In this document: positions 1 to 64,000 of the stretch, in pieces
How positions within the stretch are numbered: the first letter of the stretch is position 1
Layout: the number at the start of each line of letters is the position of its first letter
Assembly (NCBI RefSeq): GCF_002198115.1
Contig: NZ_NGNR01000001.1
Span: 186,001 to 250,000 of the forward strand
Length of the DNA stretch: 64,000 bases
Reading direction: 5' to 3'
Source of the DNA: Robiginitalea sediminis
GTDB taxonomy: Bacteria > Bacteroidota > Bacteroidia > Flavobacteriales > Flavobacteriaceae
The notes under the pieces: generated by a model
Databases searched by the model: none
What the model saw: the letters and a program-made list of their open reading frames with translations, nothing else
Told to the model about the DNA's origin: nothing
Program-made: the position numbers and the translations under genes

Positions 1-1442
1 ACGTATTTTTTCCGGTTTTCGGAGTACGAGGCCCGCTGGTGCCAGAACCGGGCAATGGCCACCAAAACTTCCAGCCCCATTTCCGGGATGTAGGTATAGT
101 CCCCGGTAAAGCGATAGTAGTTGTAAATGGCAAAAGCGATGGCCCCGTTGCGGTGGATTTCCTCGAAGGTAATCTCCCATTCGTTGTGGCATTCCTCCCC
201 GTTCATGGTCACCATGGGGTACAGGGCTGCCCCGCCTGAGAAGCCGAGCTTCTCGGCATTCTCAATGGCCTTGTCCAGCTGGTTGTACCGGTACTTGAGC
301 AAATTCCGCGCCACGTGCTGGTTCTTGGTAGCCATGTAAAACGGGATGCAATAGGCTTCGGTATCCCAATAGGTACTGCCACCGTATTTCTCCCCGGTAA
401 ACCCTTTGGGCCCGATGTTCAGGCGGGAGTCCCGCCCGGTGTAGGTTTGGTTCAGGTGCAGGATATTGAACCGGATCCCCTGCTGGGCCTTCACATCTCC
501 TCCTATGGTGATGTCGCTCATTTCCCAGACCGCAGCCCAGGCATCGCGCTGCTCCTGAAGCAGGGTTTCAAAACCGGCCTTCAGGGCGGAATCCAGGTTG
601 GCATCCGCCGCAGCCTCGAGGTTATCCTTGGGGTGGTTCATGCCCGTAACATAACCTCCGTATTTAAAGAGTACAAGGGTTTGGCCCGCGGCCACCTGTT
701 GCGTATACCGGTACCCGGCACGCGTGGGGCCCTCCACCGCTTCGCCGCTTTGCCCAACGGCACTGCCGTCCAGCTCCAGGCGGGAATCCATGAAGGTACA
801 GGTGCGGAAATGGGTCTTAAGGGTGTGTGCCAGGATGTAGGCCCGGGACCCGGAGGTCCGTACCCCCGTGGTCTCCCAGAAGGGGTCGTCCCAGTTGGTA
901 TCCTGGTTGGTAATACCGCTGTCTATATACGGTTCCAGGGTGACTTCGGCCCCCTGGTCCAGCACCCGGATTTCGTAGCGGATGGCCCCGATTTCATCCC
1001 GTTTCATGGAGAGGAAACGGCGGGCGTTTACGGCCACGGTTTTCCCGTTTTCCATTACGGCGGTAAAGGAGCGCTGGTACCAGCCTTCCTTCATATTGAG
1101 TTCCCTCCGGAAATCCTTGACGGATTTGCAAGTATGCAGGTCGAGGGGGGTACCGTCCACGGATACGGAAATACCGATCCAGTTTGGGGCATTGAGCACT
1201 TTGGCGAAATATTCGGGATATCCGTTTTTCCACCAGCCCACCCGGGTTTTGTCCGGGTAATACACCCCTCCTATATAGCTGCCCTGAAAGGTTTCACCGC
1301 TGTAATCCTCTTCGAAGTTGGCCCGCTGGCCCATGGCCCCGTTGCCAATACTGAAAAGGCTTTCGGAAGATTCTACCCGGCCGGGCTCAAATCCTTCCTC
1401 AATGATAGACCACTCATTAGGTATGATATAATCCTGATTCAT
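1..1442 (-). CDS. Glycoside hydrolase family 65 disaccharide phosphorylase (maltose/kojibiose/trehalose phosphorylase type), C-terminus outside window
   Basis: About 480 N-terminal residues are visible, starting at the ATG at 1442; the rest lies beyond the left edge. GH65 enzymes split an alpha-glucosyl disaccharide with phosphate to give beta-glucose-1-phosphate and glucose. The N-terminal beta-sandwich (roughly residues 1-270) leads into the (alpha/alpha)6 barrel. The GH65 signature NGEECHNEWEITFEE, near residues 413-427, carries the family's general-acid glutamate. The next gene encodes beta-phosphoglucomutase, the partner that converts beta-glucose-1-phosphate to glucose-6-phosphate, and its stop lies only 20 bp upstream of this start, so the two are one operon. 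Maltose is the usual substrate in flavobacterial operons, but the sequence alone does not fix the disaccharide. Confidence 0.9.
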   Translation of the reverse strand, partial: MNQDYIIPNEWSIIEEGFEPGRVESSESLFSIGNGAMGQRANFEEDYSGETFQGSYIGGVYYPDKTRVGWWKNGYPEYFAKVLNAPNWIGISVSVDGTPLDLHTCKSVKDFRRELNMKEGWYQRSFTAVMENGKTVAVNARRFLSMKRDEIGAIRYEIRVLDQGAEVTLEPYIDSGITNQDTNWDDPFWETTGVRTSGSRAYILAHTLKTHFRTCTFMDSRLELDGSAVGQSGEAVEGPTRAGYRYTQQVAAGQTLVLFKYGGYVTGMNHPKDNLEAAADANLDSALKAGFETLLQEQRDAWAAVWEMSDITIGGDVKAQQGIRFNILHLNQTYTGRDSRLNIGPKGFTGEKYGGSTYWDTEAYCIPFYMATKNQHVARNLLKYRYNQLDKAIENAEKLGFSGGAALYPMVTMNGEECHNEWEITFEEIHRNGAIAFAIYNYYRFTGDYTYIPEMGLEVLVAIARFWHQRASYSENRKKY

Positions 1443-1462
1443 CTTTTGATGGTTTCTTGGGT

Positions 1463-2119
1463 TCAGGGACGCCCCTGGAGGAGTCCCGTAATAAAATCAC
1501 TATCAATTTCCGTAAAATCCCGGAAGACCCGGTCTGCCTCGGTAAGGACCTCCGGGTCCCCTATACCGATGCTGGTCATCCCGGCCGAGTTGGCTGCCGC
1601 GATACCGGCAAGGGCATCCTCGAAGACCACGCAGCTTGGGGCCGCTACCCCCAGGCGGGAGGCTGCAAGCTCAAAGACCTGCGGGTCCGGTTTGGCCCGG
1701 GTGGTATCGTGCCCGTCCACCACGGCGCTGAAGTATTCCGTAAGGCCCACCTTCTCCAGGATGGGCTTGGCATTCTTACTGGCAGAACCCAGGGCCATAG
1801 GCACCCCCCGGGAGCGCAGGAAATCCAGTACCCTGGGTACGTCCGGCAGAATTTCGGAGGCGTCCATTTTTGCAATGTACCCGAGGTAATCCTCGTTTTT
1901 CTCCACCAGCCAGCGGTCGAATTGCTCCTGAGACACGGTTAGCCCACCCATTTCCAGCAGGAGTTCCAGGCAGCGTTTGCGGCTTACACCCTTGAACTGC
2001 TCATTGTCCTCCTCTGTAAAAGGGATGTCCAAGTGGTCTGCCAGGTGTTTCCAGGCGTGGTAATGGTATTTGGCGGTATCGACGATAACGCCGTCGAGGT
2101 CGAATATGAATGCTTTCAT
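1463..2119 (-). CDS. pgmB: Beta-phosphoglucomutase, HAD superfamily
   Basis: A 218-residue protein that converts beta-glucose-1-phosphate to glucose-6-phosphate through a phospho-aspartate enzyme. HAD motif I is at the very N-terminus (FDLDGVIVDT, residues 4-13), with the nucleophile and general acid-base aspartates. Motif II is GSASKNA, motif III is the lysine of KPDPQVF, and motif IV is VFEDALAGI followed by the typical AAANSAGM. I chose the ATG at 2119 because it puts motif I at residue 4; the reading frame stays open further upstream, but that part has no HAD homology. It lies between the LacI-type regulator (87 bp upstream) and the GH65 phosphorylase, so it probably belongs to the same transcription unit. 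Confidence 0.92.
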   Translation of the reverse strand: MKAFIFDLDGVIVDTAKYHYHAWKHLADHLDIPFTEEDNEQFKGVSRKRCLELLLEMGGLTVSQEQFDRWLVEKNEDYLGYIAKMDASEILPDVPRVLDFLRSRGVPMALGSASKNAKPILEKVGLTEYFSAVVDGHDTTRAKPDPQVFELAASRLGVAAPSCVVFEDALAGIAAANSAGMTSIGIGDPEVLTEADRVFRDFTEIDSDFITGLLQGRP

Positions 2120-2206
2120 GTGTGTTGAGTCGCTTGCAAGCTGCTTCCAAATATAGATAAGGAAAATGACTTGTCCGGGTATCCTGTACAAGGATCTGCC
2201 CCGGGG

Positions 2207-3238
2207 TCAGGAGAGGACGGTGGATTCCCGCTCTATTAAGGCCGTGGGGATGATCCGGGTCTGGTAATTCCGTGCATCGTTCTCGTCGTATTCCATCTCA
2301 ACCTTGGATATGAGCAGCTCTGCAGCTGCCTGACCCATGAGTTCCCCCTGCTGGTCCACGGTAGTGAGGGACGGGGAACTGTAGCGGGAAAGCAAGCCAT
2401 CGGTAAAGCCCACAAAAGAAACATCCTGGGGGACCCGCCTGCCGAGTTGCTGGGCCAGCCGGATGGCCCGGACTGCAAAAATCTCATTAACACAAAGCAC
2501 GGCATCGAAATCCTGTTCCCGGAAAAACCGCAGGCTTGAGGACTCCTCCTCAAACTGGTAGGGAAGCCTCAGGATAAGTTCCTCCAGCACCGGCAGCCCA
2601 TGTGCCTCCAGGGCCTGCCGGTACCCCGCTTCCCGTTTGGCACTTACATTCAGGTAGGTTTCGGTGGTGAAAAGGGCGATGCGTTTGCGCCCGCTTCGGA
2701 TGAGCCGCTCTGTAGCCTCCATCGCGGCCCTGGAGTCATCTATAATGACCTTGTCGCACCGGATCTCGTCGGTGACGCGGTCGAAGAGTACCAGGGGGAT
2801 GCCCTGCTCGGTTACCTCCCGCAGATGGTTGAAATCGTTCCTGCGCTGGGTTTCGGCAGACAGCGCCATGATAAACCCGTCTATACTCCCGTTGGCCAGC
2901 ATCTCCATGTTGATGACCTCCTTGTCGAACGACTCGTCCGAAACACACACGATCACATTATACCCCTTGGCATTGGCATACTTCTCTATCCCCCGGAAGA
3001 CCGTCGTGAAGAAATGGTGCACAATGTCCGGGACAATGACGCCAATATTCTTGGTGCGCTTGTTTTTCAGGCTGATGGCAATGTTGTTGGGTTTGTAGTT
3101 GTAGAGCCTGGCAAAGGCCTGCACCTTGTCCTTGGTATCCTGGCTGATCTCTTCGCTGTTCTTGAGGGCCTTGGAAACAGTCGAAATGGAGACGTCCAGT
3201 TCCCGGGCAATATGCTTGAGGGTTATTTTGCGTTTCAC
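2207..3238 (-). CDS. LacI/GalR-family transcriptional regulator
   Basis: A 343-residue regulator. The N-terminal helix-turn-helix (residues 4-27) contains IARELDVSISTVSKAL, the LacI-family recognition unit, followed by the hinge helix (NNIAISLKNKRTKNIGVIVPD) and a periplasmic-binding-protein-like effector domain to the C-terminus. The gene is transcribed towards pgmB and GH65 and divergently from the SusC/SusD pair. It is therefore the natural regulator of both units, responding to a sugar or sugar phosphate. A LacI-type palindrome at 3478-3493 in the shared intergenic region supports this. Whether it represses or activates cannot be told from sequence; Bacteroidota LacI proteins are known to do either. 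Confidence 0.9.
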   Translation of the reverse strand: MKRKITLKHIARELDVSISTVSKALKNSEEISQDTKDKVQAFARLYNYKPNNIAISLKNKRTKNIGVIVPDIVHHFFTTVFRGIEKYANAKGYNVIVCVSDESFDKEVINMEMLANGSIDGFIMALSAETQRRNDFNHLREVTEQGIPLVLFDRVTDEIRCDKVIIDDSRAAMEATERLIRSGRKRIALFTTETYLNVSAKREAGYRQALEAHGLPVLEELILRLPYQFEEESSSLRFFREQDFDAVLCVNEIFAVRAIRLAQQLGRRVPQDVSFVGFTDGLLSRYSSPSLTTVDQQGELMGQAAAELLISKVEMEYDENDARNYQTRIIPTALIERESTVLS

Positions 3239-3352
3239 AGCTGTCGGTTGCGGTTTTCGACCATGAAAGTACGCAATATTCCCGTGGGGGAAAACAGCAT
3301 CAAACCATAATAAATACAGGTTATTAACAATGTTTTGGCAAATTTTGCTAAA

Positions 3353-3383
3353 TTGCCGGACGAATAAAAAAAAGCTATATTTG
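3353..3383 (+). promoter_or_regulatory. Candidate Bacteroidota -33/-7 promoter for SusC
   Basis: TTG at 3353-3355, a 20-bp spacer, then TATATTTG at 3376-3383, a full match to the TANNTTTG -7 element with consensus spacing. It would give a leader of nearly 200 nt that includes the LacI-type palindrome. A second weaker box (TACTTTG, about 3527-3533) would instead start transcription downstream of the palindrome. Confidence 0.4.
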
Positions 3384-3477
3384 ATTCGCTATTGGCAAAT
3401 TCCACCCCTCCGTAATACCGATTGGCTAATTTAGCGAGGTACAAATTATCAGATCAGCATTATCCAAAGTTATTAAC

Positions 3478-3493
3478 ACGAAACCGTTTTCGT
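3478..3493. promoter_or_regulatory. Candidate LacI-family operator
   Basis: The 16-bp sequence ACGAAACCGTTTTCGT is palindromic at 7 of 8 base pairs and has a central CpG, the hallmark of LacI-family operators. It lies 95 bp upstream of the SusC start and about 240 bp upstream of the divergent LacI-type gene. Binding by the adjacent regulator is inferred, not shown. Confidence 0.5.
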
Positions 3494-3587
3494 AAGGCCG
3501 CAGGTGCCGTAGAATAGGATATTAACCTTTTTTTTACATACTTTGACCCCTTGAATTAAATTAACTAAACTCAAAAATTAACTATCT

Positions 3588-6500
3588 ATGAAGATTACGC
3601 TACTGAAGGGCTTGTTGCTTGTCGGCGCATTTTTATGCTTCGGACTGGTGCAGGCGCAAGATGTATCAGGTACTGTTTCTGATGCAAACGGTCCGCTTCC
3701 GGGAGCCAGTGTGGTCGTTAAAGGAACCACCACGGGTACCCAGACGGATTTCGACGGTAATTATACGCTGTCGGGCGTACCCTCCGATGGAGTGCTGGTA
3801 TTCAGTTATATCGGTTATTCCACCCAGGAAATTGCCGTTAACGGGCAGTCCACTATTAACGTAACCCTGACGGAAGATGCCACGGCACTCGATGAAGTTG
3901 TGATCATCGGTTACGGTCAGACTACTGTTAAGGATGCGACAGGTTCGGTAACCGCAGTAACCTCCGACGACTTCAACGGCGGTGTCATCGCTTCCCCGGA
4001 ACAACTGATCCAGGGTAAGACAGCCGGTGTTAACATCCAGCAAACCAGTGGTGAGCCGGGTGCCGGGATCCAGGTAAACATCCGGGGTTCCAACTCTGTC
4101 CGCGGTAACAACAGCCCGCTGTTCGTAGTGGATGGGGTGCCGCTGTTCGGCCAGAACACCGATGCCTCCGGAGATACCGGACAGGGTGGAAGCGAAGTGG
4201 GTAACCCCCTTAACTTCCTTAACCCCAATGACATCGAAAGCATCTCTATCCTGAAAGATGCCTCTGCTACCGCTATCTACGGTTCACGGGGTGCCAACGG
4301 TGTTATCATCATTACTACCAAGAGCGGCCGCGGAGCCAGCGGCGGGCAGATCGAGTGGTCTTCCAGCCTGAGCATCTCCACCCCCGTTCGCAAGTACGAC
4401 CTGCTGGATGCCGACGGCTTCCTTCAGGCAGTTAGCGATTACGGCGGAAACCCGAACAACGTAAACTTCGGAGCCAACACAGACTGGCAGGAAGTAGTAC
4501 TGCGTACAGCCGCCTCCTCCAACCACAACATCGCCTACAGCCGCAACTACGGCTCCGGGAACGTCCGGGCCACTTTCGGTTACCAGAAGCAATTCGGTGT
4601 GGTTGAGAAGTCAGAATTTGAGCGGATTACCGGGCGCCTCAACCTGAACCAGCGCCTGCTGGATGACAAACTCATCCTGGGTCTTCAGGCTTCCGTAGGT
4701 CGCGTTAACCGGGAGCAGCCGCCTCTGGCTGCAGGAGCCGGATTCCGGGGTGACATCCTCGGTGCCGCCTACTCCGCCAACCCGACCTGGCCTTCCAACG
4801 CCGGCTTCGACGATGGTGGTGGGCAAATCCAGCCCGCCAACTACCTGAATGAAACTCAGAACCGCACCAACACCAACCGGTTCCTGATCAACGGTTCTGC
4901 CGAGTACAAGTTTACCCCGGAATTCTCCGCCAAGGTAAACCTGGGCTACGACCAGTCCGAAAGTGAGAACACTTCCGTACTGTCTACCAAACTCCAGAAC
5001 TTCACCGGTATTGAAGGAAACGGTTTCGGTACCTACAATACCCTGGACCGGGAAAACAAAACCCTTGAAGCTACCTTAAACTACGTTAAGGAATTCGAGA
5101 ACTCCAACCTCGACCTGCTCGTGGGTTATGCCTTCCAGGATTTCCGCACCTCCGGCCGCAACGCTGCCGGACGCGGGTTTGGTACTTCCGACCTGAACGA
5201 AATGGGCGATGACCTGCGCAACACCATCAACGCTGCCGCAGCCACCATCGACGGGTCTTACCAACAGTTCTACTACGGGACCAATACCTCCGGGCTGGTG
5301 GTTAACCGCCTCTTCCCGTCTGTTGTGGCCGGGGAAACCCAGTCCTTTCAGTTCCTCCGCGGCGTCCGCGCTGCGGTTGCCGATGTCTTCGACAACACCG
5401 ATGAGCTGCAATCGTTCTTCGGGCGTGTGAACTACAGCATTGCCGGCAAGTACCTCTTTACCGGTACCATGCGGGCAGACGGTTCTTCCCGTTTCGGTCC
5501 TGATAACCAATACGGGTACTTCCCCTCAGGAGCCTTCGCCTGGCAGATTGCCGAGGAGGATTTCATCGGGGAGAATGTCTCCACCCTGAAACTCCGTCTG
5601 AGTGCCGGTATCACCGGTAACCAGGATGGCCTTGGGTACGGAAACTTCGTAGCCCGCCAGCGTTTTGCCGGCCTGGGCATCAACAACGACAACACGGTTA
5701 ACCAAAACGGTCTTTCCATTGTTGCCACCGACGTTCCCGACCTGAAATGGGAATCTACCATCAACTTCAACGCCGGTCTCGATTTCGGGTTCAACCTGGA
5801 TCGTTTCAGCGGTAGTATTGATGTATACCGGAACGAAACCCAGGATGTACTGCTGCAAACGCCGCCGGCCGCGCCTTCTACCAACCCCTTCCAGTTTGGT
5901 AACGTGGACGCCAGCATCATCAACCAGGGTGTGGAACTCGCGTTGAACTACGACTTCGTACAAACCGAAGACGCCACGTTCTCCGCTTCCTTCAACATTG
6001 CCTACAACCAGAACGAGATCCAGGATTTCGCCGGCGCCATCAACACTGGTGAGATTGCAGGTCCCGGTCTTTCCGGAGCCTTTGCCCAGCGTTTCGAGGC
6101 GGGTCAGTCCCTGTTCTCCTACTACATGGCAGAGTTCCTTGGCTTCGACGCCAATGGAAACCCCCAGTACGAGGATGTTGACGGCAACGGTATCGGCGAT
6201 CCGGATTCCGACAAGAAATTCGTCGGAGAGGATGCCCTTCCGGATGTAACTACCGGTCTCAGCCTGAATTTCAACTACAAGAACTGGGATATGAGTGCCT
6301 TCTTCAGCGGGCAGTTCGGCTTCTCCGTTTACAACAACACGGCTAACTCCTTCTTCAACGCCGGCCAGATCGTTACCGCCCGTAACGTGACTGTCGACGC
6401 TGCCAACGCTGGCGAGAACGGAGGTGCTTCCACTGCGGTATCTACACGTTTCCTTGAAAAAGGAGATTTTGTACGGTTCCAGAACGCAACCATTGGCTAC

Positions 6501-6713
6501 AACGTGCCTCTTACTGGAGACGGGACGTTCAAGAGCCTGAGGTTCTCCCTTACCGGTCAGAACCTGCTGCTGATCACCGATTACAGCGGTATCGATCCTG
6601 AAGTTACCGTACCTACCGGTACGCTTGGTTCAGGAGTACCGACCCGGGGTATCGACTGGGCCGCGTTCCCGAACCCGCTTACTGTAACCTTTGGAATTAA
6701 CGCCACCTTTTAA
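3588..6713 (+). CDS. SusC-like TonB-dependent outer-membrane transporter
   Basis: A 1,041-residue SusC-type importer. It has a signal peptide (residues 1-23, ending VQAQ), an N-terminal carboxypeptidase-regulatory-like beta-sandwich (about 25-100) with the typical PLPGASVVVKGT pattern, a TonB plug (about 110-225, including the SusC-family SISILKDASATAIYGSRGANGV stretch), and a long beta-barrel ending in a hydrophobic strand with a C-terminal Phe. It would move a substrate captured by the SusD partner 18 bp downstream across the outer membrane using TonB energy. No SusE/SusF or GH13 gene follows, unlike classical starch loci, so the ligand is uncertain. The divergent LacI/pgmB/GH65 block argues for an alpha-glucoside, whereas the FG-GAP cassette downstream argues for something else. 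Confidence 0.95.
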   Translation: MKITLLKGLLLVGAFLCFGLVQAQDVSGTVSDANGPLPGASVVVKGTTTGTQTDFDGNYTLSGVPSDGVLVFSYIGYSTQEIAVNGQSTINVTLTEDATALDEVVIIGYGQTTVKDATGSVTAVTSDDFNGGVIASPEQLIQGKTAGVNIQQTSGEPGAGIQVNIRGSNSVRGNNSPLFVVDGVPLFGQNTDASGDTGQGGSEVGNPLNFLNPNDIESISILKDASATAIYGSRGANGVIIITTKSGRGASGGQIEWSSSLSISTPVRKYDLLDADGFLQAVSDYGGNPNNVNFGANTDWQEVVLRTAASSNHNIAYSRNYGSGNVRATFGYQKQFGVVEKSEFERITGRLNLNQRLLDDKLILGLQASVGRVNREQPPLAAGAGFRGDILGAAYSANPTWPSNAGFDDGGGQIQPANYLNETQNRTNTNRFLINGSAEYKFTPEFSAKVNLGYDQSESENTSVLSTKLQNFTGIEGNGFGTYNTLDRENKTLEATLNYVKEFENSNLDLLVGYAFQDFRTSGRNAAGRGFGTSDLNEMGDDLRNTINAAAATIDGSYQQFYYGTNTSGLVVNRLFPSVVAGETQSFQFLRGVRAAVADVFDNTDELQSFFGRVNYSIAGKYLFTGTMRADGSSRFGPDNQYGYFPSGAFAWQIAEEDFIGENVSTLKLRLSAGITGNQDGLGYGNFVARQRFAGLGINNDNTVNQNGLSIVATDVPDLKWESTINFNAGLDFGFNLDRFSGSIDVYRNETQDVLLQTPPAAPSTNPFQFGNVDASIINQGVELALNYDFVQTEDATFSASFNIAYNQNEIQDFAGAINTGEIAGPGLSGAFAQRFEAGQSLFSYYMAEFLGFDANGNPQYEDVDGNGIGDPDSDKKFVGEDALPDVTTGLSLNFNYKNWDMSAFFSGQFGFSVYNNTANSFFNAGQIVTARNVTVDAANAGENGGASTAVSTRFLEKGDFVRFQNATIGYNVPLTGDGTFKSLRFSLTGQNLLLITDYSGIDPEVTVPTGTLGSGVPTRGIDWAAFPNPLTVTFGINATF

Positions 6714-6731
6714 TTAAAAAAATTGTCTATC

Positions 6732-8354
6732 ATGAAAAGATATCTGAAGTATTTTTCTTTATCTCTGTTGGCGGTATTCGCCCTCGGTTCCTGTACAGAC
6801 CTGGAAATCGAGGAAACGGATTCCTTCATCAGCGAAGGGTTCCAGGGTCTTGAAGACCCCACCTCTGCGCTGAACCAGCTCTATAACCAGGTAGGAGGCC
6901 AGCTTGGCGACCAGGCCAACACCTACGCCCTTACCACCGTTACCACAGACGAACAGCTCATCCCTACCCGGGGTGCAGACTGGGGGGATAACGGACGTTG
7001 GAGGAAACTCCACCAGCACGAGTGGGGCTTTGAGGAAACTGACATCCTCACCCCCTTCGACCAGTGGAACGCTAACCAGCTCCTCGCATCCCAGATCCTG
7101 GATGACCGTACCGGAGCCCCGGCCGATGTAGCTGCCCAAGCCCGCTTCCTGCGCGCCTGGTCTATGTTCATCATCCTGGATTTCTACGGACAGGTTCCTT
7201 TCCGCGACACCCAGCTCTCTTCCTCAGAACTGCCTTCTGTCCTGACAGGAGCAGAAGCTGTTAGCTTTATCCTTGCCGACCTGGATGCAGCCATCTCCGG
7301 ACTGCCTGCCGTTCAGGCCGGAACCGGCGACCTGAGCAGGGCTTCCAAAGCCGCTGCCCGGATGCTGAAGGCTAAAGTGCTGCTGAACCGCCACATCTAC
7401 GAGAACCAACTCACTGGTGGAGGCGGGTCTCCCGCAGCCGGCGATATGCAGGAAGTAATCAGCCTGGTAGATCAGATTGCCGCCGATGGCTACGCCCTGC
7501 AAAGCGGCTACTTCGAAATCTTCGAAAACAGCGCTGACAGCGAAACCATCTGGTTCATCAACTCCGGTAACACCGGTAACCGTATCTTCAACGGGTTGCA
7601 CTACAACTCTACCGGTCTCGGTGGAGGAGGGTGGAACGGCTTCAGCACCCTTGCTGAGTTCTACGACCTCTTTGAAGGCGATGCCAACCAGAACCGTTTT
7701 GCCACAGACCTGGAAAGCGCCCAGATCGATGGGCAGGAAGAGCGTCGTGGTGGCGTTCCTCAGGAAGGTGTTCCCTTCTCAGGTGCCGCCAATACCTCCG
7801 ACAATGGCGGGTATGAGGATGGCTCCAACGTAGGACTTGGTTTCCTCGTAGGCCAGCAGTATGCCCTTAACGGGACTGCCCTGGAAGATCGTCAGGGACA
7901 GCCCCTGGTATTCTCCCGGGAGTTTGTTGACGGAGATGGTAACGCCAGCCTGATTAACAACGACGAGAAAACCGGTATCCGGGTAATGAAATACAGCCCC
8001 CGTTTCGGAGGAGGTTTCACTAACCACGTACTGGTTATGCGCTATGCCGACGCTCACCTGATGAAGGCAGAGGCCATGATGCGCAGCGGTGGCGACCCCA
8101 CTGCCATGGTAAACGAACTGCGTGTACTTCGCGGTGCTGCCCCTCTGGGTACCGTTACCGAGTCTGAGCTTCTGGACGAAAGAGGTCGTGAGCTCTACAC
8201 CGAAGGCTGGAGGCGTAACGATATGATTCGTTTCGGCCAATACCTGCGCAACTGGGAATTCAAGGCGGATACAGACCCCAAGCGTCTGCTCTTCCCCATC
8301 CCGCTGCCGCAGCTTCTGGCTAACCCGAACCTGGTTCAGAACCCGGGGTATTAA
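6732..8354 (+). CDS. SusD/RagB-like surface lipoprotein
   Basis: A 540-residue partner of the SusC protein upstream. The ATG at 6732 gives a lipoprotein signal ending LGSC, so mature Cys is residue 20. A TTG nine bases upstream is open but unnecessary. The body shows the SusD tetratricopeptide-like fold: ALNQLYNQVGGQ near the N-terminus, ARFLRAWSMFIILDFYGQVPF (about 137-157) and the C-terminal LLDERGRELYTEGWRRNDMIRFGQ pattern common to SusD/RagB. It should sit on the cell surface as the lid of the SusC barrel and bind the ligand. The protein is unusually Gly-rich around residues 225-310. A strong terminator follows 17 bp after the stop, so the SusCD unit is probably a separate transcript. Confidence 0.93.
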   Translation: MKRYLKYFSLSLLAVFALGSCTDLEIEETDSFISEGFQGLEDPTSALNQLYNQVGGQLGDQANTYALTTVTTDEQLIPTRGADWGDNGRWRKLHQHEWGFEETDILTPFDQWNANQLLASQILDDRTGAPADVAAQARFLRAWSMFIILDFYGQVPFRDTQLSSSELPSVLTGAEAVSFILADLDAAISGLPAVQAGTGDLSRASKAAARMLKAKVLLNRHIYENQLTGGGGSPAAGDMQEVISLVDQIAADGYALQSGYFEIFENSADSETIWFINSGNTGNRIFNGLHYNSTGLGGGGWNGFSTLAEFYDLFEGDANQNRFATDLESAQIDGQEERRGGVPQEGVPFSGAANTSDNGGYEDGSNVGLGFLVGQQYALNGTALEDRQGQPLVFSREFVDGDGNASLINNDEKTGIRVMKYSPRFGGGFTNHVLVMRYADAHLMKAEAMMRSGGDPTAMVNELRVLRGAAPLGTVTESELLDERGRELYTEGWRRNDMIRFGQYLRNWEFKADTDPKRLLFPIPLPQLLANPNLVQNPGY

Positions 8355-8371
8355 TCCCGATAGCCATACAG

Positions 8372-8400
8372 AAAAGGCCGCCCTGAGGCGGCCTTTTTTT
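8372..8400 (+). terminator. Rho-independent terminator after SusD
   Basis: An 11-bp perfect stem: AAAAGGCCGCC (8372-8382) pairs with GGCGGCCTTTT (8387-8397) around a CTGA loop, followed by further T residues. It separates the SusCD unit from the FG-GAP cassette. Confidence 0.9.
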
Positions 8401-8501
8401 ATACGCGGAATCCAAAAACTAATAAAAGATTAACAAGGGTAAAAGGATCGATAAAAGCCTGTGTTGTCGCCAGTAAACACGGGGCATTTCCCCTGATAAT
8501 C

Positions 8502-8512
8502 GCTAATTTAGC
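8502..8512 (+). promoter_or_regulatory. GCTAATTTAGC element upstream of the FG-GAP cassette
   Basis: An 11-bp inverted repeat (5-bp arms, one central base) ending 16 bp before the start codon at 8529. The identical sequence occurs upstream of SusC at 3425-3435. It contains TAATTTAG, one base away from the TANNTTTG -7 consensus, so it may be a -7 box rather than a protein-binding site. I see no TTG at proper -33 spacing. Confidence 0.35.
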
Positions 8513-8528
8513 AGCCCTTGAATTAGCT

Positions 8529-11500
8529 ATGCGGCCAACGATTATCACGCTTCTGACCCTGCTACTCCTTTCCGCATGCCGGGATGCCACCCCCCTATTC
8601 CGCGAACTCAAGCCCGGGCATACGGGGATTGCATTTGCAAACCGCCTGGAAGAAACCCCAGAGCTCAACATCCTCAATTACCTGTACTACTACAATGGAG
8701 CAGGCGTAGCGGCAGCGGACTTTAACAATGACGGGCTCATAGACCTGTACTTTACCGCCAACCAGCAGGCCGATGCCCTCTACCTGAACCAGGGCGGGTT
8801 ACAGTTCAAGGACATTACAGAGGCCTCCGGATTGCCGGTGGAGGCACTGGGCTGGACTACCGGGGTGACCCATGTGGATATCAACGCGGATGGCCTTTTG
8901 GATATCTACGTCTGCCAGGCCTCCGGCTACCGGAATCTCTCCGGGGTCAACCGCCTGTATGTCAACCAGGGCGTGGATGCCAATGGCATCCCCCAATTTG
9001 CCGAAAAAGCCGCAGACCATGGGTTGGATATCTCGGCCCTGAGCACCCAGGCCGCCTTTTTTGACGCCGACGGGGACGGCGACCTGGATGCCTTCCTGAT
9101 GAACCATTCGGTCCACCCTAACCGGAACTACGGGCGGGGGAGCCAACGACTGGGGTACGACCCCCTGTCCGGCGACCGCCTGTTGCGGAACGACAATGGC
9201 TTTTTTACGGACATCAGCCAGCAGGCGGGGATCTACCAGGGCAAGGCGGGATACGGCCTTGGCCTCGGCATCAGCGACCTGGACGGCAACGGGTATCCCG
9301 ATATCTATGTGGGCAACGACTTCTTCGAAAACGATTACCTCTATCTGAACCAGGGTAACGGGCAATTTGTGGAAGTAATTGCCTCCGATTCCTCCGGCGT
9401 GGGGCACACCACCCATTTCAGCATGGGCAATGACATTGCAGACCTGAACAACGACGCCCTCCCGGACATCCTTTCCCTGGATATGCTACCGGAAGACCTG
9501 GTCACCTACAAGACCTCCGGGCTGGAGTACGCCTACCCCATATACCGCCAATACCTGCAACAGGGGTTTGCCCCTCAATACATGCAGAATACCCTGCAGC
9601 TGAACCTGGGCGGCGGCCGCTTTTCCGAGGTAGGATACCTCAGCGGGGTTGCGGGCACCGAATGGTCCTGGGGGACCCTTATAGCCGATTTCGACAATGA
9701 CGGCTGGCGCGACATCTTTATCACCAACGGGATCAAAGGCGCCACCAACGATATGGACTATATGAACTTCATTGCCAATGAAGACATACAGCGCCGTATC
9801 GATGCAGGTATGCGGCAGTCCGATATGCCGCTTACCCGGGAGATCCCGCAGAAAAAGGTCCCCAACTATATCTTTCGCAATGAGGGAGACCTGGGGTTCT
9901 CCAACCAGAACGGTTCCTGGATGGACGCTCCTCCCTCCTTTAGCCACGGCTGCGTCTATGCCGACCTGGACCGGGATGGCGACCTGGACCTGGTGGTCAA
10001 CCACATGGACCAGACCGCTTCCCTCTATGAGAACACCCTATCCGGGGCGCATTACCTGGGCCTCCGTTTTGAAGGGCCCCATGCTAACCCCCACGGCATT
10101 GGCGCGCGGGTCTGGCTCTACGGTCCGCAAGGCATCCAAACCGCGGAAAATTTTCCAACCAGGGGCTATCTTTCGGCCGTTGCCCCTGAGGTGCACTTCG
10201 GTTTGGCAGAGACCCGCATCGATTCCCTGAAAGTCCTCTGGCCCGACGGTGCCACCCAGGTGCTGCGCCAAACCCCTGCCGACACCCTCCTTACCCTCCG
10301 CAGGGCCGATGCCCGGCCGGGTAAGGCATTCCCACAGGGACCCCCTCCCGTGTTACGCGCAAATGACTCCCTGTTCCCGGTACTGCATCGGGAGAACCCG
10401 GTCCTGGACTTCGACCGCGAACCCCTTATTGTGTATGCCGGGTCTACCCAGGGGCCTGCACTGGCTGTGTCAGACCTCAACGGCGATGGGCTGGACGACC
10501 TGGTCATAGGCGGGGCCAAACGCCAACCAACTGCCCTGTACCACCAGACAGCAGATGGGGATTTCCTCCCAGCCACCCCGGATATTTTTGAAGAAGACGC
10601 CCTTAGCGAGGATACCGCCCTGCTGCTGGTCGATGTAAACGGGGATGGCTGGACCGACCTGGTTACCGGGAGCGGCGGGAATGAATTTCGCGAAGGAGAG
10701 CCGTTGCAACCCCGGCTCTACCTTAACCGGGGCGGCCGCCTGGAAAAAACAACGGGAGCCTTCCCCGGAATAGAACTCAATGCCTCCCACATCAGCACCA
10801 CCGACCTGGAAGGAGACGGGGACCCGGACCTGCTCATCACTTCGGACGGGGTACCCGGGGCCTTCGGGAAGCCCCCTGTGCACTACTTGCTGGAAAATGA
10901 CGGCACCGGCACCTTCAAGGATGTCACCCATGCCCGCATCCCGGGTCTTACTGCTTCCGGGGCCATAAGTGCTGCCCAATGGGCAGATTTCAACGGGGAT
11001 GGCCGGACCGACCTGGCTGTAGCGGGACACTGGAGCCCGGTCCGCATCTTCCTGGCCAGGGGCAACCGCTGGGAGGAAGCTGCCGGAAACGGCCTTGAAA
11101 CTACCCATGGGTGGTGGAACGCCCTGCGCGCGGCAGACCTGGACGGGGATGGGGATACCGACCTCCTTGCCGGAAACTGGGGGCTCAACAGTAAATTCCA
11201 GGCCAGCCAAGAAACCCCGGTACGCCTCTATAGGAACGACTTCGACGAAAACGGCTCTGTAGAACCGGTGGTGACCTATTTCCATAAAGGAGTGGAAACC
11301 CCCTTTGCCTCCCGGGATGAACTGGCCAAACAAATGCCCTTCCTGAACAAGAAGTTCAGGACCTATAAGGCCTTTGCCCAGGCCAGCCTGCGCGAGGTCT
11401 TTTCGGATGAAGCCCTTCAGGCAGCCGAAAAAAGCGAAGTATACCTGCTGGCCAGCTGCATCTTCCGCAATGACGGGAAGGGTAACTTTCAAAAAGAGGA

Positions 11501-11813
11501 ACTGCCCCGGATTGCTCAGACCTCGGCGATTTTCGACTTTGGGGTGGAGGATTTCACCGGGGACGGCCAAACAGACGTCCTTGTGGTAGGCAACCACTAC
11601 GACATTAGCACCCAGCTGGGTAGGCTGGATGCCTTCCAGGGGTTACTTTTGCAGGGGGATTCCCGGGGCGGTTTCCGCTGGGACCCTCGAATGGACCCCT
11701 ATATCCCCGGGGCTGGAAGGTGTGTGGAACCCATCGAGATTGAAGGAAAAAAGACATGGATCATCGGCAGGAACAACGATACCCCCCTGCTGCTGTCCCA
11801 AACGAAAGAATGA
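8529..11813 (+). CDS. FG-GAP/VCBS-repeat lipoprotein with ASPIC/UnbV module (CRTAC1-like), first of three
   Basis: A 1,094-residue protein with a lipoprotein signal (lipobox LLSAC, Cys near residue 17). Two blocks of FG-GAP/VCBS repeats, rich in calcium-type loops such as DFNNDGLIDLY and DADGDGDLDA, flank an ASPIC/UnbV-like module at about residues 505-585 (NPHGIGARVWLYG, then VHFGLAE and LKVLWPDGATQVL). Each block is expected to fold as an integrin-type beta-propeller. No enzymatic motif is seen, so a ligand-binding or scaffold role outside the cytoplasm is the likely one. It begins a run of three paralogues: its TGA overlaps the next ATG. Such proteins are sometimes mislabelled RNA-binding; nothing here supports that. 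Confidence 0.85.
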   Translation: MRPTIITLLTLLLLSACRDATPLFRELKPGHTGIAFANRLEETPELNILNYLYYYNGAGVAAADFNNDGLIDLYFTANQQADALYLNQGGLQFKDITEASGLPVEALGWTTGVTHVDINADGLLDIYVCQASGYRNLSGVNRLYVNQGVDANGIPQFAEKAADHGLDISALSTQAAFFDADGDGDLDAFLMNHSVHPNRNYGRGSQRLGYDPLSGDRLLRNDNGFFTDISQQAGIYQGKAGYGLGLGISDLDGNGYPDIYVGNDFFENDYLYLNQGNGQFVEVIASDSSGVGHTTHFSMGNDIADLNNDALPDILSLDMLPEDLVTYKTSGLEYAYPIYRQYLQQGFAPQYMQNTLQLNLGGGRFSEVGYLSGVAGTEWSWGTLIADFDNDGWRDIFITNGIKGATNDMDYMNFIANEDIQRRIDAGMRQSDMPLTREIPQKKVPNYIFRNEGDLGFSNQNGSWMDAPPSFSHGCVYADLDRDGDLDLVVNHMDQTASLYENTLSGAHYLGLRFEGPHANPHGIGARVWLYGPQGIQTAENFPTRGYLSAVAPEVHFGLAETRIDSLKVLWPDGATQVLRQTPADTLLTLRRADARPGKAFPQGPPPVLRANDSLFPVLHRENPVLDFDREPLIVYAGSTQGPALAVSDLNGDGLDDLVIGGAKRQPTALYHQTADGDFLPATPDIFEEDALSEDTALLLVDVNGDGWTDLVTGSGGNEFREGEPLQPRLYLNRGGRLEKTTGAFPGIELNASHISTTDLEGDGDPDLLITSDGVPGAFGKPPVHYLLENDGTGTFKDVTHARIPGLTASGAISAAQWADFNGDGRTDLAVAGHWSPVRIFLARGNRWEEAAGNGLETTHGWWNALRAADLDGDGDTDLLAGNWGLNSKFQASQETPVRLYRNDFDENGSVEPVVTYFHKGVETPFASRDELAKQMPFLNKKFRTYKAFAQASLREVFSDEALQAAEKSEVYLLASCIFRNDGKGNFQKEELPRIAQTSAIFDFGVEDFTGDGQTDVLVVGNHYDISTQLGRLDAFQGLLLQGDSRGGFRWDPRMDPYIPGAGRCVEPIEIEGKKTWIIGRNNDTPLLLSQTKE

Positions 11814-14800
11814 AAATGAAAGCAAGACGACTTATAATAGCCCTCACGGGGATCTTTGCACTGGCATCCTGTGGCGACCAGCAGCAGGATAACGCAGGCG
11901 CAGCTGCCGGGCAGGAACCCCTTTTCACCCTGTTGCCTCCGGACAGTACCGGGGTCTCTTTTGTGAACCAGGTGGAAAACCAGAAGGAGTTCAACATTTT
12001 CAAATACCGCAACTTCTACAACGGAGGGGGTGTGGCCCTGGGGGACATCAACAACGACGGCCTCACCGATATCTTCCTTACCGGCAACATGGTGTCCAAC
12101 AAACTCTACCTGAACAAGGGGGGGTTCAAGTTCGAGGATATTACGGAATCTGCCGGGGTCGGGGGGAATAAACCCTGGTCTACCGGGGTCACCATGGCAG
12201 ATGTCAATGCCGATGGCCTGCTGGACATCTATGTGAGCAATGCCGGGAACATGGAAGGCAACAACCACGACAACGACCTGTATATCAACAACGGGGACAA
12301 TACTTTTACCGAGCGAGCCCACGAATTCAACCTGGCCGAAACGGGGTTCACCACGCATGCGACCTTCTTCGATTACGACAAGGACGGGGACCTGGATGCC
12401 TATATCCTGAACAACAGCAACATCCCTGTAAGCAGCCTGGGCTATGCCGAGCAGCGGGAGGTCCGCGCCCAGGACTGGGAAGGCGTCCCGCATATCTTCC
12501 GCGGCGTGGGCGACATGCTGCTGCGCAACGACGGGGGTACTTTTACAGACGTAAGCGAGTCGGCAGGTATCTACGGCAGCCTCATCGGTTTTGGCCTGGG
12601 GGTATTGGTGTCGGATTTTAACCAGGACCTGTACCCGGACATTTATGTCTCCAACGACTTCTACGAACGGGACTACCTCTACATCAACAACCAGGACGGG
12701 ACCTTCAGCGAACAGATCAAGGACTGGACCGGCCACCTGAGCCTTTCGGCCATGGGGATCGATATCGGGGATATCAATAACGACGGGCACCAGGACGTGT
12801 TTATAACCGACATGCTCCCCGAAGCCGAGCAGCGGGTAAAATCCGTTATGGAATTTGAAGGGTACAATGTCTACAAACTCAAGGAGGGCAAGGACTTCGG
12901 CCACCAGTACATCCAGAATACCCTGCAGCTCAACAACGGGAACGGGACGTTTTCCGAAGTGGCTTACTACAGTGGGGTTCATGCCACCGACTGGAGCTGG
13001 GCCGGGCTGATGTTCGACATGGACAATGACGGGTACCGGGATATCTTTGTGACCAACGGGATCAACCACGACCTTACGGACCTGGATTTTGTGGATTTCT
13101 TCGCCAATGAAATCATCCAGAAAATGGCCCTGACCGGCCGGAAGGAATCCATCGATTCCATCATCCAGAAAATGCCCATTAAACCTCAGCCCAATTACGC
13201 CTTCCGCAACAAGGGCGACCTGACCTTCAGCAATGCCAATGCAGACTGGGGCTTCGAACTCCCCACCCGTTCCAACGGCGCTGCCTACGGGGACCTGGAC
13301 AACGACGGCGACCTGGACCTGGTGGTCAACAACGTAAACATGCCCGCCTTTGTGTATCGCAACAATACCGAAACCCAAACCGACCACCACTACATCAGGT
13401 TCCGCTTCCTCGGCACGGACCAGAACCCCTTTGGGGTGGGAGCCACCGTGAGGGCCTACGCCAATGATCAGGTATGGGTTCAGGAACTGGTTCCCTCCAG
13501 GGGGTTCCAGTCTTCGGTGGACTACCGCATTACCTTCGGCCTGGGGGCCACTACCCAACTGGACTCCCTGCGGGTGATCTGGCCGGACGACAAAACCCAG
13601 GTCCTGACAGGGGTTGCGGCCGACCAGGAGGTCCTGTTGGACTATGCCAGCGCCAAGGAGGTATACCAGGTACCCCGGGCAGGAACTACCCCTTCCCTGC
13701 TCACCGAAGTACCCCTACAGGGGGTGAAGTCCCACAACGAAGACCTCTATAACGACTTCGACCACGAAGGGCTTATTTACGGGAAGCTCTCCCAGGAAGG
13801 CCCGGCCCTGGCCGTAGCCGATGTGGACGGGGACGGAAACGACGACTTTTACCTGGGGGGCGCCTCGGGGGAAAATGGCTCCTTGTACCTCCACCGCGGG
13901 CAGGGCAGACTCACCGAGAAACCATCCGCGGCATTCACAGCGGATGCAGCCTTCGAAGACACGGCAGCAGCCTTCTTCGACGCCGACGGGGACGGAGACC
14001 AGGACCTGATGGTCGCCTCCGGCGGGAACCAGGCAGACCGGTACCGTACCTACCGCCCCCGGCTGTACTTGAATGACGGAAAGGGGAACTTCGTTAAATC
14101 GGCCCAGGAACTGCCCACCAGCTTTAAGAACATGGCCACGGTAAGCCCCTACGACTTTGACGGGGATGGAGATGTGGATGTCTTTATTGGCTCGCGTTCG
14201 GTAGCCGGCATCTACGGTGTAGACCCGGACCACCTCCTCTTGGAGAACGACGGGTCCGGAAATTTCCAGAACGTCACAGACCGGGCCGGGAATGCCCTGA
14301 AGTACGCCGGGATGGTGACCGATGCCCAATGGGCGGATATGGACGGGGACGGCCGTAAAGACCTGCTGACCGTAGCAGACTGGGGGACCCCGAAGATCTA
14401 CACCAACAATGGCCGGCGGCTCAGCCCCATGGCCACAAGCCTGGACACCCTGGACGGCTGGTGGAACGCCCTTGCAGTCGCAGACCTGGACGGGGACGGG
14501 GACCAGGACCTGATCCTGGGCAACCAGGGGTCCAACCTGCATTACAAGCCCACCCCGGGCAAACCCATGAAGATGTGGGTAAATGATTTCGACGGGAATG
14601 GGACCCTGGAACAGGTGGTTACCCTCACCAATGAGGCAGGGGACTACCCCCTGCACCAGAAAAAGGAACTCACCGCCCAGGTGGTATCCCTCAAAAAAGA
14701 AAACCTGAAGGCCTCGGTCTACGCCGCCCGGACCATCCACGAACTGTTCCCCGGGGAACTGGTAAACCGCTCCATAGTGAAACGGGCCGTGATTTCCGAA

Positions 14801-15166
14801 TCGGTCCTGGCTATCAACGAGGGCAACGGGCAATTCCGCATCCAGGTACTACCGCCCCGCGTCCAGTTCTCATGCCTCTGCGACATCGCCTGTACGGACA
14901 TCAACCAGGACGGGAATCTGGACCTGATTATGGCCGGGAACAATTACGAATTCAAGCCACAGTTCTCCCGCCTGGATGCCAGCTACGGGAATGTACTGTT
15001 GGGGGATGGCGCCCTTGGCTTTGAGTGGCAGCCCTACGACCGCAGCGGCTTTGTCATGCGGGAAGAAGTGAAATACCTGCGCGAGCTTAAGGACCGGGAG
15101 GGACGTACCTACCTCCTGGCCGCGGCCAACGACAGCAAACCGAGATTATTTGCCATCAATGAGTAG
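11810..15166 (+). CDS. FG-GAP/VCBS-repeat lipoprotein with ASPIC/UnbV module, second of three
   Basis: A 1,118-residue paralogue of its neighbours. The ATG at 11810 overlaps the preceding TGA (ATGA), implying translational coupling; an ATG two codons later (11816) is an alternative. The lipobox is LASC (Cys near residue 21). The opening after the signal (GVSFVNQVENQKEFNIFKY, then GGGVALGDINNDGLTDIF) matches the first and third copies. The first repeat block spans about residues 40-510, the ASPIC/UnbV-like module about 525-600 (NPFGVGATVRAYA, RVIWPDDKTQVL) and the second block about 640-1100. Many DxDxDG or DxNxDG loops suggest calcium binding. No catalytic motif was recognised. Confidence 0.85.
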   Translation: MKMKARRLIIALTGIFALASCGDQQQDNAGAAAGQEPLFTLLPPDSTGVSFVNQVENQKEFNIFKYRNFYNGGGVALGDINNDGLTDIFLTGNMVSNKLYLNKGGFKFEDITESAGVGGNKPWSTGVTMADVNADGLLDIYVSNAGNMEGNNHDNDLYINNGDNTFTERAHEFNLAETGFTTHATFFDYDKDGDLDAYILNNSNIPVSSLGYAEQREVRAQDWEGVPHIFRGVGDMLLRNDGGTFTDVSESAGIYGSLIGFGLGVLVSDFNQDLYPDIYVSNDFYERDYLYINNQDGTFSEQIKDWTGHLSLSAMGIDIGDINNDGHQDVFITDMLPEAEQRVKSVMEFEGYNVYKLKEGKDFGHQYIQNTLQLNNGNGTFSEVAYYSGVHATDWSWAGLMFDMDNDGYRDIFVTNGINHDLTDLDFVDFFANEIIQKMALTGRKESIDSIIQKMPIKPQPNYAFRNKGDLTFSNANADWGFELPTRSNGAAYGDLDNDGDLDLVVNNVNMPAFVYRNNTETQTDHHYIRFRFLGTDQNPFGVGATVRAYANDQVWVQELVPSRGFQSSVDYRITFGLGATTQLDSLRVIWPDDKTQVLTGVAADQEVLLDYASAKEVYQVPRAGTTPSLLTEVPLQGVKSHNEDLYNDFDHEGLIYGKLSQEGPALAVADVDGDGNDDFYLGGASGENGSLYLHRGQGRLTEKPSAAFTADAAFEDTAAAFFDADGDGDQDLMVASGGNQADRYRTYRPRLYLNDGKGNFVKSAQELPTSFKNMATVSPYDFDGDGDVDVFIGSRSVAGIYGVDPDHLLLENDGSGNFQNVTDRAGNALKYAGMVTDAQWADMDGDGRKDLLTVADWGTPKIYTNNGRRLSPMATSLDTLDGWWNALAVADLDGDGDQDLILGNQGSNLHYKPTPGKPMKMWVNDFDGNGTLEQVVTLTNEAGDYPLHQKKELTAQVVSLKKENLKASVYAARTIHELFPGELVNRSIVKRAVISESVLAINEGNGQFRIQVLPPRVQFSCLCDIACTDINQDGNLDLIMAGNNYEFKPQFSRLDASYGNVLLGDGALGFEWQPYDRSGFVMREEVKYLRELKDREGRTYLLAAANDSKPRLFAINE

Positions 15167-18100
15167 AAGAGCCCTCATACCAGTACTCGTCCTGGGCCTC
15201 CTTGCGGGCTGTTCCCGCGGAGGGGAGGTTTTCGACCAACCCGGGCCCGGGGCCACCGGCCTGGACTTTACCAACCAGCTGCAGGAATCCGACCGGCTCA
15301 ATATCCTTGATTACCTCTACTTCTACAACGGGGGCGGGGTGGCCGTGGGCGATGTGAACCAGGACGGGCTGCCGGACATCTATTTTTCCGGGAACCAGGT
15401 GGGCAACAAGCTCTACCTGAACCGGGGTGGCATGCAGTTCGAAGATGTGACCGAAACGGCAGGAGTAGCCGGGCAAAGCACCTGGAACACCGGTGCCGTG
15501 ATGGCCGACGTGAATGCCGACGGCCTGCTGGACATCTACGTATGTGCCGTGGTGGGCATCAATGGCTTTACCGGCCACAACGAGCTCTTTATCAACAATG
15601 GGGACGGGACCTTCACCGAGCGGGCCGCCGAATTCGGGCTGGACCTGGACACCTACAGTTCCAATGCGGCCTTCCTGGACTACGACGGGGACGGGGACCT
15701 GGACATGTACCTGCTTAACCACGCCGTCCATACCCAGGACTCCTACGGGAAGGCGTCCCTGCGGTACGAGCGCAACTACGAGACCGGGGACCGGCTCATG
15801 CGAAACGACGGCGGGAGGTTCACCGACGTAAGCGAAGCGGCCGGCATCTATGGCGGCATCAATGGGTACGGGCTTGGGCTGGCAGTATCCGACTTCAACC
15901 AGGACGGCTACCCGGACCTTTATATCGGCAACGACTTCCACGAGGACGACTACTTTTACCTGAACAACGGAGATGGCACCTTTACGGAAAGCCTCCGGGA
16001 CTACTTCGGGCATACCAGCCGGTTTTCCATGGGCAGCGACGTGGCCGACATCAACAACGACGGGCGCCCGGATATGATTTCCCTGGATATGCTCCCGGAA
16101 GACGAGGTGCCCCTCAAATCCTCAGAGGGGGACGACAATGTGCAGACCCAGCGTATGCGCACCGAGGAATTCGGCTATTACTACCAGTTTACCCGCAATA
16201 TGCTCTACGTGGGGCAGCCGGACGGCCGCTTTAGCGAAACGGCCCTTATGAGCGGGGTTGCCGCCACCGACTGGTCCTGGAGTGCCCTTTTTGGCGACTG
16301 GAACCTGGACGGCCACCAGGACCTCTTTGTTTCCAACGGGATCCCCAAGCGCCCCAACGACCTCGATTTTGTGCGGTATATCTCCAATGACCAGATCAGC
16401 AGCACCATGGACAATACCCGCCTGGTAGACCAGGAAGCTCTGGAGATGATGCCCTCGGGGAATGTCCACAATTACGTCTTTGAAGGCCGGGAAGGTCTTG
16501 GGTTTGAGGACCGCAGCAACCAATGGATGCAGCCGGACACCCTGCTTTCCGGGGCAACGGCCTGGGCCGATTTCGATGCCGATGGGGACCTGGACCTTGT
16601 GGTGAATAACCTGAACCACCCTGCCAGCCTGCTGGTGAACAAAAGCGAAAAGAAGGGCAACTACCTGAAACTCCGCCTGCAGTTCTCCCCGAAAAACCGT
16701 TTTGGGGTGGGCAGCAAAGTCTTCGCCTATACGAATGCCGGAATGCTGTACCGGGAGCTCTTCCCTGTCCGTGGGTTCCAGGCGTCCTCCGAACCCATGG
16801 TTCACCTGGGCTTTTCCCCGGGCCAGCAAGTCGATTCCATCCGGGTGGTGTGGCCGGACAATACCTACCAGACCCTTGTGGCTCCCGACCTGAACCAAGA
16901 CCTGGTCCTGACCCCGGACGGCCCCAAACCCTTCGACTACAATTCTATCAAAACCCGCAGTAAATCTCTGTTTGTGCGGACACAGGATAACCTCGGGCTT
17001 CAGTTTACCCACCGGGAAGACCGGTACACGGATTTTAACCGGGAAAAACTCCTCCCCTACAGCTTTGCAGACCGCGGGCCTGCCTTTGCCGTAGGGGACC
17101 TGGATGGAGACGGGAAGCAGGATGTCTTTTTTGGCGGCTCCAAGCGCATCCCTTCCCAGGGCTTTATTCAACAGGACACTACCTTTATACCCTACCCTTT
17201 ACCAGAGATTACGGCAGACAGCCTCCCGGAAAATACAGCAGCCCTGCTAGCCGATTTCGACCGGGACGGGCAGGACGACCTCCTAATAGGAAACGGGGGG
17301 TCCGACTTCTTTGGCACTTCCAAACCCCTGCTGAACCAGTATTTCAAATACACCGGCGGGCAGTGGATGGAAGAAGGCCTTCCGGAGTCCTACAGCAATA
17401 CCGCGGTCCTGGCCCCTTACGATTTTGATGGGGACGGGGACCTGGACCTTTTTGTGGGCAACCTCTCCCTTACAGGACAATTCGGGTCTGCCCCGGATTC
17501 CTACCTGTTGGAAAACCAAAACGGCACCTTTATCCTGTCCGGGGCGCTGGACGGTAAAGGCCTGGGCATGGTAACCGATGCGTTGTGGACCGATTTCGAT
17601 GCCGACGGGGACGGGGACCTCATTGTTGTGGGGGAATGGATGGCCCCGGTGTTTTTTACCAACCGGGACGGCCGCTTTGAAGGGACTTCCAACCCAGCCC
17701 AAACCGGCCTGTGGCAATCGGTAGCGGCCATGGATATGGACGGGGACGGAGACACCGACATCGCCCTGGGCAACTGGGGTGCCAACTCCAAATTCAGGGC
17801 CTCGGAGGAACGCCCCTTGCGGCTATACCTCTCAGATTTCGACAAGGATGCCAGCCCGGACCCGGTTATCGCCACCGCCAAAGGCGATGGGTATTACCCC
17901 CTTGTGGGCCTGGACGAACTGGGGTCCCAGATGGTGTTTTTAAGGCGGAAATTCCCGAAGTACCGGGATTTTGCCGGACGCACTATGGAGGAAATTTTCG
18001 GGAAGGAAGCCCTGGAGGCCAGCAGGGTCTCAGAGGTGCGGGAGCTCCGCTCCGGCTACCTCCGAAACAACGGCGGCATCTTTGATTTTGTTCCGTTCTC

Positions 18101-18404
18101 TGAAGCCTTGCAGGTAGCCCCCATCCTGGAGCTCCTCCCTTACGATTTTGACGGGGATGGGACGGAAGAGCTTCTGGCAGCCGGGAACTATTTCGGGCTG
18201 AAACCCTACCAGGGGCGGCTGGACGGCTTTCCGGGGGCTCTCATAAAACCGGATGGCCATGTGCTGCCAGCTAACGAATTGGGCCTGGAATTGCTCCATA
18301 AATCGGTACGCCACCTGAAGATAATTACCTTTAAAAACAAACCCTACCTGCTGGCAGTGTTCAACAATGCCCCGGTAGAAGTATATGCCTTAACCTCAAA
18401 ATAA
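15159..18404 (+). CDS. FG-GAP/VCBS-repeat lipoprotein with ASPIC/UnbV module, third of three
   Basis: A 1,081-residue protein. I chose the ATG at 15159, eight bases inside the end of the previous gene, because it leads straight into a lipoprotein signal with lipobox LLAGC. The two-propeller layout repeats: N-terminal FG-GAP block, ASPIC/UnbV-like module at about 505-575 (NRFGVGSKVFAYT, VVWPDNTYQTL), C-terminal FG-GAP block. The copies are clearly diverged in sequence, so the three are old paralogues with probably distinct binding roles and not a fresh duplication. The haloperoxidase-like gene starts eight bases after its stop. Confidence 0.85.
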   Translation: MSRRALIPVLVLGLLAGCSRGGEVFDQPGPGATGLDFTNQLQESDRLNILDYLYFYNGGGVAVGDVNQDGLPDIYFSGNQVGNKLYLNRGGMQFEDVTETAGVAGQSTWNTGAVMADVNADGLLDIYVCAVVGINGFTGHNELFINNGDGTFTERAAEFGLDLDTYSSNAAFLDYDGDGDLDMYLLNHAVHTQDSYGKASLRYERNYETGDRLMRNDGGRFTDVSEAAGIYGGINGYGLGLAVSDFNQDGYPDLYIGNDFHEDDYFYLNNGDGTFTESLRDYFGHTSRFSMGSDVADINNDGRPDMISLDMLPEDEVPLKSSEGDDNVQTQRMRTEEFGYYYQFTRNMLYVGQPDGRFSETALMSGVAATDWSWSALFGDWNLDGHQDLFVSNGIPKRPNDLDFVRYISNDQISSTMDNTRLVDQEALEMMPSGNVHNYVFEGREGLGFEDRSNQWMQPDTLLSGATAWADFDADGDLDLVVNNLNHPASLLVNKSEKKGNYLKLRLQFSPKNRFGVGSKVFAYTNAGMLYRELFPVRGFQASSEPMVHLGFSPGQQVDSIRVVWPDNTYQTLVAPDLNQDLVLTPDGPKPFDYNSIKTRSKSLFVRTQDNLGLQFTHREDRYTDFNREKLLPYSFADRGPAFAVGDLDGDGKQDVFFGGSKRIPSQGFIQQDTTFIPYPLPEITADSLPENTAALLADFDRDGQDDLLIGNGGSDFFGTSKPLLNQYFKYTGGQWMEEGLPESYSNTAVLAPYDFDGDGDLDLFVGNLSLTGQFGSAPDSYLLENQNGTFILSGALDGKGLGMVTDALWTDFDADGDGDLIVVGEWMAPVFFTNRDGRFEGTSNPAQTGLWQSVAAMDMDGDGDTDIALGNWGANSKFRASEERPLRLYLSDFDKDASPDPVIATAKGDGYYPLVGLDELGSQMVFLRRKFPKYRDFAGRTMEEIFGKEALEASRVSEVRELRSGYLRNNGGIFDFVPFSEALQVAPILELLPYDFDGDGTEELLAAGNYFGLKPYQGRLDGFPGALIKPDGHVLPANELGLELLHKSVRHLKIITFKNKPYLLAVFNNAPVEVYALTSK

Positions 18405-18412
18405 AAGAACTG

Positions 18413-19771
18413 ATGAAACTAAAATTCGGAATCCTGCTGCTTTCCGTCCTGGCCCTTGCCTCCTGTGGTACGCCGGACCAGCCTATCGTCATTACGCCGG
18501 AAGAGTACCACGCCTCCGTAGACCAGGTCACGGACATCATGGTGCACGACATTTTCAGCCCGCCGGTGGCCAGCCGGGTATACGTATACCCCAACATAGC
18601 GGCTTATGAAATCATGGCCCTCCACAACCCGGGGTACCGGTCCCTGCAGGGGCAGGTATCAGAGTTGGGCGCCATCCCGGAGCCCAAAGCCGGGGTCCCT
18701 GTTAATTATCGCCTGGCTGCCCTGGTGGCACATATGGACCTGAGCCGCCAGCTGATCTTCTCCGAAGAGATGATGACGCGTTTCCGCGACAGCCTCTACA
18801 CGGCCTGGTCCGAAACCAACCGGAAAGAGTTCGAGGCTTCCCGCGATTACGGCCTGGAGGTTGCCGGATTTATCGCCGGATGGATGGACAAGGACAATTA
18901 CAAGCAGACCCGCACCATGTCCAAATTTACCGTGGATACGGAGGAACCCTCCCGGTGGCAACCGACCCCGCCGGCCTATATGGAAGGCATAGAGCCGCAC
19001 TGGAGCAAGATCCGGCCTTTTGTGATCGATTCCGCCGCCCAGTTCAAACCCACCCCCCCGCCTCCCTTCTCCATGGAAGAAGGTTCGGATTTCTATAATG
19101 AGGTTAAGGAAGTTTACGATGTGAGCCTGGAAATCACCGAAAAAGGGGATGCCTCCGAGGAAGTGGCCATCGCCCAGTTCTGGGACTGTAACCCGTATGT
19201 ATCGGTCACCCGGGGGCACCTGATGTTCGCCACCAAAAAAATCAGCCCCGGGGCCCACTGGATCGGGATTGCCAAGATTGCCAGCCGGAAATCCGGAGCC
19301 GATTTCGACAAGACGGTTTATGCCTACACCAAAACCTCCCTGGCCATAGCGGACGGGTTTATAAGTTGTTGGGATGAGAAGTACCGCAGCAACCTGATCC
19401 GGCCGGAAACCCTGATCAACCAGTACATTGACGAGAATTGGAAGCCGGTCCTGCAAACCCCGCCTTTCCCGGAATACACCAGCGGCCACAGTGTGGTCTC
19501 CGGGGCTGCGGCTGTTGCCCTAACCAGCATTTTCGGGGACAACTTCGCCTTCGACGACGATACCGAACTGCCTTATGGCCTGCCCGTTCGTTCCTTTAAC
19601 TCCTTCCGGGAAGCCGCAGACGAGGCGGCCATCAGCCGGATGTACGGGGGCATCCACTACCGCGCAGCAGTTGAAATAGGTGTCAGCCAGGGGCGCAGCC
19701 TGGGCGCCTTCCTCGTAGACCATCTGCAGATGACCCAGGAAACGGCCATGGCCGAACCACAATCCGAATAA
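18413..19771 (+). CDS. Vanadium-dependent haloperoxidase/PAP2-superfamily lipoprotein
   Basis: A 452-residue protein with a lipoprotein signal (lipobox LASC). All three vanadate/phosphate-pocket motifs are present: Lys and Arg in KYRSNLIRPET (about 322-332), YTSGHS with the catalytic His (about 355-360), and the Arg/His pair in SRMYGGIHYRAA (about 408-419). Family members oxidise halides with H2O2 or act as acid phosphatases, and the pocket alone does not say which. The gene is 8 bp behind three FG-GAP/ASPIC lipoproteins and should be co-transcribed with them. Lipidation places it on the outside of a membrane. It is shorter than algal bromoperoxidases, as is normal for the bacterial group. 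Confidence 0.82.
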   Translation: MKLKFGILLLSVLALASCGTPDQPIVITPEEYHASVDQVTDIMVHDIFSPPVASRVYVYPNIAAYEIMALHNPGYRSLQGQVSELGAIPEPKAGVPVNYRLAALVAHMDLSRQLIFSEEMMTRFRDSLYTAWSETNRKEFEASRDYGLEVAGFIAGWMDKDNYKQTRTMSKFTVDTEEPSRWQPTPPAYMEGIEPHWSKIRPFVIDSAAQFKPTPPPPFSMEEGSDFYNEVKEVYDVSLEITEKGDASEEVAIAQFWDCNPYVSVTRGHLMFATKKISPGAHWIGIAKIASRKSGADFDKTVYAYTKTSLAIADGFISCWDEKYRSNLIRPETLINQYIDENWKPVLQTPPFPEYTSGHSVVSGAAAVALTSIFGDNFAFDDDTELPYGLPVRSFNSFREAADEAAISRMYGGIHYRAAVEIGVSQGRSLGAFLVDHLQMTQETAMAEPQSE

Positions 19772-19818
19772 CTACTTTAGAACCCAATTGTTGAACCCAC
19801 TAAATGCATTGCTGACGG

Positions 19819-20721
19819 ATGAAGAAACCTGTTAAGGTACTGGGCGGGATACTCCTTCTGGCCCTTGCCGGCTATTTGTTTGTCTATCCGAACGATTACA
19901 TTGTACGCTTCGAGGCCCGGACCTTCCCGGGCCCCATTAACCAAACCATCAAAATCTGGCACGAGGAAGTCGGGGTGGCGGACTCCCCGGTAACCCAGGA
20001 AGACCTGTACCACCTGGAACAGCTGGTACAGGCCGGGGATTCCGTCCACCGGTACCGCTGGGAAATCGAGCCCCTGACCGATTCCACCTCGAGAGTCACC
20101 GTCAAGGTACGGGACATGGACCACAGCCTGATGAACAAACTAAAGGTTCCCTTTGGGGGGTCGGCCGTGGAGATGGCGTCAAAACGCTACGTAAAGGAAT
20201 TCGCTGAAAGCCTGAAAACCCACATCGAGCAGTTCCGGGTCCGGATTGTAGGGGAGGCCGAAACGCCCAGCACTTTCTACGCCTATGTAAACCTGACCAC
20301 CTCCCAGCACAAGAAGGCTGCAGGGATGATGGACAACTACATGCTGCTGAGCAACCTGTTGTACCAAAACCAGGTTACCCTCAACGGCCCTCCCATGATT
20401 GTGGTAAACCGGTGGGAACAGGAGAAGGACAGCCTCAATTATAATTTCTGCTTCCCCATTATCCGCTCGGACCACCTTCCGCAGCACCCTGAGGTCTCCT
20501 ATAAAAGGATCTTCCCGGAGCGCGCCCTTAAGGCCGAGTATTACGGGAATTACATCACCTCGGACCGGGCCTGGTACGCCTTGCTGGACTACGCGGAGCA
20601 GAATGGCATCCCGGTGGACCCCACTCCCGTGGAGGTTTTCTACAACAACCCGAATACCGGGGGGGATATGCTCAACTGGAAGGCGGAAATTTACCTGCCC
20701 ATCCTGGAAGAAAATAAATAA
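19819..20721 (+). CDS. Membrane-anchored protein with C-terminal GyrI-like/effector-binding domain
   Basis: A 300-residue protein with one N-terminal membrane segment (residues 5-23, VLGGILLLALAGYLFVY). The middle (about 35-180) resembles SRPBCC-like anchored proteins. The last 70 residues (ALKAEYYGNYITSDRAWYALLDYAEQ onwards, ending AEIYLPI) fit the AraC-effector-binding/GyrI-like fold, which binds small hydrophobic ligands. There is no DNA-binding domain. It follows the haloperoxidase-like gene by 47 bp on the same strand, so it may be the last gene of that operon or a gene of its own. Function unknown; the domain assignment rests on pattern only. Confidence 0.6.
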   Translation: MKKPVKVLGGILLLALAGYLFVYPNDYIVRFEARTFPGPINQTIKIWHEEVGVADSPVTQEDLYHLEQLVQAGDSVHRYRWEIEPLTDSTSRVTVKVRDMDHSLMNKLKVPFGGSAVEMASKRYVKEFAESLKTHIEQFRVRIVGEAETPSTFYAYVNLTTSQHKKAAGMMDNYMLLSNLLYQNQVTLNGPPMIVVNRWEQEKDSLNYNFCFPIIRSDHLPQHPEVSYKRIFPERALKAEYYGNYITSDRAWYALLDYAEQNGIPVDPTPVEVFYNNPNTGGDMLNWKAEIYLPILEENK

Positions 20722-20862
20722 CCAAAAGGGACTTTACGCCCCAATTCAGGCAACAAAACGGGTTCCTGACCGAACATTTGGCAAAAAAAAGGACCCAATT
20801 AGCCCGAATCTGTTATTTTAGCTACCGCCGACACCTAAACAACCAACTAATCAGGACCCACT

Positions 20863-22515
20863 ATGACCTCTTCTTTCGAATTTTGGGATTATTTCGTCTT
20901 TACCGCTTACGCCGTCCTCATCCTCGGGGTTGGCCTCTATGTTTCTAGGGATAAAAAAGGGCACCAGAAAAATGCCGAAGACTACTTCCTGGCCAGTAAA
21001 TCCTTACCCTGGTGGGCCATTGGCGCCTCCCTTATTGCAGCGAACATCTCGGCCGAGCAGTTTATCGGGATGTCCGGTTCCGGTTTTGCCGTAGGCCTTG
21101 CTATCGCCTCCTACGAGTGGATGGCCGCCGTGACCCTCATTATTGTGGGGAAATACTTCCTGCCCATTTTTATAGAAAAGGGCCTGTATACCATCCCGGA
21201 ATTCATAGAAAAACGGTATTCCACCAACCTGAAGACCATCCTGGCGGTGTTCTGGATAGCCCTCTACATCTTTGTGAACCTGGCATCCGTACTTTACCTG
21301 GGGTCCCTGGCCCTGGAGACCATCATGGGTATCCCCATGGTGTACGGGGTTATTGGCCTGGCCCTTTTTGCCGCTGCCTACTCCCTGTACGGGGGGCTTT
21401 CGGCCGTTGCCTGGACCGATGTCATCCAGGTGATCTTCCTGGTATTAGGAGGTCTAATCACCACTTACCTGGCGTTGAATGCCGTCTCGGACGGTGCCGG
21501 GATATTTGCAGGGCTCCAGACCGTGTACGATGCCGTCCCGGAGAAATTCGTAATGATCCTGGACAAATCCAACCCGGAGTACAACAACCTCCCCGGTTTG
21601 GGCGTGCTCATCGGTGGGCTCTGGGTAGCCAACCTCTACTACTGGGGCTTTAACCAGTATATTATCCAGCGAACCCTGGCCGCCAAATCGCTGCGGGAAT
21701 CCCAGAAAGGGATCATCTTTGCAGCCTTCCTCAAAATTATTATCCCTGTCATTGTGGTGGTTCCCGGAATCGCAGCCTATGTGATGGTAAACGACCCCGC
21801 CACCATGGACCGGCTCGGGCAGATGGCCATGAACAACGTGCCTACGCTGTCCCAGGCAGACAAGGCCTATCCGTGGCTGCTCCAATTCCTGCCTGCCGGG
21901 CTTAAGGGCGTGGCCTTCGCGGCCCTGGCAGCGGCTATTGTTTCCTCCCTGGCCTCCATGCTGAACTCCACGTCCACCATCTTTACCATGGACATTTACC
22001 GGCAGTACATCAATAAAAACGCCTCGGACAAAAAGACCGTGAACGTAGGGCGGCTATCCGCCGCAGGTGCCCTGGTTATTGCCTGTATTATGGCACCCCT
22101 GCTAGGGGGTATTGACCAGGCCTTCCAGTTTATCCAGGAATACACCGGGCTGGTGAGCCCCGGTATCCTGGCCGTATTCCTCCTGGGTCTGTTCTGGAAG
22201 AAAACCACCAACCGCGCAGCCATTGCGGGCGCACTGGCCTCCATCCCGATTGCCCTGTATTTCAAGGTAGGGCAAAACGGCTGGTCGGACAGCCCCTTCT
22301 TTGTCGACATCCCCTTCCTGGACCAGATGGGCTATACCCTGCTGCTTACCATGGGGGTTATGGCCCTGGTAAGCCTTTCCCAGAACAAAGGGGAGAACGA
22401 CCCCAAGGGAATCCCCCTGAGCCGGTCTACCTTCAAAACAAGCCCGAAGTTCAACATCGGGGCGTTTGCCGCTCTCATTATCATAGCGGTAATCTACGCC
22501 CTGTTCTGGAACTAA
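20863..22515 (+). CDS. Sodium/solute symporter (SSS, SLC5 family)
   Basis: A 550-residue inner-membrane protein with about 14 hydrophobic helices. The N-terminal region (AEDYFLASKSLPWWAIGASLIAANIS, then EQFIGMSGSGFAVG) is the SSS signature found in sodium/sugar symporters, and later blocks (GGLSAVAWTDVIQ, AAIVSSLASMLNSTSTIFTMDIY) fit the SGLT-like subgroup. The substrate is probably a sugar or sugar acid, but this is an inference. The gene has its own upstream region with a weak -7 box (TATTTTAG at 20814-20821). It may supply the cytoplasmic-membrane step for a substrate taken up by the SusCD pair. Confidence 0.88.
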   Translation: MTSSFEFWDYFVFTAYAVLILGVGLYVSRDKKGHQKNAEDYFLASKSLPWWAIGASLIAANISAEQFIGMSGSGFAVGLAIASYEWMAAVTLIIVGKYFLPIFIEKGLYTIPEFIEKRYSTNLKTILAVFWIALYIFVNLASVLYLGSLALETIMGIPMVYGVIGLALFAAAYSLYGGLSAVAWTDVIQVIFLVLGGLITTYLALNAVSDGAGIFAGLQTVYDAVPEKFVMILDKSNPEYNNLPGLGVLIGGLWVANLYYWGFNQYIIQRTLAAKSLRESQKGIIFAAFLKIIIPVIVVVPGIAAYVMVNDPATMDRLGQMAMNNVPTLSQADKAYPWLLQFLPAGLKGVAFAALAAAIVSSLASMLNSTSTIFTMDIYRQYINKNASDKKTVNVGRLSAAGALVIACIMAPLLGGIDQAFQFIQEYTGLVSPGILAVFLLGLFWKKTTNRAAIAGALASIPIALYFKVGQNGWSDSPFFVDIPFLDQMGYTLLLTMGVMALVSLSQNKGENDPKGIPLSRSTFKTSPKFNIGAFAALIIIAVIYALFWN

Positions 22516-22575
22516 GGCGGGAAGTTGCCCCTAACCGGCCGGAGATCCCGGGCTGTTGGTTATCTTCGTACTGAT

Positions 22576-23493
22576 ATGAAGGTGACCCGCATAAAAAAAT
22601 CCCTGCTATTCCTGTTGCTCTGCGCCTGTACCAGTTGCAGCCAATACGGCCAGTTGGAGCGCGTCGCGCAATTGCCGGGAAGGCTCAATGAAGTCTCCGG
22701 CATGGTTGCTTACTCCAGTGAAACGGTATGGGTCATAGAGGACGGTAGCAACCCGGACAATATCCGGGAAGTGGACACCCTGGGGCGGATTGTGAGGGAA
22801 CTCGAAGTGGGCAATGCCAGGAACAAAGACTGGGAGGCCCTGACCGCAAGTCCGGATGGCCGCATGTTTATCGGGGATTTTGGCAACAATATCAATGAGC
22901 GGGACAATTTGCGTATTTACCGCCTGCCCGACCCCCGTACGGAGAAAGGAGATAAAATAGAAGCCGAGGTTATCCGCTTCAGGTATCCGGACCAGCAGGC
23001 CTTTCCCCCTCCCGACTCCCAACGCAGATTCGATGCGGAGGCCTTTTTTTACCTCGAGGGCTACCTCTATATCATCACCAAAAACCGATCTGAGCCCTTC
23101 GATGGGACCGCTGCGGTATACCGTGTCCCGGAAACGCCGGGGGACTACGAAGCCGAGCGGGTTACCGAACTGAACCTATGCATGGACAGGCGCAGTTGCC
23201 AGGTGACCGACGCGGCCCTGTCATCGGATGGTTCCCGCCTGGTGCTGCTGGGTTATGGGTACCTCTGGGTCCTGGACCATTTTGGGGAGGAGGGATTTAA
23301 GAGCACCCCCAGGAGGATCGCCTTGCAGACCAACACCCAATTGGAGGGCGTCTGTTTTGTAAATGACACCCTGCTATACCTGTCGGATGAGAAGAGCCTC
23401 GGGCGGGGCGGTTTTGTGTACCGCTACCCCCTGCCTTTCCTTAAAAGTCAAACCCTACCCCAAAAGAAAACCGAAGGCCCTCAGAGCCCGTAA
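22576..23493 (+). CDS. Lipoprotein resembling SdiA-regulated beta-propeller proteins
   Basis: A 305-residue protein. I chose the ATG at 22576 because it gives a clean lipoprotein signal (KKSLLFLLLCACTSC). The N-terminal pattern GRLNEVSGMVAYSSETVWVI, followed by the conserved KDWEALTASPDGRMFIGDFGNN, is typical of SdiA-regulated-like or phytase-like propellers whose ligand is unknown. No enzyme motif is visible. The final 53 bases overlap, tail to tail, the end of the large gene on the opposite strand. A near-consensus -7 box (TATCTTCG, 22561-22568) would make the transcript almost leaderless. Confidence 0.65.
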   Translation: MKVTRIKKSLLFLLLCACTSCSQYGQLERVAQLPGRLNEVSGMVAYSSETVWVIEDGSNPDNIREVDTLGRIVRELEVGNARNKDWEALTASPDGRMFIGDFGNNINERDNLRIYRLPDPRTEKGDKIEAEVIRFRYPDQQAFPPPDSQRRFDAEAFFYLEGYLYIITKNRSEPFDGTAAVYRVPETPGDYEAERVTELNLCMDRRSCQVTDAALSSDGSRLVLLGYGYLWVLDHFGEEGFKSTPRRIALQTNTQLEGVCFVNDTLLYLSDEKSLGRGGFVYRYPLPFLKSQTLPQKKTEGPQSP

Positions 23494-26400
23494 AGAGGGA
23501 AAAACGGGCGGTAGCCAGGTCCAGGCCGTTCAGGAAAAACCCACCCCCGAATGAGGTATGCCACAGGGAGGATGGGAGGCCGGGAGACCATACCCTGCCG
23601 TAGTCGAACCCCCCGAAAACCCCAAGTGACATCGGAAGAAAACCGGTTTTCCACTGCCTGAACTGGTAGCGCAGATCCGTGAGTTGATAGTATGCCGTTT
23701 TCCCGGAAAAACGTTCATTCCGGAAGCTTCGCGGGCCATCGCTGGCACCGATGGATGCCGCCTGGTAGAACGCGTACCCATTGCCCATATTGAAGTGGGC
23801 CTTCCAGCGGGTCGCCAATACCAGGGCGCCGGAGGGGATAAGGGGGTGGTCCAGGGCGAGCTCGGGCACGAGATACCCGAAATGGTCCTGGGCCCCGCCG
23901 GACAGTTGCTTTTTAAACCCTGCTTCCAGGGAGGCAGACATCCCCAGGGTGGGAAAGGCTTCGCTATCCCGGTTCTCAAAACGGTATTCCCCGAAAACCC
24001 CTGCAAACTCCTGGGTGCGCTCCTCCCCATTGGCCTGAAAAAACACATTGACAAAGCGATCTGATGTTTCCTCTACGGTGATATACTCGTACCCCGCACC
24101 CGCCCGGAAGCTGCCCCCCATAGGACCCCTCCATACCAGGGCAGGCTTCACTTCCAGAATCCGCATCCGTACCCGGTTGTAGTCCAGGCCCAGGTCGTCG
24201 TCCGGGTTTGCTGTCTCATTCCCGATCCCAAAGAAGTTCATGCTGAAGTTCGGGCTGGTATACCGCCCGGCCACCTGGAAGTTCCAGTTCCCCAGAGCAT
24301 TTGCGAATTCGCCCGTGTAGTTCAGGTCAAAACCACTGGTGGCAAAATAATAGGCGCCGCTAAACTGGTGACGGGTGGTAAAGGGGTTCCGCCGGAACCC
24401 GTACCGGGAATGCGTCCAGGACAGCCCGGTTCGAAACCCGTCGTCCGGGTTAAACCCGAATGCCGGCAGGAGCTGGCTTTGGAAATTTCCTAATTTCAGG
24501 GGCTGGTAGGTATTCACATCGTACGAATCGGTAAAGCGCCTGCGGGCACCTCCCATTCCGGTTACTTCCGAGCGTTTGCTCTTATAGTCGTACAAAAAGA
24601 CCCGCTTGCCGGCGGCAACTTCGTAGCGGTCCCTGCCCAGCCCGCCGATGAGCCGGAACCGGATCCGGTTACCCCGGGGAAGGTCCACTTCGAAGCGGTC
24701 AGCGTCATCCAACCCATATACCCAGACCTCGCGGGTTTGCTCCGGGTCAAAAACCTTGCTGAAAAAGGGTTTTTGTTTCTCCCCTCCGATATTCCGGTAA
24801 GCCGTCAGGCGCACGCCGCCACTTGCTGCTCCTTCCAGGACAAACCAATCGTCCTTGTCGGTCCCCTGCACCACGATGTATTGCTGGAGCGTATTGTAAT
24901 AGCGCAGGGCCGTTTCTTCCAGGCGGTCCAGGCGGGTCATGAGAATACCGGTTACAGCAGCCGTTGTGCTTTCGCGAACTTCCGCCGGCAGCCCCTCAAA
25001 AGAACGCGCCACCAGCTCCGGGGAAACCCGGCTGCAGATCAGGGCGGCCTGTCGCTGCCATTGCTCACGGGTGCTGCTGCCGAGCAGGGCCATGTCCAGG
25101 GGAAAGGGGTTGGTGTTGAAGGTGCGTACGTTGCGGACTTCCGGCCCAAACCCTTCCATTTTTTTAACGGCCGGGATGGCCCGTGTCAGAAAGGCTCCCA
25201 GCCAGCCGTCGCCCATTATGGAAAAGACCTGATCCCGGTCCCGTGGGATGGGTCGGTAGACCACGCTGTCCCCTTCTTCGAATTCTGCCCATCGCCACTG
25301 GTCCTGGTGTCGGTCCCAATCCCCGATAAGCATATCGAAGAGGCGGGCGCGCAGGTAGGCTTCCGTATCCACGCTGTACTTTTCGTCCCGTCGCAACCGC
25401 TCCAGCATGTCGGCTGTACTTTCTATATCCCTGGCAAAACCGAAACTCGCCAATCTTTCATGGCCTTCGGAGGGGTGCTCCTCAATCATATACAATTCGT
25501 CCCCGAAATCTGCATTGAACCGCTCAAGGGCGGGTTGCTTCGGGACGTAAAACAACCTGGGGTTGGTGTGGTAGATTTCCAGGGAATCCATCAAGACATC
25601 CAGGGCAAAAGGAGCATAGGGATGTGCCCCGGTATACAGGTCCTCCAAAAAGGCCACAGGTGCCGTACTCCCGAGCTGCCCCTTGATATACTGGTCCAGG
25701 AACACCGCGGCCTGGAGGTTCTGTTCGGCCTGCTTGCGCAGGGCCCTCATCACATATTCCTTGCCGCTGCCATGGCGGAGCCGCAGCGATTTGGATTGCT
25801 GGCCACCCCCTTTGCGGACCGGGACCAACCCGCCGTATAACGTATCCAGGCCCACCAGGGGAGCTTTCACCGGGGTGGCGTAATACGCCCGGTACCGTTC
25901 CCCCCATAACCGACGGTATAACCCGCCCTTGTCCACCTCTTCCCGGGTATAGACTGAGGCGAGAGTATCTTTCGGGTACGCTGTATGCCGGGGGTTTGCG
26001 TTTGCCGGTTCATAGGGCGCATACACCTCTGTTTCATACAACAGGGTTTCTTCCCCATTATCGGTTACCCCATAGTAGCGAACCAAGGAAGCCCCGTCCC
26101 CGAACAGCTCCAACACCACGTATCCCCGCTGGCCCGAAGAGAACCGGCTGCCCCCGAGCAGGCGGGTGGCGCCTTTTTTGGCCCCGGCCCCGCTCACAAT
26201 CTGGGGGATTTCCTGCTCCACGATATACTGCAGGGTGTGCTCGTGCCCGGAAGCAATGATCACGCGTTCCCCGTGGCGGGCCAGGGTTATGAGGCGCTCC
26301 CGCATTTCCCGGTAGCGCTTGTTGAAGAGGTCTTCCCGGGAGACCCCGGCGGTTTTCCGGATGAGATTACCCAGGGAGCCCAAAACGGGAAGCGGCAGCT

Positions 26401-27187
26401 TGTCCGAGGCCGGAAAAACCTGTTGTTTTAAGGTAAATTGCCCCCCGTGCTCCCCATAGGTGAACATGGGGTGGTGGGCCGCCAACAGGATGGTCTTTTC
26501 GGCGTGCTTCTTGATTTCACTGCCCACCTCGTTCCAGAACACCTCCCGGCTTTTGATGTCGCAATCGTCGTTGATGCCAGGGTGTCTGTCCCAGTCTGCC
26601 AGATACCACTCCGTGTCTACCACGATAAGTACCAGGTCTTCGGAAAGGGTCTCAACCCGCAGGGGACACCCATTCTCAGGCTGGAATACGTTCTTCCGGT
26701 CCAGGAAATCCTCCACGTACTTTTCCTGTCGCTTCAGCCCCTTAAGCCCCTCGCTATACCAATCGTGGTTTCCCGGGATAAAAAGCGGCCGGCCCGGGAA
26801 GCCCTCAAGGGTCAGGAGCTGCGCTTTCAGGTGGCTTTCAGCCAGAGCATAACCGGGCGCCCCTTCCTCCGGGAGGCCCTTGGGGTAGATATTATCGCCC
26901 AGGAACAGGGCTGTACTGTTGGGAGCTGCTGTGGTCAACCGGTCCCGGAAGCGCTGCAACACCGGGTTCATGCCATCCATAGGAGACAGGCCTGCATCCC
27001 CGATCAGGTAAAAGGTATGGGATACGGGCCCATGGCTGGAGCGCACCACCAGGGGTTCGCCCCCGGCGTATTTGGGGGCGTATGTCGCACAAGAAGCCAG
27101 CAGCAACAGGACGCCTGCAACCCAGAAGAGTCTTGAGAAACGGGGCCTGTAAGGAAGCAGTGTTTTTTTCGTACTTTGTGTTACCAA
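23441..27187 (-). CDS. Trimodular outer-membrane protein: metallophosphoesterase, kinase-like middle, beta-barrel
   Basis: About 1,248 residues. The frame stays open further upstream, but the first start that leads directly to the lipoprotein signal (FWVAGVLLLLASC) and avoids the divergent gene is a TTG at 27187. Residues about 45-330 are a calcineurin-like metallophosphoesterase (GDAG, LGDNIYP, GNHDW, AAHHP, SGHEH). The middle, about 390-830, is unusual: GKEYVMRALRK near 476, GDWDRHQDQW near 628 and PRDRDQVF near 649 resemble the ATP-lysine, catalytic loop and metal-binding motifs of FAM20/HipA-type kinases. The last 350 residues alternate aromatic beta-strands and end in FGVGFDF, as in Omp85-like barrels. 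Similar long proteins are annotated simply as metallophosphoesterase; the kinase idea is mine. Confidence 0.75.
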   Translation of the reverse strand: MVTQSTKKTLLPYRPRFSRLFWVAGVLLLLASCATYAPKYAGGEPLVVRSSHGPVSHTFYLIGDAGLSPMDGMNPVLQRFRDRLTTAAPNSTALFLGDNIYPKGLPEEGAPGYALAESHLKAQLLTLEGFPGRPLFIPGNHDWYSEGLKGLKRQEKYVEDFLDRKNVFQPENGCPLRVETLSEDLVLIVVDTEWYLADWDRHPGINDDCDIKSREVFWNEVGSEIKKHAEKTILLAAHHPMFTYGEHGGQFTLKQQVFPASDKLPLPVLGSLGNLIRKTAGVSREDLFNKRYREMRERLITLARHGERVIIASGHEHTLQYIVEQEIPQIVSGAGAKKGATRLLGGSRFSSGQRGYVVLELFGDGASLVRYYGVTDNGEETLLYETEVYAPYEPANANPRHTAYPKDTLASVYTREEVDKGGLYRRLWGERYRAYYATPVKAPLVGLDTLYGGLVPVRKGGGQQSKSLRLRHGSGKEYVMRALRKQAEQNLQAAVFLDQYIKGQLGSTAPVAFLEDLYTGAHPYAPFALDVLMDSLEIYHTNPRLFYVPKQPALERFNADFGDELYMIEEHPSEGHERLASFGFARDIESTADMLERLRRDEKYSVDTEAYLRARLFDMLIGDWDRHQDQWRWAEFEEGDSVVYRPIPRDRDQVFSIMGDGWLGAFLTRAIPAVKKMEGFGPEVRNVRTFNTNPFPLDMALLGSSTREQWQRQAALICSRVSPELVARSFEGLPAEVRESTTAAVTGILMTRLDRLEETALRYYNTLQQYIVVQGTDKDDWFVLEGAASGGVRLTAYRNIGGEKQKPFFSKVFDPEQTREVWVYGLDDADRFEVDLPRGNRIRFRLIGGLGRDRYEVAAGKRVFLYDYKSKRSEVTGMGGARRRFTDSYDVNTYQPLKLGNFQSQLLPAFGFNPDDGFRTGLSWTHSRYGFRRNPFTTRHQFSGAYYFATSGFDLNYTGEFANALGNWNFQVAGRYTSPNFSMNFFGIGNETANPDDDLGLDYNRVRMRILEVKPALVWRGPMGGSFRAGAGYEYITVEETSDRFVNVFFQANGEERTQEFAGVFGEYRFENRDSEAFPTLGMSASLEAGFKKQLSGGAQDHFGYLVPELALDHPLIPSGALVLATRWKAHFNMGNGYAFYQAASIGASDGPRSFRNERFSGKTAYYQLTDLRYQFRQWKTGFLPMSLGVFGGFDYGRVWSPGLPSSLWHTSFGGGFFLNGLDLATARFSLFTGSEGLRFSFGVGFDF

Positions 27188-27199
27188 TCTGATGCGCCA

Positions 27200-28402
27200 A
27201 TGAGTCAACTCCTGCAAGCCGTTGAAACCTACGCCACCGACCTGCTTTCCGAAAAACTGGACCCCCGTTACCTGTACCACAACCTGAGGCATACGCAACG
27301 GGTTGTTCAAGGTACGAAAGATATCCTTACCCAACACGACCCGGGGCCCGGGGAGCGGGAGGCCCTCCTGGCGGCAGCATGGCTTCACGACACCGGCTAC
27401 ACCCAGGGGAGCGAAAACCACGAAGAGGCGAGTTGCACCCTCGCCCGGGAATTCCTCTCCAGCCAGGATTGCGGGGAGGCATTTATCGAGCGCGTGTGCA
27501 CCCTGATTTTAGCCACCCGCCGCTACCATAACCCCAGGGACCTGTCCGAAGAAATCATCCGGGATGCCGACGCCTCCCATCTGGGCAAGGAGAGCTACCC
27601 GGAGACCGCAGAACTCCTCCGGGAGGAACTCGAGCAGCTGGGTATAGCGACCTATACGGCGGAACAGTGGCGCGAGGCTAACCTGACTATGTTCCGCAGC
27701 GAACACCGCTTTTATACCGACTACGCCAAAAACCAGTGGCAGGACGGTAAGGACGAAAATGTAGCCCGGCTGGTCAGGGAAGGAAAAAAACGAAAAAAAA
27801 TGGCCAAAAAGGAAGCCCTGAAAGCCCAGCTCAAGTCCGAAAGCCCGGAGAGGGGCATCCAGACCATGTATCGGGTTTCCATGCGCAACCATCTCAAATT
27901 AAGCGACATAGCAGATACAAAAGCCAATATCCTGCTCTCGGTAAACGCCATTATTATTTCCCTGGTCATCGCGAACCTCATCCCCAAGCTGGATAACCCC
28001 TCCAACGATTACCTCATTGTCCCAACCATCATCTTTATCATCTTCAGTATCGGGTCTATGATCCTGTCCATCCTCGCTACGCGGCCCAACATCACCAGCG
28101 GGGAATTCACCGAGGAGGACGTCCGGCAGCGCAAGGTAAACCTGCTCTTTTTCGGCAATTTCCACAAAATGGACCTGAAGCAATACGAATGGGCCATGCG
28201 CGAGCTCATCCGGGATAAGGAGTACGTCTACAGCACCCTTACCAAGGACCTGTATTTCCTGGGCCTGGTCCTGAACCGCAAATACAAATTGCTGCGCTGG
28301 ACCTACACCTTGTTTATGATCGGGATGATCCTATCGGTGATTTCCTTTTTCGTGGCCCTTAAGTACTTCGGGCCAGACCGCATCCTGGAACTTACCCCCT
28401 GA
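27200..28402 (+). CDS. HD-domain phosphohydrolase fused to a DUF5706/PycTM membrane domain
   Basis: A 400-residue protein. The N-terminal half is an HD domain: the metal ligands sit in HNLRHTQRV, WLHDTGY and DADASHLG, typical of nucleotide or (p)ppGpp-like phosphohydrolases. After a very basic Lys-rich linker (about 195-215), the C-terminal half is DUF5706: MRNHLKLSDIADTKANILLSVNA leads into two adjacent membrane helices, then a conserved cytoplasmic stretch and a further C-terminal helix. DUF5706 is the membrane effector (PycTM) of cyclic-pyrimidine Pycsar immunity, but this HD-fused chromosomal form is widespread in flavobacteria and no cyclase lies nearby. Start chosen at the ATG 27200, 12 bp from the divergent TTG start of the phosphatase fusion. 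Confidence 0.82.
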   Translation: MSQLLQAVETYATDLLSEKLDPRYLYHNLRHTQRVVQGTKDILTQHDPGPGEREALLAAAWLHDTGYTQGSENHEEASCTLAREFLSSQDCGEAFIERVCTLILATRRYHNPRDLSEEIIRDADASHLGKESYPETAELLREELEQLGIATYTAEQWREANLTMFRSEHRFYTDYAKNQWQDGKDENVARLVREGKKRKKMAKKEALKAQLKSESPERGIQTMYRVSMRNHLKLSDIADTKANILLSVNAIIISLVIANLIPKLDNPSNDYLIVPTIIFIIFSIGSMILSILATRPNITSGEFTEEDVRQRKVNLLFFGNFHKMDLKQYEWAMRELIRDKEYVYSTLTKDLYFLGLVLNRKYKLLRWTYTLFMIGMILSVISFFVALKYFGPDRILELTP

Positions 28403-30772
28403 TTAATCCTCCAGGGTTTTCATCAGGTCGTTGTAGTTGTAGAATTCCTTTTCCGGCTCCTCTTCCCCTTCCTTGCTGTAGAGGATTTCGGCCCGTATGG
28501 CCTTAAGCCCGGTCACGCCCTGCAGGCCCTCTAGTTCCACAATCTCTACGTTGCTGGTAAAATACCCTTTAGTGCGCAAAAAGGCAATATAGCGCAGGTA
28601 CTCGAGCTCATCCGATTTCTGTGCATAGACTATGGCGAGTTTCCCGGGCTGGGTAAGCCGCTCCGAAGTGCCTTTGATGTAGGACTTGTCGATGCGTTTT
28701 TTGATGACCTCGTAGCGGGCATTGTAGGTCCCGTCCACGTCGAACCGTTTCTCATCCATGCGGAAGCGGATGGAGAGCTGGGTATTGTGAACCAGGATGA
28801 GGGAGGCCACATCGAGGGGCACGGCCAGGTCCCGTTTGAGGTTGTAATGGGCATTCTCCATCTCGCAGACCACCTGCAGTTGCCAAAGGCGCAGGTTGTT
28901 CAGGTAGAGGGGGTCGAACTCCCGTTCGGAGGCGATGGAGCTCCCGATATACATATTGTGTTCCACCCCGTCGGTCTTGTAACGCTCAAAATAGTGCGGG
29001 AACATCTGCTGGGCATCCTGTTGTCGGTGGTCCAGCAGGGAGGTCATGGTCTTGTTGATCCGCATGATGCTCTCGTCGTAGTTGCGGCGGTGGTCGTAGT
29101 AGGCCTGGGTGGTCGGGTCTATCCCGGCCTCATAGGCCTCAACAGCGGTTTGCAGTACGCCACCCCGCCCTTTCAGGTGCTGGAAGACAGGGTTGATCTC
29201 CTCCTGGATAAAGTTAAATACCAGTTGCTCGGTATTGGTATGGAGCACTTCCCCCACCTCGCGTACATAGCGGTCTACCCGGAAGATGAGCTCCTCGAAT
29301 ACCGGGAGGTTCTCCAGGTCCAGCGCCTCGCTCAGGACGTTACGGATCCCGGAGAGCTGTATCATCAGGTCGCGCTGGATGGCCTCGTTGCGCGCCGTGG
29401 AGGATTCCTTGATATCGGTTTGCCCGTAAAGGGGGTAAACCTGGTCGAAGCTGATCTCGCGGAACCCGGGCTCCCGGCCTTCCAGCTGGTCGATGATAAA
29501 CCGACGGGCCTCTTCCTGGAACCGCCACAAAACGGAGTCGTGGACGGTGGTACATTCGTGCTGGATAATGGCGTCGATCAGGTTTTCCTCCTCGATCTTG
29601 GACCGTTGAACGGCAGAAACGATATAAGGCATCACATCGTCCAGCTTGGTCGCATTTACCCCGTTCAGGGCGTTGGGCACCCCGGATACCACCTCGAGAA
29701 CCCCCAGCATTTCGCCCCCTTCGGCAATGGGGGCAAAGATTGCGCTCCGGATTCCCTGCTCATAGAGGCCTGCATAAAAGGGGTGCGATTCGGATACCGC
29801 TTTGTACTTGTCCATATCCGGGACCACGAAGTACCCCTGGTCCTGGATGAGTTTTTCGTAAGAGCCGTCGCAAAAGGCCTGGGAACAGTCCTCTGCATCC
29901 AACCCTTTGAGAATAAAGCTTTCTATCCCCTTGCCGTGCACCCGCTCCAGGCGGTCCCGCTTGGCGTTGTAGGTGATAAACCCGACCTGTATATCCTTCT
30001 GCCGGAAAAAAGACCGGAAGGTGTCCTGTAAGTCCTTCATGAAGCGGTCGCTTCCCCTCTTGTCGCTCGAAATCAGCTTGGACTTGATGGTGGAGATAGA
30101 CTGGTCGTTGGTCACATCGAACATATTGGCAATGGCAAAGCCCTTGACGATAAAACTGCGGGGGGGGATCTTGGTCTTCCAGAATTCGATATCCTCCGGC
30201 CGCTCCAGCAGCTCATCCACGTCCTCCGGGGTAATATCCACTGCAGTGCCCGTTGGGATCAGTTCCAGGAAATCCGCGTTGTACATGATGCGGTAATGGC
30301 GCACCACACCTTCGCTGTCCGGGATTTCAAAAAAGTAAGGCCGGCTGAAATCGAACTGGTACCCGTAATAGAAATTCAGGATAACCGTGCAGGCCATGAT
30401 GTAGTCGAAGCCTTCTTCCCGGTTCCTGAGGTCCGGGACAAAACCCTCCCCCGCATTGTCCAGGATCGCCTTCAGGCGGGCAGACGGGCTAAAAAGGATG
30501 TTTTTATACGGAAAGGTCAGGGCCTTGATCTCATTTTCACTGAGGACGGCGGAGAAGGCATCCTGCAGGATAAACTGAAGCACTTCCTTGTGGGTGTCTA
30601 ACTTGTCCACCTCGGAAAAACCTTCCCGAAGTTCCGGGAACGGGGCCTGGGCTTCCAGGATGCGGCGCGCCTTTTCCTGTTCGAAAGCACTCCCCTCTAC
30701 CGCCATCCTGTCGTAGGCGCGGAGGTACTTGTCGAAGCTGATCAGGTACTGTAGGGGTAATTCTTTCTCCAT
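28403..30772 (-). CDS. Large GAF-domain protein of unknown function
   Basis: About 789 residues from the ATG at 30772; the ATG at 30778 is an equal alternative. The longer open frame to 30895 would run over the divergent gene's promoter and shows no homology. A GAF domain at about 285-400 contains IRSAIFAPIAEGGEMLGVLEVVSG, the classic GAF core. The flanking regions are mostly helical and not recognised. There is no signal peptide or membrane segment, and no kinase or cyclase output domain, so it is probably a cytoplasmic ligand-sensing protein. It abuts the HD-PycTM gene tail to tail, with stop codons touching, and shares a short divergent promoter region with a metallophosphoesterase. Confidence 0.7.
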   Translation of the reverse strand: MEKELPLQYLISFDKYLRAYDRMAVEGSAFEQEKARRILEAQAPFPELREGFSEVDKLDTHKEVLQFILQDAFSAVLSENEIKALTFPYKNILFSPSARLKAILDNAGEGFVPDLRNREEGFDYIMACTVILNFYYGYQFDFSRPYFFEIPDSEGVVRHYRIMYNADFLELIPTGTAVDITPEDVDELLERPEDIEFWKTKIPPRSFIVKGFAIANMFDVTNDQSISTIKSKLISSDKRGSDRFMKDLQDTFRSFFRQKDIQVGFITYNAKRDRLERVHGKGIESFILKGLDAEDCSQAFCDGSYEKLIQDQGYFVVPDMDKYKAVSESHPFYAGLYEQGIRSAIFAPIAEGGEMLGVLEVVSGVPNALNGVNATKLDDVMPYIVSAVQRSKIEEENLIDAIIQHECTTVHDSVLWRFQEEARRFIIDQLEGREPGFREISFDQVYPLYGQTDIKESSTARNEAIQRDLMIQLSGIRNVLSEALDLENLPVFEELIFRVDRYVREVGEVLHTNTEQLVFNFIQEEINPVFQHLKGRGGVLQTAVEAYEAGIDPTTQAYYDHRRNYDESIMRINKTMTSLLDHRQQDAQQMFPHYFERYKTDGVEHNMYIGSSIASEREFDPLYLNNLRLWQLQVVCEMENAHYNLKRDLAVPLDVASLILVHNTQLSIRFRMDEKRFDVDGTYNARYEVIKKRIDKSYIKGTSERLTQPGKLAIVYAQKSDELEYLRYIAFLRTKGYFTSNVEIVELEGLQGVTGLKAIRAEILYSKEGEEEPEKEFYNYNDLMKTLED

Positions 30773-30895
30773 ATGCATTGCGTTCCTTCTGCCCGTTAGT
30801 CTGCCAAAAGTCCATAAAATTACAAAAAACGACCATGAAGGTGGCGGGCACCCGCCAATCCGCACATTTTTTGGATATTTATCAAAACAAACCAC

Positions 30896-31792
30896 ATGAC
30901 CTTCCGCAAACGTCTAGATCGCGCCTACGCCCAGGCGCGGGTGGTCCCCTTTAACGACGACACCCGGATTGTGCTTTTCAGCGATTGCCACCGGGGCGAC
31001 AACAGTTTTGCAGACGATTTTGCCAACAACCGGAACATCTATTTCCACGCCCTGAAGCACTACTACAACGAGGGGTTCCTCTACTTTGAGCTCGGTGACG
31101 GGGATGAACTATGGGAAAACGTACACTTCGATGCCATTTTCGAAGCCCATAAAAATGTCTATGAACTCCTGCGGAAATTCCACCTGGAAAAACGGCTTTT
31201 TATGATCTGGGGGAACCACGATATGGTGTATAAGGACCCTGCTTATGTGGAAAAACACCTCAGCAGTTACTTCGAACCCATAGACGGACGCGACAAGGCC
31301 CTTTTTGAGGGCATCCGGTACGAGGAAGGAATCCGCCTGCGCCATGAGCACACCGGGCAGGAACTTTTCCTGTGTCACGGGCACCAGGCAGACTGGTGGA
31401 ACTACACCTACTGGCGGTGGAGCCGTCTGTTGGTGCGCGTCCTCTGGAAGCCCCTGCAGGTGGTGGGCATCGCAGACCCCACCTCCCCCGCCAAGAATTA
31501 CAAGGAACTCATCCGCATCGAAAAACGGATCAAGAAGTGGATCCTGGAGAACGAGATGCGGGTCACGGTGGCCGGGCATACCCACAGGCCGCGCTTCCCG
31601 GAGCCCGGGGAAATCCCGTTCTTCAACGACGGGAGTTGCGTGCACCCGCGCAGTATTACCGGCCTGGAGATCGAAGGGGGGCGCATCAGCCTGATTAAGT
31701 GGCAGATTGCCACCACGGAAGAGGGGGTCCTAAAAGTGGTGCGCCTGCTTCTGGAAGGCCCGGAGAACCTTTCGGATTACGCCAAAGCCTGA
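30896..31792 (+). CDS. Calcineurin-like metallophosphoesterase
   Basis: A 298-residue soluble protein. The dimetal motifs are complete: SDCHRGD (about 29-35), GDGDELW (about 66-72), GNHD (about 104-107), a His in CHGHQ, and GHTHRP (about 226-231). The layout resembles LpxH or YfcE-type phosphoesterases, but no signature identifies the substrate. It is too long for a typical LpxH and has an extra helical region around 165-205. It is divergently transcribed from the GAF protein, so the two may share regulation. Likely a cytoplasmic phosphodiesterase or phosphatase of unknown substrate. Confidence 0.8.
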   Translation: MTFRKRLDRAYAQARVVPFNDDTRIVLFSDCHRGDNSFADDFANNRNIYFHALKHYYNEGFLYFELGDGDELWENVHFDAIFEAHKNVYELLRKFHLEKRLFMIWGNHDMVYKDPAYVEKHLSSYFEPIDGRDKALFEGIRYEEGIRLRHEHTGQELFLCHGHQADWWNYTYWRWSRLLVRVLWKPLQVVGIADPTSPAKNYKELIRIEKRIKKWILENEMRVTVAGHTHRPRFPEPGEIPFFNDGSCVHPRSITGLEIEGGRISLIKWQIATTEEGVLKVVRLLLEGPENLSDYAKA

Positions 31793-31906
31793 GATTAATC
31801 CGGGAAAGCAGGACAAACAGCCTATACACTTCAGAATAAAAACAGTTGCCCTGGCCTGAACCAGGACGGGCTGCCGGAAAATACTATCTTTAGGAGCACC
31901 AAACCT

Positions 31907-31919
31907 CCTAACGCTTAGG
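31907..31919. promoter_or_regulatory. Small inverted repeat upstream of the GntP operon
   Basis: CCTAACGCTTAGG has perfect 5-bp arms around CGC and ends 4 bp before the GntP start codon. A near-consensus -7 box (TATCTTTA) lies at about 31885-31892. It might be an operator for the permease operon, or the stem of a small hairpin over the start codon. Confidence 0.25.
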
Positions 31920-31923
31920 TTCT

Positions 31924-33240
31924 ATGCCTTTATTGATTGTTATCGGGGGCATCCTGCTCCTGTTTCTGCTGGTTGCCCGGTTTAAGCTCAACGCCTTTAT
32001 CGCCTTTATCATCGTCTCCCTTATGGTGGGCTTTGCCGAAGGCATGCCGCTTGAAGCCCTCGTTGCTTCGGTCCAAAACGGGATTGGGAGCACCCTCGGG
32101 TTTCTCATCCTGATCCTAGGCCTGGGGGCCATGCTGGGCAAACTGGTGGCAGACAGCGGTGCCGCCCAGCGGATTACCACCAAACTGGTAGGGCGCTTCG
32201 GGAAACGGTACATCCAGTGGGCCGTGGTCCTTACCGGGTTTATTGTGGGTATCCCCATGTTTTACTCTGTGGGCTTCGTGATCCTGGTACCCCTCGTCTT
32301 TACGGTTGCCGCAGCCACCGGGCTCCCCTTACTCTATGTGGGCATCCCCATGCTGGCCTCGCTCTCCGTTACCCATGGCTACCTCCCGCCCCACCCTGCC
32401 CCTACGGCCATCTCGGACATGTTTGGAGCAGACTTTGGTAAAACCCTGGTGTACGGGATCATCGTGGCAATCCCGGCCATCATTGTGGCAGGTCCGCTTT
32501 TTGCCCGGACCCTCGGGCGCATCAACGCTACCCCCATGAAAGAATTTATCAACCCCAGGGTGCTTACCGATGAGGAGATGCCGGGTACCGCCGTTAGTAT
32601 CTTTACGGCCCTGCTTCCCGTCCTGCTCATTGCCCTGGCCACGATATGCGGGTACCTCCTCCCGGAGCAGCACCCCGCAACTCAGGTTATCTCCTTCCTG
32701 GGGAACCCGGTCATTGCCATGCTTATTGCAGTCCTGGTTGCCATTTATACCCTGGGCCTGGCCCGGGGCAGGAGCATGAAAGAGGTGATGGGAACCGTTT
32801 CCGAAGGGGTTACGGGAATTACCATGGTCACCCTGATTATTGCAGGCGCCGGGGCCCTGAAACAGGTCCTGGTAGACAGTGGGGTGAGCGATTACATCGC
32901 AGACCTGCTGAAAGGTTCCACCATTTCCCCCCTGATCCTGGCCTGGGGCATTGCCACGGCCATCCGGGTCTGCGTGGGCTCGGCTACGGTGGCAGGCCTT
33001 ACCGCAGCGGGTATTGTCCTGCCCCTGGTACACCAGAGCGGGGTAAGCCCGGAGCTTATGGTACTGGCCATCGGCTCGGGCAGCCTGATGCTGTCCCATG
33101 TAAACGACAGCGGCTTCTGGCTTTTCAAGGAATATTTCAACCTTTCGGTAAACGATACCCTGCGCAGCTGGACTGTTATGGAAACCACCGTAGGGGTCAT
33201 GGGCCTGATTGGGGTCCTCATTCTCAATACCTTTATCTAA
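31924..33240 (+). CDS. GntP-family permease (gluconate/D-serine type H+ symporter)
   Basis: A 438-residue inner-membrane transporter with about 12 hydrophobic segments. The N-terminal GGILLLFLLVARFKLNAFIAF and GLGAMLGKLVADSGAAQRI are GntP-family hallmarks. The family carries gluconate, idonate, fructuronate or D-serine. Since the three genes downstream encode a RidA protein, a D-threonine-aldolase-like enzyme and a dipeptidase, a D-amino acid or related hydroxy-amino acid seems more likely here than gluconate. It leads the operon, with RidA starting 10 bp after its stop. Confidence 0.88.
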   Translation: MPLLIVIGGILLLFLLVARFKLNAFIAFIIVSLMVGFAEGMPLEALVASVQNGIGSTLGFLILILGLGAMLGKLVADSGAAQRITTKLVGRFGKRYIQWAVVLTGFIVGIPMFYSVGFVILVPLVFTVAAATGLPLLYVGIPMLASLSVTHGYLPPHPAPTAISDMFGADFGKTLVYGIIVAIPAIIVAGPLFARTLGRINATPMKEFINPRVLTDEEMPGTAVSIFTALLPVLLIALATICGYLLPEQHPATQVISFLGNPVIAMLIAVLVAIYTLGLARGRSMKEVMGTVSEGVTGITMVTLIIAGAGALKQVLVDSGVSDYIADLLKGSTISPLILAWGIATAIRVCVGSATVAGLTAAGIVLPLVHQSGVSPELMVLAIGSGSLMLSHVNDSGFWLFKEYFNLSVNDTLRSWTVMETTVGVMGLIGVLILNTFI

Positions 33241-33250
33241 ACGCTTTATC

Positions 33251-33727
33251 ATGGAACAAAAACCTTCCGATATCCTCCGGGAACTGCGCGGGGATCTGCC
33301 CCCGGCACCCCCGCCCGCCGGGCTCTACAAACCCGTAAAAATCATAGACGGCATGCTCTATGTATCCGGGCAGGGGCCCATGCTTAAAGACGGCACCTAC
33401 CGCACTGGTAGGGCCGGGGACGACATGGACCTGGATGCCGCCAAAGCCGCAGCCCGCCAGGTGGGCCTTACCATGCTCTCCACCATAGAGACGCATTTCG
33501 GCTCCGTAGACCGTATTGAATGCCTGGTCAAGACCCTGGGGATGGTGAACTGCACCCCGGATTTTGCGCAGCACCCCCTGGTGATAAACGGGTTCAGCGA
33601 GCTGATGGCAGAGGTCTTCGGCCCCGATAACGGGGTTGGCGCAAGGAGTGCCGTGGGGATGATGCTCCCGGGGAATGTCGCCGTGGAAATCGAAGCCATC
33701 TTCAAACTCAAGCCCGATGCCCGATAA
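33251..33727 (+). CDS. RidA/YjgF-family protein
   Basis: A 158-residue RidA-superfamily protein; RidA enzymes hydrolyse reactive enamine/imine intermediates made by PLP enzymes. The start at 33251 gives MEQKPS; an earlier start would overlap the permease. The core (ILYVSGQGP-type strand at about 45-55, then DLDAAKAAARQVGLTML) fits the longer YjgF subgroup. The canonical Arg105 position is not evident from the C-terminal ARSAVGMMLPGNVAVEIE, so activity should not be assumed. The next gene's ATG lies 11 bases inside its end, so it is tightly coupled to the PLP enzyme it may protect. Confidence 0.85.
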   Translation: MEQKPSDILRELRGDLPPAPPPAGLYKPVKIIDGMLYVSGQGPMLKDGTYRTGRAGDDMDLDAAKAAARQVGLTMLSTIETHFGSVDRIECLVKTLGMVNCTPDFAQHPLVINGFSELMAEVFGPDNGVGARSAVGMMLPGNVAVEIEAIFKLKPDAR

Positions 33728-34835
33728 ACAGACCGCCTGGTATGCCCTGGAAGACCCGTCGGCTATCCCCTCCCCTGCGCTTTTGGTCTACCCGGAGCGG
33801 ATAGCCCTAAATATCGATACCATGATCCGGATGGCCGGCGACCCGGGTCGCCTGAGGCCGCATATCAAAACCCACAAGACGGCTGAAATCATCCGCATGC
33901 AAATGGACCGGGGCATTTCCAAGTTCAAATGCGCTACCATTGCAGAAGCCGAACTACTGGGCCAATGCGGGGCTGCCGATGTCCTCCTGGCCTACCAGCC
34001 CGTAGGTCCGGACCAGAAACGGTTTTTGGACCTACAGGAAGCCTATCCCAAAACCCAGTTTGCAGCCCTGGTAGACAATAGGAAGTCCCTGTCCGAACTC
34101 AATGCCCAGGCGGGAGCGCGGGGTACTGCCGTCCGCTTGTTCCTGGATCTGAATGTAGGGATGAACCGCACCGGGATTATACCTGGCCAGGAGGCAGAGG
34201 CCCTGTACGCGGAACTCTGTGGCATGGATGCCGTAGAGCCTGGTGGCCTGCATATCTACGACGGCCATCTGCGGGACCCGCTTCTGGAAGACCGGAAAGC
34301 GGCCTGCGATGCCGCCTTCGCCCCGGTGGAAGAAATGAAAGAACACCTCGAAGCCCGGGGCCTTCCTGTGCCTTCGGTCATCGCCGGGGGCTCCCCTTCC
34401 TTTCCGGTACACTGTCAAAGGGACGGGGTAGACCTCAGCCCCGGCACAACCCTGCTCTGGGATGCGCGGTACGGCGAATTTTTCCGGGATATGGAATTCC
34501 TGCCCGCGGCTGTACTCCTGACGCGCGTGGTAAGCCACCCCGCCCCGGGCACCTGGTGCCTGGACCTGGGCCACAAAGCCATTGCCCCCGAGATGGATTT
34601 CCCGCGGGTGCACCTCATGGGCCTGGAAGCCTGCCGGCAAACCGGGCAAAGCGAGGAACACCTGGTGCTCACCTGTCCGGAAAATAGTACCCTCCAGGTG
34701 GGGCAGGAAGTATACGGCATCCCCATACATGTCTGCCCTACCGTGGCCAAATATCCCAGGCTGCTGACGGTTTCCGAAGGCCGGGTAACCGGCAGCTGGA
34801 AAGTGGCCGCCCGGGATTACCAACTCAACATTTAA
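33717..34835 (+). CDS. D-threonine aldolase/D-serine dehydratase-like PLP enzyme
   Basis: A 372-residue fold-type III PLP enzyme (alanine-racemase N-terminal barrel). The PLP lysine is in RPHIKTHK (about 44-51), and the C-terminal metal site is suggested by HVCPTV near 335. Family members split D-threonine or other beta-hydroxy D-amino acids to glycine and an aldehyde, or dehydrate D-serine or D-threo-3-hydroxyaspartate. The start at 33717 removes 14 upstream codons that lie within the RidA gene. The partner RidA would detoxify an enamine product, which slightly favours a dehydratase; neither activity is proven. Confidence 0.85.
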   Translation: MPDKQTAWYALEDPSAIPSPALLVYPERIALNIDTMIRMAGDPGRLRPHIKTHKTAEIIRMQMDRGISKFKCATIAEAELLGQCGAADVLLAYQPVGPDQKRFLDLQEAYPKTQFAALVDNRKSLSELNAQAGARGTAVRLFLDLNVGMNRTGIIPGQEAEALYAELCGMDAVEPGGLHIYDGHLRDPLLEDRKAACDAAFAPVEEMKEHLEARGLPVPSVIAGGSPSFPVHCQRDGVDLSPGTTLLWDARYGEFFRDMEFLPAAVLLTRVVSHPAPGTWCLDLGHKAIAPEMDFPRVHLMGLEACRQTGQSEEHLVLTCPENSTLQVGQEVYGIPIHVCPTVAKYPRLLTVSEGRVTGSWKVAARDYQLNI

Positions 34836-34839
34836 GAGT

Positions 34840-35913
34840 ATGCTGGTATTCGATGCCCACCTGGACCTGGCCATGAACGCCATGGAATGGAACCGCGATC
34901 TGAGACTCCCCCTGGAAGACATACGGGCCAGGGAACAGGGAATGGCCGACAAACCGGACCGTCGCCGGGGGACGGTGTGTTTCCCCGAAATGCAAAAAGG
35001 ACAGGTCGGCCTCTGTGTGGCCACTCTTATCGCCCGGTATGTAAAGCCTGCCAACCCGCTGCCGGGATGGCATTCCCCGCCCCAGGCCTGGGCCCAGACC
35101 CAGGGGCAGCTGGCCTGGTACCAGGAAATGGAACGGCAGGGCTACCTAAGGCAGATTACCACGGCCAAAGCCCTGGACCAGCACGTGGCCGACTGGGAGA
35201 AGACAGGCCCGGGGAGTGTGCCCATAGGGTATGTCCTGAGCCTGGAAGGGGCGGATTCCATCCTCAATCCGGAGCTCCTGCAGCGCTCCTGGGAACAAGG
35301 GCTGCGCCTTCTGGGACCGGCACATTACGGCCCAGGCACCTACGCCATGGGCACCCATACCGAAGGAGGCTTCACCGAAAAGGGCAGGAGCCTGCTGCGC
35401 GCCATGGAACGCCTGGGGATGGTGCTGGATGTTACCCACCTGAGCGACGCCTGTTTTTTTGAGGCTGTTGAACGCTACGACGGGCCCATTTGGGCCAGCC
35501 ATTCCAACGCCAGGGCCCTGGTTCCGGACCAGCGGCAATTCTCGGACCAGCAGCTGCGCCTGCTCATTGGGCGCGGGGCGGTAATCGGGGCTGCCATGGA
35601 TGCCTGGATGCTGGTTCCCGGCTGGGTCCGGGGTACCTCTACGCCGGAAAACACCCCGGTAACCCTTCGGGACGTGGCCCGGCACATCGACCATATTTGC
35701 CAGTTGGCCGGCAACAGCCGCCACAGCTGCCTGGGAACCGACCTGGATGGAGGGTTCGGGCGGGAGCAGAGCCCATCGGACCTCAACAGTATCGCAGACC
35801 TGGTCACCATGCGGGAAGTCCTTGCCACCATGGGTTACAAGGCAGAAGACCAGCAGAATATCCTGCGGGACAATGGCCTGGGGTTCCTCCGGAAGGCATT
35901 GCCACAGGACTGA
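34840..35913 (+). CDS. Membrane-dipeptidase-like M19 peptidase
   Basis: A 357-residue zinc hydrolase of the renal dipeptidase family, starting 4 bp after the previous stop. The N-terminal metal motif is DAHLDL (about 5-10), the bridging Glu is in LSLEGAD (about 130-136), and the C-terminal ligands sit in DVTHLSD (about 198-204) and SHSNAR (about 220-225). M19 enzymes cleave dipeptides, often with a D-residue at the C-terminus, so the enzyme could release D-amino acids for the aldolase-like enzyme before it. There is no signal peptide, so it is cytoplasmic and would act after uptake. Confidence 0.87.
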   Translation: MLVFDAHLDLAMNAMEWNRDLRLPLEDIRAREQGMADKPDRRRGTVCFPEMQKGQVGLCVATLIARYVKPANPLPGWHSPPQAWAQTQGQLAWYQEMERQGYLRQITTAKALDQHVADWEKTGPGSVPIGYVLSLEGADSILNPELLQRSWEQGLRLLGPAHYGPGTYAMGTHTEGGFTEKGRSLLRAMERLGMVLDVTHLSDACFFEAVERYDGPIWASHSNARALVPDQRQFSDQQLRLLIGRGAVIGAAMDAWMLVPGWVRGTSTPENTPVTLRDVARHIDHICQLAGNSRHSCLGTDLDGGFGREQSPSDLNSIADLVTMREVLATMGYKAEDQQNILRDNGLGFLRKALPQD

Positions 35914-35993
35914 GCCCGTCATCATATCGAATTTAACAGCAATTTAGGCCACCCCGGCAAGGTATTTGCTACTTTTACCGTGAAGCACTGGCT

Positions 35994-36632
35994 ATGCGTA
36001 CGCTGCTCTCCATACTGCTCCTTCTGCTGGTAACCAGGGTGTCCGCCCAAACGGATATGCCGGCCACACAGCCTTTGAATATTCAGGCCGACCCTGATCC
36101 GGAAGCCAAGCCTGAAAGCACCTTCTCCGCATCCCCCCTTAGCCCCAACCTCCCCGAATACGACCTTGGGGTCACCACCGGGAAGAACGAGGTGCGTATG
36201 CTCCCGGACCGGGATCTGAAACAGGCAGGACACGACCTGGTGCTTAAGCCCAAAATTGCCTTTAATGAAAAGGGATCGTCGGACCGGCATTACGGCGACA
36301 TGTACCTGGGAGACATCAAGACCTCAGCCAAATTCGTGGGGGTGGTTTGCCGAGACCACGAGTTTGTGGACGGAGACCGGGTGCGCATTTTCGTCAACGG
36401 GAAGGTGGCCGAACACAACATCCTGTTAACAGGTGCTTATAAGGGCGTTAACCTGGAGCTGGAGAAAGGGTTTAACCGCCTGGACTTCGAAGCTCTCAAC
36501 CAGGGTTCCACCGGACCCAATACCGCACAGGTAGACGTTTATGACGAGAAAGGCCAGCTCATCTATTCCAATAAGTGGCTCTTGTCTACCGGTTCCAAAG
36601 CCTCTCTGATTATCGTCAAGGAGGAGGAATAA
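35994..36632 (+). CDS. Secreted protein of unknown function
   Basis: A 212-residue protein with a clear signal peptide (residues 1-18, LLSILLLLLVTRVSAQ). After a Pro/Ala-rich linker (about 20-50), the C-terminal half forms a beta-rich domain of about 120 residues (SAKFVGVVCRDHEFVDGDRVRIFVNG, GVNLELEKGFNRLDFEALNQG). This looks like a small conserved flavobacterial secreted domain without enzyme motifs. There is no T9SS tail and no lipobox. Its 3' end almost touches the acylase gene that converges on it. A -7-like box (TACTTTTA, 35970-35977) lies 16 bp before the start. Confidence 0.6.
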   Translation: MRTLLSILLLLLVTRVSAQTDMPATQPLNIQADPDPEAKPESTFSASPLSPNLPEYDLGVTTGKNEVRMLPDRDLKQAGHDLVLKPKIAFNEKGSSDRHYGDMYLGDIKTSAKFVGVVCRDHEFVDGDRVRIFVNGKVAEHNILLTGAYKGVNLELEKGFNRLDFEALNQGSTGPNTAQVDVYDEKGQLIYSNKWLLSTGSKASLIIVKEEE

Positions 36633-36636
36633 CCTC

Positions 36637-38811
36637 CTATTGGCGCTTCCCTGGCTGGTAAACCTCTACCGCCCCGGCCTTCACCTCTTCTTCGTAAAAG
36701 AGCACGTCCTTGAATTCGGCATTGGCGTAACGCCCTGCCTGATCGTCGAAATGGGGCGAAGCCGGGTCCCCGCTCTGCCCGCCGGCCAGGATGGTTTTCG
36801 CCTTAACCTTCGGACCAAACTCCACCACGGCTACAAAACTGTTGCCCCGGGTCCCGTAGATTTTCTTCGTGTTGTTGTGGTAACGGGCGCCATAAGCCGC
36901 CAGAGCACCCCACCTGCCGGAAGCAAACCCAATGGGAATGCTCGGTTTGGAATCGTCAAAGGCCTGGCGGATATCTCCGTTGAGACGCTGGTAGCGGTTC
37001 ACCTCCCCCCAGGGCATCTCCCAGGTGCCGAAGTCAGTGGTAAGCCGGGCCACCACCTGTTGCAGTACTTCGAGGCGTTCGAGCTCCGGGGATTGTTGCC
37101 CGTAATACACCATTTGCTCCATAGGGGTGAGTCCCTCCGGGGCCGTCCCCCTGGCGCCGTAGGCGGTACCATAGTAATGTGCAAGGGTCATAGGGACAGA
37201 AGTCGCGTTGGTCCGGAAGTCCCAATTCCTGAGGGCCGAAACGGGGCCTTCCAGTTCCGGGTACAGGCGGGAATGGCTGTCATAGGCGGCAACCAGGCCC
37301 GGGATTAACGCCTCAAAAGCAGGGAGGGAAGGGTCGTGGGCCAGGGCAATAAGGCTGTCCAGGGTATACCCGCTCCTTCCGGTAAGCAGGGAAATGGCGT
37401 GCACCCCCCTGAAATTCTCCCGGTCCAGGGTCATGTAACCGGGGTAGTCCTCCCGCTTTGGGCTGTATTCCAGGGCAGCGGTATAGGGAGTGGAATTGCA
37501 GTTTTGTATCCAGCCGTTGGCCGGGTTCAGCACCAGGATATTCTCCTCCACCGTATGCAGCCCCTGCCAGTCCGTTTCGGGGTTACTCCCGTCCACGGGC
37601 TGGCTGTAGTCGAACCGGGTGTCGCGGCGGGGGATAAAGTTGCCGTGGAAGTAGGCGATGTTCCCGTCGGCATCGGCATAGACCGTATTGTTGGAGGAGT
37701 TTGTGCGGATATCCATCATGGCCCGGAACCCTTCGTACCCGTCCTGTTTGGTGCGGATAAAAGCCTGTTCCAGGGCGCGGGCAGGATCCCACATCATGGC
37801 GGAGGCCACGGGTTTCCCGCCCAGCTGGTGCGTGATGGGGCCATGGTGGGTCCGGTAAATGGGAAAAGTCCGGGAAACCAGACTATCCCCGGCCTTATAA
37901 GACAGGGATACTTCGGAGACGGAAACGGGGCGCCACTGTTCCCCGTACCGGTAAACCGGCCCCTGCTCACTCTCGCCCAGGGTTTCCACGAAATCATCCA
38001 TGACGTCAGTATAGGTGGAGGTATGCATCCAGCCGGTCTTTTCATTAAAGCCCTGGTAAATAAAAAACTGGCCCCAGGTAACCGCGCCATAGGCATTGAG
38101 GCCTTCCCCACTTGACACATGGACCTCCCCCCGGAAATAGAAGGAGGTATGGGGGTTGATCAGCAGCATGGCATTGCCGGACTGGGTAAGCGCCCCGGAT
38201 ATGGCAATCCCGTTGGAGCCCTGTGGTTCCTCCCGGGCTGCTTCGGCTTCCATGGCAGCTACGGCTTCGGCCGGGAGTTCGGCCCCGGCCTCGTAGAAGG
38301 CGCGTATCTTCTCCGTGCTGATCCGCTCGATATCCCCGCCAATAGACCCTTCGCTGAAATACATGGGCATCCAGGGCTCAAACCGCTTAAGCAGGCGGGG
38401 GGTTACCTCCGGGTGGGTGTGCAGGTAGTAATTCACCCCATCGGCAAAGGCATCGCAGAGTTCCCGCAGCCAGGGCGGGCTGTTTTCGTAGGCGGCAACA
38501 GCCTCCTCCCTGCTCATAAACAGGCGGGCGCGTAAATCGCTGTAGAGGGCGTCTTCCCCTTCTACCTCCGCCAGGCGCCCGATGGCCCAGATATAATTCT
38601 GTTCCACCCGGTTGAAGTCGTCTTCGCACTGGGCATAAAGCATCCCGAAAACCGCATCGGCATCGGTTTCCCCATAGATGTGGGGGATCCCGAAAGCGTC
38701 CCGGGTAATGGTCACATTGCGGGCCCTGTCCTCCCACCGGGCAACCTCCGGGGAAGGGGATGTTTTACACGCGGTTACCAGGATAAAGGCCAAAAAAATG
38801 ATACTTCTCAT
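36637..38811 (-). CDS. Penicillin-acylase-family Ntn hydrolase, predicted lipoprotein
   Basis: A 724-residue protein with a lipoprotein signal (FILVTAC). It starts with the acylase alpha-subunit pattern TITRDAFGIPHIYGETDADAVFGM. A linker leads to the autocatalytic site, where GSNGIAI (Ser about residue 200) is the N-terminal nucleophile of the future beta-subunit. The rest carries the beta-subunit repeats (YADADGNIAYFHGNFIPRR) typical of the family. Members hydrolyse amides of acylated amines such as penicillins and acyl-homoserine lactones. Bacteroidota homologues are mostly of unknown substrate, so a quorum-quenching role is only a possibility. It stands alone on the minus strand. Confidence 0.85.
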   Translation of the reverse strand: MRSIIFLAFILVTACKTSPSPEVARWEDRARNVTITRDAFGIPHIYGETDADAVFGMLYAQCEDDFNRVEQNYIWAIGRLAEVEGEDALYSDLRARLFMSREEAVAAYENSPPWLRELCDAFADGVNYYLHTHPEVTPRLLKRFEPWMPMYFSEGSIGGDIERISTEKIRAFYEAGAELPAEAVAAMEAEAAREEPQGSNGIAISGALTQSGNAMLLINPHTSFYFRGEVHVSSGEGLNAYGAVTWGQFFIYQGFNEKTGWMHTSTYTDVMDDFVETLGESEQGPVYRYGEQWRPVSVSEVSLSYKAGDSLVSRTFPIYRTHHGPITHQLGGKPVASAMMWDPARALEQAFIRTKQDGYEGFRAMMDIRTNSSNNTVYADADGNIAYFHGNFIPRRDTRFDYSQPVDGSNPETDWQGLHTVEENILVLNPANGWIQNCNSTPYTAALEYSPKREDYPGYMTLDRENFRGVHAISLLTGRSGYTLDSLIALAHDPSLPAFEALIPGLVAAYDSHSRLYPELEGPVSALRNWDFRTNATSVPMTLAHYYGTAYGARGTAPEGLTPMEQMVYYGQQSPELERLEVLQQVVARLTTDFGTWEMPWGEVNRYQRLNGDIRQAFDDSKPSIPIGFASGRWGALAAYGARYHNNTKKIYGTRGNSFVAVVEFGPKVKAKTILAGGQSGDPASPHFDDQAGRYANAEFKDVLFYEEEVKAGAVEVYQPGKRQ

Positions 38812-39013
38812 AGGTTTCAGGTCTTATGGAGGCGGTTTTTCCAGGCGGGCCTTTACGGTTTATCAAGGCCCCGGGCCGCCGCGATGCTTTAAATGTACGG
38901 CGAAAGATGGATTCCCGCGCATCTGGCCTGTCCTGCCCCCCATTTCCCAACGCTGACATATATCATGAAATACCGGTGGCATATGTAGTAGTTTCACATC
39001 GAGCCATCTGCTC

Positions 39014-39460
39014 ATGCAAACAGCCAAAGCCATGGGTTCGATTCCCTCACATACCGATGTGTTTGTCCATTCCGGTGTGGTTTCCCGCGTGGAAGGCCAC
39101 AGCGTAACGGTCACACTGGACCAGAACGTGCATTGCGAATCCTGTCGGGCCAAGGGCGCCTGCGGCGTTTCCGACGGGGCCGCCAAGCAGATTCAGATTG
39201 ACGATCCCACCAAGACCTATACCCGGGACCAACCCGTACGGGTGGTCCTGAAAAAAGGCCTGGGCCACAAAGCGGTAGCCTGGGCATATGTCTTTCCGTT
39301 CCTCCTGATGACGGGGACCCTGATACTCGGGTCCGCCCTCTTTGAGGAATGGCTGGCCGGGGTGCTTTCCCTGGCCGTTTTGGTTCCCTATTTCACGGGG
39401 GTCTATGCCCTGAAAGGCTATTTCAGGAAAACCTTCAAAGCCTCACTCCAAAGCCTGTAA
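39014..39460 (+). CDS. RseC/MucC-like SoxR-reducing system protein at the head of the rnf operon
   Basis: A 148-residue protein. The N-terminal domain has the Cys motif ESCRAKGACG (about 37-46), a likely Fe-S or redox site, followed by two adjacent membrane helices (about 94-135). RseC-like proteins are regularly encoded with Rnf complexes and are implicated in their assembly or in SoxR reduction. The ATG at 39014 is used; MGSIPSH at 39032 is an alternative. It precedes rnfB by 6 bp, and the whole operon is compact. Confidence 0.8.
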   Translation: MQTAKAMGSIPSHTDVFVHSGVVSRVEGHSVTVTLDQNVHCESCRAKGACGVSDGAAKQIQIDDPTKTYTRDQPVRVVLKKGLGHKAVAWAYVFPFLLMTGTLILGSALFEEWLAGVLSLAVLVPYFTGVYALKGYFRKTFKASLQSL

Positions 39461-39466
39461 AACACC

Positions 39467-40333
39467 ATGACGGATTCCATACTCAACAGCATCATCCTGC
39501 TCGGCGCCCTCGGGGTAATAGCCGCGTTGGTGCTCTACGTGGTCTCCAAGAAATTCCACGTATACGAAGACCCGCTTATCGCCGAGGTCGAGGAATTGCT
39601 GCCGGCAGCCAATTGCGCCGGGTGCGGGTTTCCCGGCTGCCGCGCTTTTGCCGAAAAACTGGTGGCCACCGAAGATATATCGGAGCTCTTCTGCCCGGTT
39701 GGGGGGAACGAGGTCATGAAGCTGGTATCGGAGACCCTGGGTAAGGCCGTTGCTGAAAAGGACCCGACGGTAGCCGTCATCCGCTGCCAGGGAAGTTGCG
39801 AGGTACGGCCCAAAACCTCGGAGTACCAGGGGCCTAAATCCTGTGCCATTTCCGACCTGATCTACAGCGGGGAAACCGACTGCCAGTATGGGTGTCTGGG
39901 TGACGGCGACTGCGTGGCCGCCTGTTCCTTCGATGCCATGTACATGGACGAGGCCACCGGACTACCGGTAGTCATTACCGACAAATGTACTTCCTGCGGC
40001 ATGTGCGTGGATGCCTGCCCGCGGAATATCATCGAGATGCGGCCTAAAAAGAAACGGGACCTTAAGATTTTTGTGGGCTGCCTGAACGAGGAGAAGGGCG
40101 GGCTGGCCAAAAAGGCCTGTTCCGTGGCCTGTATCGGTTGCTCCAAATGTCTGGATGTCTGCCCGAAGGACGCCATTGTTATCGAAAACAACCTGGCCTA
40201 TATAGACCCGGCCTATTGCACCCTCTGCCGCAAATGTGTGCCGGTGTGTCCTACCGGGTCCATTATAGAAACCAATTTCCCGCCCAGAAAAGAGAAAGTT
40301 GCCGAACCGACCAAAGCCGAAAGCGATGCTTAA
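39467..40333 (+). CDS. rnfB: Rnf complex subunit B, multi-cluster ferredoxin-like protein
   Basis: A 288-residue protein: one N-terminal membrane anchor (about 8-26), the cluster motif NCAGCGFPGC (about 46-55) with its later FCPVG cysteine, then at least four further Fe-S motifs (CLGDGDCVAACSF, CTSCGMCVDACP, CIGCSKCLDVCP, CTLCRKCVPVCP). It is much longer than the roughly 190-residue proteobacterial RnfB and matches the long RnfB of anaerobes such as Acetobacterium and Bacteroides. RnfB is the entry point for electrons from reduced ferredoxin. The rnfC start overlaps its stop by eight bases. Confidence 0.93.
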   Translation: MTDSILNSIILLGALGVIAALVLYVVSKKFHVYEDPLIAEVEELLPAANCAGCGFPGCRAFAEKLVATEDISELFCPVGGNEVMKLVSETLGKAVAEKDPTVAVIRCQGSCEVRPKTSEYQGPKSCAISDLIYSGETDCQYGCLGDGDCVAACSFDAMYMDEATGLPVVITDKCTSCGMCVDACPRNIIEMRPKKKRDLKIFVGCLNEEKGGLAKKACSVACIGCSKCLDVCPKDAIVIENNLAYIDPAYCTLCRKCVPVCPTGSIIETNFPPRKEKVAEPTKAESDA

Positions 40334-41657
40334 GACCTTCCCGAAAGGGGGCATCCACCCCCCTGAAAACAAGATTACCTCCGGACGGCCTATCCGCCGC
40401 CTGCCGGCACCCAAAGTGGTCTATGTCCCCATTGCCCAGCACATCGGGATCCCGGCAGAAATCATCGTAGACCGCAAGGATAAGGTTACGGTAGGGCAGG
40501 TTATTGCTCGCTCCGGCGGTTTTGTATCCTCCAACATCCACTCCCCGGTGGCCGGGACTGTCACCAAACTCGATATGGTAGTCGATACCCGTGGGTACAA
40601 AAAACAGTGTATCGTGATCCGGACAGACCCCAAGGACCCTGCCAACGAGGACCTGCCGGAGGAAATGCTCAAAACCGAAATTGCGATGGCGCCCGAGGAA
40701 ATCCGCCAACGCATCTCGGATTTCGGCATTGTGGGCCTTGGCGGGGCCACCTTCCCTTCCCACGTAAAACTCAGCGTTAAGGAAGACCAGATAGACTGCC
40801 TGGTCGTGAATGGGGTGGAGTGCGAGCCCTACCTGACGGCCGACCACCGCCTGATGCTGGAAAAGTCACAGCAAATCCTGGTGGGTATCCGCATCCTGAT
40901 GCGGGCCCTTGGGGTGACGCGCGCCATCATCGGGATCGAAAACAACAAATGCGACGCTATAGACCTCTTCCGCAAGGAAGTGGCCGGCAACGACGGGATT
41001 CAGATCGCCGCCCTGCAGGTCAAATACCCCCAGGGAGGCGAGAAGCAACTCATCCGCGCACTCCTGGGCCGGGAAGTGCCCAAAAACGGGCTGCCCATGG
41101 ATGTTGGGGTGGTAGTACACAACGTGGGAACGGTTTATGCCGTGTACCAGGCGGTCCAGCACAACCGCCCTCTAACCGAGCGCGTGGTCACCGTTACAGG
41201 GAAATCCCTGCAGGACCCCTCCAACTTCTGGGTCCGCATTGGGACACCCATCAGCGACCTGCTGGAGGCCGTTGGGGGAGTACCTGAAAATACCCGGAAA
41301 ATCGTCAGTGGCGGGCCCATGATGGGCAAGGCCCTGAAAAGTACCGATGTGCCAGTTACCAAGGGGACTTCGGGGATCCTGGTCATTCCCGAAGGGGAGG
41401 CAAGCCGGGGTGAGCCCCGGAATTGCATCCGCTGCGGGGAATGCGTCAATGTCTGCCCCATGGGCCTGGAACCCCACCTGCTGATGAACCTCACCGAAAA
41501 GGGGATGTATGAGAAGGCTGCCCAGGAAGACATCCTCACCTGTATCGAATGCGGCTCCTGCAGTTATGTGTGCCCCTCCCACCGGCCCCTGTTGGATTAT
41601 ATCCGCTTTGGGAAGAGCATCTCCCGGCAACTCGCAACGAAAACAGCCCAGCAATGA
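40326..41657 (+). CDS. rnfC: Rnf complex subunit C, NADH-binding flavoprotein
   Basis: A 443-residue cytoplasmic subunit. The start (MLKTFPKGGIHPPE) was chosen for this N-terminal RnfC signature. It has the Rossmann-like GLGGATFPSHVKL segment and the ECEPYLTADHR block shared with NuoF for NADH and FMN binding, then two [4Fe-4S] motifs near the C-terminus (CIRCGECVNVCP and CIECGSCSYVCP). It accepts electrons from the membrane part and reduces NAD (or the reverse). Its TGA shares bases with the rnfD start codon (ATGA). Confidence 0.94.
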   Translation: MLKTFPKGGIHPPENKITSGRPIRRLPAPKVVYVPIAQHIGIPAEIIVDRKDKVTVGQVIARSGGFVSSNIHSPVAGTVTKLDMVVDTRGYKKQCIVIRTDPKDPANEDLPEEMLKTEIAMAPEEIRQRISDFGIVGLGGATFPSHVKLSVKEDQIDCLVVNGVECEPYLTADHRLMLEKSQQILVGIRILMRALGVTRAIIGIENNKCDAIDLFRKEVAGNDGIQIAALQVKYPQGGEKQLIRALLGREVPKNGLPMDVGVVVHNVGTVYAVYQAVQHNRPLTERVVTVTGKSLQDPSNFWVRIGTPISDLLEAVGGVPENTRKIVSGGPMMGKALKSTDVPVTKGTSGILVIPEGEASRGEPRNCIRCGECVNVCPMGLEPHLLMNLTEKGMYEKAAQEDILTCIECGSCSYVCPSHRPLLDYIRFGKSISRQLATKTAQQ

Positions 41658-42664
41658 GCGACCAACCCATTATTGTTTCCGCATCCCCCCACGTCCACTC
41701 AGACCGCACATCCCGCAAACTGATGTTCGACGTGGTGCTGGCGCTGATGCCGGCCCTGCTGGTTTCCCTCTATGTCTTCGGATACAGCGCCGTAATTACT
41801 ACAGTGGCCGCCGTGGTTTCCTGCCTGGTATTCGAATACCTCATCCAGCGGTACATACTCAAGACCCCTGTGACCATTGGGGATGGGTCTGCGCTTATCA
41901 CGGGCTTGCTCCTGGCATTCAACCTCCCGGCCGGCCTACCGGTGTGGATGGTAATAGCCGGCAGCCTGGTGGCCATAGGGATCGCCAAGCTCTCCTTCGG
42001 GGGGCTCGGCTTTAACGTTTTTAACCCTGCCCTGGTAGGCCGCGTATTCCTGTTGGTCTCCTTCCCGGTGCAGATGACCCGCTGGCCCACGGCCGTGGAG
42101 AACAACACCCGCTTGGTGGACGCCGTTACCGGTGCCACTCCCCTGGGCATGATCAAGGAAGGGGTGCAGTTTGGGGAAACCATGTCCCAGATCAGTACCC
42201 GCCTCCCCTCCCATACCGATATGCTGCTGGGCCTCACGGCGGGGTCCCTGGGCGAAATGTCTGCCCTGGCCCTGATCCTGGGGGGTATTTACCTCATCGC
42301 CAGAAAGGTCATTTCCTGGCACATCCCCGTTACCGTACTGGCGACCATTGCCCTGATGACCGGCTTGTTCTGGTGGGCAGACCCCGAACAATTTGCAAAC
42401 CCCCTGCTGCACGTCCTCTCCGGGGGCGCCATCCTGGGGGCCTTTTACATGGCTACAGACCTGGTGACCAGCCCGGTGACCCGCAAGGGCATGGTGGTCT
42501 TCGCCATTGGGGTTGGGGTCATTACCGTGGTCATTCGCCTTTTTGGCTCCTACCCGGAGGGCATCTCCTTTGCCATCCTGATTATGAACGCATTTGTCCC
42601 CTTGATTAACCGGTACTTCAAGCCGAAGCGGTTCGGGGCCAGAATCAAAGCCAAAATGGTATGA
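41654..42664 (+). CDS. rnfD: Rnf complex subunit D, membrane FMN-binding subunit
   Basis: A 336-residue integral membrane protein with about ten hydrophobic segments. It carries the flavin-attachment motif DAVTGATPL (about 153-161), where FMN is bound covalently to Thr. The N-terminal SASPHVHSDRTSRKLMFDV is a typical RnfD opening. It belongs to the ion-translocating membrane core with RnfA, RnfE and RnfG, and is translationally coupled on both sides (ATGA with rnfC and with rnfG). Confidence 0.94.
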   Translation: MSDQPIIVSASPHVHSDRTSRKLMFDVVLALMPALLVSLYVFGYSAVITTVAAVVSCLVFEYLIQRYILKTPVTIGDGSALITGLLLAFNLPAGLPVWMVIAGSLVAIGIAKLSFGGLGFNVFNPALVGRVFLLVSFPVQMTRWPTAVENNTRLVDAVTGATPLGMIKEGVQFGETMSQISTRLPSHTDMLLGLTAGSLGEMSALALILGGIYLIARKVISWHIPVTVLATIALMTGLFWWADPEQFANPLLHVLSGGAILGAFYMATDLVTSPVTRKGMVVFAIGVGVITVVIRLFGSYPEGISFAILIMNAFVPLINRYFKPKRFGARIKAKMV

Positions 42665-43251
42665 AACCGAAACGACGCGCCTCCACCCTGGCCAATATGG
42701 TACTGGTACTGCTGGCCATCACCCTGGCTGCCGGGGTCACCCTGGGGTTTGTGAACCAATGGACCCTGGAGCCCAAGGCCGCTGCCCAGCGGGCACGCAA
42801 ACTGGAAGCCCTTTCTTCTGTCCTTCCGGAATTCAACAACCAACCGGTTGACCAGGTTGTCCGCCTGGCCGTGGGGCGGGACAGCATTGAATACTACCCG
42901 GCTTATATGGACGACACCTTTGTGGGAGCAGCCGTTACCGGGTATTCCGAAAAAGGGTATAGTGGTAATGTCCGCATTATGGTCGGGTTCGAGCCCGATG
43001 GTACCATCCTCAACATTGCAGTCCTGGAACAGAAGGAAACCCCCGGGCTGGGGACCAAAATGAAAGGCGAGTCCTTTATTAGGCAATTCCGGGGGCAGAA
43101 TCCTTCGGGCTTTGACCTGCGGGTGGAAAAGGACGGAGGGGAGGTAGACGCCCTGGCCGGGGCCACCATCAGTTCCCGTGCCTTTTGCGAGGCTGCCCTG
43201 ATGGCCTACGAGGCCTACGTGGATCAACAAAATGCACAACCCGATAAGTAA
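42661..43251 (+). CDS. rnfG: Rnf complex subunit G, covalent-FMN electron carrier
   Basis: A 196-residue protein with one N-terminal membrane helix (about 10-28), the rest exposed to the periplasm. The covalent flavin motif AGATISS lies near residue 168. The PGLGTKMKGE segment is conserved among RnfG/NqrC. It passes electrons between the flavin sites of the complex. rnfE starts 5 bp after its stop. Confidence 0.93.
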   Translation: MKPKRRASTLANMVLVLLAITLAAGVTLGFVNQWTLEPKAAAQRARKLEALSSVLPEFNNQPVDQVVRLAVGRDSIEYYPAYMDDTFVGAAVTGYSEKGYSGNVRIMVGFEPDGTILNIAVLEQKETPGLGTKMKGESFIRQFRGQNPSGFDLRVEKDGGEVDALAGATISSRAFCEAALMAYEAYVDQQNAQPDK

Positions 43252-43256
43252 GGAAC

Positions 43257-43856
43257 ATGGCACAGGCATTAAAACAGAATTTCCTGAAGGGGATTATCAA
43301 GGAAAACCCGGTCTTTGTCATGCTGCTGGGGATGTGTCCCACCCTGGGGGTAACCTCTTCGGCCTTCAATGGCCTGGGCATGGGAGTGGCCACCCTCTTT
43401 GTGCTGCTGATGTCGAACATCGTGGTATCCCTGATCCGATCCCAGATCCCGGCCAAGGTCCGTATCCCGGCGTTTATCGTCATTATCGCCTCCTTTGTGA
43501 CGGTAGTGGAAATGGTCCTGGAGGCGTACATCCCCTTCCTGTATGAGCAACTGGGGATTTTTATCCCGCTTATTGTGGTGAACTGCCTTATTCTGGGGCG
43601 GGCCGAGGCCTTTGCCGCCAAGAATACCCTCCTGGATTCCGCAGTAGACGCCCTGGGCATGGGGGTTGGGTTTGTCATAGCTCTTACCGCCCTGGGGGCC
43701 ACCAGGGAAATCCTCGGCAATGGCAGCCTGTTTGACCTGCGGTTTGTCTCCGAGGATGCCAGCACCTTTATCCTGTTTATCCTGCCGCCCGGGGCCTTTA
43801 TTGCCCTGGCGTACCTGGCCTACCTCTTTAACCGGTTCACCCAAAAATCTGCCTAG
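43257..43856 (+). CDS. rnfE: Rnf complex subunit E, membrane protein
   Basis: A 199-residue protein with six predicted membrane helices. The N-terminal FLKGIIKENPVFVMLLGMCPTLGVTSSA and the later NCLILGRAEAFAA block are RnfE/NqrD hallmarks. It forms an inverted pair with RnfA in the ion channel core. Only two bases separate it from rnfA. Confidence 0.94.
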   Translation: MAQALKQNFLKGIIKENPVFVMLLGMCPTLGVTSSAFNGLGMGVATLFVLLMSNIVVSLIRSQIPAKVRIPAFIVIIASFVTVVEMVLEAYIPFLYEQLGIFIPLIVVNCLILGRAEAFAAKNTLLDSAVDALGMGVGFVIALTALGATREILGNGSLFDLRFVSEDASTFILFILPPGAFIALAYLAYLFNRFTQKSA

Positions 43857-43858
43857 CT

Positions 43859-44434
43859 ATGGAATACTGGACTATCCTGATCGGCGCCGTTTTCGTCAAC
43901 AACATTGTCCTTTCCCAGTTCCTGGGGATTTGCCCCTTCCTGGGGGTCTCCGGAAAGGTCTCCACTTCCCTGGGCATGTCCGGGGCCGTACTCTTTGTGA
44001 TGACCATAGCCACCACGGTTACCTACCTGCTGCACGAGTATGTCCTGGTCCCTGCGGGACTGGATTATCTGAGGACCATTACGTTTATCCTGGTCATCGC
44101 GGCCCTGGTACAAATGGTGGAAATCGTGCTGAAGAAGGTAAGCCCGCCACTCTACCAGGCCCTGGGGGTTTTCCTCCCGCTTATCACCACCAACTGTGCC
44201 GTGTTGGGGGTTGCCATCCTGGCCCTGGGGCTGGAGAATGCCAGCCTGCTCAAAGCCGTATTCTTCGCGGTATCCTCCTCGGCAGGCTTTGCCCTGGCCC
44301 TGGTGGTCTTTGCCAGTATCCGGGAATACCTGGAACTGGCAGACCTGCCCGAAGGCATGAAAGGGGTACCGATCAACCTGCTGGTTGCCGGACTCCTTTC
44401 CCTTGCATTCCTGGGGTTTGCAGGCCTGGTATAA
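43859..44434 (+). CDS. rnfA: Rnf complex subunit A, membrane protein
   Basis: A 191-residue protein with six predicted helices, homologous to RnfE. FVNNIVLSQFLGICPFLGVS near the N-terminus and TTNCAVLGVAI near 117 are RnfA/NqrE signatures. It is the last gene of the rseC-rnfBCDGEA operon, whose order matches Bacteroides rather than the rnfABCDGE order of gammaproteobacteria. It meets korB tail to tail with a 9-bp gap. Confidence 0.94.
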   Translation: MEYWTILIGAVFVNNIVLSQFLGICPFLGVSGKVSTSLGMSGAVLFVMTIATTVTYLLHEYVLVPAGLDYLRTITFILVIAALVQMVEIVLKKVSPPLYQALGVFLPLITTNCAVLGVAILALGLENASLLKAVFFAVSSSAGFALALVVFASIREYLELADLPEGMKGVPINLLVAGLLSLAFLGFAGLV

Positions 44435-44443
44435 CCCTTCCTT

Positions 44444-45454
44444 TTATTTTACTTCGTACGTTTCGCCGGAGAAGAAGAGGTCGTCTGTTTTGGCATAGGG
44501 GGAATTGGCCTTTACATGACGGGTCTGGGCATCCTTTCGCTCTTCCAGGGTAACATCCTGGAAGCTTCGGATAATGCCCGTTACCAGCGGGTACTCCAGG
44601 CGCACCAGCATCTGGTGGAGGGTGGGGTCCTGCTCGTGGGCGTCGTGCACCAGGATATCCGCCTCGGTAATACCGTTTTCCCCAACGGTCACCACCTCGA
44701 GTTTCAGGCCGTTCAATACAAGTCCCTTGTCCCGGTCTTTACCGAAAATCATGGGCTCCCCGTGGCGTACGTGCAGCTGTTTGTCCTCGCGCACATTTTT
44801 GTCAGTAAAGGAGGTATAGCACCCGTCGTTGAAAATCACGCAGTTCTGCAACACCTCGATAAGGGTGGTTCCCTTGAAGGCCTCGGCGGCGATAAAAAGC
44901 TCCGTCATCTCCTTGGGGGTATTCCCGGCTGCCCTGGCAAAGAAGCGCGCCTGGGCGCCAATGGCCAGTTCCCCGGCCAGGAAAGGAGGCTGGGTGTTTC
45001 CATAGGGCGAGGACTTGGTTTTCTGCCCCACGGTCGAAGTGGGCGAAAACTGCCCTTTGGTAAGGCCGTAGATCCGGTTGTTGAACAGGATCATATTCAG
45101 GTCGATGTTGCGCCTGAGCACATGGATGAAATGGTTCCCGCCAATGGCCATGCTATCGCCGTCTCCGGTAATGACCCAGACGCTAAGGTCCGGGTTGGCC
45201 AGCTTTACCCCGGAAGCAATGGCCGGGGCCCTTCCGTGGATGCCATGCATCCCGTAGGTGTCCATGTAATAAGGGAACCGGGAGGAACATCCTATCCCGG
45301 AGATAAAGACCACATTTTCCTTGCGCACGCCCATCTCGGGGAGCGCCTTTTGCATAGCCCTGAGGATCACGTAATCGTCACAACCGGGGCACCAGCGCAC
45401 TTCCTGGTCGCTTGCAAAGTCTTTAAAGGTGTATTTCGGGGTTGTCGCTTCCAT
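44444..45454 (-). CDS. korB: 2-oxoglutarate:ferredoxin oxidoreductase, beta subunit
   Basis: A 336-residue TPP-binding subunit. WCPGCDDYVILRAM near residue 22 and the TPP/Mg motif GDGDSMAIGGNHF (about 98-110), followed by NNRIYGLTKGQ, define the beta subunit of 2-oxoacid:ferredoxin oxidoreductases. The KorB type, acting on 2-oxoglutarate, is favoured by the fused gamma-alpha partner next door. It makes succinyl-CoA, CO2 and reduced ferredoxin. It lies directly behind korA with a gap of three bases, so the two are co-transcribed. Confidence 0.92.
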   Translation of the reverse strand: MEATTPKYTFKDFASDQEVRWCPGCDDYVILRAMQKALPEMGVRKENVVFISGIGCSSRFPYYMDTYGMHGIHGRAPAIASGVKLANPDLSVWVITGDGDSMAIGGNHFIHVLRRNIDLNMILFNNRIYGLTKGQFSPTSTVGQKTKSSPYGNTQPPFLAGELAIGAQARFFARAAGNTPKEMTELFIAAEAFKGTTLIEVLQNCVIFNDGCYTSFTDKNVREDKQLHVRHGEPMIFGKDRDKGLVLNGLKLEVVTVGENGITEADILVHDAHEQDPTLHQMLVRLEYPLVTGIIRSFQDVTLEERKDAQTRHVKANSPYAKTDDLFFSGETYEVK

Positions 45455-45457
45455 AGC

Positions 45458-47317
45458 TCAGGCCAATAATTGTTTGAATTTCTGAATGAGTTCGTCATTG
45501 CCAAAAGGCAATCCCTGGATCTTGTTGTACTGGTGGAGTTCCAGCCCTTCGAAGTTCATCCGCAGGATACCGGCAAACTGGCCGGAGTTCAGTTCGCAGA
45601 CCAGGATCTTTTTGTACCGGCCCAGGACCTCCCGGGTATTCCGGGGCAGAGGGTTGATATAGTTAAAATGGACAAAGCCGAGGTTCTCGATCCCCTCATC
45701 GTGAAGCTGCTTGGCAGCGGTGTGCAGGGCGCCGTAAGTACCGCCCCAGCCTACCACCAGCAAGTCTCCCTCCTGGGCAAATTCCGGGACGATATCCGGG
45801 ATATTCTGTTGCACGCGGCAAATCTTCTCGGCCCGGATGTGTGTCATGTGCTCGTGGTTTTCGGGCACATAGGACACATTCCCGGTGGTGCCATCCTTTT
45901 CGAGCCCGCCTACCCGGTGCTCCATCCCGGGCGTACCTGGGATGGCCCATTGCCGGGCCAGGGTCGCCTCGTCCCGGAGGTAGGGCTGCCAGCCTTCCTC
46001 CGCTTCGCGCACTATGCGGTTGCGGATTTCCGGCATGTCATCTACCGAGCGGATTTTCCAGGGGGCCGACCCGTTGGCGATATACCCGTCGGTTAAGAGG
46101 ATTACCGGGGTCATGTGCTCCAGGGTGAGCCGCGCTGCCTCGTAGGCATAGTGGAAGCAGTTGGCGGGGGTACTGGCCGCAATCACAATGACCGGGCTCT
46201 CCCCGTTGCGGCCGTACATGGCCTGCATCAGGTCCGATTGCTCGGTTTTGGTGGGCAGGCCGGTGGAAGGGCCACCCCGCTGGACGTCCACAATGACCAG
46301 GGGGAGTTCCACCATCATGGCAAGCCCCAGCGCTTCCCCTTTCAGGGCAAGCCCCGGGCCGGAGGTGGTGGTAATGGCGAGGTTTCCGGCAAAGGAAGCC
46401 CCTATAGCCGAGGTAATCCCGGCAATCTCATCTTCGGCCTGGAAGGTTTTTACCCCGAAATGCTTGTGTTTGGCCAGCTCGTGGAGGATATCCGAAGCCG
46501 GGGTGATGGGATAAGAGCCCAGGAACAGGTCCAGGCCGGACTTTTCGGCTGCGGCCAGGAAGCCCCAGGCGGTAGCCGTATTCCCCATAATAACTCGGTA
46601 GGTCCCCTTTGCCATTTTTGCCGGGGCAATGGCATAGGAGTTCGGGATAAGCTCGAGGGTCTCCGAATAGTAATATCCGGCATTGAGGACCCGGGTGTTG
46701 GCCTCGATGAGGATGGGTTTGTTCTTGAACTTCTTGTTGAAAAAGGCAATGGTGTGTTCCGGGGAACGGTGGTACATCCAGTATACCATCCCCAGGGCGA
46801 ACATATTCTTGCTGCGGGTGATGGTCTTGTTGTCGAGCCCCTCGATGTCTTTCAGGGCCTCCTTGGTGAGGGAGGTCATGGCCACCTCTATGACCTGGTA
46901 ATTCTCCAGGCTGCCGTCTTCGAGGGGGTTGGAATCGTACTCCGCCTTTTCCAGGTTTTTCTTATTGAAGGAATCGGTATCCACGATAATGGTATGGCCG
47001 GGCTTCACCGCATACAGGTTGGTCTTGAGCCCGGCCGGGTTCATGGCGACCAAAAGGTCTACGTTGTCTCCCGGGGTACTGACCTCAATACTCCCTATGT
47101 GCACCTGAAACCCGGAGACCCCGTAGAGGCTGCCCTGGGGGGCGCGGATTTCGGAGGGGTAGTTGGGGAAGGTGGCCACGTCATTGCCGAACATGGCGGA
47201 CGTATCGGAAAACTGGGTTCCGGTCAGCTGCATGCCGTCTCCGGAATCGCCCACGAATCGGACGACTACATGTTCCAGGGATTCGATATCCCTGAGTTCT
47301 TTTTCTAAGGGGATCAT
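45458..47317 (-). CDS. korA: 2-oxoglutarate:ferredoxin oxidoreductase, fused gamma-alpha subunit
   Basis: A 619-residue protein. The first 200 residues are the gamma domain (VRFVGDSGDGMQLTG), and the rest is the alpha domain with the pyrimidine-binding region (SYPITPASDILHELA near 271-285) and MTPVILLTDGYIANGSAPW. This fusion is typical of KorA in Bacteroidota and other aerobic or microaerobic bacteria, where it runs the TCA cycle without 2-oxoglutarate dehydrogenase. The ferredoxin it reduces could be the one encoded divergently at 47476. Confidence 0.93.
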   Translation of the reverse strand: MIPLEKELRDIESLEHVVVRFVGDSGDGMQLTGTQFSDTSAMFGNDVATFPNYPSEIRAPQGSLYGVSGFQVHIGSIEVSTPGDNVDLLVAMNPAGLKTNLYAVKPGHTIIVDTDSFNKKNLEKAEYDSNPLEDGSLENYQVIEVAMTSLTKEALKDIEGLDNKTITRSKNMFALGMVYWMYHRSPEHTIAFFNKKFKNKPILIEANTRVLNAGYYYSETLELIPNSYAIAPAKMAKGTYRVIMGNTATAWGFLAAAEKSGLDLFLGSYPITPASDILHELAKHKHFGVKTFQAEDEIAGITSAIGASFAGNLAITTTSGPGLALKGEALGLAMMVELPLVIVDVQRGGPSTGLPTKTEQSDLMQAMYGRNGESPVIVIAASTPANCFHYAYEAARLTLEHMTPVILLTDGYIANGSAPWKIRSVDDMPEIRNRIVREAEEGWQPYLRDEATLARQWAIPGTPGMEHRVGGLEKDGTTGNVSYVPENHEHMTHIRAEKICRVQQNIPDIVPEFAQEGDLLVVGWGGTYGALHTAAKQLHDEGIENLGFVHFNYINPLPRNTREVLGRYKKILVCELNSGQFAGILRMNFEGLELHQYNKIQGLPFGNDELIQKFKQLLA

Positions 47318-47475
47318 GGGCTACAATTCTTAGGTTTTATCCTATTAATTACTACAACATCAAATAGGTAGCACTAAATATACCATGGCCCGGGCGGACA
47401 AATCCTGATTTTTGTCATTAAATGGGTGGGGAGGACCGCCTACTTTTAGGGTTCAACAAATAAATCCGGAAAGCC

Positions 47476-47829
47476 ATGGCTATTATTATTACCGATGAGT
47501 GCATCAACTGCGACGCCTGTATCTCAGAATGCCCGAACAACGCCATCTACGAACCCGGCGATGAGTGGACCTACGCCGATGAAACCGCCCTTAGCGGTAC
47601 TGTGAGCCTGCCCTCAACGGGCGAAGAGGTCGACGCCGATGCATCCAACGAGGCCCTCTCCGATGAATTCTACTATATCGTGCCGGATAAGTGCACCGAA
47701 TGCAAGGGCTTCCACGATGAGCCTCAGTGCGCTTCCGTTTGCCCGGTAGACTGCTGTGTCCCGGACGACAACCACGTAGAGAACGAATCCCAGCTCCTGG
47801 CCAAGAAAGCCTGGCTGCACGGAGAATAA
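47476..47829 (+). CDS. 2[4Fe-4S] ferredoxin of the Allochromatium/YfhL type
   Basis: A 117-residue acidic ferredoxin. The first cluster motif is [12 protein letters not shown] (about 9-20). The second is split by a spacer ([18 protein letters not shown]), characteristic of the YfhL/Allochromatium class with very low and unequal cluster potentials. An acidic stretch of about 50 residues rich in Asp, Glu and Ser lies between the two clusters and is longer than in the classical proteins. It is flanked by korA (divergent) and the pyruvate:ferredoxin oxidoreductase gene, so it is the obvious carrier from both enzymes to Rnf. Confidence 0.9.
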
Positions 47830-47992
47830 CACCTGTCATATAATTCAGGGCGTTTAACCCTTCCTCGTAATACCTGGGCCCAAACTGTGTGCTCCTGGCA
47901 TTGTCAGCCCTGATAAATATCATGTTCTGAGCGCTTTAGAGCATGTACATTTAAAGGTGTCAAAACATAAATCCCAACAGAACCACGATCTT

Positions 47993-48013
47993 CCCCGGAA
48001 GGGGAGTCCGGGG
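47993..48013 (+). promoter_or_regulatory. Leader hairpin upstream of nifJ
   Basis: CCCCGGA (47993-47999) pairs perfectly with TCCGGGG (48007-48013) around a 7-base loop, ending 37 bp before the nifJ start codon. No T-tract follows, so it is not a terminator. It could be a stabilising or regulatory leader stem. The rest of the 221-bp gap shows only a weak -7-like TACATTTA at 47946-47953. Confidence 0.35.
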
Positions 48014-48050
48014 CCTGACAGGTGCTTTAGAATATAACATCCTATCCGTC

Positions 48051-51000
48051 ATGAAAAAAGAATTCCCAAAACTCATTTGCGACGCGAATGAAGCGGTAGC
48101 GCGAATTGCACATAAAACCAACGAGGTCTGTGCCATCTACCCTATTACGCCGGCTTCCCCCATGGGCGAGCACGTAGACGTCTTCAGTGCCCAGGGCAAA
48201 ACGAATATCTGGGGCAACGTACCCAAAATCGTCGAGATGCAGAGCGAGGGCGGGGCGGCCGGAGCCGTCCACGGCTCCCTGCAGGCCGGGGCCCTGACCA
48301 CCACCTTCACGGCTTCCCAGGGCCTGTTGCTGATGATCCCCAACCTGTATAAAATCGCCGGGGAATTGCTTCCAGGCGTCATCCATATTGCCGCCCGGAC
48401 TGTGGCCACACATGCGCTCTCCATTTTCGGGGACCATTCTGACGTGATGGCTGCCCGGCAGACCGGATTCTCCATGCTTTTCGGCGGATCGGTGCAGGAA
48501 GCCATGGACTTTGCGCTCATCGCGCAGTCTGCCACCCTGAAAACCCGGGTGCCCTTCTTGAACGTATTTGACGGGTTCCGCACCTCCCACGAAATTTCAA
48601 AAATTGACGCCATCCCGGATGATATTATCCGGGACATGATGCCAGAAGAGGCCATCATGGCGCACAAAGAGCGTTCTATGGACCCGGACCACCCGGTAGT
48701 CCGGGGTACCTCCCAGAACCCTGACGTGTTCTTCCAGGCTCGGGAAGCGGCCAATACCTATTACCAGAAGGTGCCGGGCGTGGTCCAGGAAACCATGGAT
48801 GAATTTTACCGCCACACCGGCAGGAAGTACAGCCTTTTCGACTATGTCGGTCACCCGGAAGCGGAAAAAATAATCGTGATCATGGGTTCAGGTCAGGGAC
48901 CCGTCATAGAAGCGGTGAACACCCTGGTTGGCCAGGGGGAACGGGTAGGAGCCCTTATCGTCCGGTTGTACCGGCCGTTCTCCATTTCCCACTTTATCGA
49001 AGCTTTGCCGGAAACCGTGAAGCAGGTAGCCGTCCTGGACCGCACCAAGGAACCGGGAAGTACAGGGGAACCCCTCTACCTGGACGTGATGGCAGCTTTC
49101 AGGGAAAGCAAGCGCCAGATGCCGCAGATCATCGGCGGCCGCTACGGGCTTTCCAGCAAGGAATTCGACCCCGCCATGGTTAAGGCGGTCTACGACGAAC
49201 TCGATAAGCCCGAACCTAAAAACCACTTTACGGTGGGCATCCAGGACGACGTTACCCATACCAGCCTGGAGGTTGGCCCGCGCCTGCAGACCCTCAAAAG
49301 CACGTTTAACTGTATGTTCTACGGCCTGGGGTCCGACGGTACGGTTGGGGCCAACAAAAACTCCATCAAAATCATTGGCGAAACCACAGACAATTATGTC
49401 CAGGGGTATTTCGTCTACGACTCCAAGAAAGCCGGGGCGCAAACCGTATCCCACCTGCGTTTCGGACCGGAGCCCATCCGCTCTACTTACCTCATCCACC
49501 AGGCCGATTTTATCGCCTGCCACCAGTTCAACTTCATCGAGAAGTACGACCTTCTTAATAACATCAAGAAAGGCGGTACCTTCCTGTTGAACTCCCCGTT
49601 CGACAAAACGGAAATCTGGGACAAACTGCCCCGGAAAATGCAAGAGGAAATCGTGGAAAACCAATTGGATTTCTACGTGATAGATGCCACGGCAGTGGCA
49701 CAGCAGGCGAAACTCGGCAAACGGACCAATACCGTGTTGCAAACCTGCTTCTTTGCCATTTCCGGCATCCTGCCCAAGGATGAGGCCATCCAGAAAATAA
49801 AGGATGCCATCGTGAAAACCTATTCCCACAAAGGGGATAAAATCGTGCAGATGAACTTCAAGGCGGTGGATACCTCCCTGGAGAACCTGCAAAAGGTGGA
49901 CTACCCGGAACAGATTACCAACGACCGCGGCCTGAAGCCCATGATGACCGGCACAGACGACCCGTTTGTTATGGAAATCCTCGGTAAGATCCTCGCGGGT
50001 AAGGGAGACGAACTCCCGGTTAGCGCATTCCCGGTAGATGGTACTTTCCCGACCGGAACCTCCCAGTACGAGAAACGCGGTATTGCCAATTTCATCCCGG
50101 TTTGGGACGATGAAAGCCTCTGTACGCAGTGCAACAAGTGTGTGGCCATCTGCCCGCATGCCGCCATCCGGGCCAAGGTAGTGCCCAACGACATGCTGGA
50201 AGGGGCACCTGCAGACCTGAAGTCCGCCCCTGCCAAGGGACGGCCATTCGATGCCAAGACCGAATCCTATATCCTCCAGGTCTCGCCTGAGGACTGTACG
50301 GGTTGCGATCTCTGCGTGGCGGTTTGCCCGGCAGAAAGCAAGGAGATCGAGAACTTCAAGGCCATCAACATGCGACCGAAGCTCGATGTGGCTGCGGTGG
50401 AGAACAAGCATTGGGACTACTTTGCCCAGTTGCCCGAATACGACCGTACCGCCCTGCAGATTACCAACGTCAAGGGATCCCAATTCCTGGAGCCGCTCTT
50501 TGAATTCTCCGGCGCCTGCTCCGGATGCGGGGAAACGCCCTATATCAAAATGCTAACCCAGCTTTATGGGGACAGCATTATGATTGCCAATGCCACCGGT
50601 TGTTCTTCCATCTATGGCGGCAACCTGCCCACTACCCCTTATAAGACCAATAAGGATGGGCGCGGACCGGCGTGGGCCAATTCCCTCTTCGAGGACAACG
50701 CCGAATTCGGATATGGTATGAAACTGGCGCTGAACAAGAAACAGGAGATTGCAGCCGGCCTCCTTGCCGAGCTCAAGCCCCTGGTAGGGGAAGCCCTGGT
50801 GACAGCTATCCTGGAGAACCCCGAACAGGACGAAACCCAGCGCAGCCAAAAATTCGAAGACATCGCCTCCCTGAAGCAACTCCTGCAGGGTAGCGAAGAC
50901 CCGAAAGCGCAGAAACTCCTGCGGTTGACGGAATACCTGCGCCGGAAGGCTGTTTGGGTAGTAGGCGGCGACGGCTGGGCCTATGATATCGGCTACGGTG

Positions 51001-51581
51001 GCCTGGACCACGTCCTGGCATCCGGGGAAGACATCAATGTTATGGTCCTCGATACCGAAGTCTATTCCAACACCGGAGGCCAGACCTCCAAGGCAACTCC
51101 CCTGGGGGCAAGCGCCAAGTTCTCCGTTTCCGGAAAACGCACCGGCAAGAAAAGCCTGGCGCTGCAGGCCATCTCCTACGAGAATGTTTATGTAGCCCAG
51201 GTAGCCATCGGCGCCAAGGATATGCAGACCCTGAGAGCTATCGAAGAGGCTGCAGCCTACCCGGGCCCGTCCCTTATCGTAGCGTACTCTCACTGCGGGG
51301 AACACGGGTATGACCTGAAGGACGGAGCCATGCACCAGCAGAAAGCGGTAGAAACCGGCTACTGGCCGCTCTTCCGCTTCGATCCTTCCAAGCCGAAAGG
51401 CAAGAAGTTTAAACTGGACTCCCAACAGCCCAGCGTCCCGGTAGACGAGTTTATGTATATCGAAACGCGCTTCAAACGGGTGGTCAAGGAAAATGCCGCC
51501 GTTGGGGAAGCCCTGCTGAAAGAAGCCCAGGAAGAGGTGGATACCCGTTGGGAACGCCTCGATTTATTCAGAAATATGTAA
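48051..51581 (+). CDS. nifJ: Pyruvate:ferredoxin (flavodoxin) oxidoreductase
   Basis: A 1,176-residue single-chain PFOR, the usual length for the family. Domains in order: pyrimidine-binding (AIYPITPASPMGEHVD near residue 27), transketolase-C-like, gamma domain (GLGSDGTVGANKNSIK near 425), two [4Fe-4S] motifs (CTQCNKCVAICP near 692-703 and CTGCDLCVAVCP near 748-759), and the C-terminal TPP domain (SGACSGCGETPY near 820, NATGCSSIYGG near 845). It oxidises pyruvate with CoA to acetyl-CoA and CO2 and reduces ferredoxin. In a probably aerobic flavobacterium this suggests low-oxygen metabolism or gluconeogenic use in reverse. A strong stem follows its stop. Confidence 0.95.
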   Translation: MKKEFPKLICDANEAVARIAHKTNEVCAIYPITPASPMGEHVDVFSAQGKTNIWGNVPKIVEMQSEGGAAGAVHGSLQAGALTTTFTASQGLLLMIPNLYKIAGELLPGVIHIAARTVATHALSIFGDHSDVMAARQTGFSMLFGGSVQEAMDFALIAQSATLKTRVPFLNVFDGFRTSHEISKIDAIPDDIIRDMMPEEAIMAHKERSMDPDHPVVRGTSQNPDVFFQAREAANTYYQKVPGVVQETMDEFYRHTGRKYSLFDYVGHPEAEKIIVIMGSGQGPVIEAVNTLVGQGERVGALIVRLYRPFSISHFIEALPETVKQVAVLDRTKEPGSTGEPLYLDVMAAFRESKRQMPQIIGGRYGLSSKEFDPAMVKAVYDELDKPEPKNHFTVGIQDDVTHTSLEVGPRLQTLKSTFNCMFYGLGSDGTVGANKNSIKIIGETTDNYVQGYFVYDSKKAGAQTVSHLRFGPEPIRSTYLIHQADFIACHQFNFIEKYDLLNNIKKGGTFLLNSPFDKTEIWDKLPRKMQEEIVENQLDFYVIDATAVAQQAKLGKRTNTVLQTCFFAISGILPKDEAIQKIKDAIVKTYSHKGDKIVQMNFKAVDTSLENLQKVDYPEQITNDRGLKPMMTGTDDPFVMEILGKILAGKGDELPVSAFPVDGTFPTGTSQYEKRGIANFIPVWDDESLCTQCNKCVAICPHAAIRAKVVPNDMLEGAPADLKSAPAKGRPFDAKTESYILQVSPEDCTGCDLCVAVCPAESKEIENFKAINMRPKLDVAAVENKHWDYFAQLPEYDRTALQITNVKGSQFLEPLFEFSGACSGCGETPYIKMLTQLYGDSIMIANATGCSSIYGGNLPTTPYKTNKDGRGPAWANSLFEDNAEFGYGMKLALNKKQEIAAGLLAELKPLVGEALVTAILENPEQDETQRSQKFEDIASLKQLLQGSEDPKAQKLLRLTEYLRRKAVWVVGGDGWAYDIGYGGLDHVLASGEDINVMVLDTEVYSNTGGQTSKATPLGASAKFSVSGKRTGKKSLALQAISYENVYVAQVAIGAKDMQTLRAIEEAAAYPGPSLIVAYSHCGEHGYDLKDGAMHQQKAVETGYWPLFRFDPSKPKGKKFKLDSQQPSVPVDEFMYIETRFKRVVKENAAVGEALLKEAQEEVDTRWERLDLFRNM

Positions 51582-51595
51582 CCCGGCAAAAAGCC

Positions 51596-51621
51596 CCCCG
51601 GGCCGGCCAGCCGGCCCGGGG
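51596..51621 (+). terminator. GC-rich hairpin after nifJ
   Basis: An 11-bp perfect stem (CCCCGGGCCGG at 51596-51606 with CCGGCCCGGGG at 51611-51621, loop CCAG), 14 bp after the nifJ stop. There is no T-run after it, so it may be a weak terminator or an mRNA 3'-end stabiliser, and the next gene may be read through. Confidence 0.6.
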
Positions 51622-51638
51622 TCTAAAACGCATTGACC

Positions 51639-52016
51639 ATGAAAGAGCAAGCCCGCAAAATGTTCGAGATGGCCATCCGGAAATTACGGGAAGCCAACGA
51701 CGAACTCTGCAGACCCGAAGAGGATGTAGTCCGCGCCCTGGTCTGCAGCAATGCCCACGCCGCCATTGAACACTACCTGAAAGGGTACCTGATGCTGCAT
51801 TCGGTTAGCCCGGAGGAAGAAGCCTCCATTGACGGGATGTACCAGCAGTGCAAGGCCATAAACCGGCACTTTGAGGAAGTACACCTTTCAGGGTTCCAGT
51901 GCAACGCACACAAGGACGAGTCCCGGTTCCACAACGAACCCTCGGAGCTCTCGCGCTGCTTCGACATCGCAGACAGCCTGGACACGTTCCTCAGACGGGA
52001 ACAGGTCCTCGCCTGA
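51639..52016 (+). CDS. Small HEPN-like helical protein
   Basis: A 125-residue all-helical protein. It opens with KEQARKMFEMAIRKLREAND, followed by SNAHAAIEHYLKGYLML, the typical HEPN pattern (a His-containing second helix leading into a lipophilic helix). The RxxxxH nuclease-style motif of toxin HEPNs is not evident, so this is probably a structural or nucleotide-binding HEPN. No nucleotidyltransferase (MNT) partner is next to it. The start is the ATG at 51639, with a TTG two codons earlier as an alternative. Confidence 0.5.
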   Translation: MKEQARKMFEMAIRKLREANDELCRPEEDVVRALVCSNAHAAIEHYLKGYLMLHSVSPEEEASIDGMYQQCKAINRHFEEVHLSGFQCNAHKDESRFHNEPSELSRCFDIADSLDTFLRREQVLA

Positions 52017-52048
52017 AACCTGAAATTCAGTATGGGGTCCGTTTTTAG

Positions 52049-52387
52049 CTAGGATCCTTCAGGGGCCAATTCCACCTGCAGGCCGTTGAGTTTATCGGTA
52101 AGGTGGATCTGGCAACCCAGCCGGCTCTTGTCGTTTACGAAAAACGCCTCGGACAGCATGGCCTCCTCCTCGTCGGATTTGTCCGGCAACTGATGGGGGC
52201 TAAGTACGTAGCACTGGCAACTGGCGCACATGGCCATCCCGCCACACACCCCAATGGTGCCTTCCGGGGCCAGTTCATAGGCCCGGACCAGTTCCATAAG
52301 GTTCATGTTGAGGTCCGTGGGAGCCTCTATCTGGTGGGGTTTTCCCTGGCGGTCAATAATGGTCACCTGGATGTCGCGCATAGTCAT
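52049..52387 (-). CDS. [2Fe-2S] ferredoxin, adrenodoxin type
   Basis: A 112-residue ferredoxin. The cluster motif CGGMAMCASC (Cys-x5-Cys-x2-Cys, about 48-57) plus a later Cys in RLGCQIHL (about 91) is the adrenodoxin/putidaredoxin arrangement. Downstream of a flavoprotein reductase gene (17 bp), it is the likely partner of that enzyme, forming an electron chain for a hydroxylase or desaturase, or for assembly of Fe-S proteins. An ATG two codons in (52381) is an alternative start. Confidence 0.9.
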   Translation of the reverse strand: MTMRDIQVTIIDRQGKPHQIEAPTDLNMNLMELVRAYELAPEGTIGVCGGMAMCASCQCYVLSPHQLPDKSDEEEAMLSEAFFVNDKSRLGCQIHLTDKLNGLQVELAPEGS

Positions 52388-52404
52388 ACGTGCCTTTTTC
52401 CGTT

Positions 52405-53466
52405 TTAGTCAATGGGTTTTACCACGGCCTTGGGGGCCTCCCGCTTACTGCCGTCGAAACCGTGGATCCCGCCCACGGTGGTATACTTCATCACATACCT
52501 GCGTTCCGGGTATATTCGCTGGTAAGCACTCTGGCACATCAGGGTAGCCTCGTGGAAGCCGCACAGAATCAGTTTGAGTTTCCCCGGATAGGTATTCACA
52601 TCCCCAATGGCGTAGATGCCGGGGATGTTGGTCTGGTAATCCAGGGTGTTGTCTACCCGGATGGCATTTTTCTCGATCTCAAGCCCCCATTCAGCGATAG
52701 GCCCCAACTTGGGGGAGAGCCCAAAAAGGGGGATAAAGGCGTCGGTTTCCAAGTGGAGTTCCCGAGGGTCTTCCCCTGCCATCCGGATGCCGAGGGCTTC
52801 CAGGCGGCCGTTGCCCGAGAGGGAGACCACCTCTGCAGGGGTAACCAGCTGGATCTGCCCCTTCCGTTTGAGTTGCTGTACTTTTTCGACCGAATCCAGT
52901 GCCCCCCGGAATTCGTTTCTGCGGTGTACCAGTATTACCGATTCGGCTATTTCGGCCAGGTAGATGCTCCAGTCCAGGGCAGAATCGCCCCCACCGGCAA
53001 TGACCACTTTCTTGCCCGCATACTCCTCCGGGTTGCGGATCATGTAGGCCACGCCTTTGCCCTCGTAGGTTTCTAGATTATCCAGCAGGGGCTTTCTGGG
53101 CTCAAAACTGCCCAACCCTCCTGCTATGGCCACGACCGGAGCCTTATGCCTGGTGCCTTCGCTGGTTGTGACAATAAAGGTCCCGTCCTCCTGGGGTTCT
53201 ATGGTTTCTGCCCGTTCCCCCAGGGTAAAACCGGGCTGGAACGGACGAATCTGCTCCATGAGGTTATCCACCAATTCCCCGGCCAGGACTTCGGGAAAAC
53301 CCGGGATGTCGTAGATGGGTTTCTTGGGGTAGATTTCAGCCAGTTGGCCTCCCGGCTGGGGAAGGGCGTCAATCAGGTGACAGCGCAATTGGAGCAAGCC
53401 AGCCTCGAAAACGGCAAAAAGCCCCGTGGGGCCTGCTCCTATGATCAAGATGTCCGTTTTAATCAT
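52405..53466 (-). CDS. Thioredoxin-reductase-type ferredoxin--NADP reductase
   Basis: A 353-residue flavoprotein. It has the FAD motif GAGPTGL (about 9-15), the NADPH-domain motif GGGDSALDW (about 161-169), and the GDVNTYPGKLKLILCG C-terminal FAD block of TrxR-like FNRs. The CxxC of true thioredoxin reductases is absent, so it is a ferredoxin/flavodoxin reductase. It belongs with the [2Fe-2S] ferredoxin that follows it. The window codes for both this NADPH route and Rnf, linking ferredoxin to both NADPH and NADH pools. Confidence 0.88.
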   Translation of the reverse strand: MIKTDILIIGAGPTGLFAVFEAGLLQLRCHLIDALPQPGGQLAEIYPKKPIYDIPGFPEVLAGELVDNLMEQIRPFQPGFTLGERAETIEPQEDGTFIVTTSEGTRHKAPVVAIAGGLGSFEPRKPLLDNLETYEGKGVAYMIRNPEEYAGKKVVIAGGGDSALDWSIYLAEIAESVILVHRRNEFRGALDSVEKVQQLKRKGQIQLVTPAEVVSLSGNGRLEALGIRMAGEDPRELHLETDAFIPLFGLSPKLGPIAEWGLEIEKNAIRVDNTLDYQTNIPGIYAIGDVNTYPGKLKLILCGFHEATLMCQSAYQRIYPERRYVMKYTTVGGIHGFDGSKREAPKAVVKPID

Positions 53467-53515
53467 TCGGATAATGTCTTAATACTGGCTGGTTGTAAGA
53501 AGGAAATAACAGGTC

Positions 53516-53761
53516 TTAACTGACATTGACGACCTGTTCAATTTGGGGGGCGTGCTTTTTGATGGTCATTTCCACGCCGCTTTTAAGCGTCATCTGGTTT
53601 ACCGAACAGCCTACACAGGTCCCCTCGAGGCGTACCCGTACCGTCTTGCCGTCATCGATGGATACCAGGGAAATATCGCCTCCGTCGCTCTGGAGGAACG
53701 GACGGATTTCCTGAAGGGCGTCCTCTACCTTGGTTTGTAATTCCTGCGCTGTCATAACCAT
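53516..53761 (-). CDS. Nfu-type Fe-S scaffold protein (NifU C-terminal domain)
   Basis: An 81-residue protein with the NifU-C motif GTCVGCSVNQMTL (CxxC, about 57-60), which holds and delivers a [4Fe-4S] cluster. The frame is open further upstream, but the ATG at 53761 overlaps the mrp stop (TAATG), so this is the coupled start; MTAQEL at 53755 is an alternative. It is the second gene of an Fe-S maturation pair with mrp and sits between it and the ferredoxin reductase, in a region full of Fe-S proteins. Confidence 0.9.
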   Translation of the reverse strand: MVMTAQELQTKVEDALQEIRPFLQSDGGDISLVSIDDGKTVRVRLEGTCVGCSVNQMTLKSGVEMTIKKHAPQIEQVVNVS

Positions 53762-54903
53762 TACTTTTTTACTGCCGAACACCCTGCCATCGTTGTGATC
53801 TTGATGGCTTCGGTGGGGGGCAGAGATTCATTGCGGGCTACCAGTTCCCTGACTACGTTACGCGTAACCTCCTCCAGGGCCTCTTGGGTAGGGGTCCCGT
53901 CCTGCATAGCTGCCGGGCGGCCTACGTCCGAGGCCTCCCGGATGCCTTGTACCAGGGGGATTTCGCCCAGGAAGGGGATGTCCAGGTCCTCGGCCAGGTT
54001 GCGGGCTCCGTGCTTCCCGAAGAGGTAATACCGGTTGTCGGGAAGTTCCTCAGGGGTAAAGTAGGCCATATTCTCGACCACCCCCAAAACAGGCACCTGT
54101 ATGGCTTCCTGCTGGAACATGGCTACCCCCTTCCTGGCATCAGCCAGGGCGATCTGCTGGGGAGTGCTCACCACTACCGCACCCGTTACGGGCATGGATT
54201 GCATGATGCTCAGGTGGATGTCCCCGGTGCCGGGGGGCAGGTCTACCAACAGGAAATCGAGTTCACCCCAATGGGCGTCAAAAATCATTTGGTTCAAGGC
54301 CTTAGCGGCCATGGGCCCACGCCAGATCACGGCTTGTTCGGGCGCCGTAAAGAATCCTATGGAGAGGATCTTTACCCCGTAATTTTCCACGGGTTTCATC
54401 CGGGATTTCCCGTCCACTTCCACGGCCAGGGGTTTCTGGGAAGCCACGTCGAACATAATGGGGATGGAGGGCCCGTAGATATCCGCATCGAGGATCCCGA
54501 CCTTAAAGCCCATGTTGGCCAGGGTTACCGCCAGGTTGGAGGTAACGGTGGATTTCCCCACACCGCCTTTTCCACTGGCCACCGCGATGATGTTCTGGAT
54601 GCCGGCAATGGGCTGGCCCTTAATGAGGTTGGCACTGGGTTTTGCCGGGGCGTCGACCTTGATATTCACGGTAATCTTGGCCTTTTCATAGACCAGGTCG
54701 TGGATGGTCTTCAGGATACTGACCTCCGCCTTTTTCCGGGCTTGCAAGCTTGGGTTCTTCACCGTAAGGTCTACCACGACCTCGTCTCCGAAGACCTGCA
54801 CATTGGTTACGGCCCCGCTATCTACCATATTGGCGCCCTCTCCGGGGACGCTTATGGTTTCCAAGGCCTTCAGCACCTGCTTTTTATCCAGTTTCACCGC
54901 CAT
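53761..54903 (-). CDS. mrp: Mrp/ApbC-family Fe-S cluster carrier ATPase
   Basis: A 380-residue protein. The N-terminal DUF59/MIP18-like domain (about 8-90) precedes the deviant Walker A motif SGKGGVGKST (about 109-118) and the Mrp block LDADIYGPS (about 138-146). The region that normally carries the cluster-binding CxxC reads YFTPEELPDNRYYLFG here (about 280-295), without those cysteines; one Cys remains near the C-terminus (AGCSAVKK). The loss of the CxxC appears to be common in Bacteroidota, so it may bind clusters differently. Coupled to the Nfu gene by TAATG overlap. Confidence 0.9.
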   Translation of the reverse strand: MAVKLDKKQVLKALETISVPGEGANMVDSGAVTNVQVFGDEVVVDLTVKNPSLQARKKAEVSILKTIHDLVYEKAKITVNIKVDAPAKPSANLIKGQPIAGIQNIIAVASGKGGVGKSTVTSNLAVTLANMGFKVGILDADIYGPSIPIMFDVASQKPLAVEVDGKSRMKPVENYGVKILSIGFFTAPEQAVIWRGPMAAKALNQMIFDAHWGELDFLLVDLPPGTGDIHLSIMQSMPVTGAVVVSTPQQIALADARKGVAMFQQEAIQVPVLGVVENMAYFTPEELPDNRYYLFGKHGARNLAEDLDIPFLGEIPLVQGIREASDVGRPAAMQDGTPTQEALEEVTRNVVRELVARNESLPPTEAIKITTMAGCSAVKK

Positions 54904-54931
54904 TGCTTTTATTCAGATTCGCTTTAAATAG

Positions 54932-54939
54932 CAAAGATA
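54932..54939 (-). promoter_or_regulatory. -7 box for mrp
   Basis: The minus strand reads TATCTTTG, a full TANNTTTG match, 28 bp before the mrp start. No TTG lies at normal -33 spacing. Confidence 0.4.
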
Positions 54940-54995
54940 CGGCACCCGTTTGAATTGGGAAAAAAGCAAAGGGAAGATTAGCAGTTCTTTATCAT

Positions 54996-55325
54996 CTACA
55001 ATTCCCGGGCCGGATCCCAGAAAAGGGCCTCGAAATCGACCACCCGGTTATCGGATACCCGGACCCCTTCATTTTCCAGGAGTTGTTCCATAAGACGGGT
55101 CCCGCCAAAGTGGTGCTTCCCGGTAAGCAACCCCATGCGGTTTACCACGCGGTGGGCCGGCAGATCCTCCAGGCCGTGGCTCTGGTTCATGGCCCACCCC
55201 ACCACCCGGGCGCTCCGGGCAGTGCCCAGATACCGGGCAATGGCACCGTACGAGGTGACCCGACCATAGGGTACCTGCCGCACCACCTCATATACTCTTT
55301 CGAAAAAATCGCCTTGGGGGTCCAT
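54996..55325 (-). CDS. Alkyltransferase-like DNA-repair protein (ATL)
   Basis: A 109-residue MGMT-fold protein. The usual active-site motif PCHRV reads PAHRVV here (Ala about residue 57), so it cannot take the alkyl group itself. GRVTSYGAIARYLG is the conserved DNA-binding helix region. ATL proteins bind O6-alkylguanine and hand it to nucleotide excision repair. The reading frame lacks the N-terminal domain of full-length MGMT. It precedes, by a few bases in reading order, nothing obviously related; LysE lies 4 bp upstream. Confidence 0.85.
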   Translation of the reverse strand: MDPQGDFFERVYEVVRQVPYGRVTSYGAIARYLGTARSARVVGWAMNQSHGLEDLPAHRVVNRMGLLTGKHHFGGTRLMEQLLENEGVRVSDNRVVDFEALFWDPAREL

Positions 55326-55329
55326 AGGG

Positions 55330-55959
55330 TCAGGTATAGTAAATTCGGATTAAGGTGATCACCAGAAGGATCAGCATCAGTACGCTCAGGATATAATTGG
55401 AGTTCCTGGAAAAAGCACTGTTGCCGGGTTCCAGTTTGTTGAAATACACGGTATAGAGATACAGGACCGCGAAACTCCCGCACCCGGCCGAAAGGATAAA
55501 GACCGCGATGTCCCAGAATTCGAACTGGATCCACCCCGAAGCGTTCCACATGGCATTCAGGGCGCTGTAGTAGGGTATGGTCAGGAAATTCAGGGCCGCC
55601 AGGAACATCCCCTTGAAAAAGCTGTTTTTACGGCTTACAGCAATGACCTGCCGGGGTTTCTGCTTCTGTTTGCGCGCCAGGGTAAAGAAGTAAATGGCGA
55701 AAAAGGCAAAAACGGCAATGGCCGCTTTCTGAATCCAGACAATGACTTCCGGGTGTCGGAAGAGGAATTTGGAGATGAGGACCGCCACATAGGCCTGCAG
55801 GACTATCATGGTGGAAACCCCCAGGCTGAAGATGATCCCGTTCGCTTTACCCTTTTCCACACTCACCTTGGCCGCATTCATGTTGAGCAGCCCTGGTGGC
55901 ACTGTAGCCATAAACGCCGCGGAAAAAGTGGCAAAAAACAACGTGAGCAAATGGGTCAT
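55330..55959 (-). CDS. LysE-family exporter
   Basis: A 209-residue protein with six predicted helices. The N-terminal FSAAFMATVPPGLLNMNAAKVSVEKGKANGI region is the LysE/RhtB signature. Family members export amino acids, but the substrate is unknown. Its start overlaps the trmB stop by four bases, and it is followed by the ATL gene at 4 bp, so the three form one small operon. Confidence 0.82.
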   Translation of the reverse strand: MTHLLTLFFATFSAAFMATVPPGLLNMNAAKVSVEKGKANGIIFSLGVSTMIVLQAYVAVLISKFLFRHPEVIVWIQKAAIAVFAFFAIYFFTLARKQKQKPRQVIAVSRKNSFFKGMFLAALNFLTIPYYSALNAMWNASGWIQFEFWDIAVFILSAGCGSFAVLYLYTVYFNKLEPGNSAFSRNSNYILSVLMLILLVITLIRIYYT

Positions 55960-56633
55960 TTTGTATGCGGGCTGAAACTGAGATAGGTGATGGCCTTCCC
56001 CATTTCAAGATACTGTTTTTCGTAAAATGTCTGGATCTGGGTTACTTCCGGCGGGGCGCCCTCCAGGCGGTAAATGTCGTGGTTGGCATAGAAAATGGGC
56101 AGGCCGAGGCCCTGGAGCAGGCCCAGGGTATAGCCGTGCATGAACTCGCTGTCTGTCTTCAGGTGGACCTTTCCCCCGGGAGCCAGGATGGTGCGGTACC
56201 GCTCCAGGAAAACGGCGTTGGTCATCCGGTGCTTGGTACGCTTGTATTTGATCTGGGGGTCCGGGAAGGTAATCCAGATTTCCGCCACTTCCCCAGGGGC
56301 AAAAACCCGGTCTATGAGTTCAATATGGGTCCTTAGAAACGCCGCATTGGGCAGGGGTTCTTCCAGGGCTGTTTTGGCACCCCTCCAGATCCGGGCCCCT
56401 TTGATGTCTACCCCGAGGTAGTTCACCCCCGGGTTGCGCCGTGCAAGGGCGAGGGTATAATCCCCCTTGCCGCACCCCAATTCCAGTACAATGGGGTTGG
56501 CATTGCCAAAATGGTCCTGCCACCTGCCCCGTAAGGGAAAGGTGCGTTCCAGGACTTCCTGCCTTGGGGGCTGGATGACATTCGGAAAGGCTTCATTGTC
56601 CCTGAACCGGCGGAGTTTGTTCTTGCTGCCCAT
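55956..56633 (-). CDS. trmB: tRNA (guanine-46-N7)-methyltransferase
   Basis: A 225-residue SAM enzyme. ELGCGKGDYTLALA (about 50-63) binds SAM, LGVDIKGARIW follows, and FPDPQIKYKRTKHRM (about 122-136) is the TrmB hallmark. It adds the N7-methyl group to G46 of tRNA. The start gives the basic N-terminus MGSKNKLRRF typical of the family. A full -7 box (TACTTTTG on the minus strand) lies at 56656-56663. Confidence 0.94.
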   Translation of the reverse strand: MGSKNKLRRFRDNEAFPNVIQPPRQEVLERTFPLRGRWQDHFGNANPIVLELGCGKGDYTLALARRNPGVNYLGVDIKGARIWRGAKTALEEPLPNAAFLRTHIELIDRVFAPGEVAEIWITFPDPQIKYKRTKHRMTNAVFLERYRTILAPGGKVHLKTDSEFMHGYTLGLLQGLGLPIFYANHDIYRLEGAPPEVTQIQTFYEKQYLEMGKAITYLSFSPHTK

Positions 56634-56655
56634 CTGTTAAGCGGTTAGTTCCGTG

Positions 56656-56663
56656 CAAAAGTA
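56656..56663 (-). promoter_or_regulatory. -7 box for trmB
   Basis: TACTTTTG on the minus strand, 22 bp before the trmB start, full TANNTTTG match. No clear -33 TTG. Confidence 0.4.
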
Positions 56664-56696
56664 TGAAAATACTGCTGCCGGGAAGGCCCGCTCCTA

Positions 56697-57752
56697 TCAG
56701 GCGGCGGGGGCTTTTTCCAGGGTAAAGGAGAACTCGCTGCCCACATCGACCACGCTTTCCACGTAGATCTTTTCGTTATGGGCCTCTATGATATGTTTTA
56801 CGATGGACAGGCCCAAACCGCTCCCCCCTTCTTTGCGGCTACCGCTTTTATCTACCCTGTAGAAGCGCTCGAAAAGGCGGGTGAGGTGTTGCTCGGCAAT
56901 CCCCTCGCCGTTATCGGTAACGCGGACGATGACCTTGTTCTTGATCAGGTTCTCCACGCTTACCTCCGTGGTGCCGTCCTCATGGCCGTATTTGATGGAA
57001 TTCACTACCAGATTGGTCAGCACCTGCTGGATTTTTTCCCGGTCGGCATAGACCATAACGGGCTCCTTGTAATCCATGTCGAAGACCAGGGAAATTCCTT
57101 TTTTGGAGGCTTTCATTTCCAGGAGGTCGAAGACGTTTCGGATGAGTTCAATCATGTCGAAGGCCTCCTGTTCCAGGTGCATGTCTCCTATTTCCAGCTT
57201 GGTAATCAGGTCCAGGTCCTTGATGATATAAATGAGGCGTTCCACCCCCTTGGCGGCCCGCTGCAGGTATTTCCGACGCACCCGTTTATCTTCCAGGGCG
57301 CCGTCCAGCAGGGTATGGATATACCCTTGCACCGTAAAGAGGGGGGTTTTAAGCTCGTGGGAAACATTGCCGAGGAACTCCTTCCGATACTCCTCCCGGA
57401 TGCGAAGGGTGTCGATCTCCACTTTTTTGCCCTGGGCGAATTTCTCGATCTCCTCGGTGAGGGTTTTCATGTCCGTGGTAATGGGGGCCGAAGCCAGGGA
57501 AGAAGACTCCAGAAGGGCCACATCGTCGTAAATCTGCTTGATGCGGCGGTAAATAAACTTTTCGGCCCGTACCTGGATGATCAGGAAGGCGATCCCGAAG
57601 GTCAGGGCCACCATGCCCACGGCGGCATACCAGTACTGGAGCAGCACCCCTTCAAGGAGCATCCATAGGAGGAAGGCCGACCCCAAAAATACAGCAATCA
57701 GGGTGGCAGAACGCAGCGCAAAACGATAGGATTTGCGGATTTGCGCCGGCAT
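56697..57752 (-). CDS. PhoR-like sensor histidine kinase
   Basis: A 351-residue kinase with two adjacent N-terminal membrane helices (about 13-57) and no large sensor domain between them. The H-box is SHELKTPLFTVQGY (phospho-His about 135), the N-box NLVVNSIKYGH, and the G-box GGSGLGLSIVKHI. The short sensor part resembles PhoR of Bacteroidota. Its start overlaps the stop of the response regulator by one base, so the pair is co-translated. Phosphate sensing is inferred from family resemblance. Confidence 0.88.
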   Translation of the reverse strand: MPAQIRKSYRFALRSATLIAVFLGSAFLLWMLLEGVLLQYWYAAVGMVALTFGIAFLIIQVRAEKFIYRRIKQIYDDVALLESSSLASAPITTDMKTLTEEIEKFAQGKKVEIDTLRIREEYRKEFLGNVSHELKTPLFTVQGYIHTLLDGALEDKRVRRKYLQRAAKGVERLIYIIKDLDLITKLEIGDMHLEQEAFDMIELIRNVFDLLEMKASKKGISLVFDMDYKEPVMVYADREKIQQVLTNLVVNSIKYGHEDGTTEVSVENLIKNKVIVRVTDNGEGIAEQHLTRLFERFYRVDKSGSRKEGGSGLGLSIVKHIIEAHNEKIYVESVVDVGSEFSFTLEKAPAA

Positions 57753-58438
57753 TACTGGACGAATTTATAACCTACCCCTTTGACGGTCTTAAAATGGTCC
57801 TCCCCGATTTTCTCCCGCAATTTCCGGATATGCACATCTATGGTGCGGCCTCCAACCACTACTTCCTGTCCCCAGACCTTGTCGAGGATCACTTCGCGTT
57901 TGAATACCTTGTCGGGTTTGGAGGCCAGCAGGGCCAGCAGCTCGAATTCCTTCCGGGGCAGGATGAGTTCCTCCCCCTTGTTGATCACTTTGTACTCCTC
58001 CCGGTTGATGACGAGTTTGCCCACCTTGAGCACATCCTCCGGGGCATCCCCATCGCGGCGGTAGCGCCTGAGCAGGGCCTTGACCTTGCTCAGCAACACC
58101 TTGGGTTTGATGGGTTTGGTAATGTAATCGTCCGCCCCGGCGTCGAAACCTGCAACCTGGGAATAATCCTCGCTGCGCGCGGTCAGGAAAGTGATGATGG
58201 TATTCTCCAGCCCCCGGGTACCGCGAATGGCCTCACATGCCTCTATCCCGTCCATCTCTGGCATCATCACGTCCAGGATGATCAGGTGGGGTTGCTTCTT
58301 GATGGCCTTCTCCACCCCTTCTGCGCCGTTCTTGGCAGTAAATACCTGGTACCCTTCGGAAGTGAGGTTGTATTTGAGGATTTCCAGAATATCCGGTTCG
58401 TCATCGACCAGTAGAATCTTGATATCCTGATTCTTCAT
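57752..58438 (-). CDS. PhoB-like response regulator (OmpR/PhoB family)
   Basis: A 228-residue regulator. The receiver domain (1-120) has the acidic DDEPDI, the phospho-Asp in LIILDVMMPEMDG (about 57) and the conserved Lys in YITKPIKP (about 107). The C-terminal winged helix ends with GGRTIDVHIRKLREKIG and VKGVGYKF, the PhoB-type recognition region. It is the first gene of a two-gene operon with the kinase. A full -7 box (TATTTTTG on the minus strand) lies at 58468-58475. Confidence 0.9.
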   Translation of the reverse strand: MKNQDIKILLVDDEPDILEILKYNLTSEGYQVFTAKNGAEGVEKAIKKQPHLIILDVMMPEMDGIEACEAIRGTRGLENTIITFLTARSEDYSQVAGFDAGADDYITKPIKPKVLLSKVKALLRRYRRDGDAPEDVLKVGKLVINREEYKVINKGEELILPRKEFELLALLASKPDKVFKREVILDKVWGQEVVVGGRTIDVHIRKLREKIGEDHFKTVKGVGYKFVQ

Positions 58439-58467
58439 GAAAAGGGGGTTTTAAAGGTTGATCCTTT

Positions 58468-58475
58468 CAAAAATA
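58468..58475 (-). promoter_or_regulatory. -7 box for the PhoB-like gene
   Basis: Minus strand reads TATTTTTG, full TANNTTTG match, 29 bp before the start. No TTG at normal -33 spacing. Confidence 0.4.
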
Positions 58476-58627
58476 CAGAAAAACCGCAAGGGGCATTTTT
58501 CCTTAACCTGAATTTAAAATGCATAACGATTTGATAATCTTGCAGAGCGGCTTATTCCCACATTTTGCATTTCATCGAAAATTCGGGAATTTTCCGACAG
58601 CCACCTGCGTTGGGCGGCCAAAAATTA

Positions 58628-58635
58628 TATCTTTG
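58628..58635 (+). promoter_or_regulatory. -7 box for the first T9SS-domain protein
   Basis: TATCTTTG, full TANNTTTG match, 27 bp before the start at 58663. The TTG at 58610-58612 is 15 bp upstream, shorter than the usual 17-23 bp spacer. Confidence 0.45.
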
Positions 58636-58662
58636 TGGCACGTCGTTTGTGAGGAGTTCAGT

Positions 58663-58971
58663 ATGAAGCACTTATACACCCTGCTTTTCTTCTTTATGGT
58701 TTCAGCCGGTTTTGCTCAAAGCCAACCGGACCGGGGGGAAATTGAAGGCTTCAAACTCTTTCCCAACCCTGCCACAGCGGGCAAAGTCCAGATTGTAACG
58801 GCGAATAATGCCCCTAAAAACATCCGCATCTACGACGTGCTCGGAACCCCGGTCCTGGAAACGACCCTTATGGGGACGGAGCTGAATATTACCGGGCTGG
58901 ATGCCGGGGTTTACCTCATTCAGGTCTTCGAAAAAGACAAGGTTGCCACCCGCAAGCTGATCGTCCGCTAA
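58663..58971 (+). CDS. Small secreted protein consisting mainly of a T9SS type A sorting domain, first copy
   Basis: A 102-residue protein: signal peptide (1-19, ending GFAQ), a short acidic linker, and one Por-secretion-like C-terminal domain (FKLFPNPATAGKVQIV at 30-45 to the terminal RKLIVR). The usual cargo domain is missing, so the mature protein is almost only the sorting signal of type IX secretion. The start was chosen at 58663 because the open frame upstream lacks signal and homology. A close relative follows at 59121. Confidence 0.8.
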   Translation: MKHLYTLLFFFMVSAGFAQSQPDRGEIEGFKLFPNPATAGKVQIVTANNAPKNIRIYDVLGTPVLETTLMGTELNITGLDAGVYLIQVFEKDKVATRKLIVR

Positions 58972-59084
58972 GGATTCCATTCGACAAAATGCAGGAAATA
59001 TCGGTGAACGGCACAGTGCCTGAACCCTTACCTACATTTTCCGAAGTTTCACAACAAATACTCCCATTCCCCGAAGGCGTGTAC

Positions 59085-59092
59085 TAATTTTA
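59085..59092 (+). promoter_or_regulatory. Near-consensus -7 box for the second T9SS-domain protein
   Basis: TAATTTTA, one mismatch to TANNTTTG, 28 bp before the ATG at 59121. Confidence 0.3.
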
Positions 59093-59120
59093 AGGTGTTG
59101 ATCCCAAATCAATACCCTGA

Positions 59121-59435
59121 ATGAAGTACCTCTACCTCTTGCTTTTTGCGATGGGGACCTTTGTGCTCTCGGCCCAGCAGGCGGACCCCGCCCCGGGTGC
59201 CAGGGAGGCTTCATTTACCCTGAGCCCCAACCCCGCCAGCGGCGACGTCGTATTCATCTCCGGCGGAACTAATGCTCCCAAAACCATCCGCATTTACGAC
59301 CTGTTCGGGAAGGTGGTCCTGCAGCGCAGGCTCCAGGATAATTCCCTGCCCATCCACCCATTGGTACCCGGTGTCTACATGGTGCAGATAGAACAAGGGG
59401 CCAACCGGGTTACGCGCAAACTCGTGGTACGCTAA
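59121..59435 (+). CDS. Small secreted protein consisting mainly of a T9SS type A sorting domain, second copy
   Basis: A 104-residue paralogue of the preceding gene: signal peptide (1-18, TFVLSAQQ), a short Pro/Ala linker and the sorting domain (FTLSPNPASGDVVFIS to the terminal RKLVVR). The shared core includes APKTIRIYDLFGKVVLQ here against APKNIRIYDVLGTPVLE in the first copy. Each has its own upstream region (about 149 bp between the genes), so they are separately transcribed duplicates. Confidence 0.8.
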   Translation: MKYLYLLLFAMGTFVLSAQQADPAPGAREASFTLSPNPASGDVVFISGGTNAPKTIRIYDLFGKVVLQRRLQDNSLPIHPLVPGVYMVQIEQGANRVTRKLVVR

Positions 59436-59466
59436 CCAGACCCGTCTACCTTCGCCCCTATTTGGC

Positions 59467-59474
59467 TATTTTTG
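59467..59474 (+). promoter_or_regulatory. -7 box for the LuxE-like gene
   Basis: TATTTTTG, full TANNTTTG match, 15 bp before the chosen start at 59490. The transcript leader would be under 12 nt. Confidence 0.45.
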
Positions 59475-59489
59475 CGCCAAGACTGTGGC

Positions 59490-60467
59490 ATGGAACCCCA
59501 ACCTATATTCGATATAGACTCCCCCGCAACATTCCGGGATCTGGCCCTGGAGACCTTTGCCCTGCAATACCGGGAAGTACCGGTATACCGGGAATTCTGT
59601 GACCACCTGAAGCGGTCCCCGGCCCGGGTAAGGAGCATAGAAGACATTCCGTTTTTGCCCATTTCCATGTTTAAGTCCAGAGAGATCCTGGCCCAGGGGA
59701 AACAACCGGAAACCGTCTTTCAGAGCAGTGGCACCACGGGGATGACCCGCAGCCGGCACCTCGTGGCCGACCTCAGCCTATACCAACAGAGTTTTACCCA
59801 GGGTTTTAAGGCGTTCTACGGCAACCCGTCGGATTGGTGTATCCTGGCGCTGCTTCCCTCCTACCAGCAACAACCGGGCTCCTCCCTGATCTATATGGCA
59901 GACCACCTCATCCGCCAGTCTGCGAACCCTATGAGCGGGTATCTGCCGGCCGAGCCCAAGCGGGCTGCCGATATCCTCTTAAAAGCCGACGGGGCAGGCC
60001 AGAACGTGCTCCTTATTGGCGTTTCCTACGCCCTGCTGGACCTGGCCCGTTCTTTCCCCATGAAACTCCACCATACGGTGGTCATGGAAACCGGAGGGAT
60101 GAAGGGTCGGGGCCAGGAACTGGTCCGGGAGGCCCTGCACGAGAGGCTGTGCTCCGGGCTGGGCGTGGAAGCCATCCACTCCGAATACGGTATGACCGAA
60201 CTGCTTTCCCAGGCGTATTCCCAGGGCAGGGGGCTCTTCCGTACCCCCCCGTGGATGCAGGTTCGCATACGGGACACCGAAGACCCGTTATCCCTGGTCC
60301 CGGACGGCAAAACGGGCGGGATAGATATCATTGACCTCGCCAACAAGTATTCCTGCAGTTTTATTGCCACACAGGACCTGGGGAAGAAGACCGCCAATGG
60401 CCATTTCGAAGTATTGGGAAGATTCGACCATTCGGATATCCGCGGGTGCAACCTGCTGATGCTGTAA
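59490..60467 (+). CDS. LuxE/PaaK-like acyl-activating protein
   Basis: A 325-residue protein of the acyl-protein synthetase family. The adenylate motif SSGTTGMTRSRH (about 77-88) is clear, and EYGMTELLSQAY (about 232-243) matches the second core motif of adenylate-forming enzymes. LuxE activates a fatty acid as acyl-AMP and transfers it to an enzyme thiol; no lux operon genes are nearby. Bacteroidota carry such proteins near O-antigen or lipid loci, so an acyl-transfer role is possible. Start chosen at ATG 59490, with a TTG six codons upstream. Confidence 0.8.
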   Translation: MEPQPIFDIDSPATFRDLALETFALQYREVPVYREFCDHLKRSPARVRSIEDIPFLPISMFKSREILAQGKQPETVFQSSGTTGMTRSRHLVADLSLYQQSFTQGFKAFYGNPSDWCILALLPSYQQQPGSSLIYMADHLIRQSANPMSGYLPAEPKRAADILLKADGAGQNVLLIGVSYALLDLARSFPMKLHHTVVMETGGMKGRGQELVREALHERLCSGLGVEAIHSEYGMTELLSQAYSQGRGLFRTPPWMQVRIRDTEDPLSLVPDGKTGGIDIIDLANKYSCSFIATQDLGKKTANGHFEVLGRFDHSDIRGCNLLML

Positions 60468-60494
60468 CTCCCGCAGCCGAAGGGATGAGACGGC

Positions 60495-61790
60495 CTACTC
60501 GAATACGAGGACGAAGTAGTTCTTTTTACCCCTTTGCAGGAGTACAAAGCGGTCGCTGATCAGGTCGCTTGCCGTAAGCGTGTAGGCTTCATCAACCTTG
60601 GTCTTGTTTACTGAAATGGCATTCTGGCCGAGCTCCCGGCGGGCTTCGCCATTGGATTTTAGGAACCCCGTCTTGGCAGACAGGGCGGCAATCATGTCCA
60701 TACCCCCGTCCAGTTCCAACCGGCTAAGACTGGCCTGGGGCACCCCCTCGAAGACCTCCATAAAGGTGTCCTGATCCAGGCCCTTGAGGGCTTCGGCCGT
60801 AGCCTTCCCGAAGAGGATGGTACTGGCGGCCTCCGCCCGCTCATAGTCCTCCCGGGAGTGGACCATGGTGGTAATTTCCATGGCCAGGCGCCGCTGCAGG
60901 GCGCGCTGGTGGGGGGCATCCCTGTGGGATGCCACCAAAGACTCAATCTCCTCCCGTCCCAGGAAGGTGAAAATCTTGATATACTTCTCGGCGTCCTCGT
61001 CCGAGGTATTGAGCCAGTATTGGTAAAACTTGTAGGGTGAGGTCCGGTGGGCATCCAGCCAGATGTTGCCACTTTCTGTCTTCCCGAATTTCGTGCCGTC
61101 GGCCTTGGTAATGAGCGGGCAGGTCAGGGCATAACCCTTCCCGGAATCGATCCTCCGGATGAGCTCCGTCCCGGTGGTGATGTTCCCCCACTGGTCGCTC
61201 CCTCCCATCTGAAGGGTGCAGTCGTGGGTGCGGTAGAGGTGCAGGAAATCGTATCCCTGAACCAGCTGGTAGGAGAACTCGGTAAAGGACATCCCCTCGG
61301 CGGAATCCTCCGACAACCGCTTGCGGACGGAGTCCTTGGCCATCATGTAGTTCACGGTGATATGCTTCCCGATGTCCCGGATAAAATCCAGGAAACTCAG
61401 GGGCTTCATCCAATCGTAGTTGTTTACCAACAGGGCTGCGTTGGGGGCATCGCTCTCAAAGTCCAGGAAGCGGGCCAGTTGCCCCTTTATGGCTTCCTCG
61501 TTCATGCGGAGGGTGGTTTCATCCAACAGGTTCCGCTCGGCCGATTTGCCCGAGGGGTCCCCGATCATTCCCGTAGCCCCGCCTACAAGGGCGATGGGCC
61601 GGTGCCCGGCCAGCTGGAAATGGCGCAGCATCATCACGCCTACCAGGTGCCCGATATGGAGGGAATCCGCCGTGGGGTCTATCCCCACATAGGCCGAGTG
61701 CATCCCGCTGAGCAGGTGCTCTTCCGTGCCGGGCATGATATCGTGCAACATCCCCCTCCAGGTCAGTTCTGAAACAAAATTGGAAACCAT
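60495..61790 (-). CDS. tyrS: Tyrosyl-tRNA synthetase
   Basis: A 431-residue class I synthetase: the HIGH motif as HIGHLVG (about 42-48), the KMSKS equivalent as KFGKTESG (about 236-243), and a C-terminal S4-like RNA-binding domain (about 365-431). It attaches tyrosine to tRNA. Length is typical. It converges on the LuxE-like gene and is divergent from the SDR gene. Confidence 0.96.
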
Positions 61791-61810
61791 AACCTCATTT
61801 TAAAGCCCAG

Positions 61811-61818
61811 CAAAGATA
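61811..61818 (-). promoter_or_regulatory. -7 box for tyrS
   Basis: Minus strand reads TATCTTTG, full TANNTTTG match, 20 bp before the tyrS start. No -33 TTG at normal spacing. Confidence 0.45.
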
Positions 61819-61871
61819 CAGAAATCGTCCGCTTCGGGAGGCCCCACGGGCCATATCATTCCCAGAATCGC

Positions 61872-61879
61872 TACTTTTG
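61872..61879 (+). promoter_or_regulatory. -7 box for the SDR gene
   Basis: TACTTTTG, full TANNTTTG match, ending only 4 bp before the ATG at 61884. If used, transcription starts at or near the start codon, making the mRNA leaderless. Confidence 0.4.
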
Positions 61880-61883
61880 GGCC

Positions 61884-62891
61884 ATGGAACTGGTAACGGG
61901 CGCAACGGGCTTGCTGGGCAGCCACCTCACCCTGGAGTTACTCCGCTCCGGGGCAACCGTCCGGGCGGTATATCGCCATGACGGGCGAAGGGAACAAACC
62001 GTGCAGCGTTGGCTGGATGCAAACCCTGCAAATGCTGCCTTACTTTCCCGCCTGGAATGGGTGCATGGCGATATCCTGGACCTGCCCTTCCTGGAAACCG
62101 CCCTGACCGGGATCCAAACCGTATTCCACTGTGCCGCCCTGGTCAGCTTCGACCCATCCCAGGAGGCGGCCCTGCTGAAAACCAATTGGGAAGGCACGCG
62201 CAACATGGTCAACACGGCCCTGTATGCCAAGGTGGAGGCCTTCTGCCATGTCAGTTCCATTGCCACGGTAGACGGTACGGCCGAAGTCCTTACCGAATCC
62301 GACACCTGGGACCCTGCGCGCACCAACGGGTATGCCACCAGCAAATACCTGGGGGAAATGGAGGTCTGGCGCGGCAGCCAGGAGGGCCTGCAGACTCTTA
62401 TTGTAAACCCGGGGGTCATCTTCGGGCCCGGGAACTGGGATGAGGGGAGCGGGCGCTTCTTTAGCCGCGTTGCCGGCGGCCTTCGGTATTACCCCCCTGG
62501 GGGTACGGGATTTATAGGCCTGGATGACACCGTCCGCTGCATCCTGGCCCTGGTTCAAAAAAAAATGTACCGGCAGCGCTTCCTGCTGGTAAGCGAAAAC
62601 CTTAGCTATCGATCCGTTTTGGTAACCATTGCCCGCAACCTGGGGGTGCGCCCCCCTTCCCGGCCGCTGCACCGGTGGCACCTGGAGTTGTTATGGCGGC
62701 TGGATTGGGCCCGGCATCGCCTCACGGGCAGCCCGCGTCAACTCAGCCGGGGTATGGCCCGCCACATGGGAGGACCTGGCAGATATGGTAATAAAAAAGT
62801 CAGGGAAGCCCTGGGGTACTCTTTTCAACCTATGGAGGAGGTCATAGCGGCCTGCGCAACGGCATTCAAAAAAGACAGGCCCGTAGGCTGA
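61884..62891 (+). CDS. Extended SDR, NAD-dependent epimerase/dehydratase
   Basis: A 335-residue protein. The nucleotide motif TGATGLLGSHL is at residues 5-15 and the active-site motif YATSKYLG at about 152-159, so it should be active. The closest groups are dihydroflavonol-4-reductase-like and sterol-type epimerases; the substrate is unknown. It converges on the DUF4296 gene, whose stop abuts its own. Confidence 0.85.
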   Translation: MELVTGATGLLGSHLTLELLRSGATVRAVYRHDGRREQTVQRWLDANPANAALLSRLEWVHGDILDLPFLETALTGIQTVFHCAALVSFDPSQEAALLKTNWEGTRNMVNTALYAKVEAFCHVSSIATVDGTAEVLTESDTWDPARTNGYATSKYLGEMEVWRGSQEGLQTLIVNPGVIFGPGNWDEGSGRFFSRVAGGLRYYPPGGTGFIGLDDTVRCILALVQKKMYRQRFLLVSENLSYRSVLVTIARNLGVRPPSRPLHRWHLELLWRLDWARHRLTGSPRQLSRGMARHMGGPGRYGNKKVREALGYSFQPMEEVIAACATAFKKDRPVG

Positions 62892-63281
62892 CTACTCCTG
62901 AGGCGGGTTTTCCTCCTGCTGGTCCGAAGCCGACCGGCCACCCCGGATGACCTCCGTAATACTGTCCTTGTATTTCAGGATGCGCGCCTCCAGGGCCTCG
63001 TAAATCTGTTGGTATTCCACCGGGTTGGAAGCATAATAGAGGTCGCTCTGGGCAAACTGGAGACTGTCTATGCCGTACTTCTCATAGATAAAGGGCATAA
63101 CCCGGATATCGTTTTGCTCCAGGACGTTGGGGTAATTCCCCTCGATGGCATCCATGACCGAAAGGTCGAAGAGGATATCGGTCATCTGCGCATTGGGAAT
63201 GAGGTCCTGTGGGGGCTCCATCAGCTTCTCCCCACAGGAAACGAAGATCAATAAGGTCCCTATGGCTATCAGGTATCGCAT
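62892..63281 (-). CDS. DUF4296-family lipoprotein
   Basis: A 129-residue lipoprotein (lipobox IFVSC). The DUF4296 core (IPNAQMTDILFDLSVMDAIEG, then NDIRVMPFIYEKYGID) is visible. The family is common in Bacteroidota and of unknown function. The start overlaps the stop of the dihydroorotase gene (ATGA), which is usual in this phylum and suggests a shared transcript. Confidence 0.85.
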   Translation of the reverse strand: MRYLIAIGTLLIFVSCGEKLMEPPQDLIPNAQMTDILFDLSVMDAIEGNYPNVLEQNDIRVMPFIYEKYGIDSLQFAQSDLYYASNPVEYQQIYEALEARILKYKDSITEVIRGGRSASDQQEENPPQE

Positions 63282-64000
63282 CAGCGGTCGAATTCGAGTC
63301 TCATGGCATGGCTCTCGTCCGAGAGCGTGCCCTGGCTGTAGGCCAGGTGGCCATTGACAAAGGTATGCATTACCCGGGAACGGAAACGCTGTCCCTCAAA
63401 GGGGGACCAGCCGCACTTGTACAGGATGTTGGCGGGTTCCACGGTCCAGGGCAGGTCCGTACGCACGGCCACCAGGTCTGCGTAATACCCCTCCCTGAGG
63501 TAGCCGCGCCTGTCGATGTCGAAGAGAATGGCCGGGTTGTGGCACATTTTTTCCACGAGCCGCTCCACAGGCAGTACCCCGTCCAGGTGCTTTTCCAGCA
63601 GGGCGGGCAACACATGCTGTACCAGTGGCCCTCCGGAGGGGCACTCCAGGTAAGGGTTTGCCTTTTCTTCCAGGGTATGGGGAGCGTGGTCCGTAGCCAG
63701 GACGTCGATGCGGTCGTCCAGGACCGCCTCCCAAAGCGCACTGCGGTCTTCTGCGGTCTTGACCGCGGGATTCCACTTAATGCGGCTGCCCTTGTCCTGG
63801 TAGTCCGCATCGGAGAACCAGAGGTGGTGGACACAGGCTTCGGCTGTAATCTTCTTTTCTGCCAGGGGAATATCGTTGCGCAACAAGGAGGTTTCCACCC
63901 CGGTGGAGAGGTGGAAGACATGCAGGCGGGCCCCGGTTTCCTCAGCCAGGGCAATGGCCCGGCTGGAAGAGAGGTAGCAGGCCTCCGCACTGCGGATGAT
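63281..64000 (-). CDS. pyrC: Dihydroorotase, C-terminal part; N-terminus outside window
   Basis: The last 239 residues are visible and the frame runs open to the right edge; the internal starts should be ignored. VLATDHAPHTLEEKA holds a conserved metal-binding Asp and the substrate loop of class I dihydroorotases, and HLSTG upstream carries another ligand His. The enzyme closes carbamoyl-aspartate to dihydroorotate in pyrimidine synthesis. It shares an ATGA overlap with the DUF4296 gene behind it. Confidence 0.93.
   Translation of the reverse strand: MIRSAEACYLSSSRAIALAEETGARLHVFHLSTGVETSLLRNDIPLAEKKITAEACVHHLWFSDADYQDKGSRIKWNPAVKTAEDRSALWEAVLDDRIDVLATDHAPHTLEEKANPYLECPSGGPLVQHVLPALLEKHLDGVLPVERLVEKMCHNPAILFDIDRRGYLREGYYADLVAVRTDLPWTVEPANILYKCGWSPFEGQRFRSRVMHTFVNGHLAYSQGTLSDESHAMRLEFDR

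Follow-up and report, generated by a model that had tools for sequence, protein, structure and literature searches.

In Robiginitalea sediminis (Flavobacteriaceae), a gene for a LacI-family regulator stands divergently beside a SusC/SusD pair, and the 349-bp gap between them holds a short palindrome. This raises the question of whether the palindrome is an operator of the adjacent regulator and, if so, which genes it would control. The features discussed here (Table 1) lie in a stretch of 64,000 nucleotides, which we call the window.

Table 1. Genes and regulatory elements of the window around the lacI/SusC gap
Feature	Position	Strand	Basis or remark
GH65 phosphorylase, maltose-phosphorylase-like	3..1442	-	runs off window; complete in L046
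pgmB, beta-phosphoglucomutase	1463..2119	-	TIGR01990 above cut-off
LacI-family regulator (lacI), only LacI HTH in genome	2207..3238	-	PF00356 and PF13377 above cut-off
Second promoter-like pair TTG-N20-TATATTTG	3353..3383	+	upstream of operator; alternative SusC promoter
Conserved flank AAAGTTATTAAC (consensus AAAGTTNTYAAC)	3466..3477	+	abuts operator at SusC promoters
Predicted LacI-family operator ACGAAACCGTTTTCGT	3478..3493	.	palindrome, conservation, spacing, matrix score
Promoter-like box TTTTACATACTTTGACC (consensus TTTTACATAnnTTTAAC)	3532..3548	+	TA 45 bp past operator end
SusC-type TonB-dependent transporter	3588..6713	+	TIGR04056 above cut-off
SusD-type lipoprotein	6732..8354	+	nearest solved relative B. 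theta SusD
Three FG-GAP / ASPIC-UnbV (CRTAC1-like) proteins	8529..18404	+	first two domain-scanned
PAP2-family protein	18413..19771	+	domain scan

A conserved palindrome upstream of SusC

The first-pass annotation had proposed a LacI-type operator in this divergent region, a 16-bp palindrome with seven of eight pairs matched around a central CpG, and the letters of the window bear out that description (CpG at 3485-3486). A CG-centred palindrome of 16 bp is the usual form of a LacI-family operator. When the 352-bp intergenic stretch is dinucleotide-shuffled 5000 times, however, 3.9% of the shuffles contain a CG-centred palindrome with at least seven pairs and 26% contain one with any centre, so that the bare palindrome is unconvincing by itself. 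The site is the sole spot with fewer than three mismatches across the 64-kb window. An Rfam search of 3200-3700 gave no match at E up to 1, and a known leader RNA is thus absent there. Between lacI and the operator, within 3335-3431, lie two copies of TTGGCAAATT and one of TTGGCTAATT, with no block conservation in relatives.

The closest relatives of the regulator, taken from 149 genomes, fall into two arrangements. In the pgmB type (L001-L019) lacI and SusC are divergent, and nearly all loci have pgmB and GH65 after lacI. In the MFS type (L020-L030) lacI is divergent from another kind of SusC and is followed by an MFS gene in most; assignment to the MFS type used the locus number range and the kind of SusC, which are the sole marks for L142-L163. 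A motif search upstream of orthologous SusC genes, which the first-pass annotation had suggested as a check, recovers the palindrome in all 19 pgmB-type loci, where it matches the perfect palindrome ACGAAAACGTTTTCGT at no fewer than 14 of 16 bases and lies at -108 to -121 from the SusC start. Conservation in relatives was one of the two points on which that annotation had staked its proposal, and on this point the proposal stands. ACGAAAACGTTTTCGT is also the fully palindromic consensus of 50 sites, reverse complements included in the 50. Among 80 loci from named GTDB genomes, 76 were assessable (L097 has Ns in its intergenic region; L134, L135 and L141 have no adjacent SusC), and these include R. 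aurantiaca (L093). At least 13/16 is reached by 74 of them, against 60 of 7600 shuffles, and at least 14/16 by 68, against 3 of 7600. L154 and L160 score below 13/16, and two Arenibacter loci (L105 and L112) pass the score without the flank and spacing described below. That the palindrome arose by chance is barely credible. An equally good one does turn up at the shuffle frequency given above, but conservation already refutes a chance origin: all 19 loci have the site, although the rest of their intergenic DNA largely defies alignment from one genus to another.

The alpha-glucan locus

The regulator heads an operon of the order lacI-pgmB-GH65-GH13-GH13, the two GH13 genes following GH65 outside the window. 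The earlier hint that the SusCD ligand is an alpha-glucoside holds up well against the gene content: GH65 scores 762 bits against maltose phosphorylase (1h54) and 415 against kojibiose phosphorylase, the first GH13 is closest to cyclomaltodextrinase and SusA, and the nearest relative of SusD is noted in Table 1. Judged from genes alone, SusC/D with GH13 and GH65 and without SusE/F is the content of an alpha-glucan polysaccharide utilization locus (PUL) of the open-type SusD, a type marked by the absence of a 17-residue loop and of two ligand residues from SusD. Reduced alpha-glucan PULs of this content, also without SusE/F, are described for marine Flavobacteriia in PMC6298971; for the open-type SusD PUL, the proteome in PMC11093988 shows SusC/D as abundant also on xylan, which was not mirrored by GH13 and GH65. 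The word "regulator" did not appear in a text search of these two papers. In the present locus, as distinct from those PULs, the three CRTAC1-like genes and the PAP2 gene (8529-19771) follow SusCD in place of SusE/F. This order is kept within the genus; G027, G020 and G041 yielded no more than diverged SusC and CRTAC-like genes. In a further Robiginitalea genome (G007; L047 and L048), the window-type lacI is separated from pgmB-GH65-GH13-GH13 by a second SusC/SusD pair and a second lacI of 52% identity, an arrangement that looks like the fusion of two alpha-glucan loci.

The regulator

The lacI product combines the LacI helix-turn-helix domain (PF00356) with a periplasmic-binding-like domain of the sugar-binding type (PF13377). 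No NCBIfam equivalog reaches its cut-off for this protein; the CcpA model (TIGR01481) gives 170 bits against a cut-off of 442, and the Cra/FruR model (NF008452) gives 130 against 385. The genome of the window, which is 100% complete, has exactly one PF00356 match, namely this gene, and a LacI-type site there can hardly belong to another LacI as far as PF00356 detects them. A single LacI helix-turn-helix is found in nine of the ten genus genomes, with three in G007. The pgmB-type and MFS-type LacI paralogues have their recognition helix and their site in common. Stand-alone LacIs of other genera carry the same SISTVSKAL helix and group apart from the PUL-borne ones, in a tree in which several deep forks are weakly supported; the helix was read in part of the LacIs of those genomes. 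Because this helix is shared, trans sites outside Robiginitalea may belong to the stand-alone LacIs.

That the palindrome is instead the operator of another transcription factor family seems very improbable to us. LacI binding is read here from sequence, and with the conserved AAAGTTNTYAAC abutting the site a further factor may well occupy the neighbouring DNA; against this stand the typical LacI-family form of the palindrome, the helix and site shared by the two paralogue types, and the co-occurrence of LacI and site across genomes. By all the tests that sequence permits, the palindrome reads as a LacI operator, and as an ordinary one in itself.

Anatomy of the SusC promoter region

Spacing and alignment were assessed in 65 pgmB-type and 31 MFS-type loci, after setting aside L097, L105, L112, L129, L134, L135, L141, L023 and six duplicate loci. 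With the pgmB-type loci aligned on the operator, conservation is 1.83 bits per column across the site and 1.69 across the neighbouring AAAGTTATTAAC, compared with 0.38 bits at columns -60 to -20 and 0.21 bits at +16 to +40. The flank is found at both types of SusC promoter, as an exact GTTNTNAAC in 58 of 65 pgmB-type and 25 of 31 MFS-type loci, and none was seen at the pfkA or MFS gene sites described below. It has the look of a binding site for a further factor and is possibly a co-activator element.

Bacteroidetes promoters follow the consensus TTG, TAnnTTTG; matches to it were taken as promoter boxes, and transcription starts were predicted from the boxes. In the pgmB-type alignment the TTTTACATAnnTTTAAC box begins about 38 bp beyond the operator. 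From the operator end to the TA of the box there are 43-46 bp in 61 of 65 pgmB-type loci and 44-46 bp in 23 of 31 MFS-type loci, and two MFS-type loci have 34-35 bp, one turn less. The SusC transcript would start near 3550. The TATATTTG element of the second promoter-like pair is present in most Robiginitalea loci and absent from L015 and L016.

The site lies at about -110 from the SusC start in the window and 105-131 bp upstream of it in 63 of the 65 pgmB-type loci (the other two have miscalled starts), while its distance to lacI ranges from 206 to 510 bp across the pgmB-type loci and is about 100 bp in most MFS-type loci. The steady distance to SusC and its box, together with the variable distance to lacI, marks the site as a SusC element. 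The first-pass annotation had read it as coupling SusC to the GH65/pgmB regulon, a claim that these distances do not favour. A bidirectional operator serving both SusC and lacI-pgmB-GH65, which would be compatible with the dual regulator that we propose below, strikes us as unlikely. It would account for all 19 loci having a single site between the divergent operons, and the short distance to lacI at most MFS-type loci would suit it; the wide range of lacI distances at pgmB-type loci does not. Of the 65 pgmB-type loci none has a second intergenic site of at least 12/16, as four MFS-type loci do, and a role of the site for lacI-pgmB-GH65 thus gains no backing. The proteome in PMC11093988 would likewise fit regulation of SusC, but not of the phosphorylase operon, through the site.

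Sites elsewhere in the genome

A matrix from 50 sites was scanned over the genome of the window, and a pattern search with inspection of the hits supplied the trans sites, which the first-pass annotation had missed while its operator and alpha-glucan link stood. The top five matrix sites, at 13.5-15.7 bits, belong to SusC, a second SusC, an MFS transporter, pfkA-gapA and pckA, and the next site scores 10.9. This ranking is partly circular because the five sites were themselves in the training set; other strong sites are still absent. Upstream of pfkA, which is followed by gapA, the site (C8:230830) reaches at least 14/16 in all nine genus genomes with an ortholog and at least 13/16 in 14 of 18 genomes overall, falling below that in G027, G020, G010 and G046. 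The site upstream of the MFS transporter (C1:1165749), a protein with weak GPH-sucrose similarity, scores at least 13/16 in 6 of 13 orthologs and is weak or missing in the other 7. Upstream of the second SusC, and close to its start codon, the site (C8:213412) occurs in 5/5 genus orthologs, with none in the orthologs read outside the genus.

Between operator end and box there are 54-57 bp in 13 of the 15 pfkA loci listed, several of which have a second candidate box at 45-49 bp, and 54-56 bp in 11 of 13 MFS loci, weak sites included. The SusC class of 43-46 bp and the pfkA/MFS class of about 54-57 bp are thus about one helical turn apart.

Other matches to ACGAAAMCGNTTTCGT with two mismatches in the same genome lie mostly within unrelated coding sequences, one (C11:50680) being intergenic, and were not retained. 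A sixth, weak site (12/16; L278 and L312) is seen in G007 and in the genome of the window (G000) at the second GAPDH gene, gapB (NF006139, 482 aa), where it overlaps the bases immediately before the promoter box; with two genomes, it is a candidate only. In four genomes (L294, L296, L297 and L298) an AsnC/Lrp-like gene, named by eye, is also preceded by the operator pattern, at a distance of about 112 bp.

A predicted operator within pckA

The fifth site (C1:256162) lies inside the pckA coding sequence, at codons 8-12. These codons read ACG AAA ACG/TCG ATT TCG, with GCG first in one, in 9/9 genus genomes with an ortholog and also in G035, G065 and G046 (GCG first); they differ in 5 of the 17 genomes displayed (G010, G020, G027, G059 and G084), G041 lying outside this display. 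When the nine genus genes are aligned over 538 codons, 349 degenerate columns are invariant in amino acid, of which 7 are invariant in codon as well, and nowhere but at codons 8-12 do three or more successive codons share identical third bases; with twelve genomes, 4 of 324 columns are codon-invariant and the same run alone persists. Such a run implies that the DNA itself is under selection.

The pattern CGAAAWCGATTTCG is present in 53 of 70 LacI-positive and 1 of 20 LacI-negative family members in a search of 149 relatives, against 21 of 70 and 10 of 20 for a reversed control pattern; the Fisher p of 9e-9 for co-occurrence applies to genomes that are related and therefore non-independent. The pattern falls at codon 8 or 9 of pckA in 18 of 30 fetched loci, and G068 has the pckA site without a LacI match. 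In most genomes the pckA promoter-like box ends about 24 nt before the ATG, and the operator would lie some 45-50 bp downstream of the start.

Proposed mechanism

The site, its conservation and spacing, the sole LacI, the target genes and the codon constraint in pckA appear well supported by the sequences, and from them we infer binding itself, the start sites, the direction of regulation and the effector. We lean towards the adjacent LacI being a CcpA-like dual regulator, whose small regulon would join alpha-glucan uptake to central carbon flux. The SusC, pfkA and MFS sites lie upstream of their promoter-like boxes and the pckA site downstream of its predicted start. On the SusC operator, LacI would sit about 65 bp upstream of the predicted start, and at pfkA-gapA and the MFS sugar transporter about 75 bp upstream, on one helix face with respect to the promoter box. 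According to PMC3463425, CcpA is an activator when its site lies upstream of -35 and a block to elongation when the site is downstream or intragenic, with dependence on helix face. Following this position rule and that of AraQ and MalR1 (see below), bound LacI would increase expression of SusC, MFS and pfkA-gapA and decrease that of pckA: from upstream it would most likely activate the former, as CcpA does from upstream cre sites, and within pckA it would most likely block elongation. With sugar in supply, SusCD, the inner-membrane transporter and glycolysis may then go up and gluconeogenesis down, a combination that would be coherent for growth on alpha-glucan.

More tentatively, the LacI of the polysaccharide locus may be the family's counterpart of CcpA and Cra, a glycolysis/gluconeogenesis switch which in Robiginitalea would activate SusCD, MFS and pfkA-gapA from phased upstream sites and repress pckA through codons 8-12, while stand-alone LacI paralogues would share the operator elsewhere.

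The strongest of the alternatives, though still an unlikely one, is a classical local repressor, in which sugar-free LacI represses SusC and a maltodextrin-derived ligand releases it. The regulator gene does lie within the sugar operon, the site at the second SusC is near the start codon, and most LacI-family regulators are local according to PMC4052901. The repressor reading is kept alive all the more by the promoter-like pair at 3353-3383, relative to which the operator would occupy a downstream, repressor position. However, at 61 of 65 loci the site precedes the nearest promoter-like box and is in phase with it, the same holds at pfkA and MFS, and joint repression of pfkA and pckA would make little metabolic sense.

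Significance and comparison with known systems

A link between polysaccharide uptake and central metabolism in Bacteroidota beyond Bacteroides is little described in the papers that we found. One regulator with five sites and no other LacI in the genome makes a small testable circuit, with predicted shifts in SusC, pfkA and pckA. The pckA site is in addition a clear case of regulatory sequence constraining synonymous codons in a conserved enzyme, and it recurs in many genera of the family. Among open-licence PMC papers we recognized no report of this operator, and none in which pckA or pfkA of Flavobacteriaceae is under LacI control or in which pckA carries an intragenic operator; in the available portion of a Bacteroides regulon study, LacI regulators are given for uronates only.

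The nearest parallel is CcpA and its cre sites in Bacillus subtilis. Both regulators are of the LacI/GalR family and both sites are CG-centred pseudo-palindromes, with the core CGAAA..TTTCG here and WTGNNARCGNWWWCAW in cre. Activation of ackA by CcpA requires an extra element upstream of cre (PMC3463425), and we liken that element to AAAGTTNTYAAC. In contrast to CcpA, the present regulator has about five sites and not dozens, and its gene lies inside a PUL. In Bifidobacterium breve, the LacI-type regulators AraQ and MalR1 use near-identical operators, turn-spaced upstream of central-carbon promoters, and are believed to activate from them (PMC6882875). That system belongs to another phylum and has another operator, whereas here one genus has kept a single regulator and an intragenic pckA site is present. 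Cra/FruR of Enterobacteria exerts LacI-family control over glycolysis versus gluconeogenesis (PMC4052901), repressing the former and activating the latter; the sign predicted here is the opposite, and the lacI product is no equivalog. LacI-family dual regulators are already known, and what is unusual about the present system is that its site recurs at pfkA-gapA and within pckA.

Follow-up and report, generated by a model that had tools for sequence, protein, structure and literature searches.

The window, a stretch of 64,000 nucleotides (G000:C1:186001-250000) from a 3.3-Mb genome whose relatives are Flavobacteriaceae, carries a gene cluster for a SusC/SusD pair, three giant FG-GAP/ASPIC lipoproteins (ASP1, ASP2 and ASP3), an orthologue of vanadium iodoperoxidase (VIPO) and a GyrI-like protein. 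With moderate confidence, we read the whole as a conserved LacI-linked Sus-like locus of marine Bacteroidota, in which calcium-loaded propellers would occupy the SusE/SusF position and an iodide peroxidase would work at the cell surface. The parts are already known, and we rate their combination as a new form of Sus-like system. The combination had been put forward earlier as undescribed, and no paper on SusCD together with ASPs and VIPO was found among the open-access papers searched; two older papers, of 2014 and 2007, might mention the neighbourhood.

Gene content of the locus

The features of the locus are listed below by window coordinates, with strand, identity and basis of assignment.

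1..1460, minus strand, running on to the left of the window: GH65 of the maltose phosphorylase type (translation; Pfam finds GH65 N, M and C domains in the complete gene of L165)
beyond GH65, further left in the genome: two GH13 genes (neighbour reading and Pfam)
1463..2191, minus strand: beta-phosphoglucomutase-type HAD hydrolase, pgmB by context (Pfam HAD; kept beside GH65 in 21 contexts)
2207..3238, minus strand: LacI-family regulator, divergent from susC (Pfam and NCBIfam; in most contexts it diverges from the cluster's susC)
3478..3493, no strand: palindromic LacI-type putative operator ACGAAACCGTTTTCGT / ACGAAAMCGKTTTCGT (ends 95 bp before susC)
3588..6713, plus strand: SusC/RagA TonB-dependent transporter (TIGR04056, 716 bits)
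6723..8354, plus strand: SusD-type surface lipoprotein (PF07980; best PDB relative is B. thetaiotaomicron SusD)
8370..8399, plus strand: intrinsic terminator hairpin in the susD-ASP1 gap (-21.3 kcal/mol, z -6.4)
8529..11813, plus strand: ASP1, FG-GAP/ASPIC giant lipoprotein of 1094 aa (Pfam; own orthologous clade)
11810..15166, plus strand: ASP2, FG-GAP/ASPIC giant lipoprotein of ~1118 aa (Pfam; the ORF is open from 11756, and 11810 is the inferred lipoprotein start)
15159..18404, plus strand: ASP3, FG-GAP/ASPIC giant lipoprotein of ~1081 aa (Pfam; the ORF is open from 15150, and 15159 is the inferred start)
18413..19771, plus strand: VIPO, vanadium iodoperoxidase orthologue, lipoprotein (730 bits to 4cit/4usz; 70% identity)
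19819..20721, plus strand: GyrI-like ligand-binding protein, membrane-anchored (PF06445; AF2)
20863..22515, plus strand: sodium/sugar symporter (SSF), vSGLT relative (799 bits to Vibrio vSGLT 2xq2)
22525..23493, plus strand: lipoprotein orf322 (group of 20 contexts)

When the internal starts are used, ASP1 and ASP2 overlap by 4 bp and ASP2 and ASP3 by 8 bp, and VIPO starts 8 bp past the end of ASP3. The earlier note had described a SusC/SusD pair ahead of three overlapping lipoprotein paralogues and a lipoprotein enzyme 8 bp behind them; all genes lie where it placed them, and we recovered the lengths, overlaps and lipoboxes of the paralogues, the FG-GAP blocks on either side of a central ASPIC module, and the spacing and lipobox (LALASC) of the enzyme. 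The SSF symporter is a frequent but not constant neighbour of the cluster, and orf322 is a frequent neighbour lipoprotein for which no Pfam match over the cut-off was found.

Sugar context and transcription

The left block LacI-pgmB-GH65-GH13-GH13 is transcribed away from susC and is a maltose/alpha-glucan set. This divergent block holds the carbohydrate-active enzymes of the locus, namely GH65, GH13 and GH13, while in other families of the class GH65 lies within the array, next to VIPO. Across the contexts, LacI was counted in 31 genomes, GH65 in 21, pgmB likewise in 21 and GH32 in 8; elsewhere GH32/fructokinase genes take the place of GH65/pgmB/GH13 beside LacI.

The locus has two features of a LacI sugar regulon, the divergent LacI gene and a palindrome with a central CG. 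The putative operator at 3478-3493 is present as a single copy in the 3.3-Mb genome, and with two mismatches allowed it is the one site in the window, against 0.07 expected. Operator-like sites (up to 2 mismatches, 14-bp core) are located just upstream of the cluster's susC or an adjacent small ORF in about 30 contexts, covering both variants of the cluster (see below), and those starting with CGAA number 42 versus 5-8 in shuffles; operator-like sites also precede MFS, GH13 and GH97 genes. Specifically, in G077 and G096 a separate starch SusC-SusD-SusE-GH13 set (SusE and GH13 by Pfam on gene-cluster members) precedes the cluster, and a perfect core operator-like site of its own stands before the cluster's susC. 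Since the operator recurs and the cluster's susC keeps its own site in these two genomes, membership in a LacI-type sugar regulon is supported. LacI, GH65, pgmB and GH13 might suggest that the SusCD is simply a starch pair; we rejected this as a full explanation because the cluster SusCD of G077 and G096 adjoins a distinct starch SusCDE and is preceded by an operator of its own. Pfam gave no SusE match among the cluster genes, and SusE appeared only in the separate adjacent starch set of relatives such as G096.

In 16 of 26 contexts a terminator-like hairpin follows susD at this position. With a terminator after susD, the locus is probably not one plain operon and its co-transcription is uncertain; ASP1 to VIPO may be made as a separate or a read-through transcript. 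The gene overlaps, as read from the sequence, would favour co-transcription from ASP1 to VIPO. A scan for sigma-70 promoters and terminators gave matches at background level and missed the terminator at 8370. Additionally, an 11-mer (GCTAATTTAGC) common to 3425 and 8502 was considered as a shared signal and dropped, being absent from all other contexts; it has two copies only in the genome, and for two such regions to share an 11-mer by chance is not very improbable.

Conservation and apparent partner exchange

Of 149 genomes of the family, 63 carry a VIPO homologue, and in 58 of these the identity is at least 50%. We read 44 VIPO loci in depth, with at least 20 kb around each (10.6 kb for one), and most of them show the order SusC-SusD-ASP1-ASP2-ASP3-VIPO-GyrI or something close to it. 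Among 80 named VIPO loci of the genome collection, for which up to 10 kb upstream is visible, an ASP lies directly upstream of VIPO in 66, at least two ASPs in 61 and at least three in 32, and GyrI lies directly 3' of VIPO in 59. The array is also found in other families of the class, where identity to the reference set reaches 70% for SusC and 65% for the ASPs; in L210, L211 and L213 a GyrI gene and a GH65 gene stand between the ASPs and VIPO, partly overlapping. VIPO stands alone in G125, L208 and L221. The locus is also present outside seaweed specialists.

The association of ASPIC groups, VIPO and SusCD lies far above expectation. In ten complete or nearly complete genomes, we looked for a same-strand SusC no more than 6.5 kb upstream of each ASPIC group. 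Counting SusC among the matches listed, it precedes at least 15 of 33 ASPIC groups, against at least 0.35 expected (binomial 2e-21, shared ancestry ignored); on the same count it precedes at least 8 of 9 VIPO-linked groups and at least 7 of the 24 others. ASP2 orthologues (at least 50% identity) occur in 34 of 149 genomes and VIPO in 33 of these 34 (Fisher 3.6e-16, not corrected for phylogeny), and the two genes are 3.2-3.6 kb apart in 31 of the 33. All seven tandem ASP triples in the ten genomes adjoin VIPO, and no triple of full-length ASPs was found in twelve further genomes without a full-length VIPO orthologue.

A second form of the cluster, variant B, differs in its SusC, its SusD and its three ASPs, and also has a 192-aa lipoprotein. 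It accompanies VIPO in seven contexts of the family and three distant ones. In the VIPO tree, variant B is scattered among variant A in four or five separate positions, with modest support for some branches. From this scatter, VIPO seems to swap partners while the same kind of partner is kept, and its re-pairing with other SusCD-ASP sets argues for a functional link.

This exchange bears on a reading in which two separate functions merely lie side by side, a LacI-controlled SusCD for alpha-glucan or fructan and, independent of it, an ASP-VIPO unit for oxidative defence that has its own promoter. Such a division would fit the terminator after susD in the window and in the 16 of 26 contexts, the XylAB and SSF genes inserted between SusD and ASP in several genomes, and G108, which has ASP1-3-VIPO without SusCD nearby and a weak operator-like site before ASP1. 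We think it rather improbable, however, since a SusCD-type pair lies upstream on the same strand in 39 of 44 VIPO contexts and is kept even beside a starch SusCDE, and variant B swaps SusCD and ASPs together beside the same VIPO. The idea of the earlier note, one candidate envelope system, is partly supported: it holds in its association beyond chance, the comparison that note had proposed, and in its reliance on a neighbourhood conserved in relatives, which spans several families of the class and dozens of genera. It had missed the sugar/LacI setting, and the frequent terminator speaks against a single operon. The note's further suggestion, that the propellers may present a substrate to the oxidase and to SusCD, is a hypothesis.

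The propeller lipoproteins

ASP1, ASP2 and ASP3 are 39-42% identical in pairwise comparison, and Pfam assigns to each a single, roughly central UnbV_ASPIC domain and nine stretches of FG-GAP_3. Their lipoboxes are LLLLSAC, IFALASC and LGLLAGC, and each protein contains 10-12 calcium loops of the form DxDxDGxxD, compared with 0.03 in shuffled sequence. The AF2 model of ASP2 (pLDDT 83.7, pTM 0.84) has murine CRTAC1 (9etn) as its top PDB fold match (E 9e-26, TM 0.71 on the target); multi-propeller proteins, among them DDB1, rank next. In the tree, ASP1, ASP2 and ASP3 form three orthologous clades with support of 1.0, 1.0 and 0.99, so the triple appears ancient, with each position kept. Two more ASPs in the window genome also come after SusCD pairs, and for this reason the ASPs look like general SusCD accessories in the SusE/F position. 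This gives the giant ASPIC/UnbV lipoproteins of Bacteroidota a plausible general place.

Acidic residues after the lipobox are typical of surface export (PMC5080379). The numbers of acidic and basic residues in this region are 2.75/0.08 for SusD, 1.67/1.36 for the ASPs and 1.49/1.41 for VIPO. Because the signal is mixed, unlike that of the acidic SusD, surface display of the ASPs and VIPO is not certain.

The enzyme and its neighbours

The VIPO gene product matches PAP2 (Pfam). In a phmmer search of the PDB it scored 730 bits against the vanadium-dependent haloperoxidase of Zobellia galactanivorans (4cit/4usz), to which it is 70% identical over 432 residues. All 62 homologues compared share the residues K323, R330, P331, S357, G358, H359, R409 and H415 without variation, and all vanadate ligands (K, R, SGH, R, H) are present in the window enzyme. 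In Zobellia uliginosa, the best-matching named locus (L117) encodes a protein 98.4% identical to 4CIT in the order ASP1-ASP2-ASP3-VIPO-GyrI. The earlier description of the enzyme as haloperoxidase-like was right as to the vanadium haloperoxidases and too vague, the protein being an orthologue of the iodoperoxidase VIPO. According to the literature, Zobellia VIPO oxidises iodide, not bromide or chloride. We name the window enzyme VIPO and presume that its halide preference would follow the Zobellia orthologue; iodide would accordingly be only the presumed natural substrate, judged from an orthologue that others assayed in vitro.

PAP2 phosphatases and vanadium haloperoxidases have a common active site. 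Together with the Pfam assignment and the position of VIPO among sugar genes, this would suit a PAP2-superfamily phosphatase that in vivo dephosphorylates a sugar phosphate or phosphorylated glycan before import. We regard such a role as very unlikely, as the literature names the Zobellia orthologue vanadium iodoperoxidase (PMC5064120, PMC13198595). The open-access papers covered here that treat Zobellia VIPO describe the enzyme and not the gene neighbourhood, which the 2014 enzyme paper might mention. The crystallised Zobellia iodoperoxidase gains a conserved genetic home in many genera, with SusCD, three orthologous giant ASPs, a GyrI-like binder and a sugar-type LacI operator, so that removing genes in tractable marine flavobacteria could probe the role of VIPO directly.

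The GyrI-like protein is predicted by AF2 to have a hydrophobic N-terminal helix and a GyrI/SOUL-type fold; CtaZ, CTR107 and EcmrR are known cases in which this type of fold binds aromatic small molecules. We also considered the flanking SSF as an iodide symporter and rejected it, with 799 bits to vSGLT 2xq2 versus 87 to the sodium/iodide symporter. The other flanking SSF clade is also closest to sugar symporters.

Proposed function

On the observed gene content, order, orthology, conservation, operator, terminator, vanadate ligands and predicted folds, we build the following reading. When sugar arrives, the LacI regulator would leave the single operator before susC and repression would be lifted. 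SusC/SusD would import a small oligosaccharide or glycoside. Two or three CRTAC1-like, calcium-loaded ASPs would replace SusE/SusF as accessory ligand binders or a scaffold, presumably in contact with their partner proteins and at the surface. Lipid-anchored VIPO would spend H2O2 on iodide oxidation at the same surface, which in vivo could remove peroxide (e.g. of algal defence) and release reactive iodine during feeding, while the membrane-anchored GyrI-like protein would bind a small molecule on the inner side. The locus thus suggests that sugar feeding may be tied to iodine chemistry at the cell surface in many marine flavobacteria.

Iodine uptake by Arenibacter sp. C-21 needs glucose, oxygen and calcium; an H2O2-generating system substitutes for glucose, and a haloperoxidase has been proposed (PMC5064120). 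The locus may accordingly serve iodine uptake itself: VIPO would oxidise iodide, HOI/I2 would be captured by or react with the propellers or the SusD ligand, SusCD would import the iodinated product, and sugar would give H2O2 and energy. Besides the physiology of C-21, the presence of the locus in Arenibacter genomes (L088, L096 and L128) and the calcium loops of each ASP (10-12) are consistent with this explanation, which we nevertheless consider possible but unlikely: a C-21 gene linked to the trait was not found in the accessible literature, the locus occurs also outside seaweed specialists, and the adjacent symporters and regulator are of the sugar type, not the iodide type. Likewise doubtful is the full claim that marine flavobacteria owe a sugar- and calcium-dependent uptake of iodine to this locus, with SusCD, calcium propellers and an iodide oxidase acting together and the iodinated product imported via a TonB-dependent system. 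The genes of the locus are candidates for the iodine uptake of Arenibacter that depends on glucose and calcium.

Comparison with known systems

The preferred reading, a Sus-like locus with propellers and an iodide peroxidase, can be set against four known systems. The window enzyme and Zobellia galactanivorans VIPO (4CIT, 4USZ) have identical vanadate ligands, and the near-copy of the latter in Z. uliginosa closes the same ASP1-2-3 array. The iodine uptake of Arenibacter sp. C-21 resembles the proposed system in that the genus carries the locus and haloperoxidase, calcium and sugar all feature; it differs in being a physiological trait with no assigned genes, which may be linked to the locus. 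The ASPs share the UnbV_ASPIC domain, the FG-GAP repeats and, in the ASP2 model, the fold with CRTAC1/ASPIC-UnbV proteins, whereas they are about twice as long, carry FG-GAP blocks on both sides of the ASPIC module and are bacterial lipoproteins in tandem triples. Finally, the locus is similar to the starch-type Sus (SusCDEF)/PUL in its SusC/SusD pair, its LacI with GH13/GH65 and its accessory lipoproteins right after SusD, but it has FG-GAP/ASPIC propellers instead of SusE/SusF, and its lipid-anchored enzyme is a peroxidase rather than a glycoside hydrolase.

The 11-mer ahead of susC and ASP1

The sequence GCTAATTTAGC occurs only twice in the whole Robiginitalea sediminis genome, with one copy ahead of susC and the other ahead of ASP1, the first giant FG-GAP/ASPIC lipoprotein (ASP) gene of the window; it shows no conservation in relatives.

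window 3425-3435: 11-mer before susC
window 8502-8512: 11-mer before ASP1

Other gene sets in the genome

The same genome carries two further SusC-SusD-ASP sets and a distant second vanadium chloroperoxidase-like protein.

L162 (G000:C8:199000-218500), 5550-17869: second SusC-SusD-ASP set
L161 (G000:C9:97000-116000), 4520-15929: third SusC-SusD-ASP set
L164:7756-9366: vanadium chloroperoxidase-like protein (PF22778, DUF6851)
window 31924-35913: adjoining GntP permease, D-serine dehydratase-like and M19 dipeptidase genes

The divergent neighbours of the second set encode a GMC oxidoreductase, a gluconate 2-dehydrogenase subunit 3 and a xylose-isomerase-like TIM barrel, which looks like a sugar-oxidation pathway adjoining an ASP-type SusCD. 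Between its SusD and ASP the third set carries a SusD-like_2 protein plus a pair of similar lipoproteins, each ~325 aa long; its neighbours appear to be fusA and genes for ribosomal proteins. The peroxidase-like gene has no ASP genes nearby. Within the window, the permease, dehydratase and dipeptidase genes are likely a catabolic set for a D-amino-acid or dipeptide.

Variation of the array

The usual array runs SusC-SusD-ASP1-ASP2-ASP3-VIPO-GyrI, VIPO being the vanadium iodoperoxidase orthologue. Xylulokinase- and xylose isomerase-like genes occupy the SusD-to-ASP gap in G026, G050, G080, G103, G104 and G129, and lie between the ASPs and VIPO in G011 and G018. A typical flavobacterial ASP-ASP-ASP-VIPO-GyrI array, with a VIPO identity of 67%, stands on a contig labelled Candidatus Rokubacteria (L154), a record that is probably mis-binned.

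In variant B, which has a different SusC/SusD and three other ASPs, a 192-aa lipoprotein always sits between the first and second ASPs.

L075:11843-12418: 192-aa lipoprotein of variant B, without Pfam match

At L222 the order is opposite to that of the usual array, a tandem pair of VIPO-like genes being followed by an ASP. A third array version, with redox partners, is found in other families of the class (L214, L218 and L220), where SusC and SusD are followed by redox-type genes, a single ASP and VIPO; at L214, SusD belongs to PF12771 and the redox-type genes match AhpC/TSA and, weakly, a copper monooxygenase; at L220 there is a match to cytochrome c.
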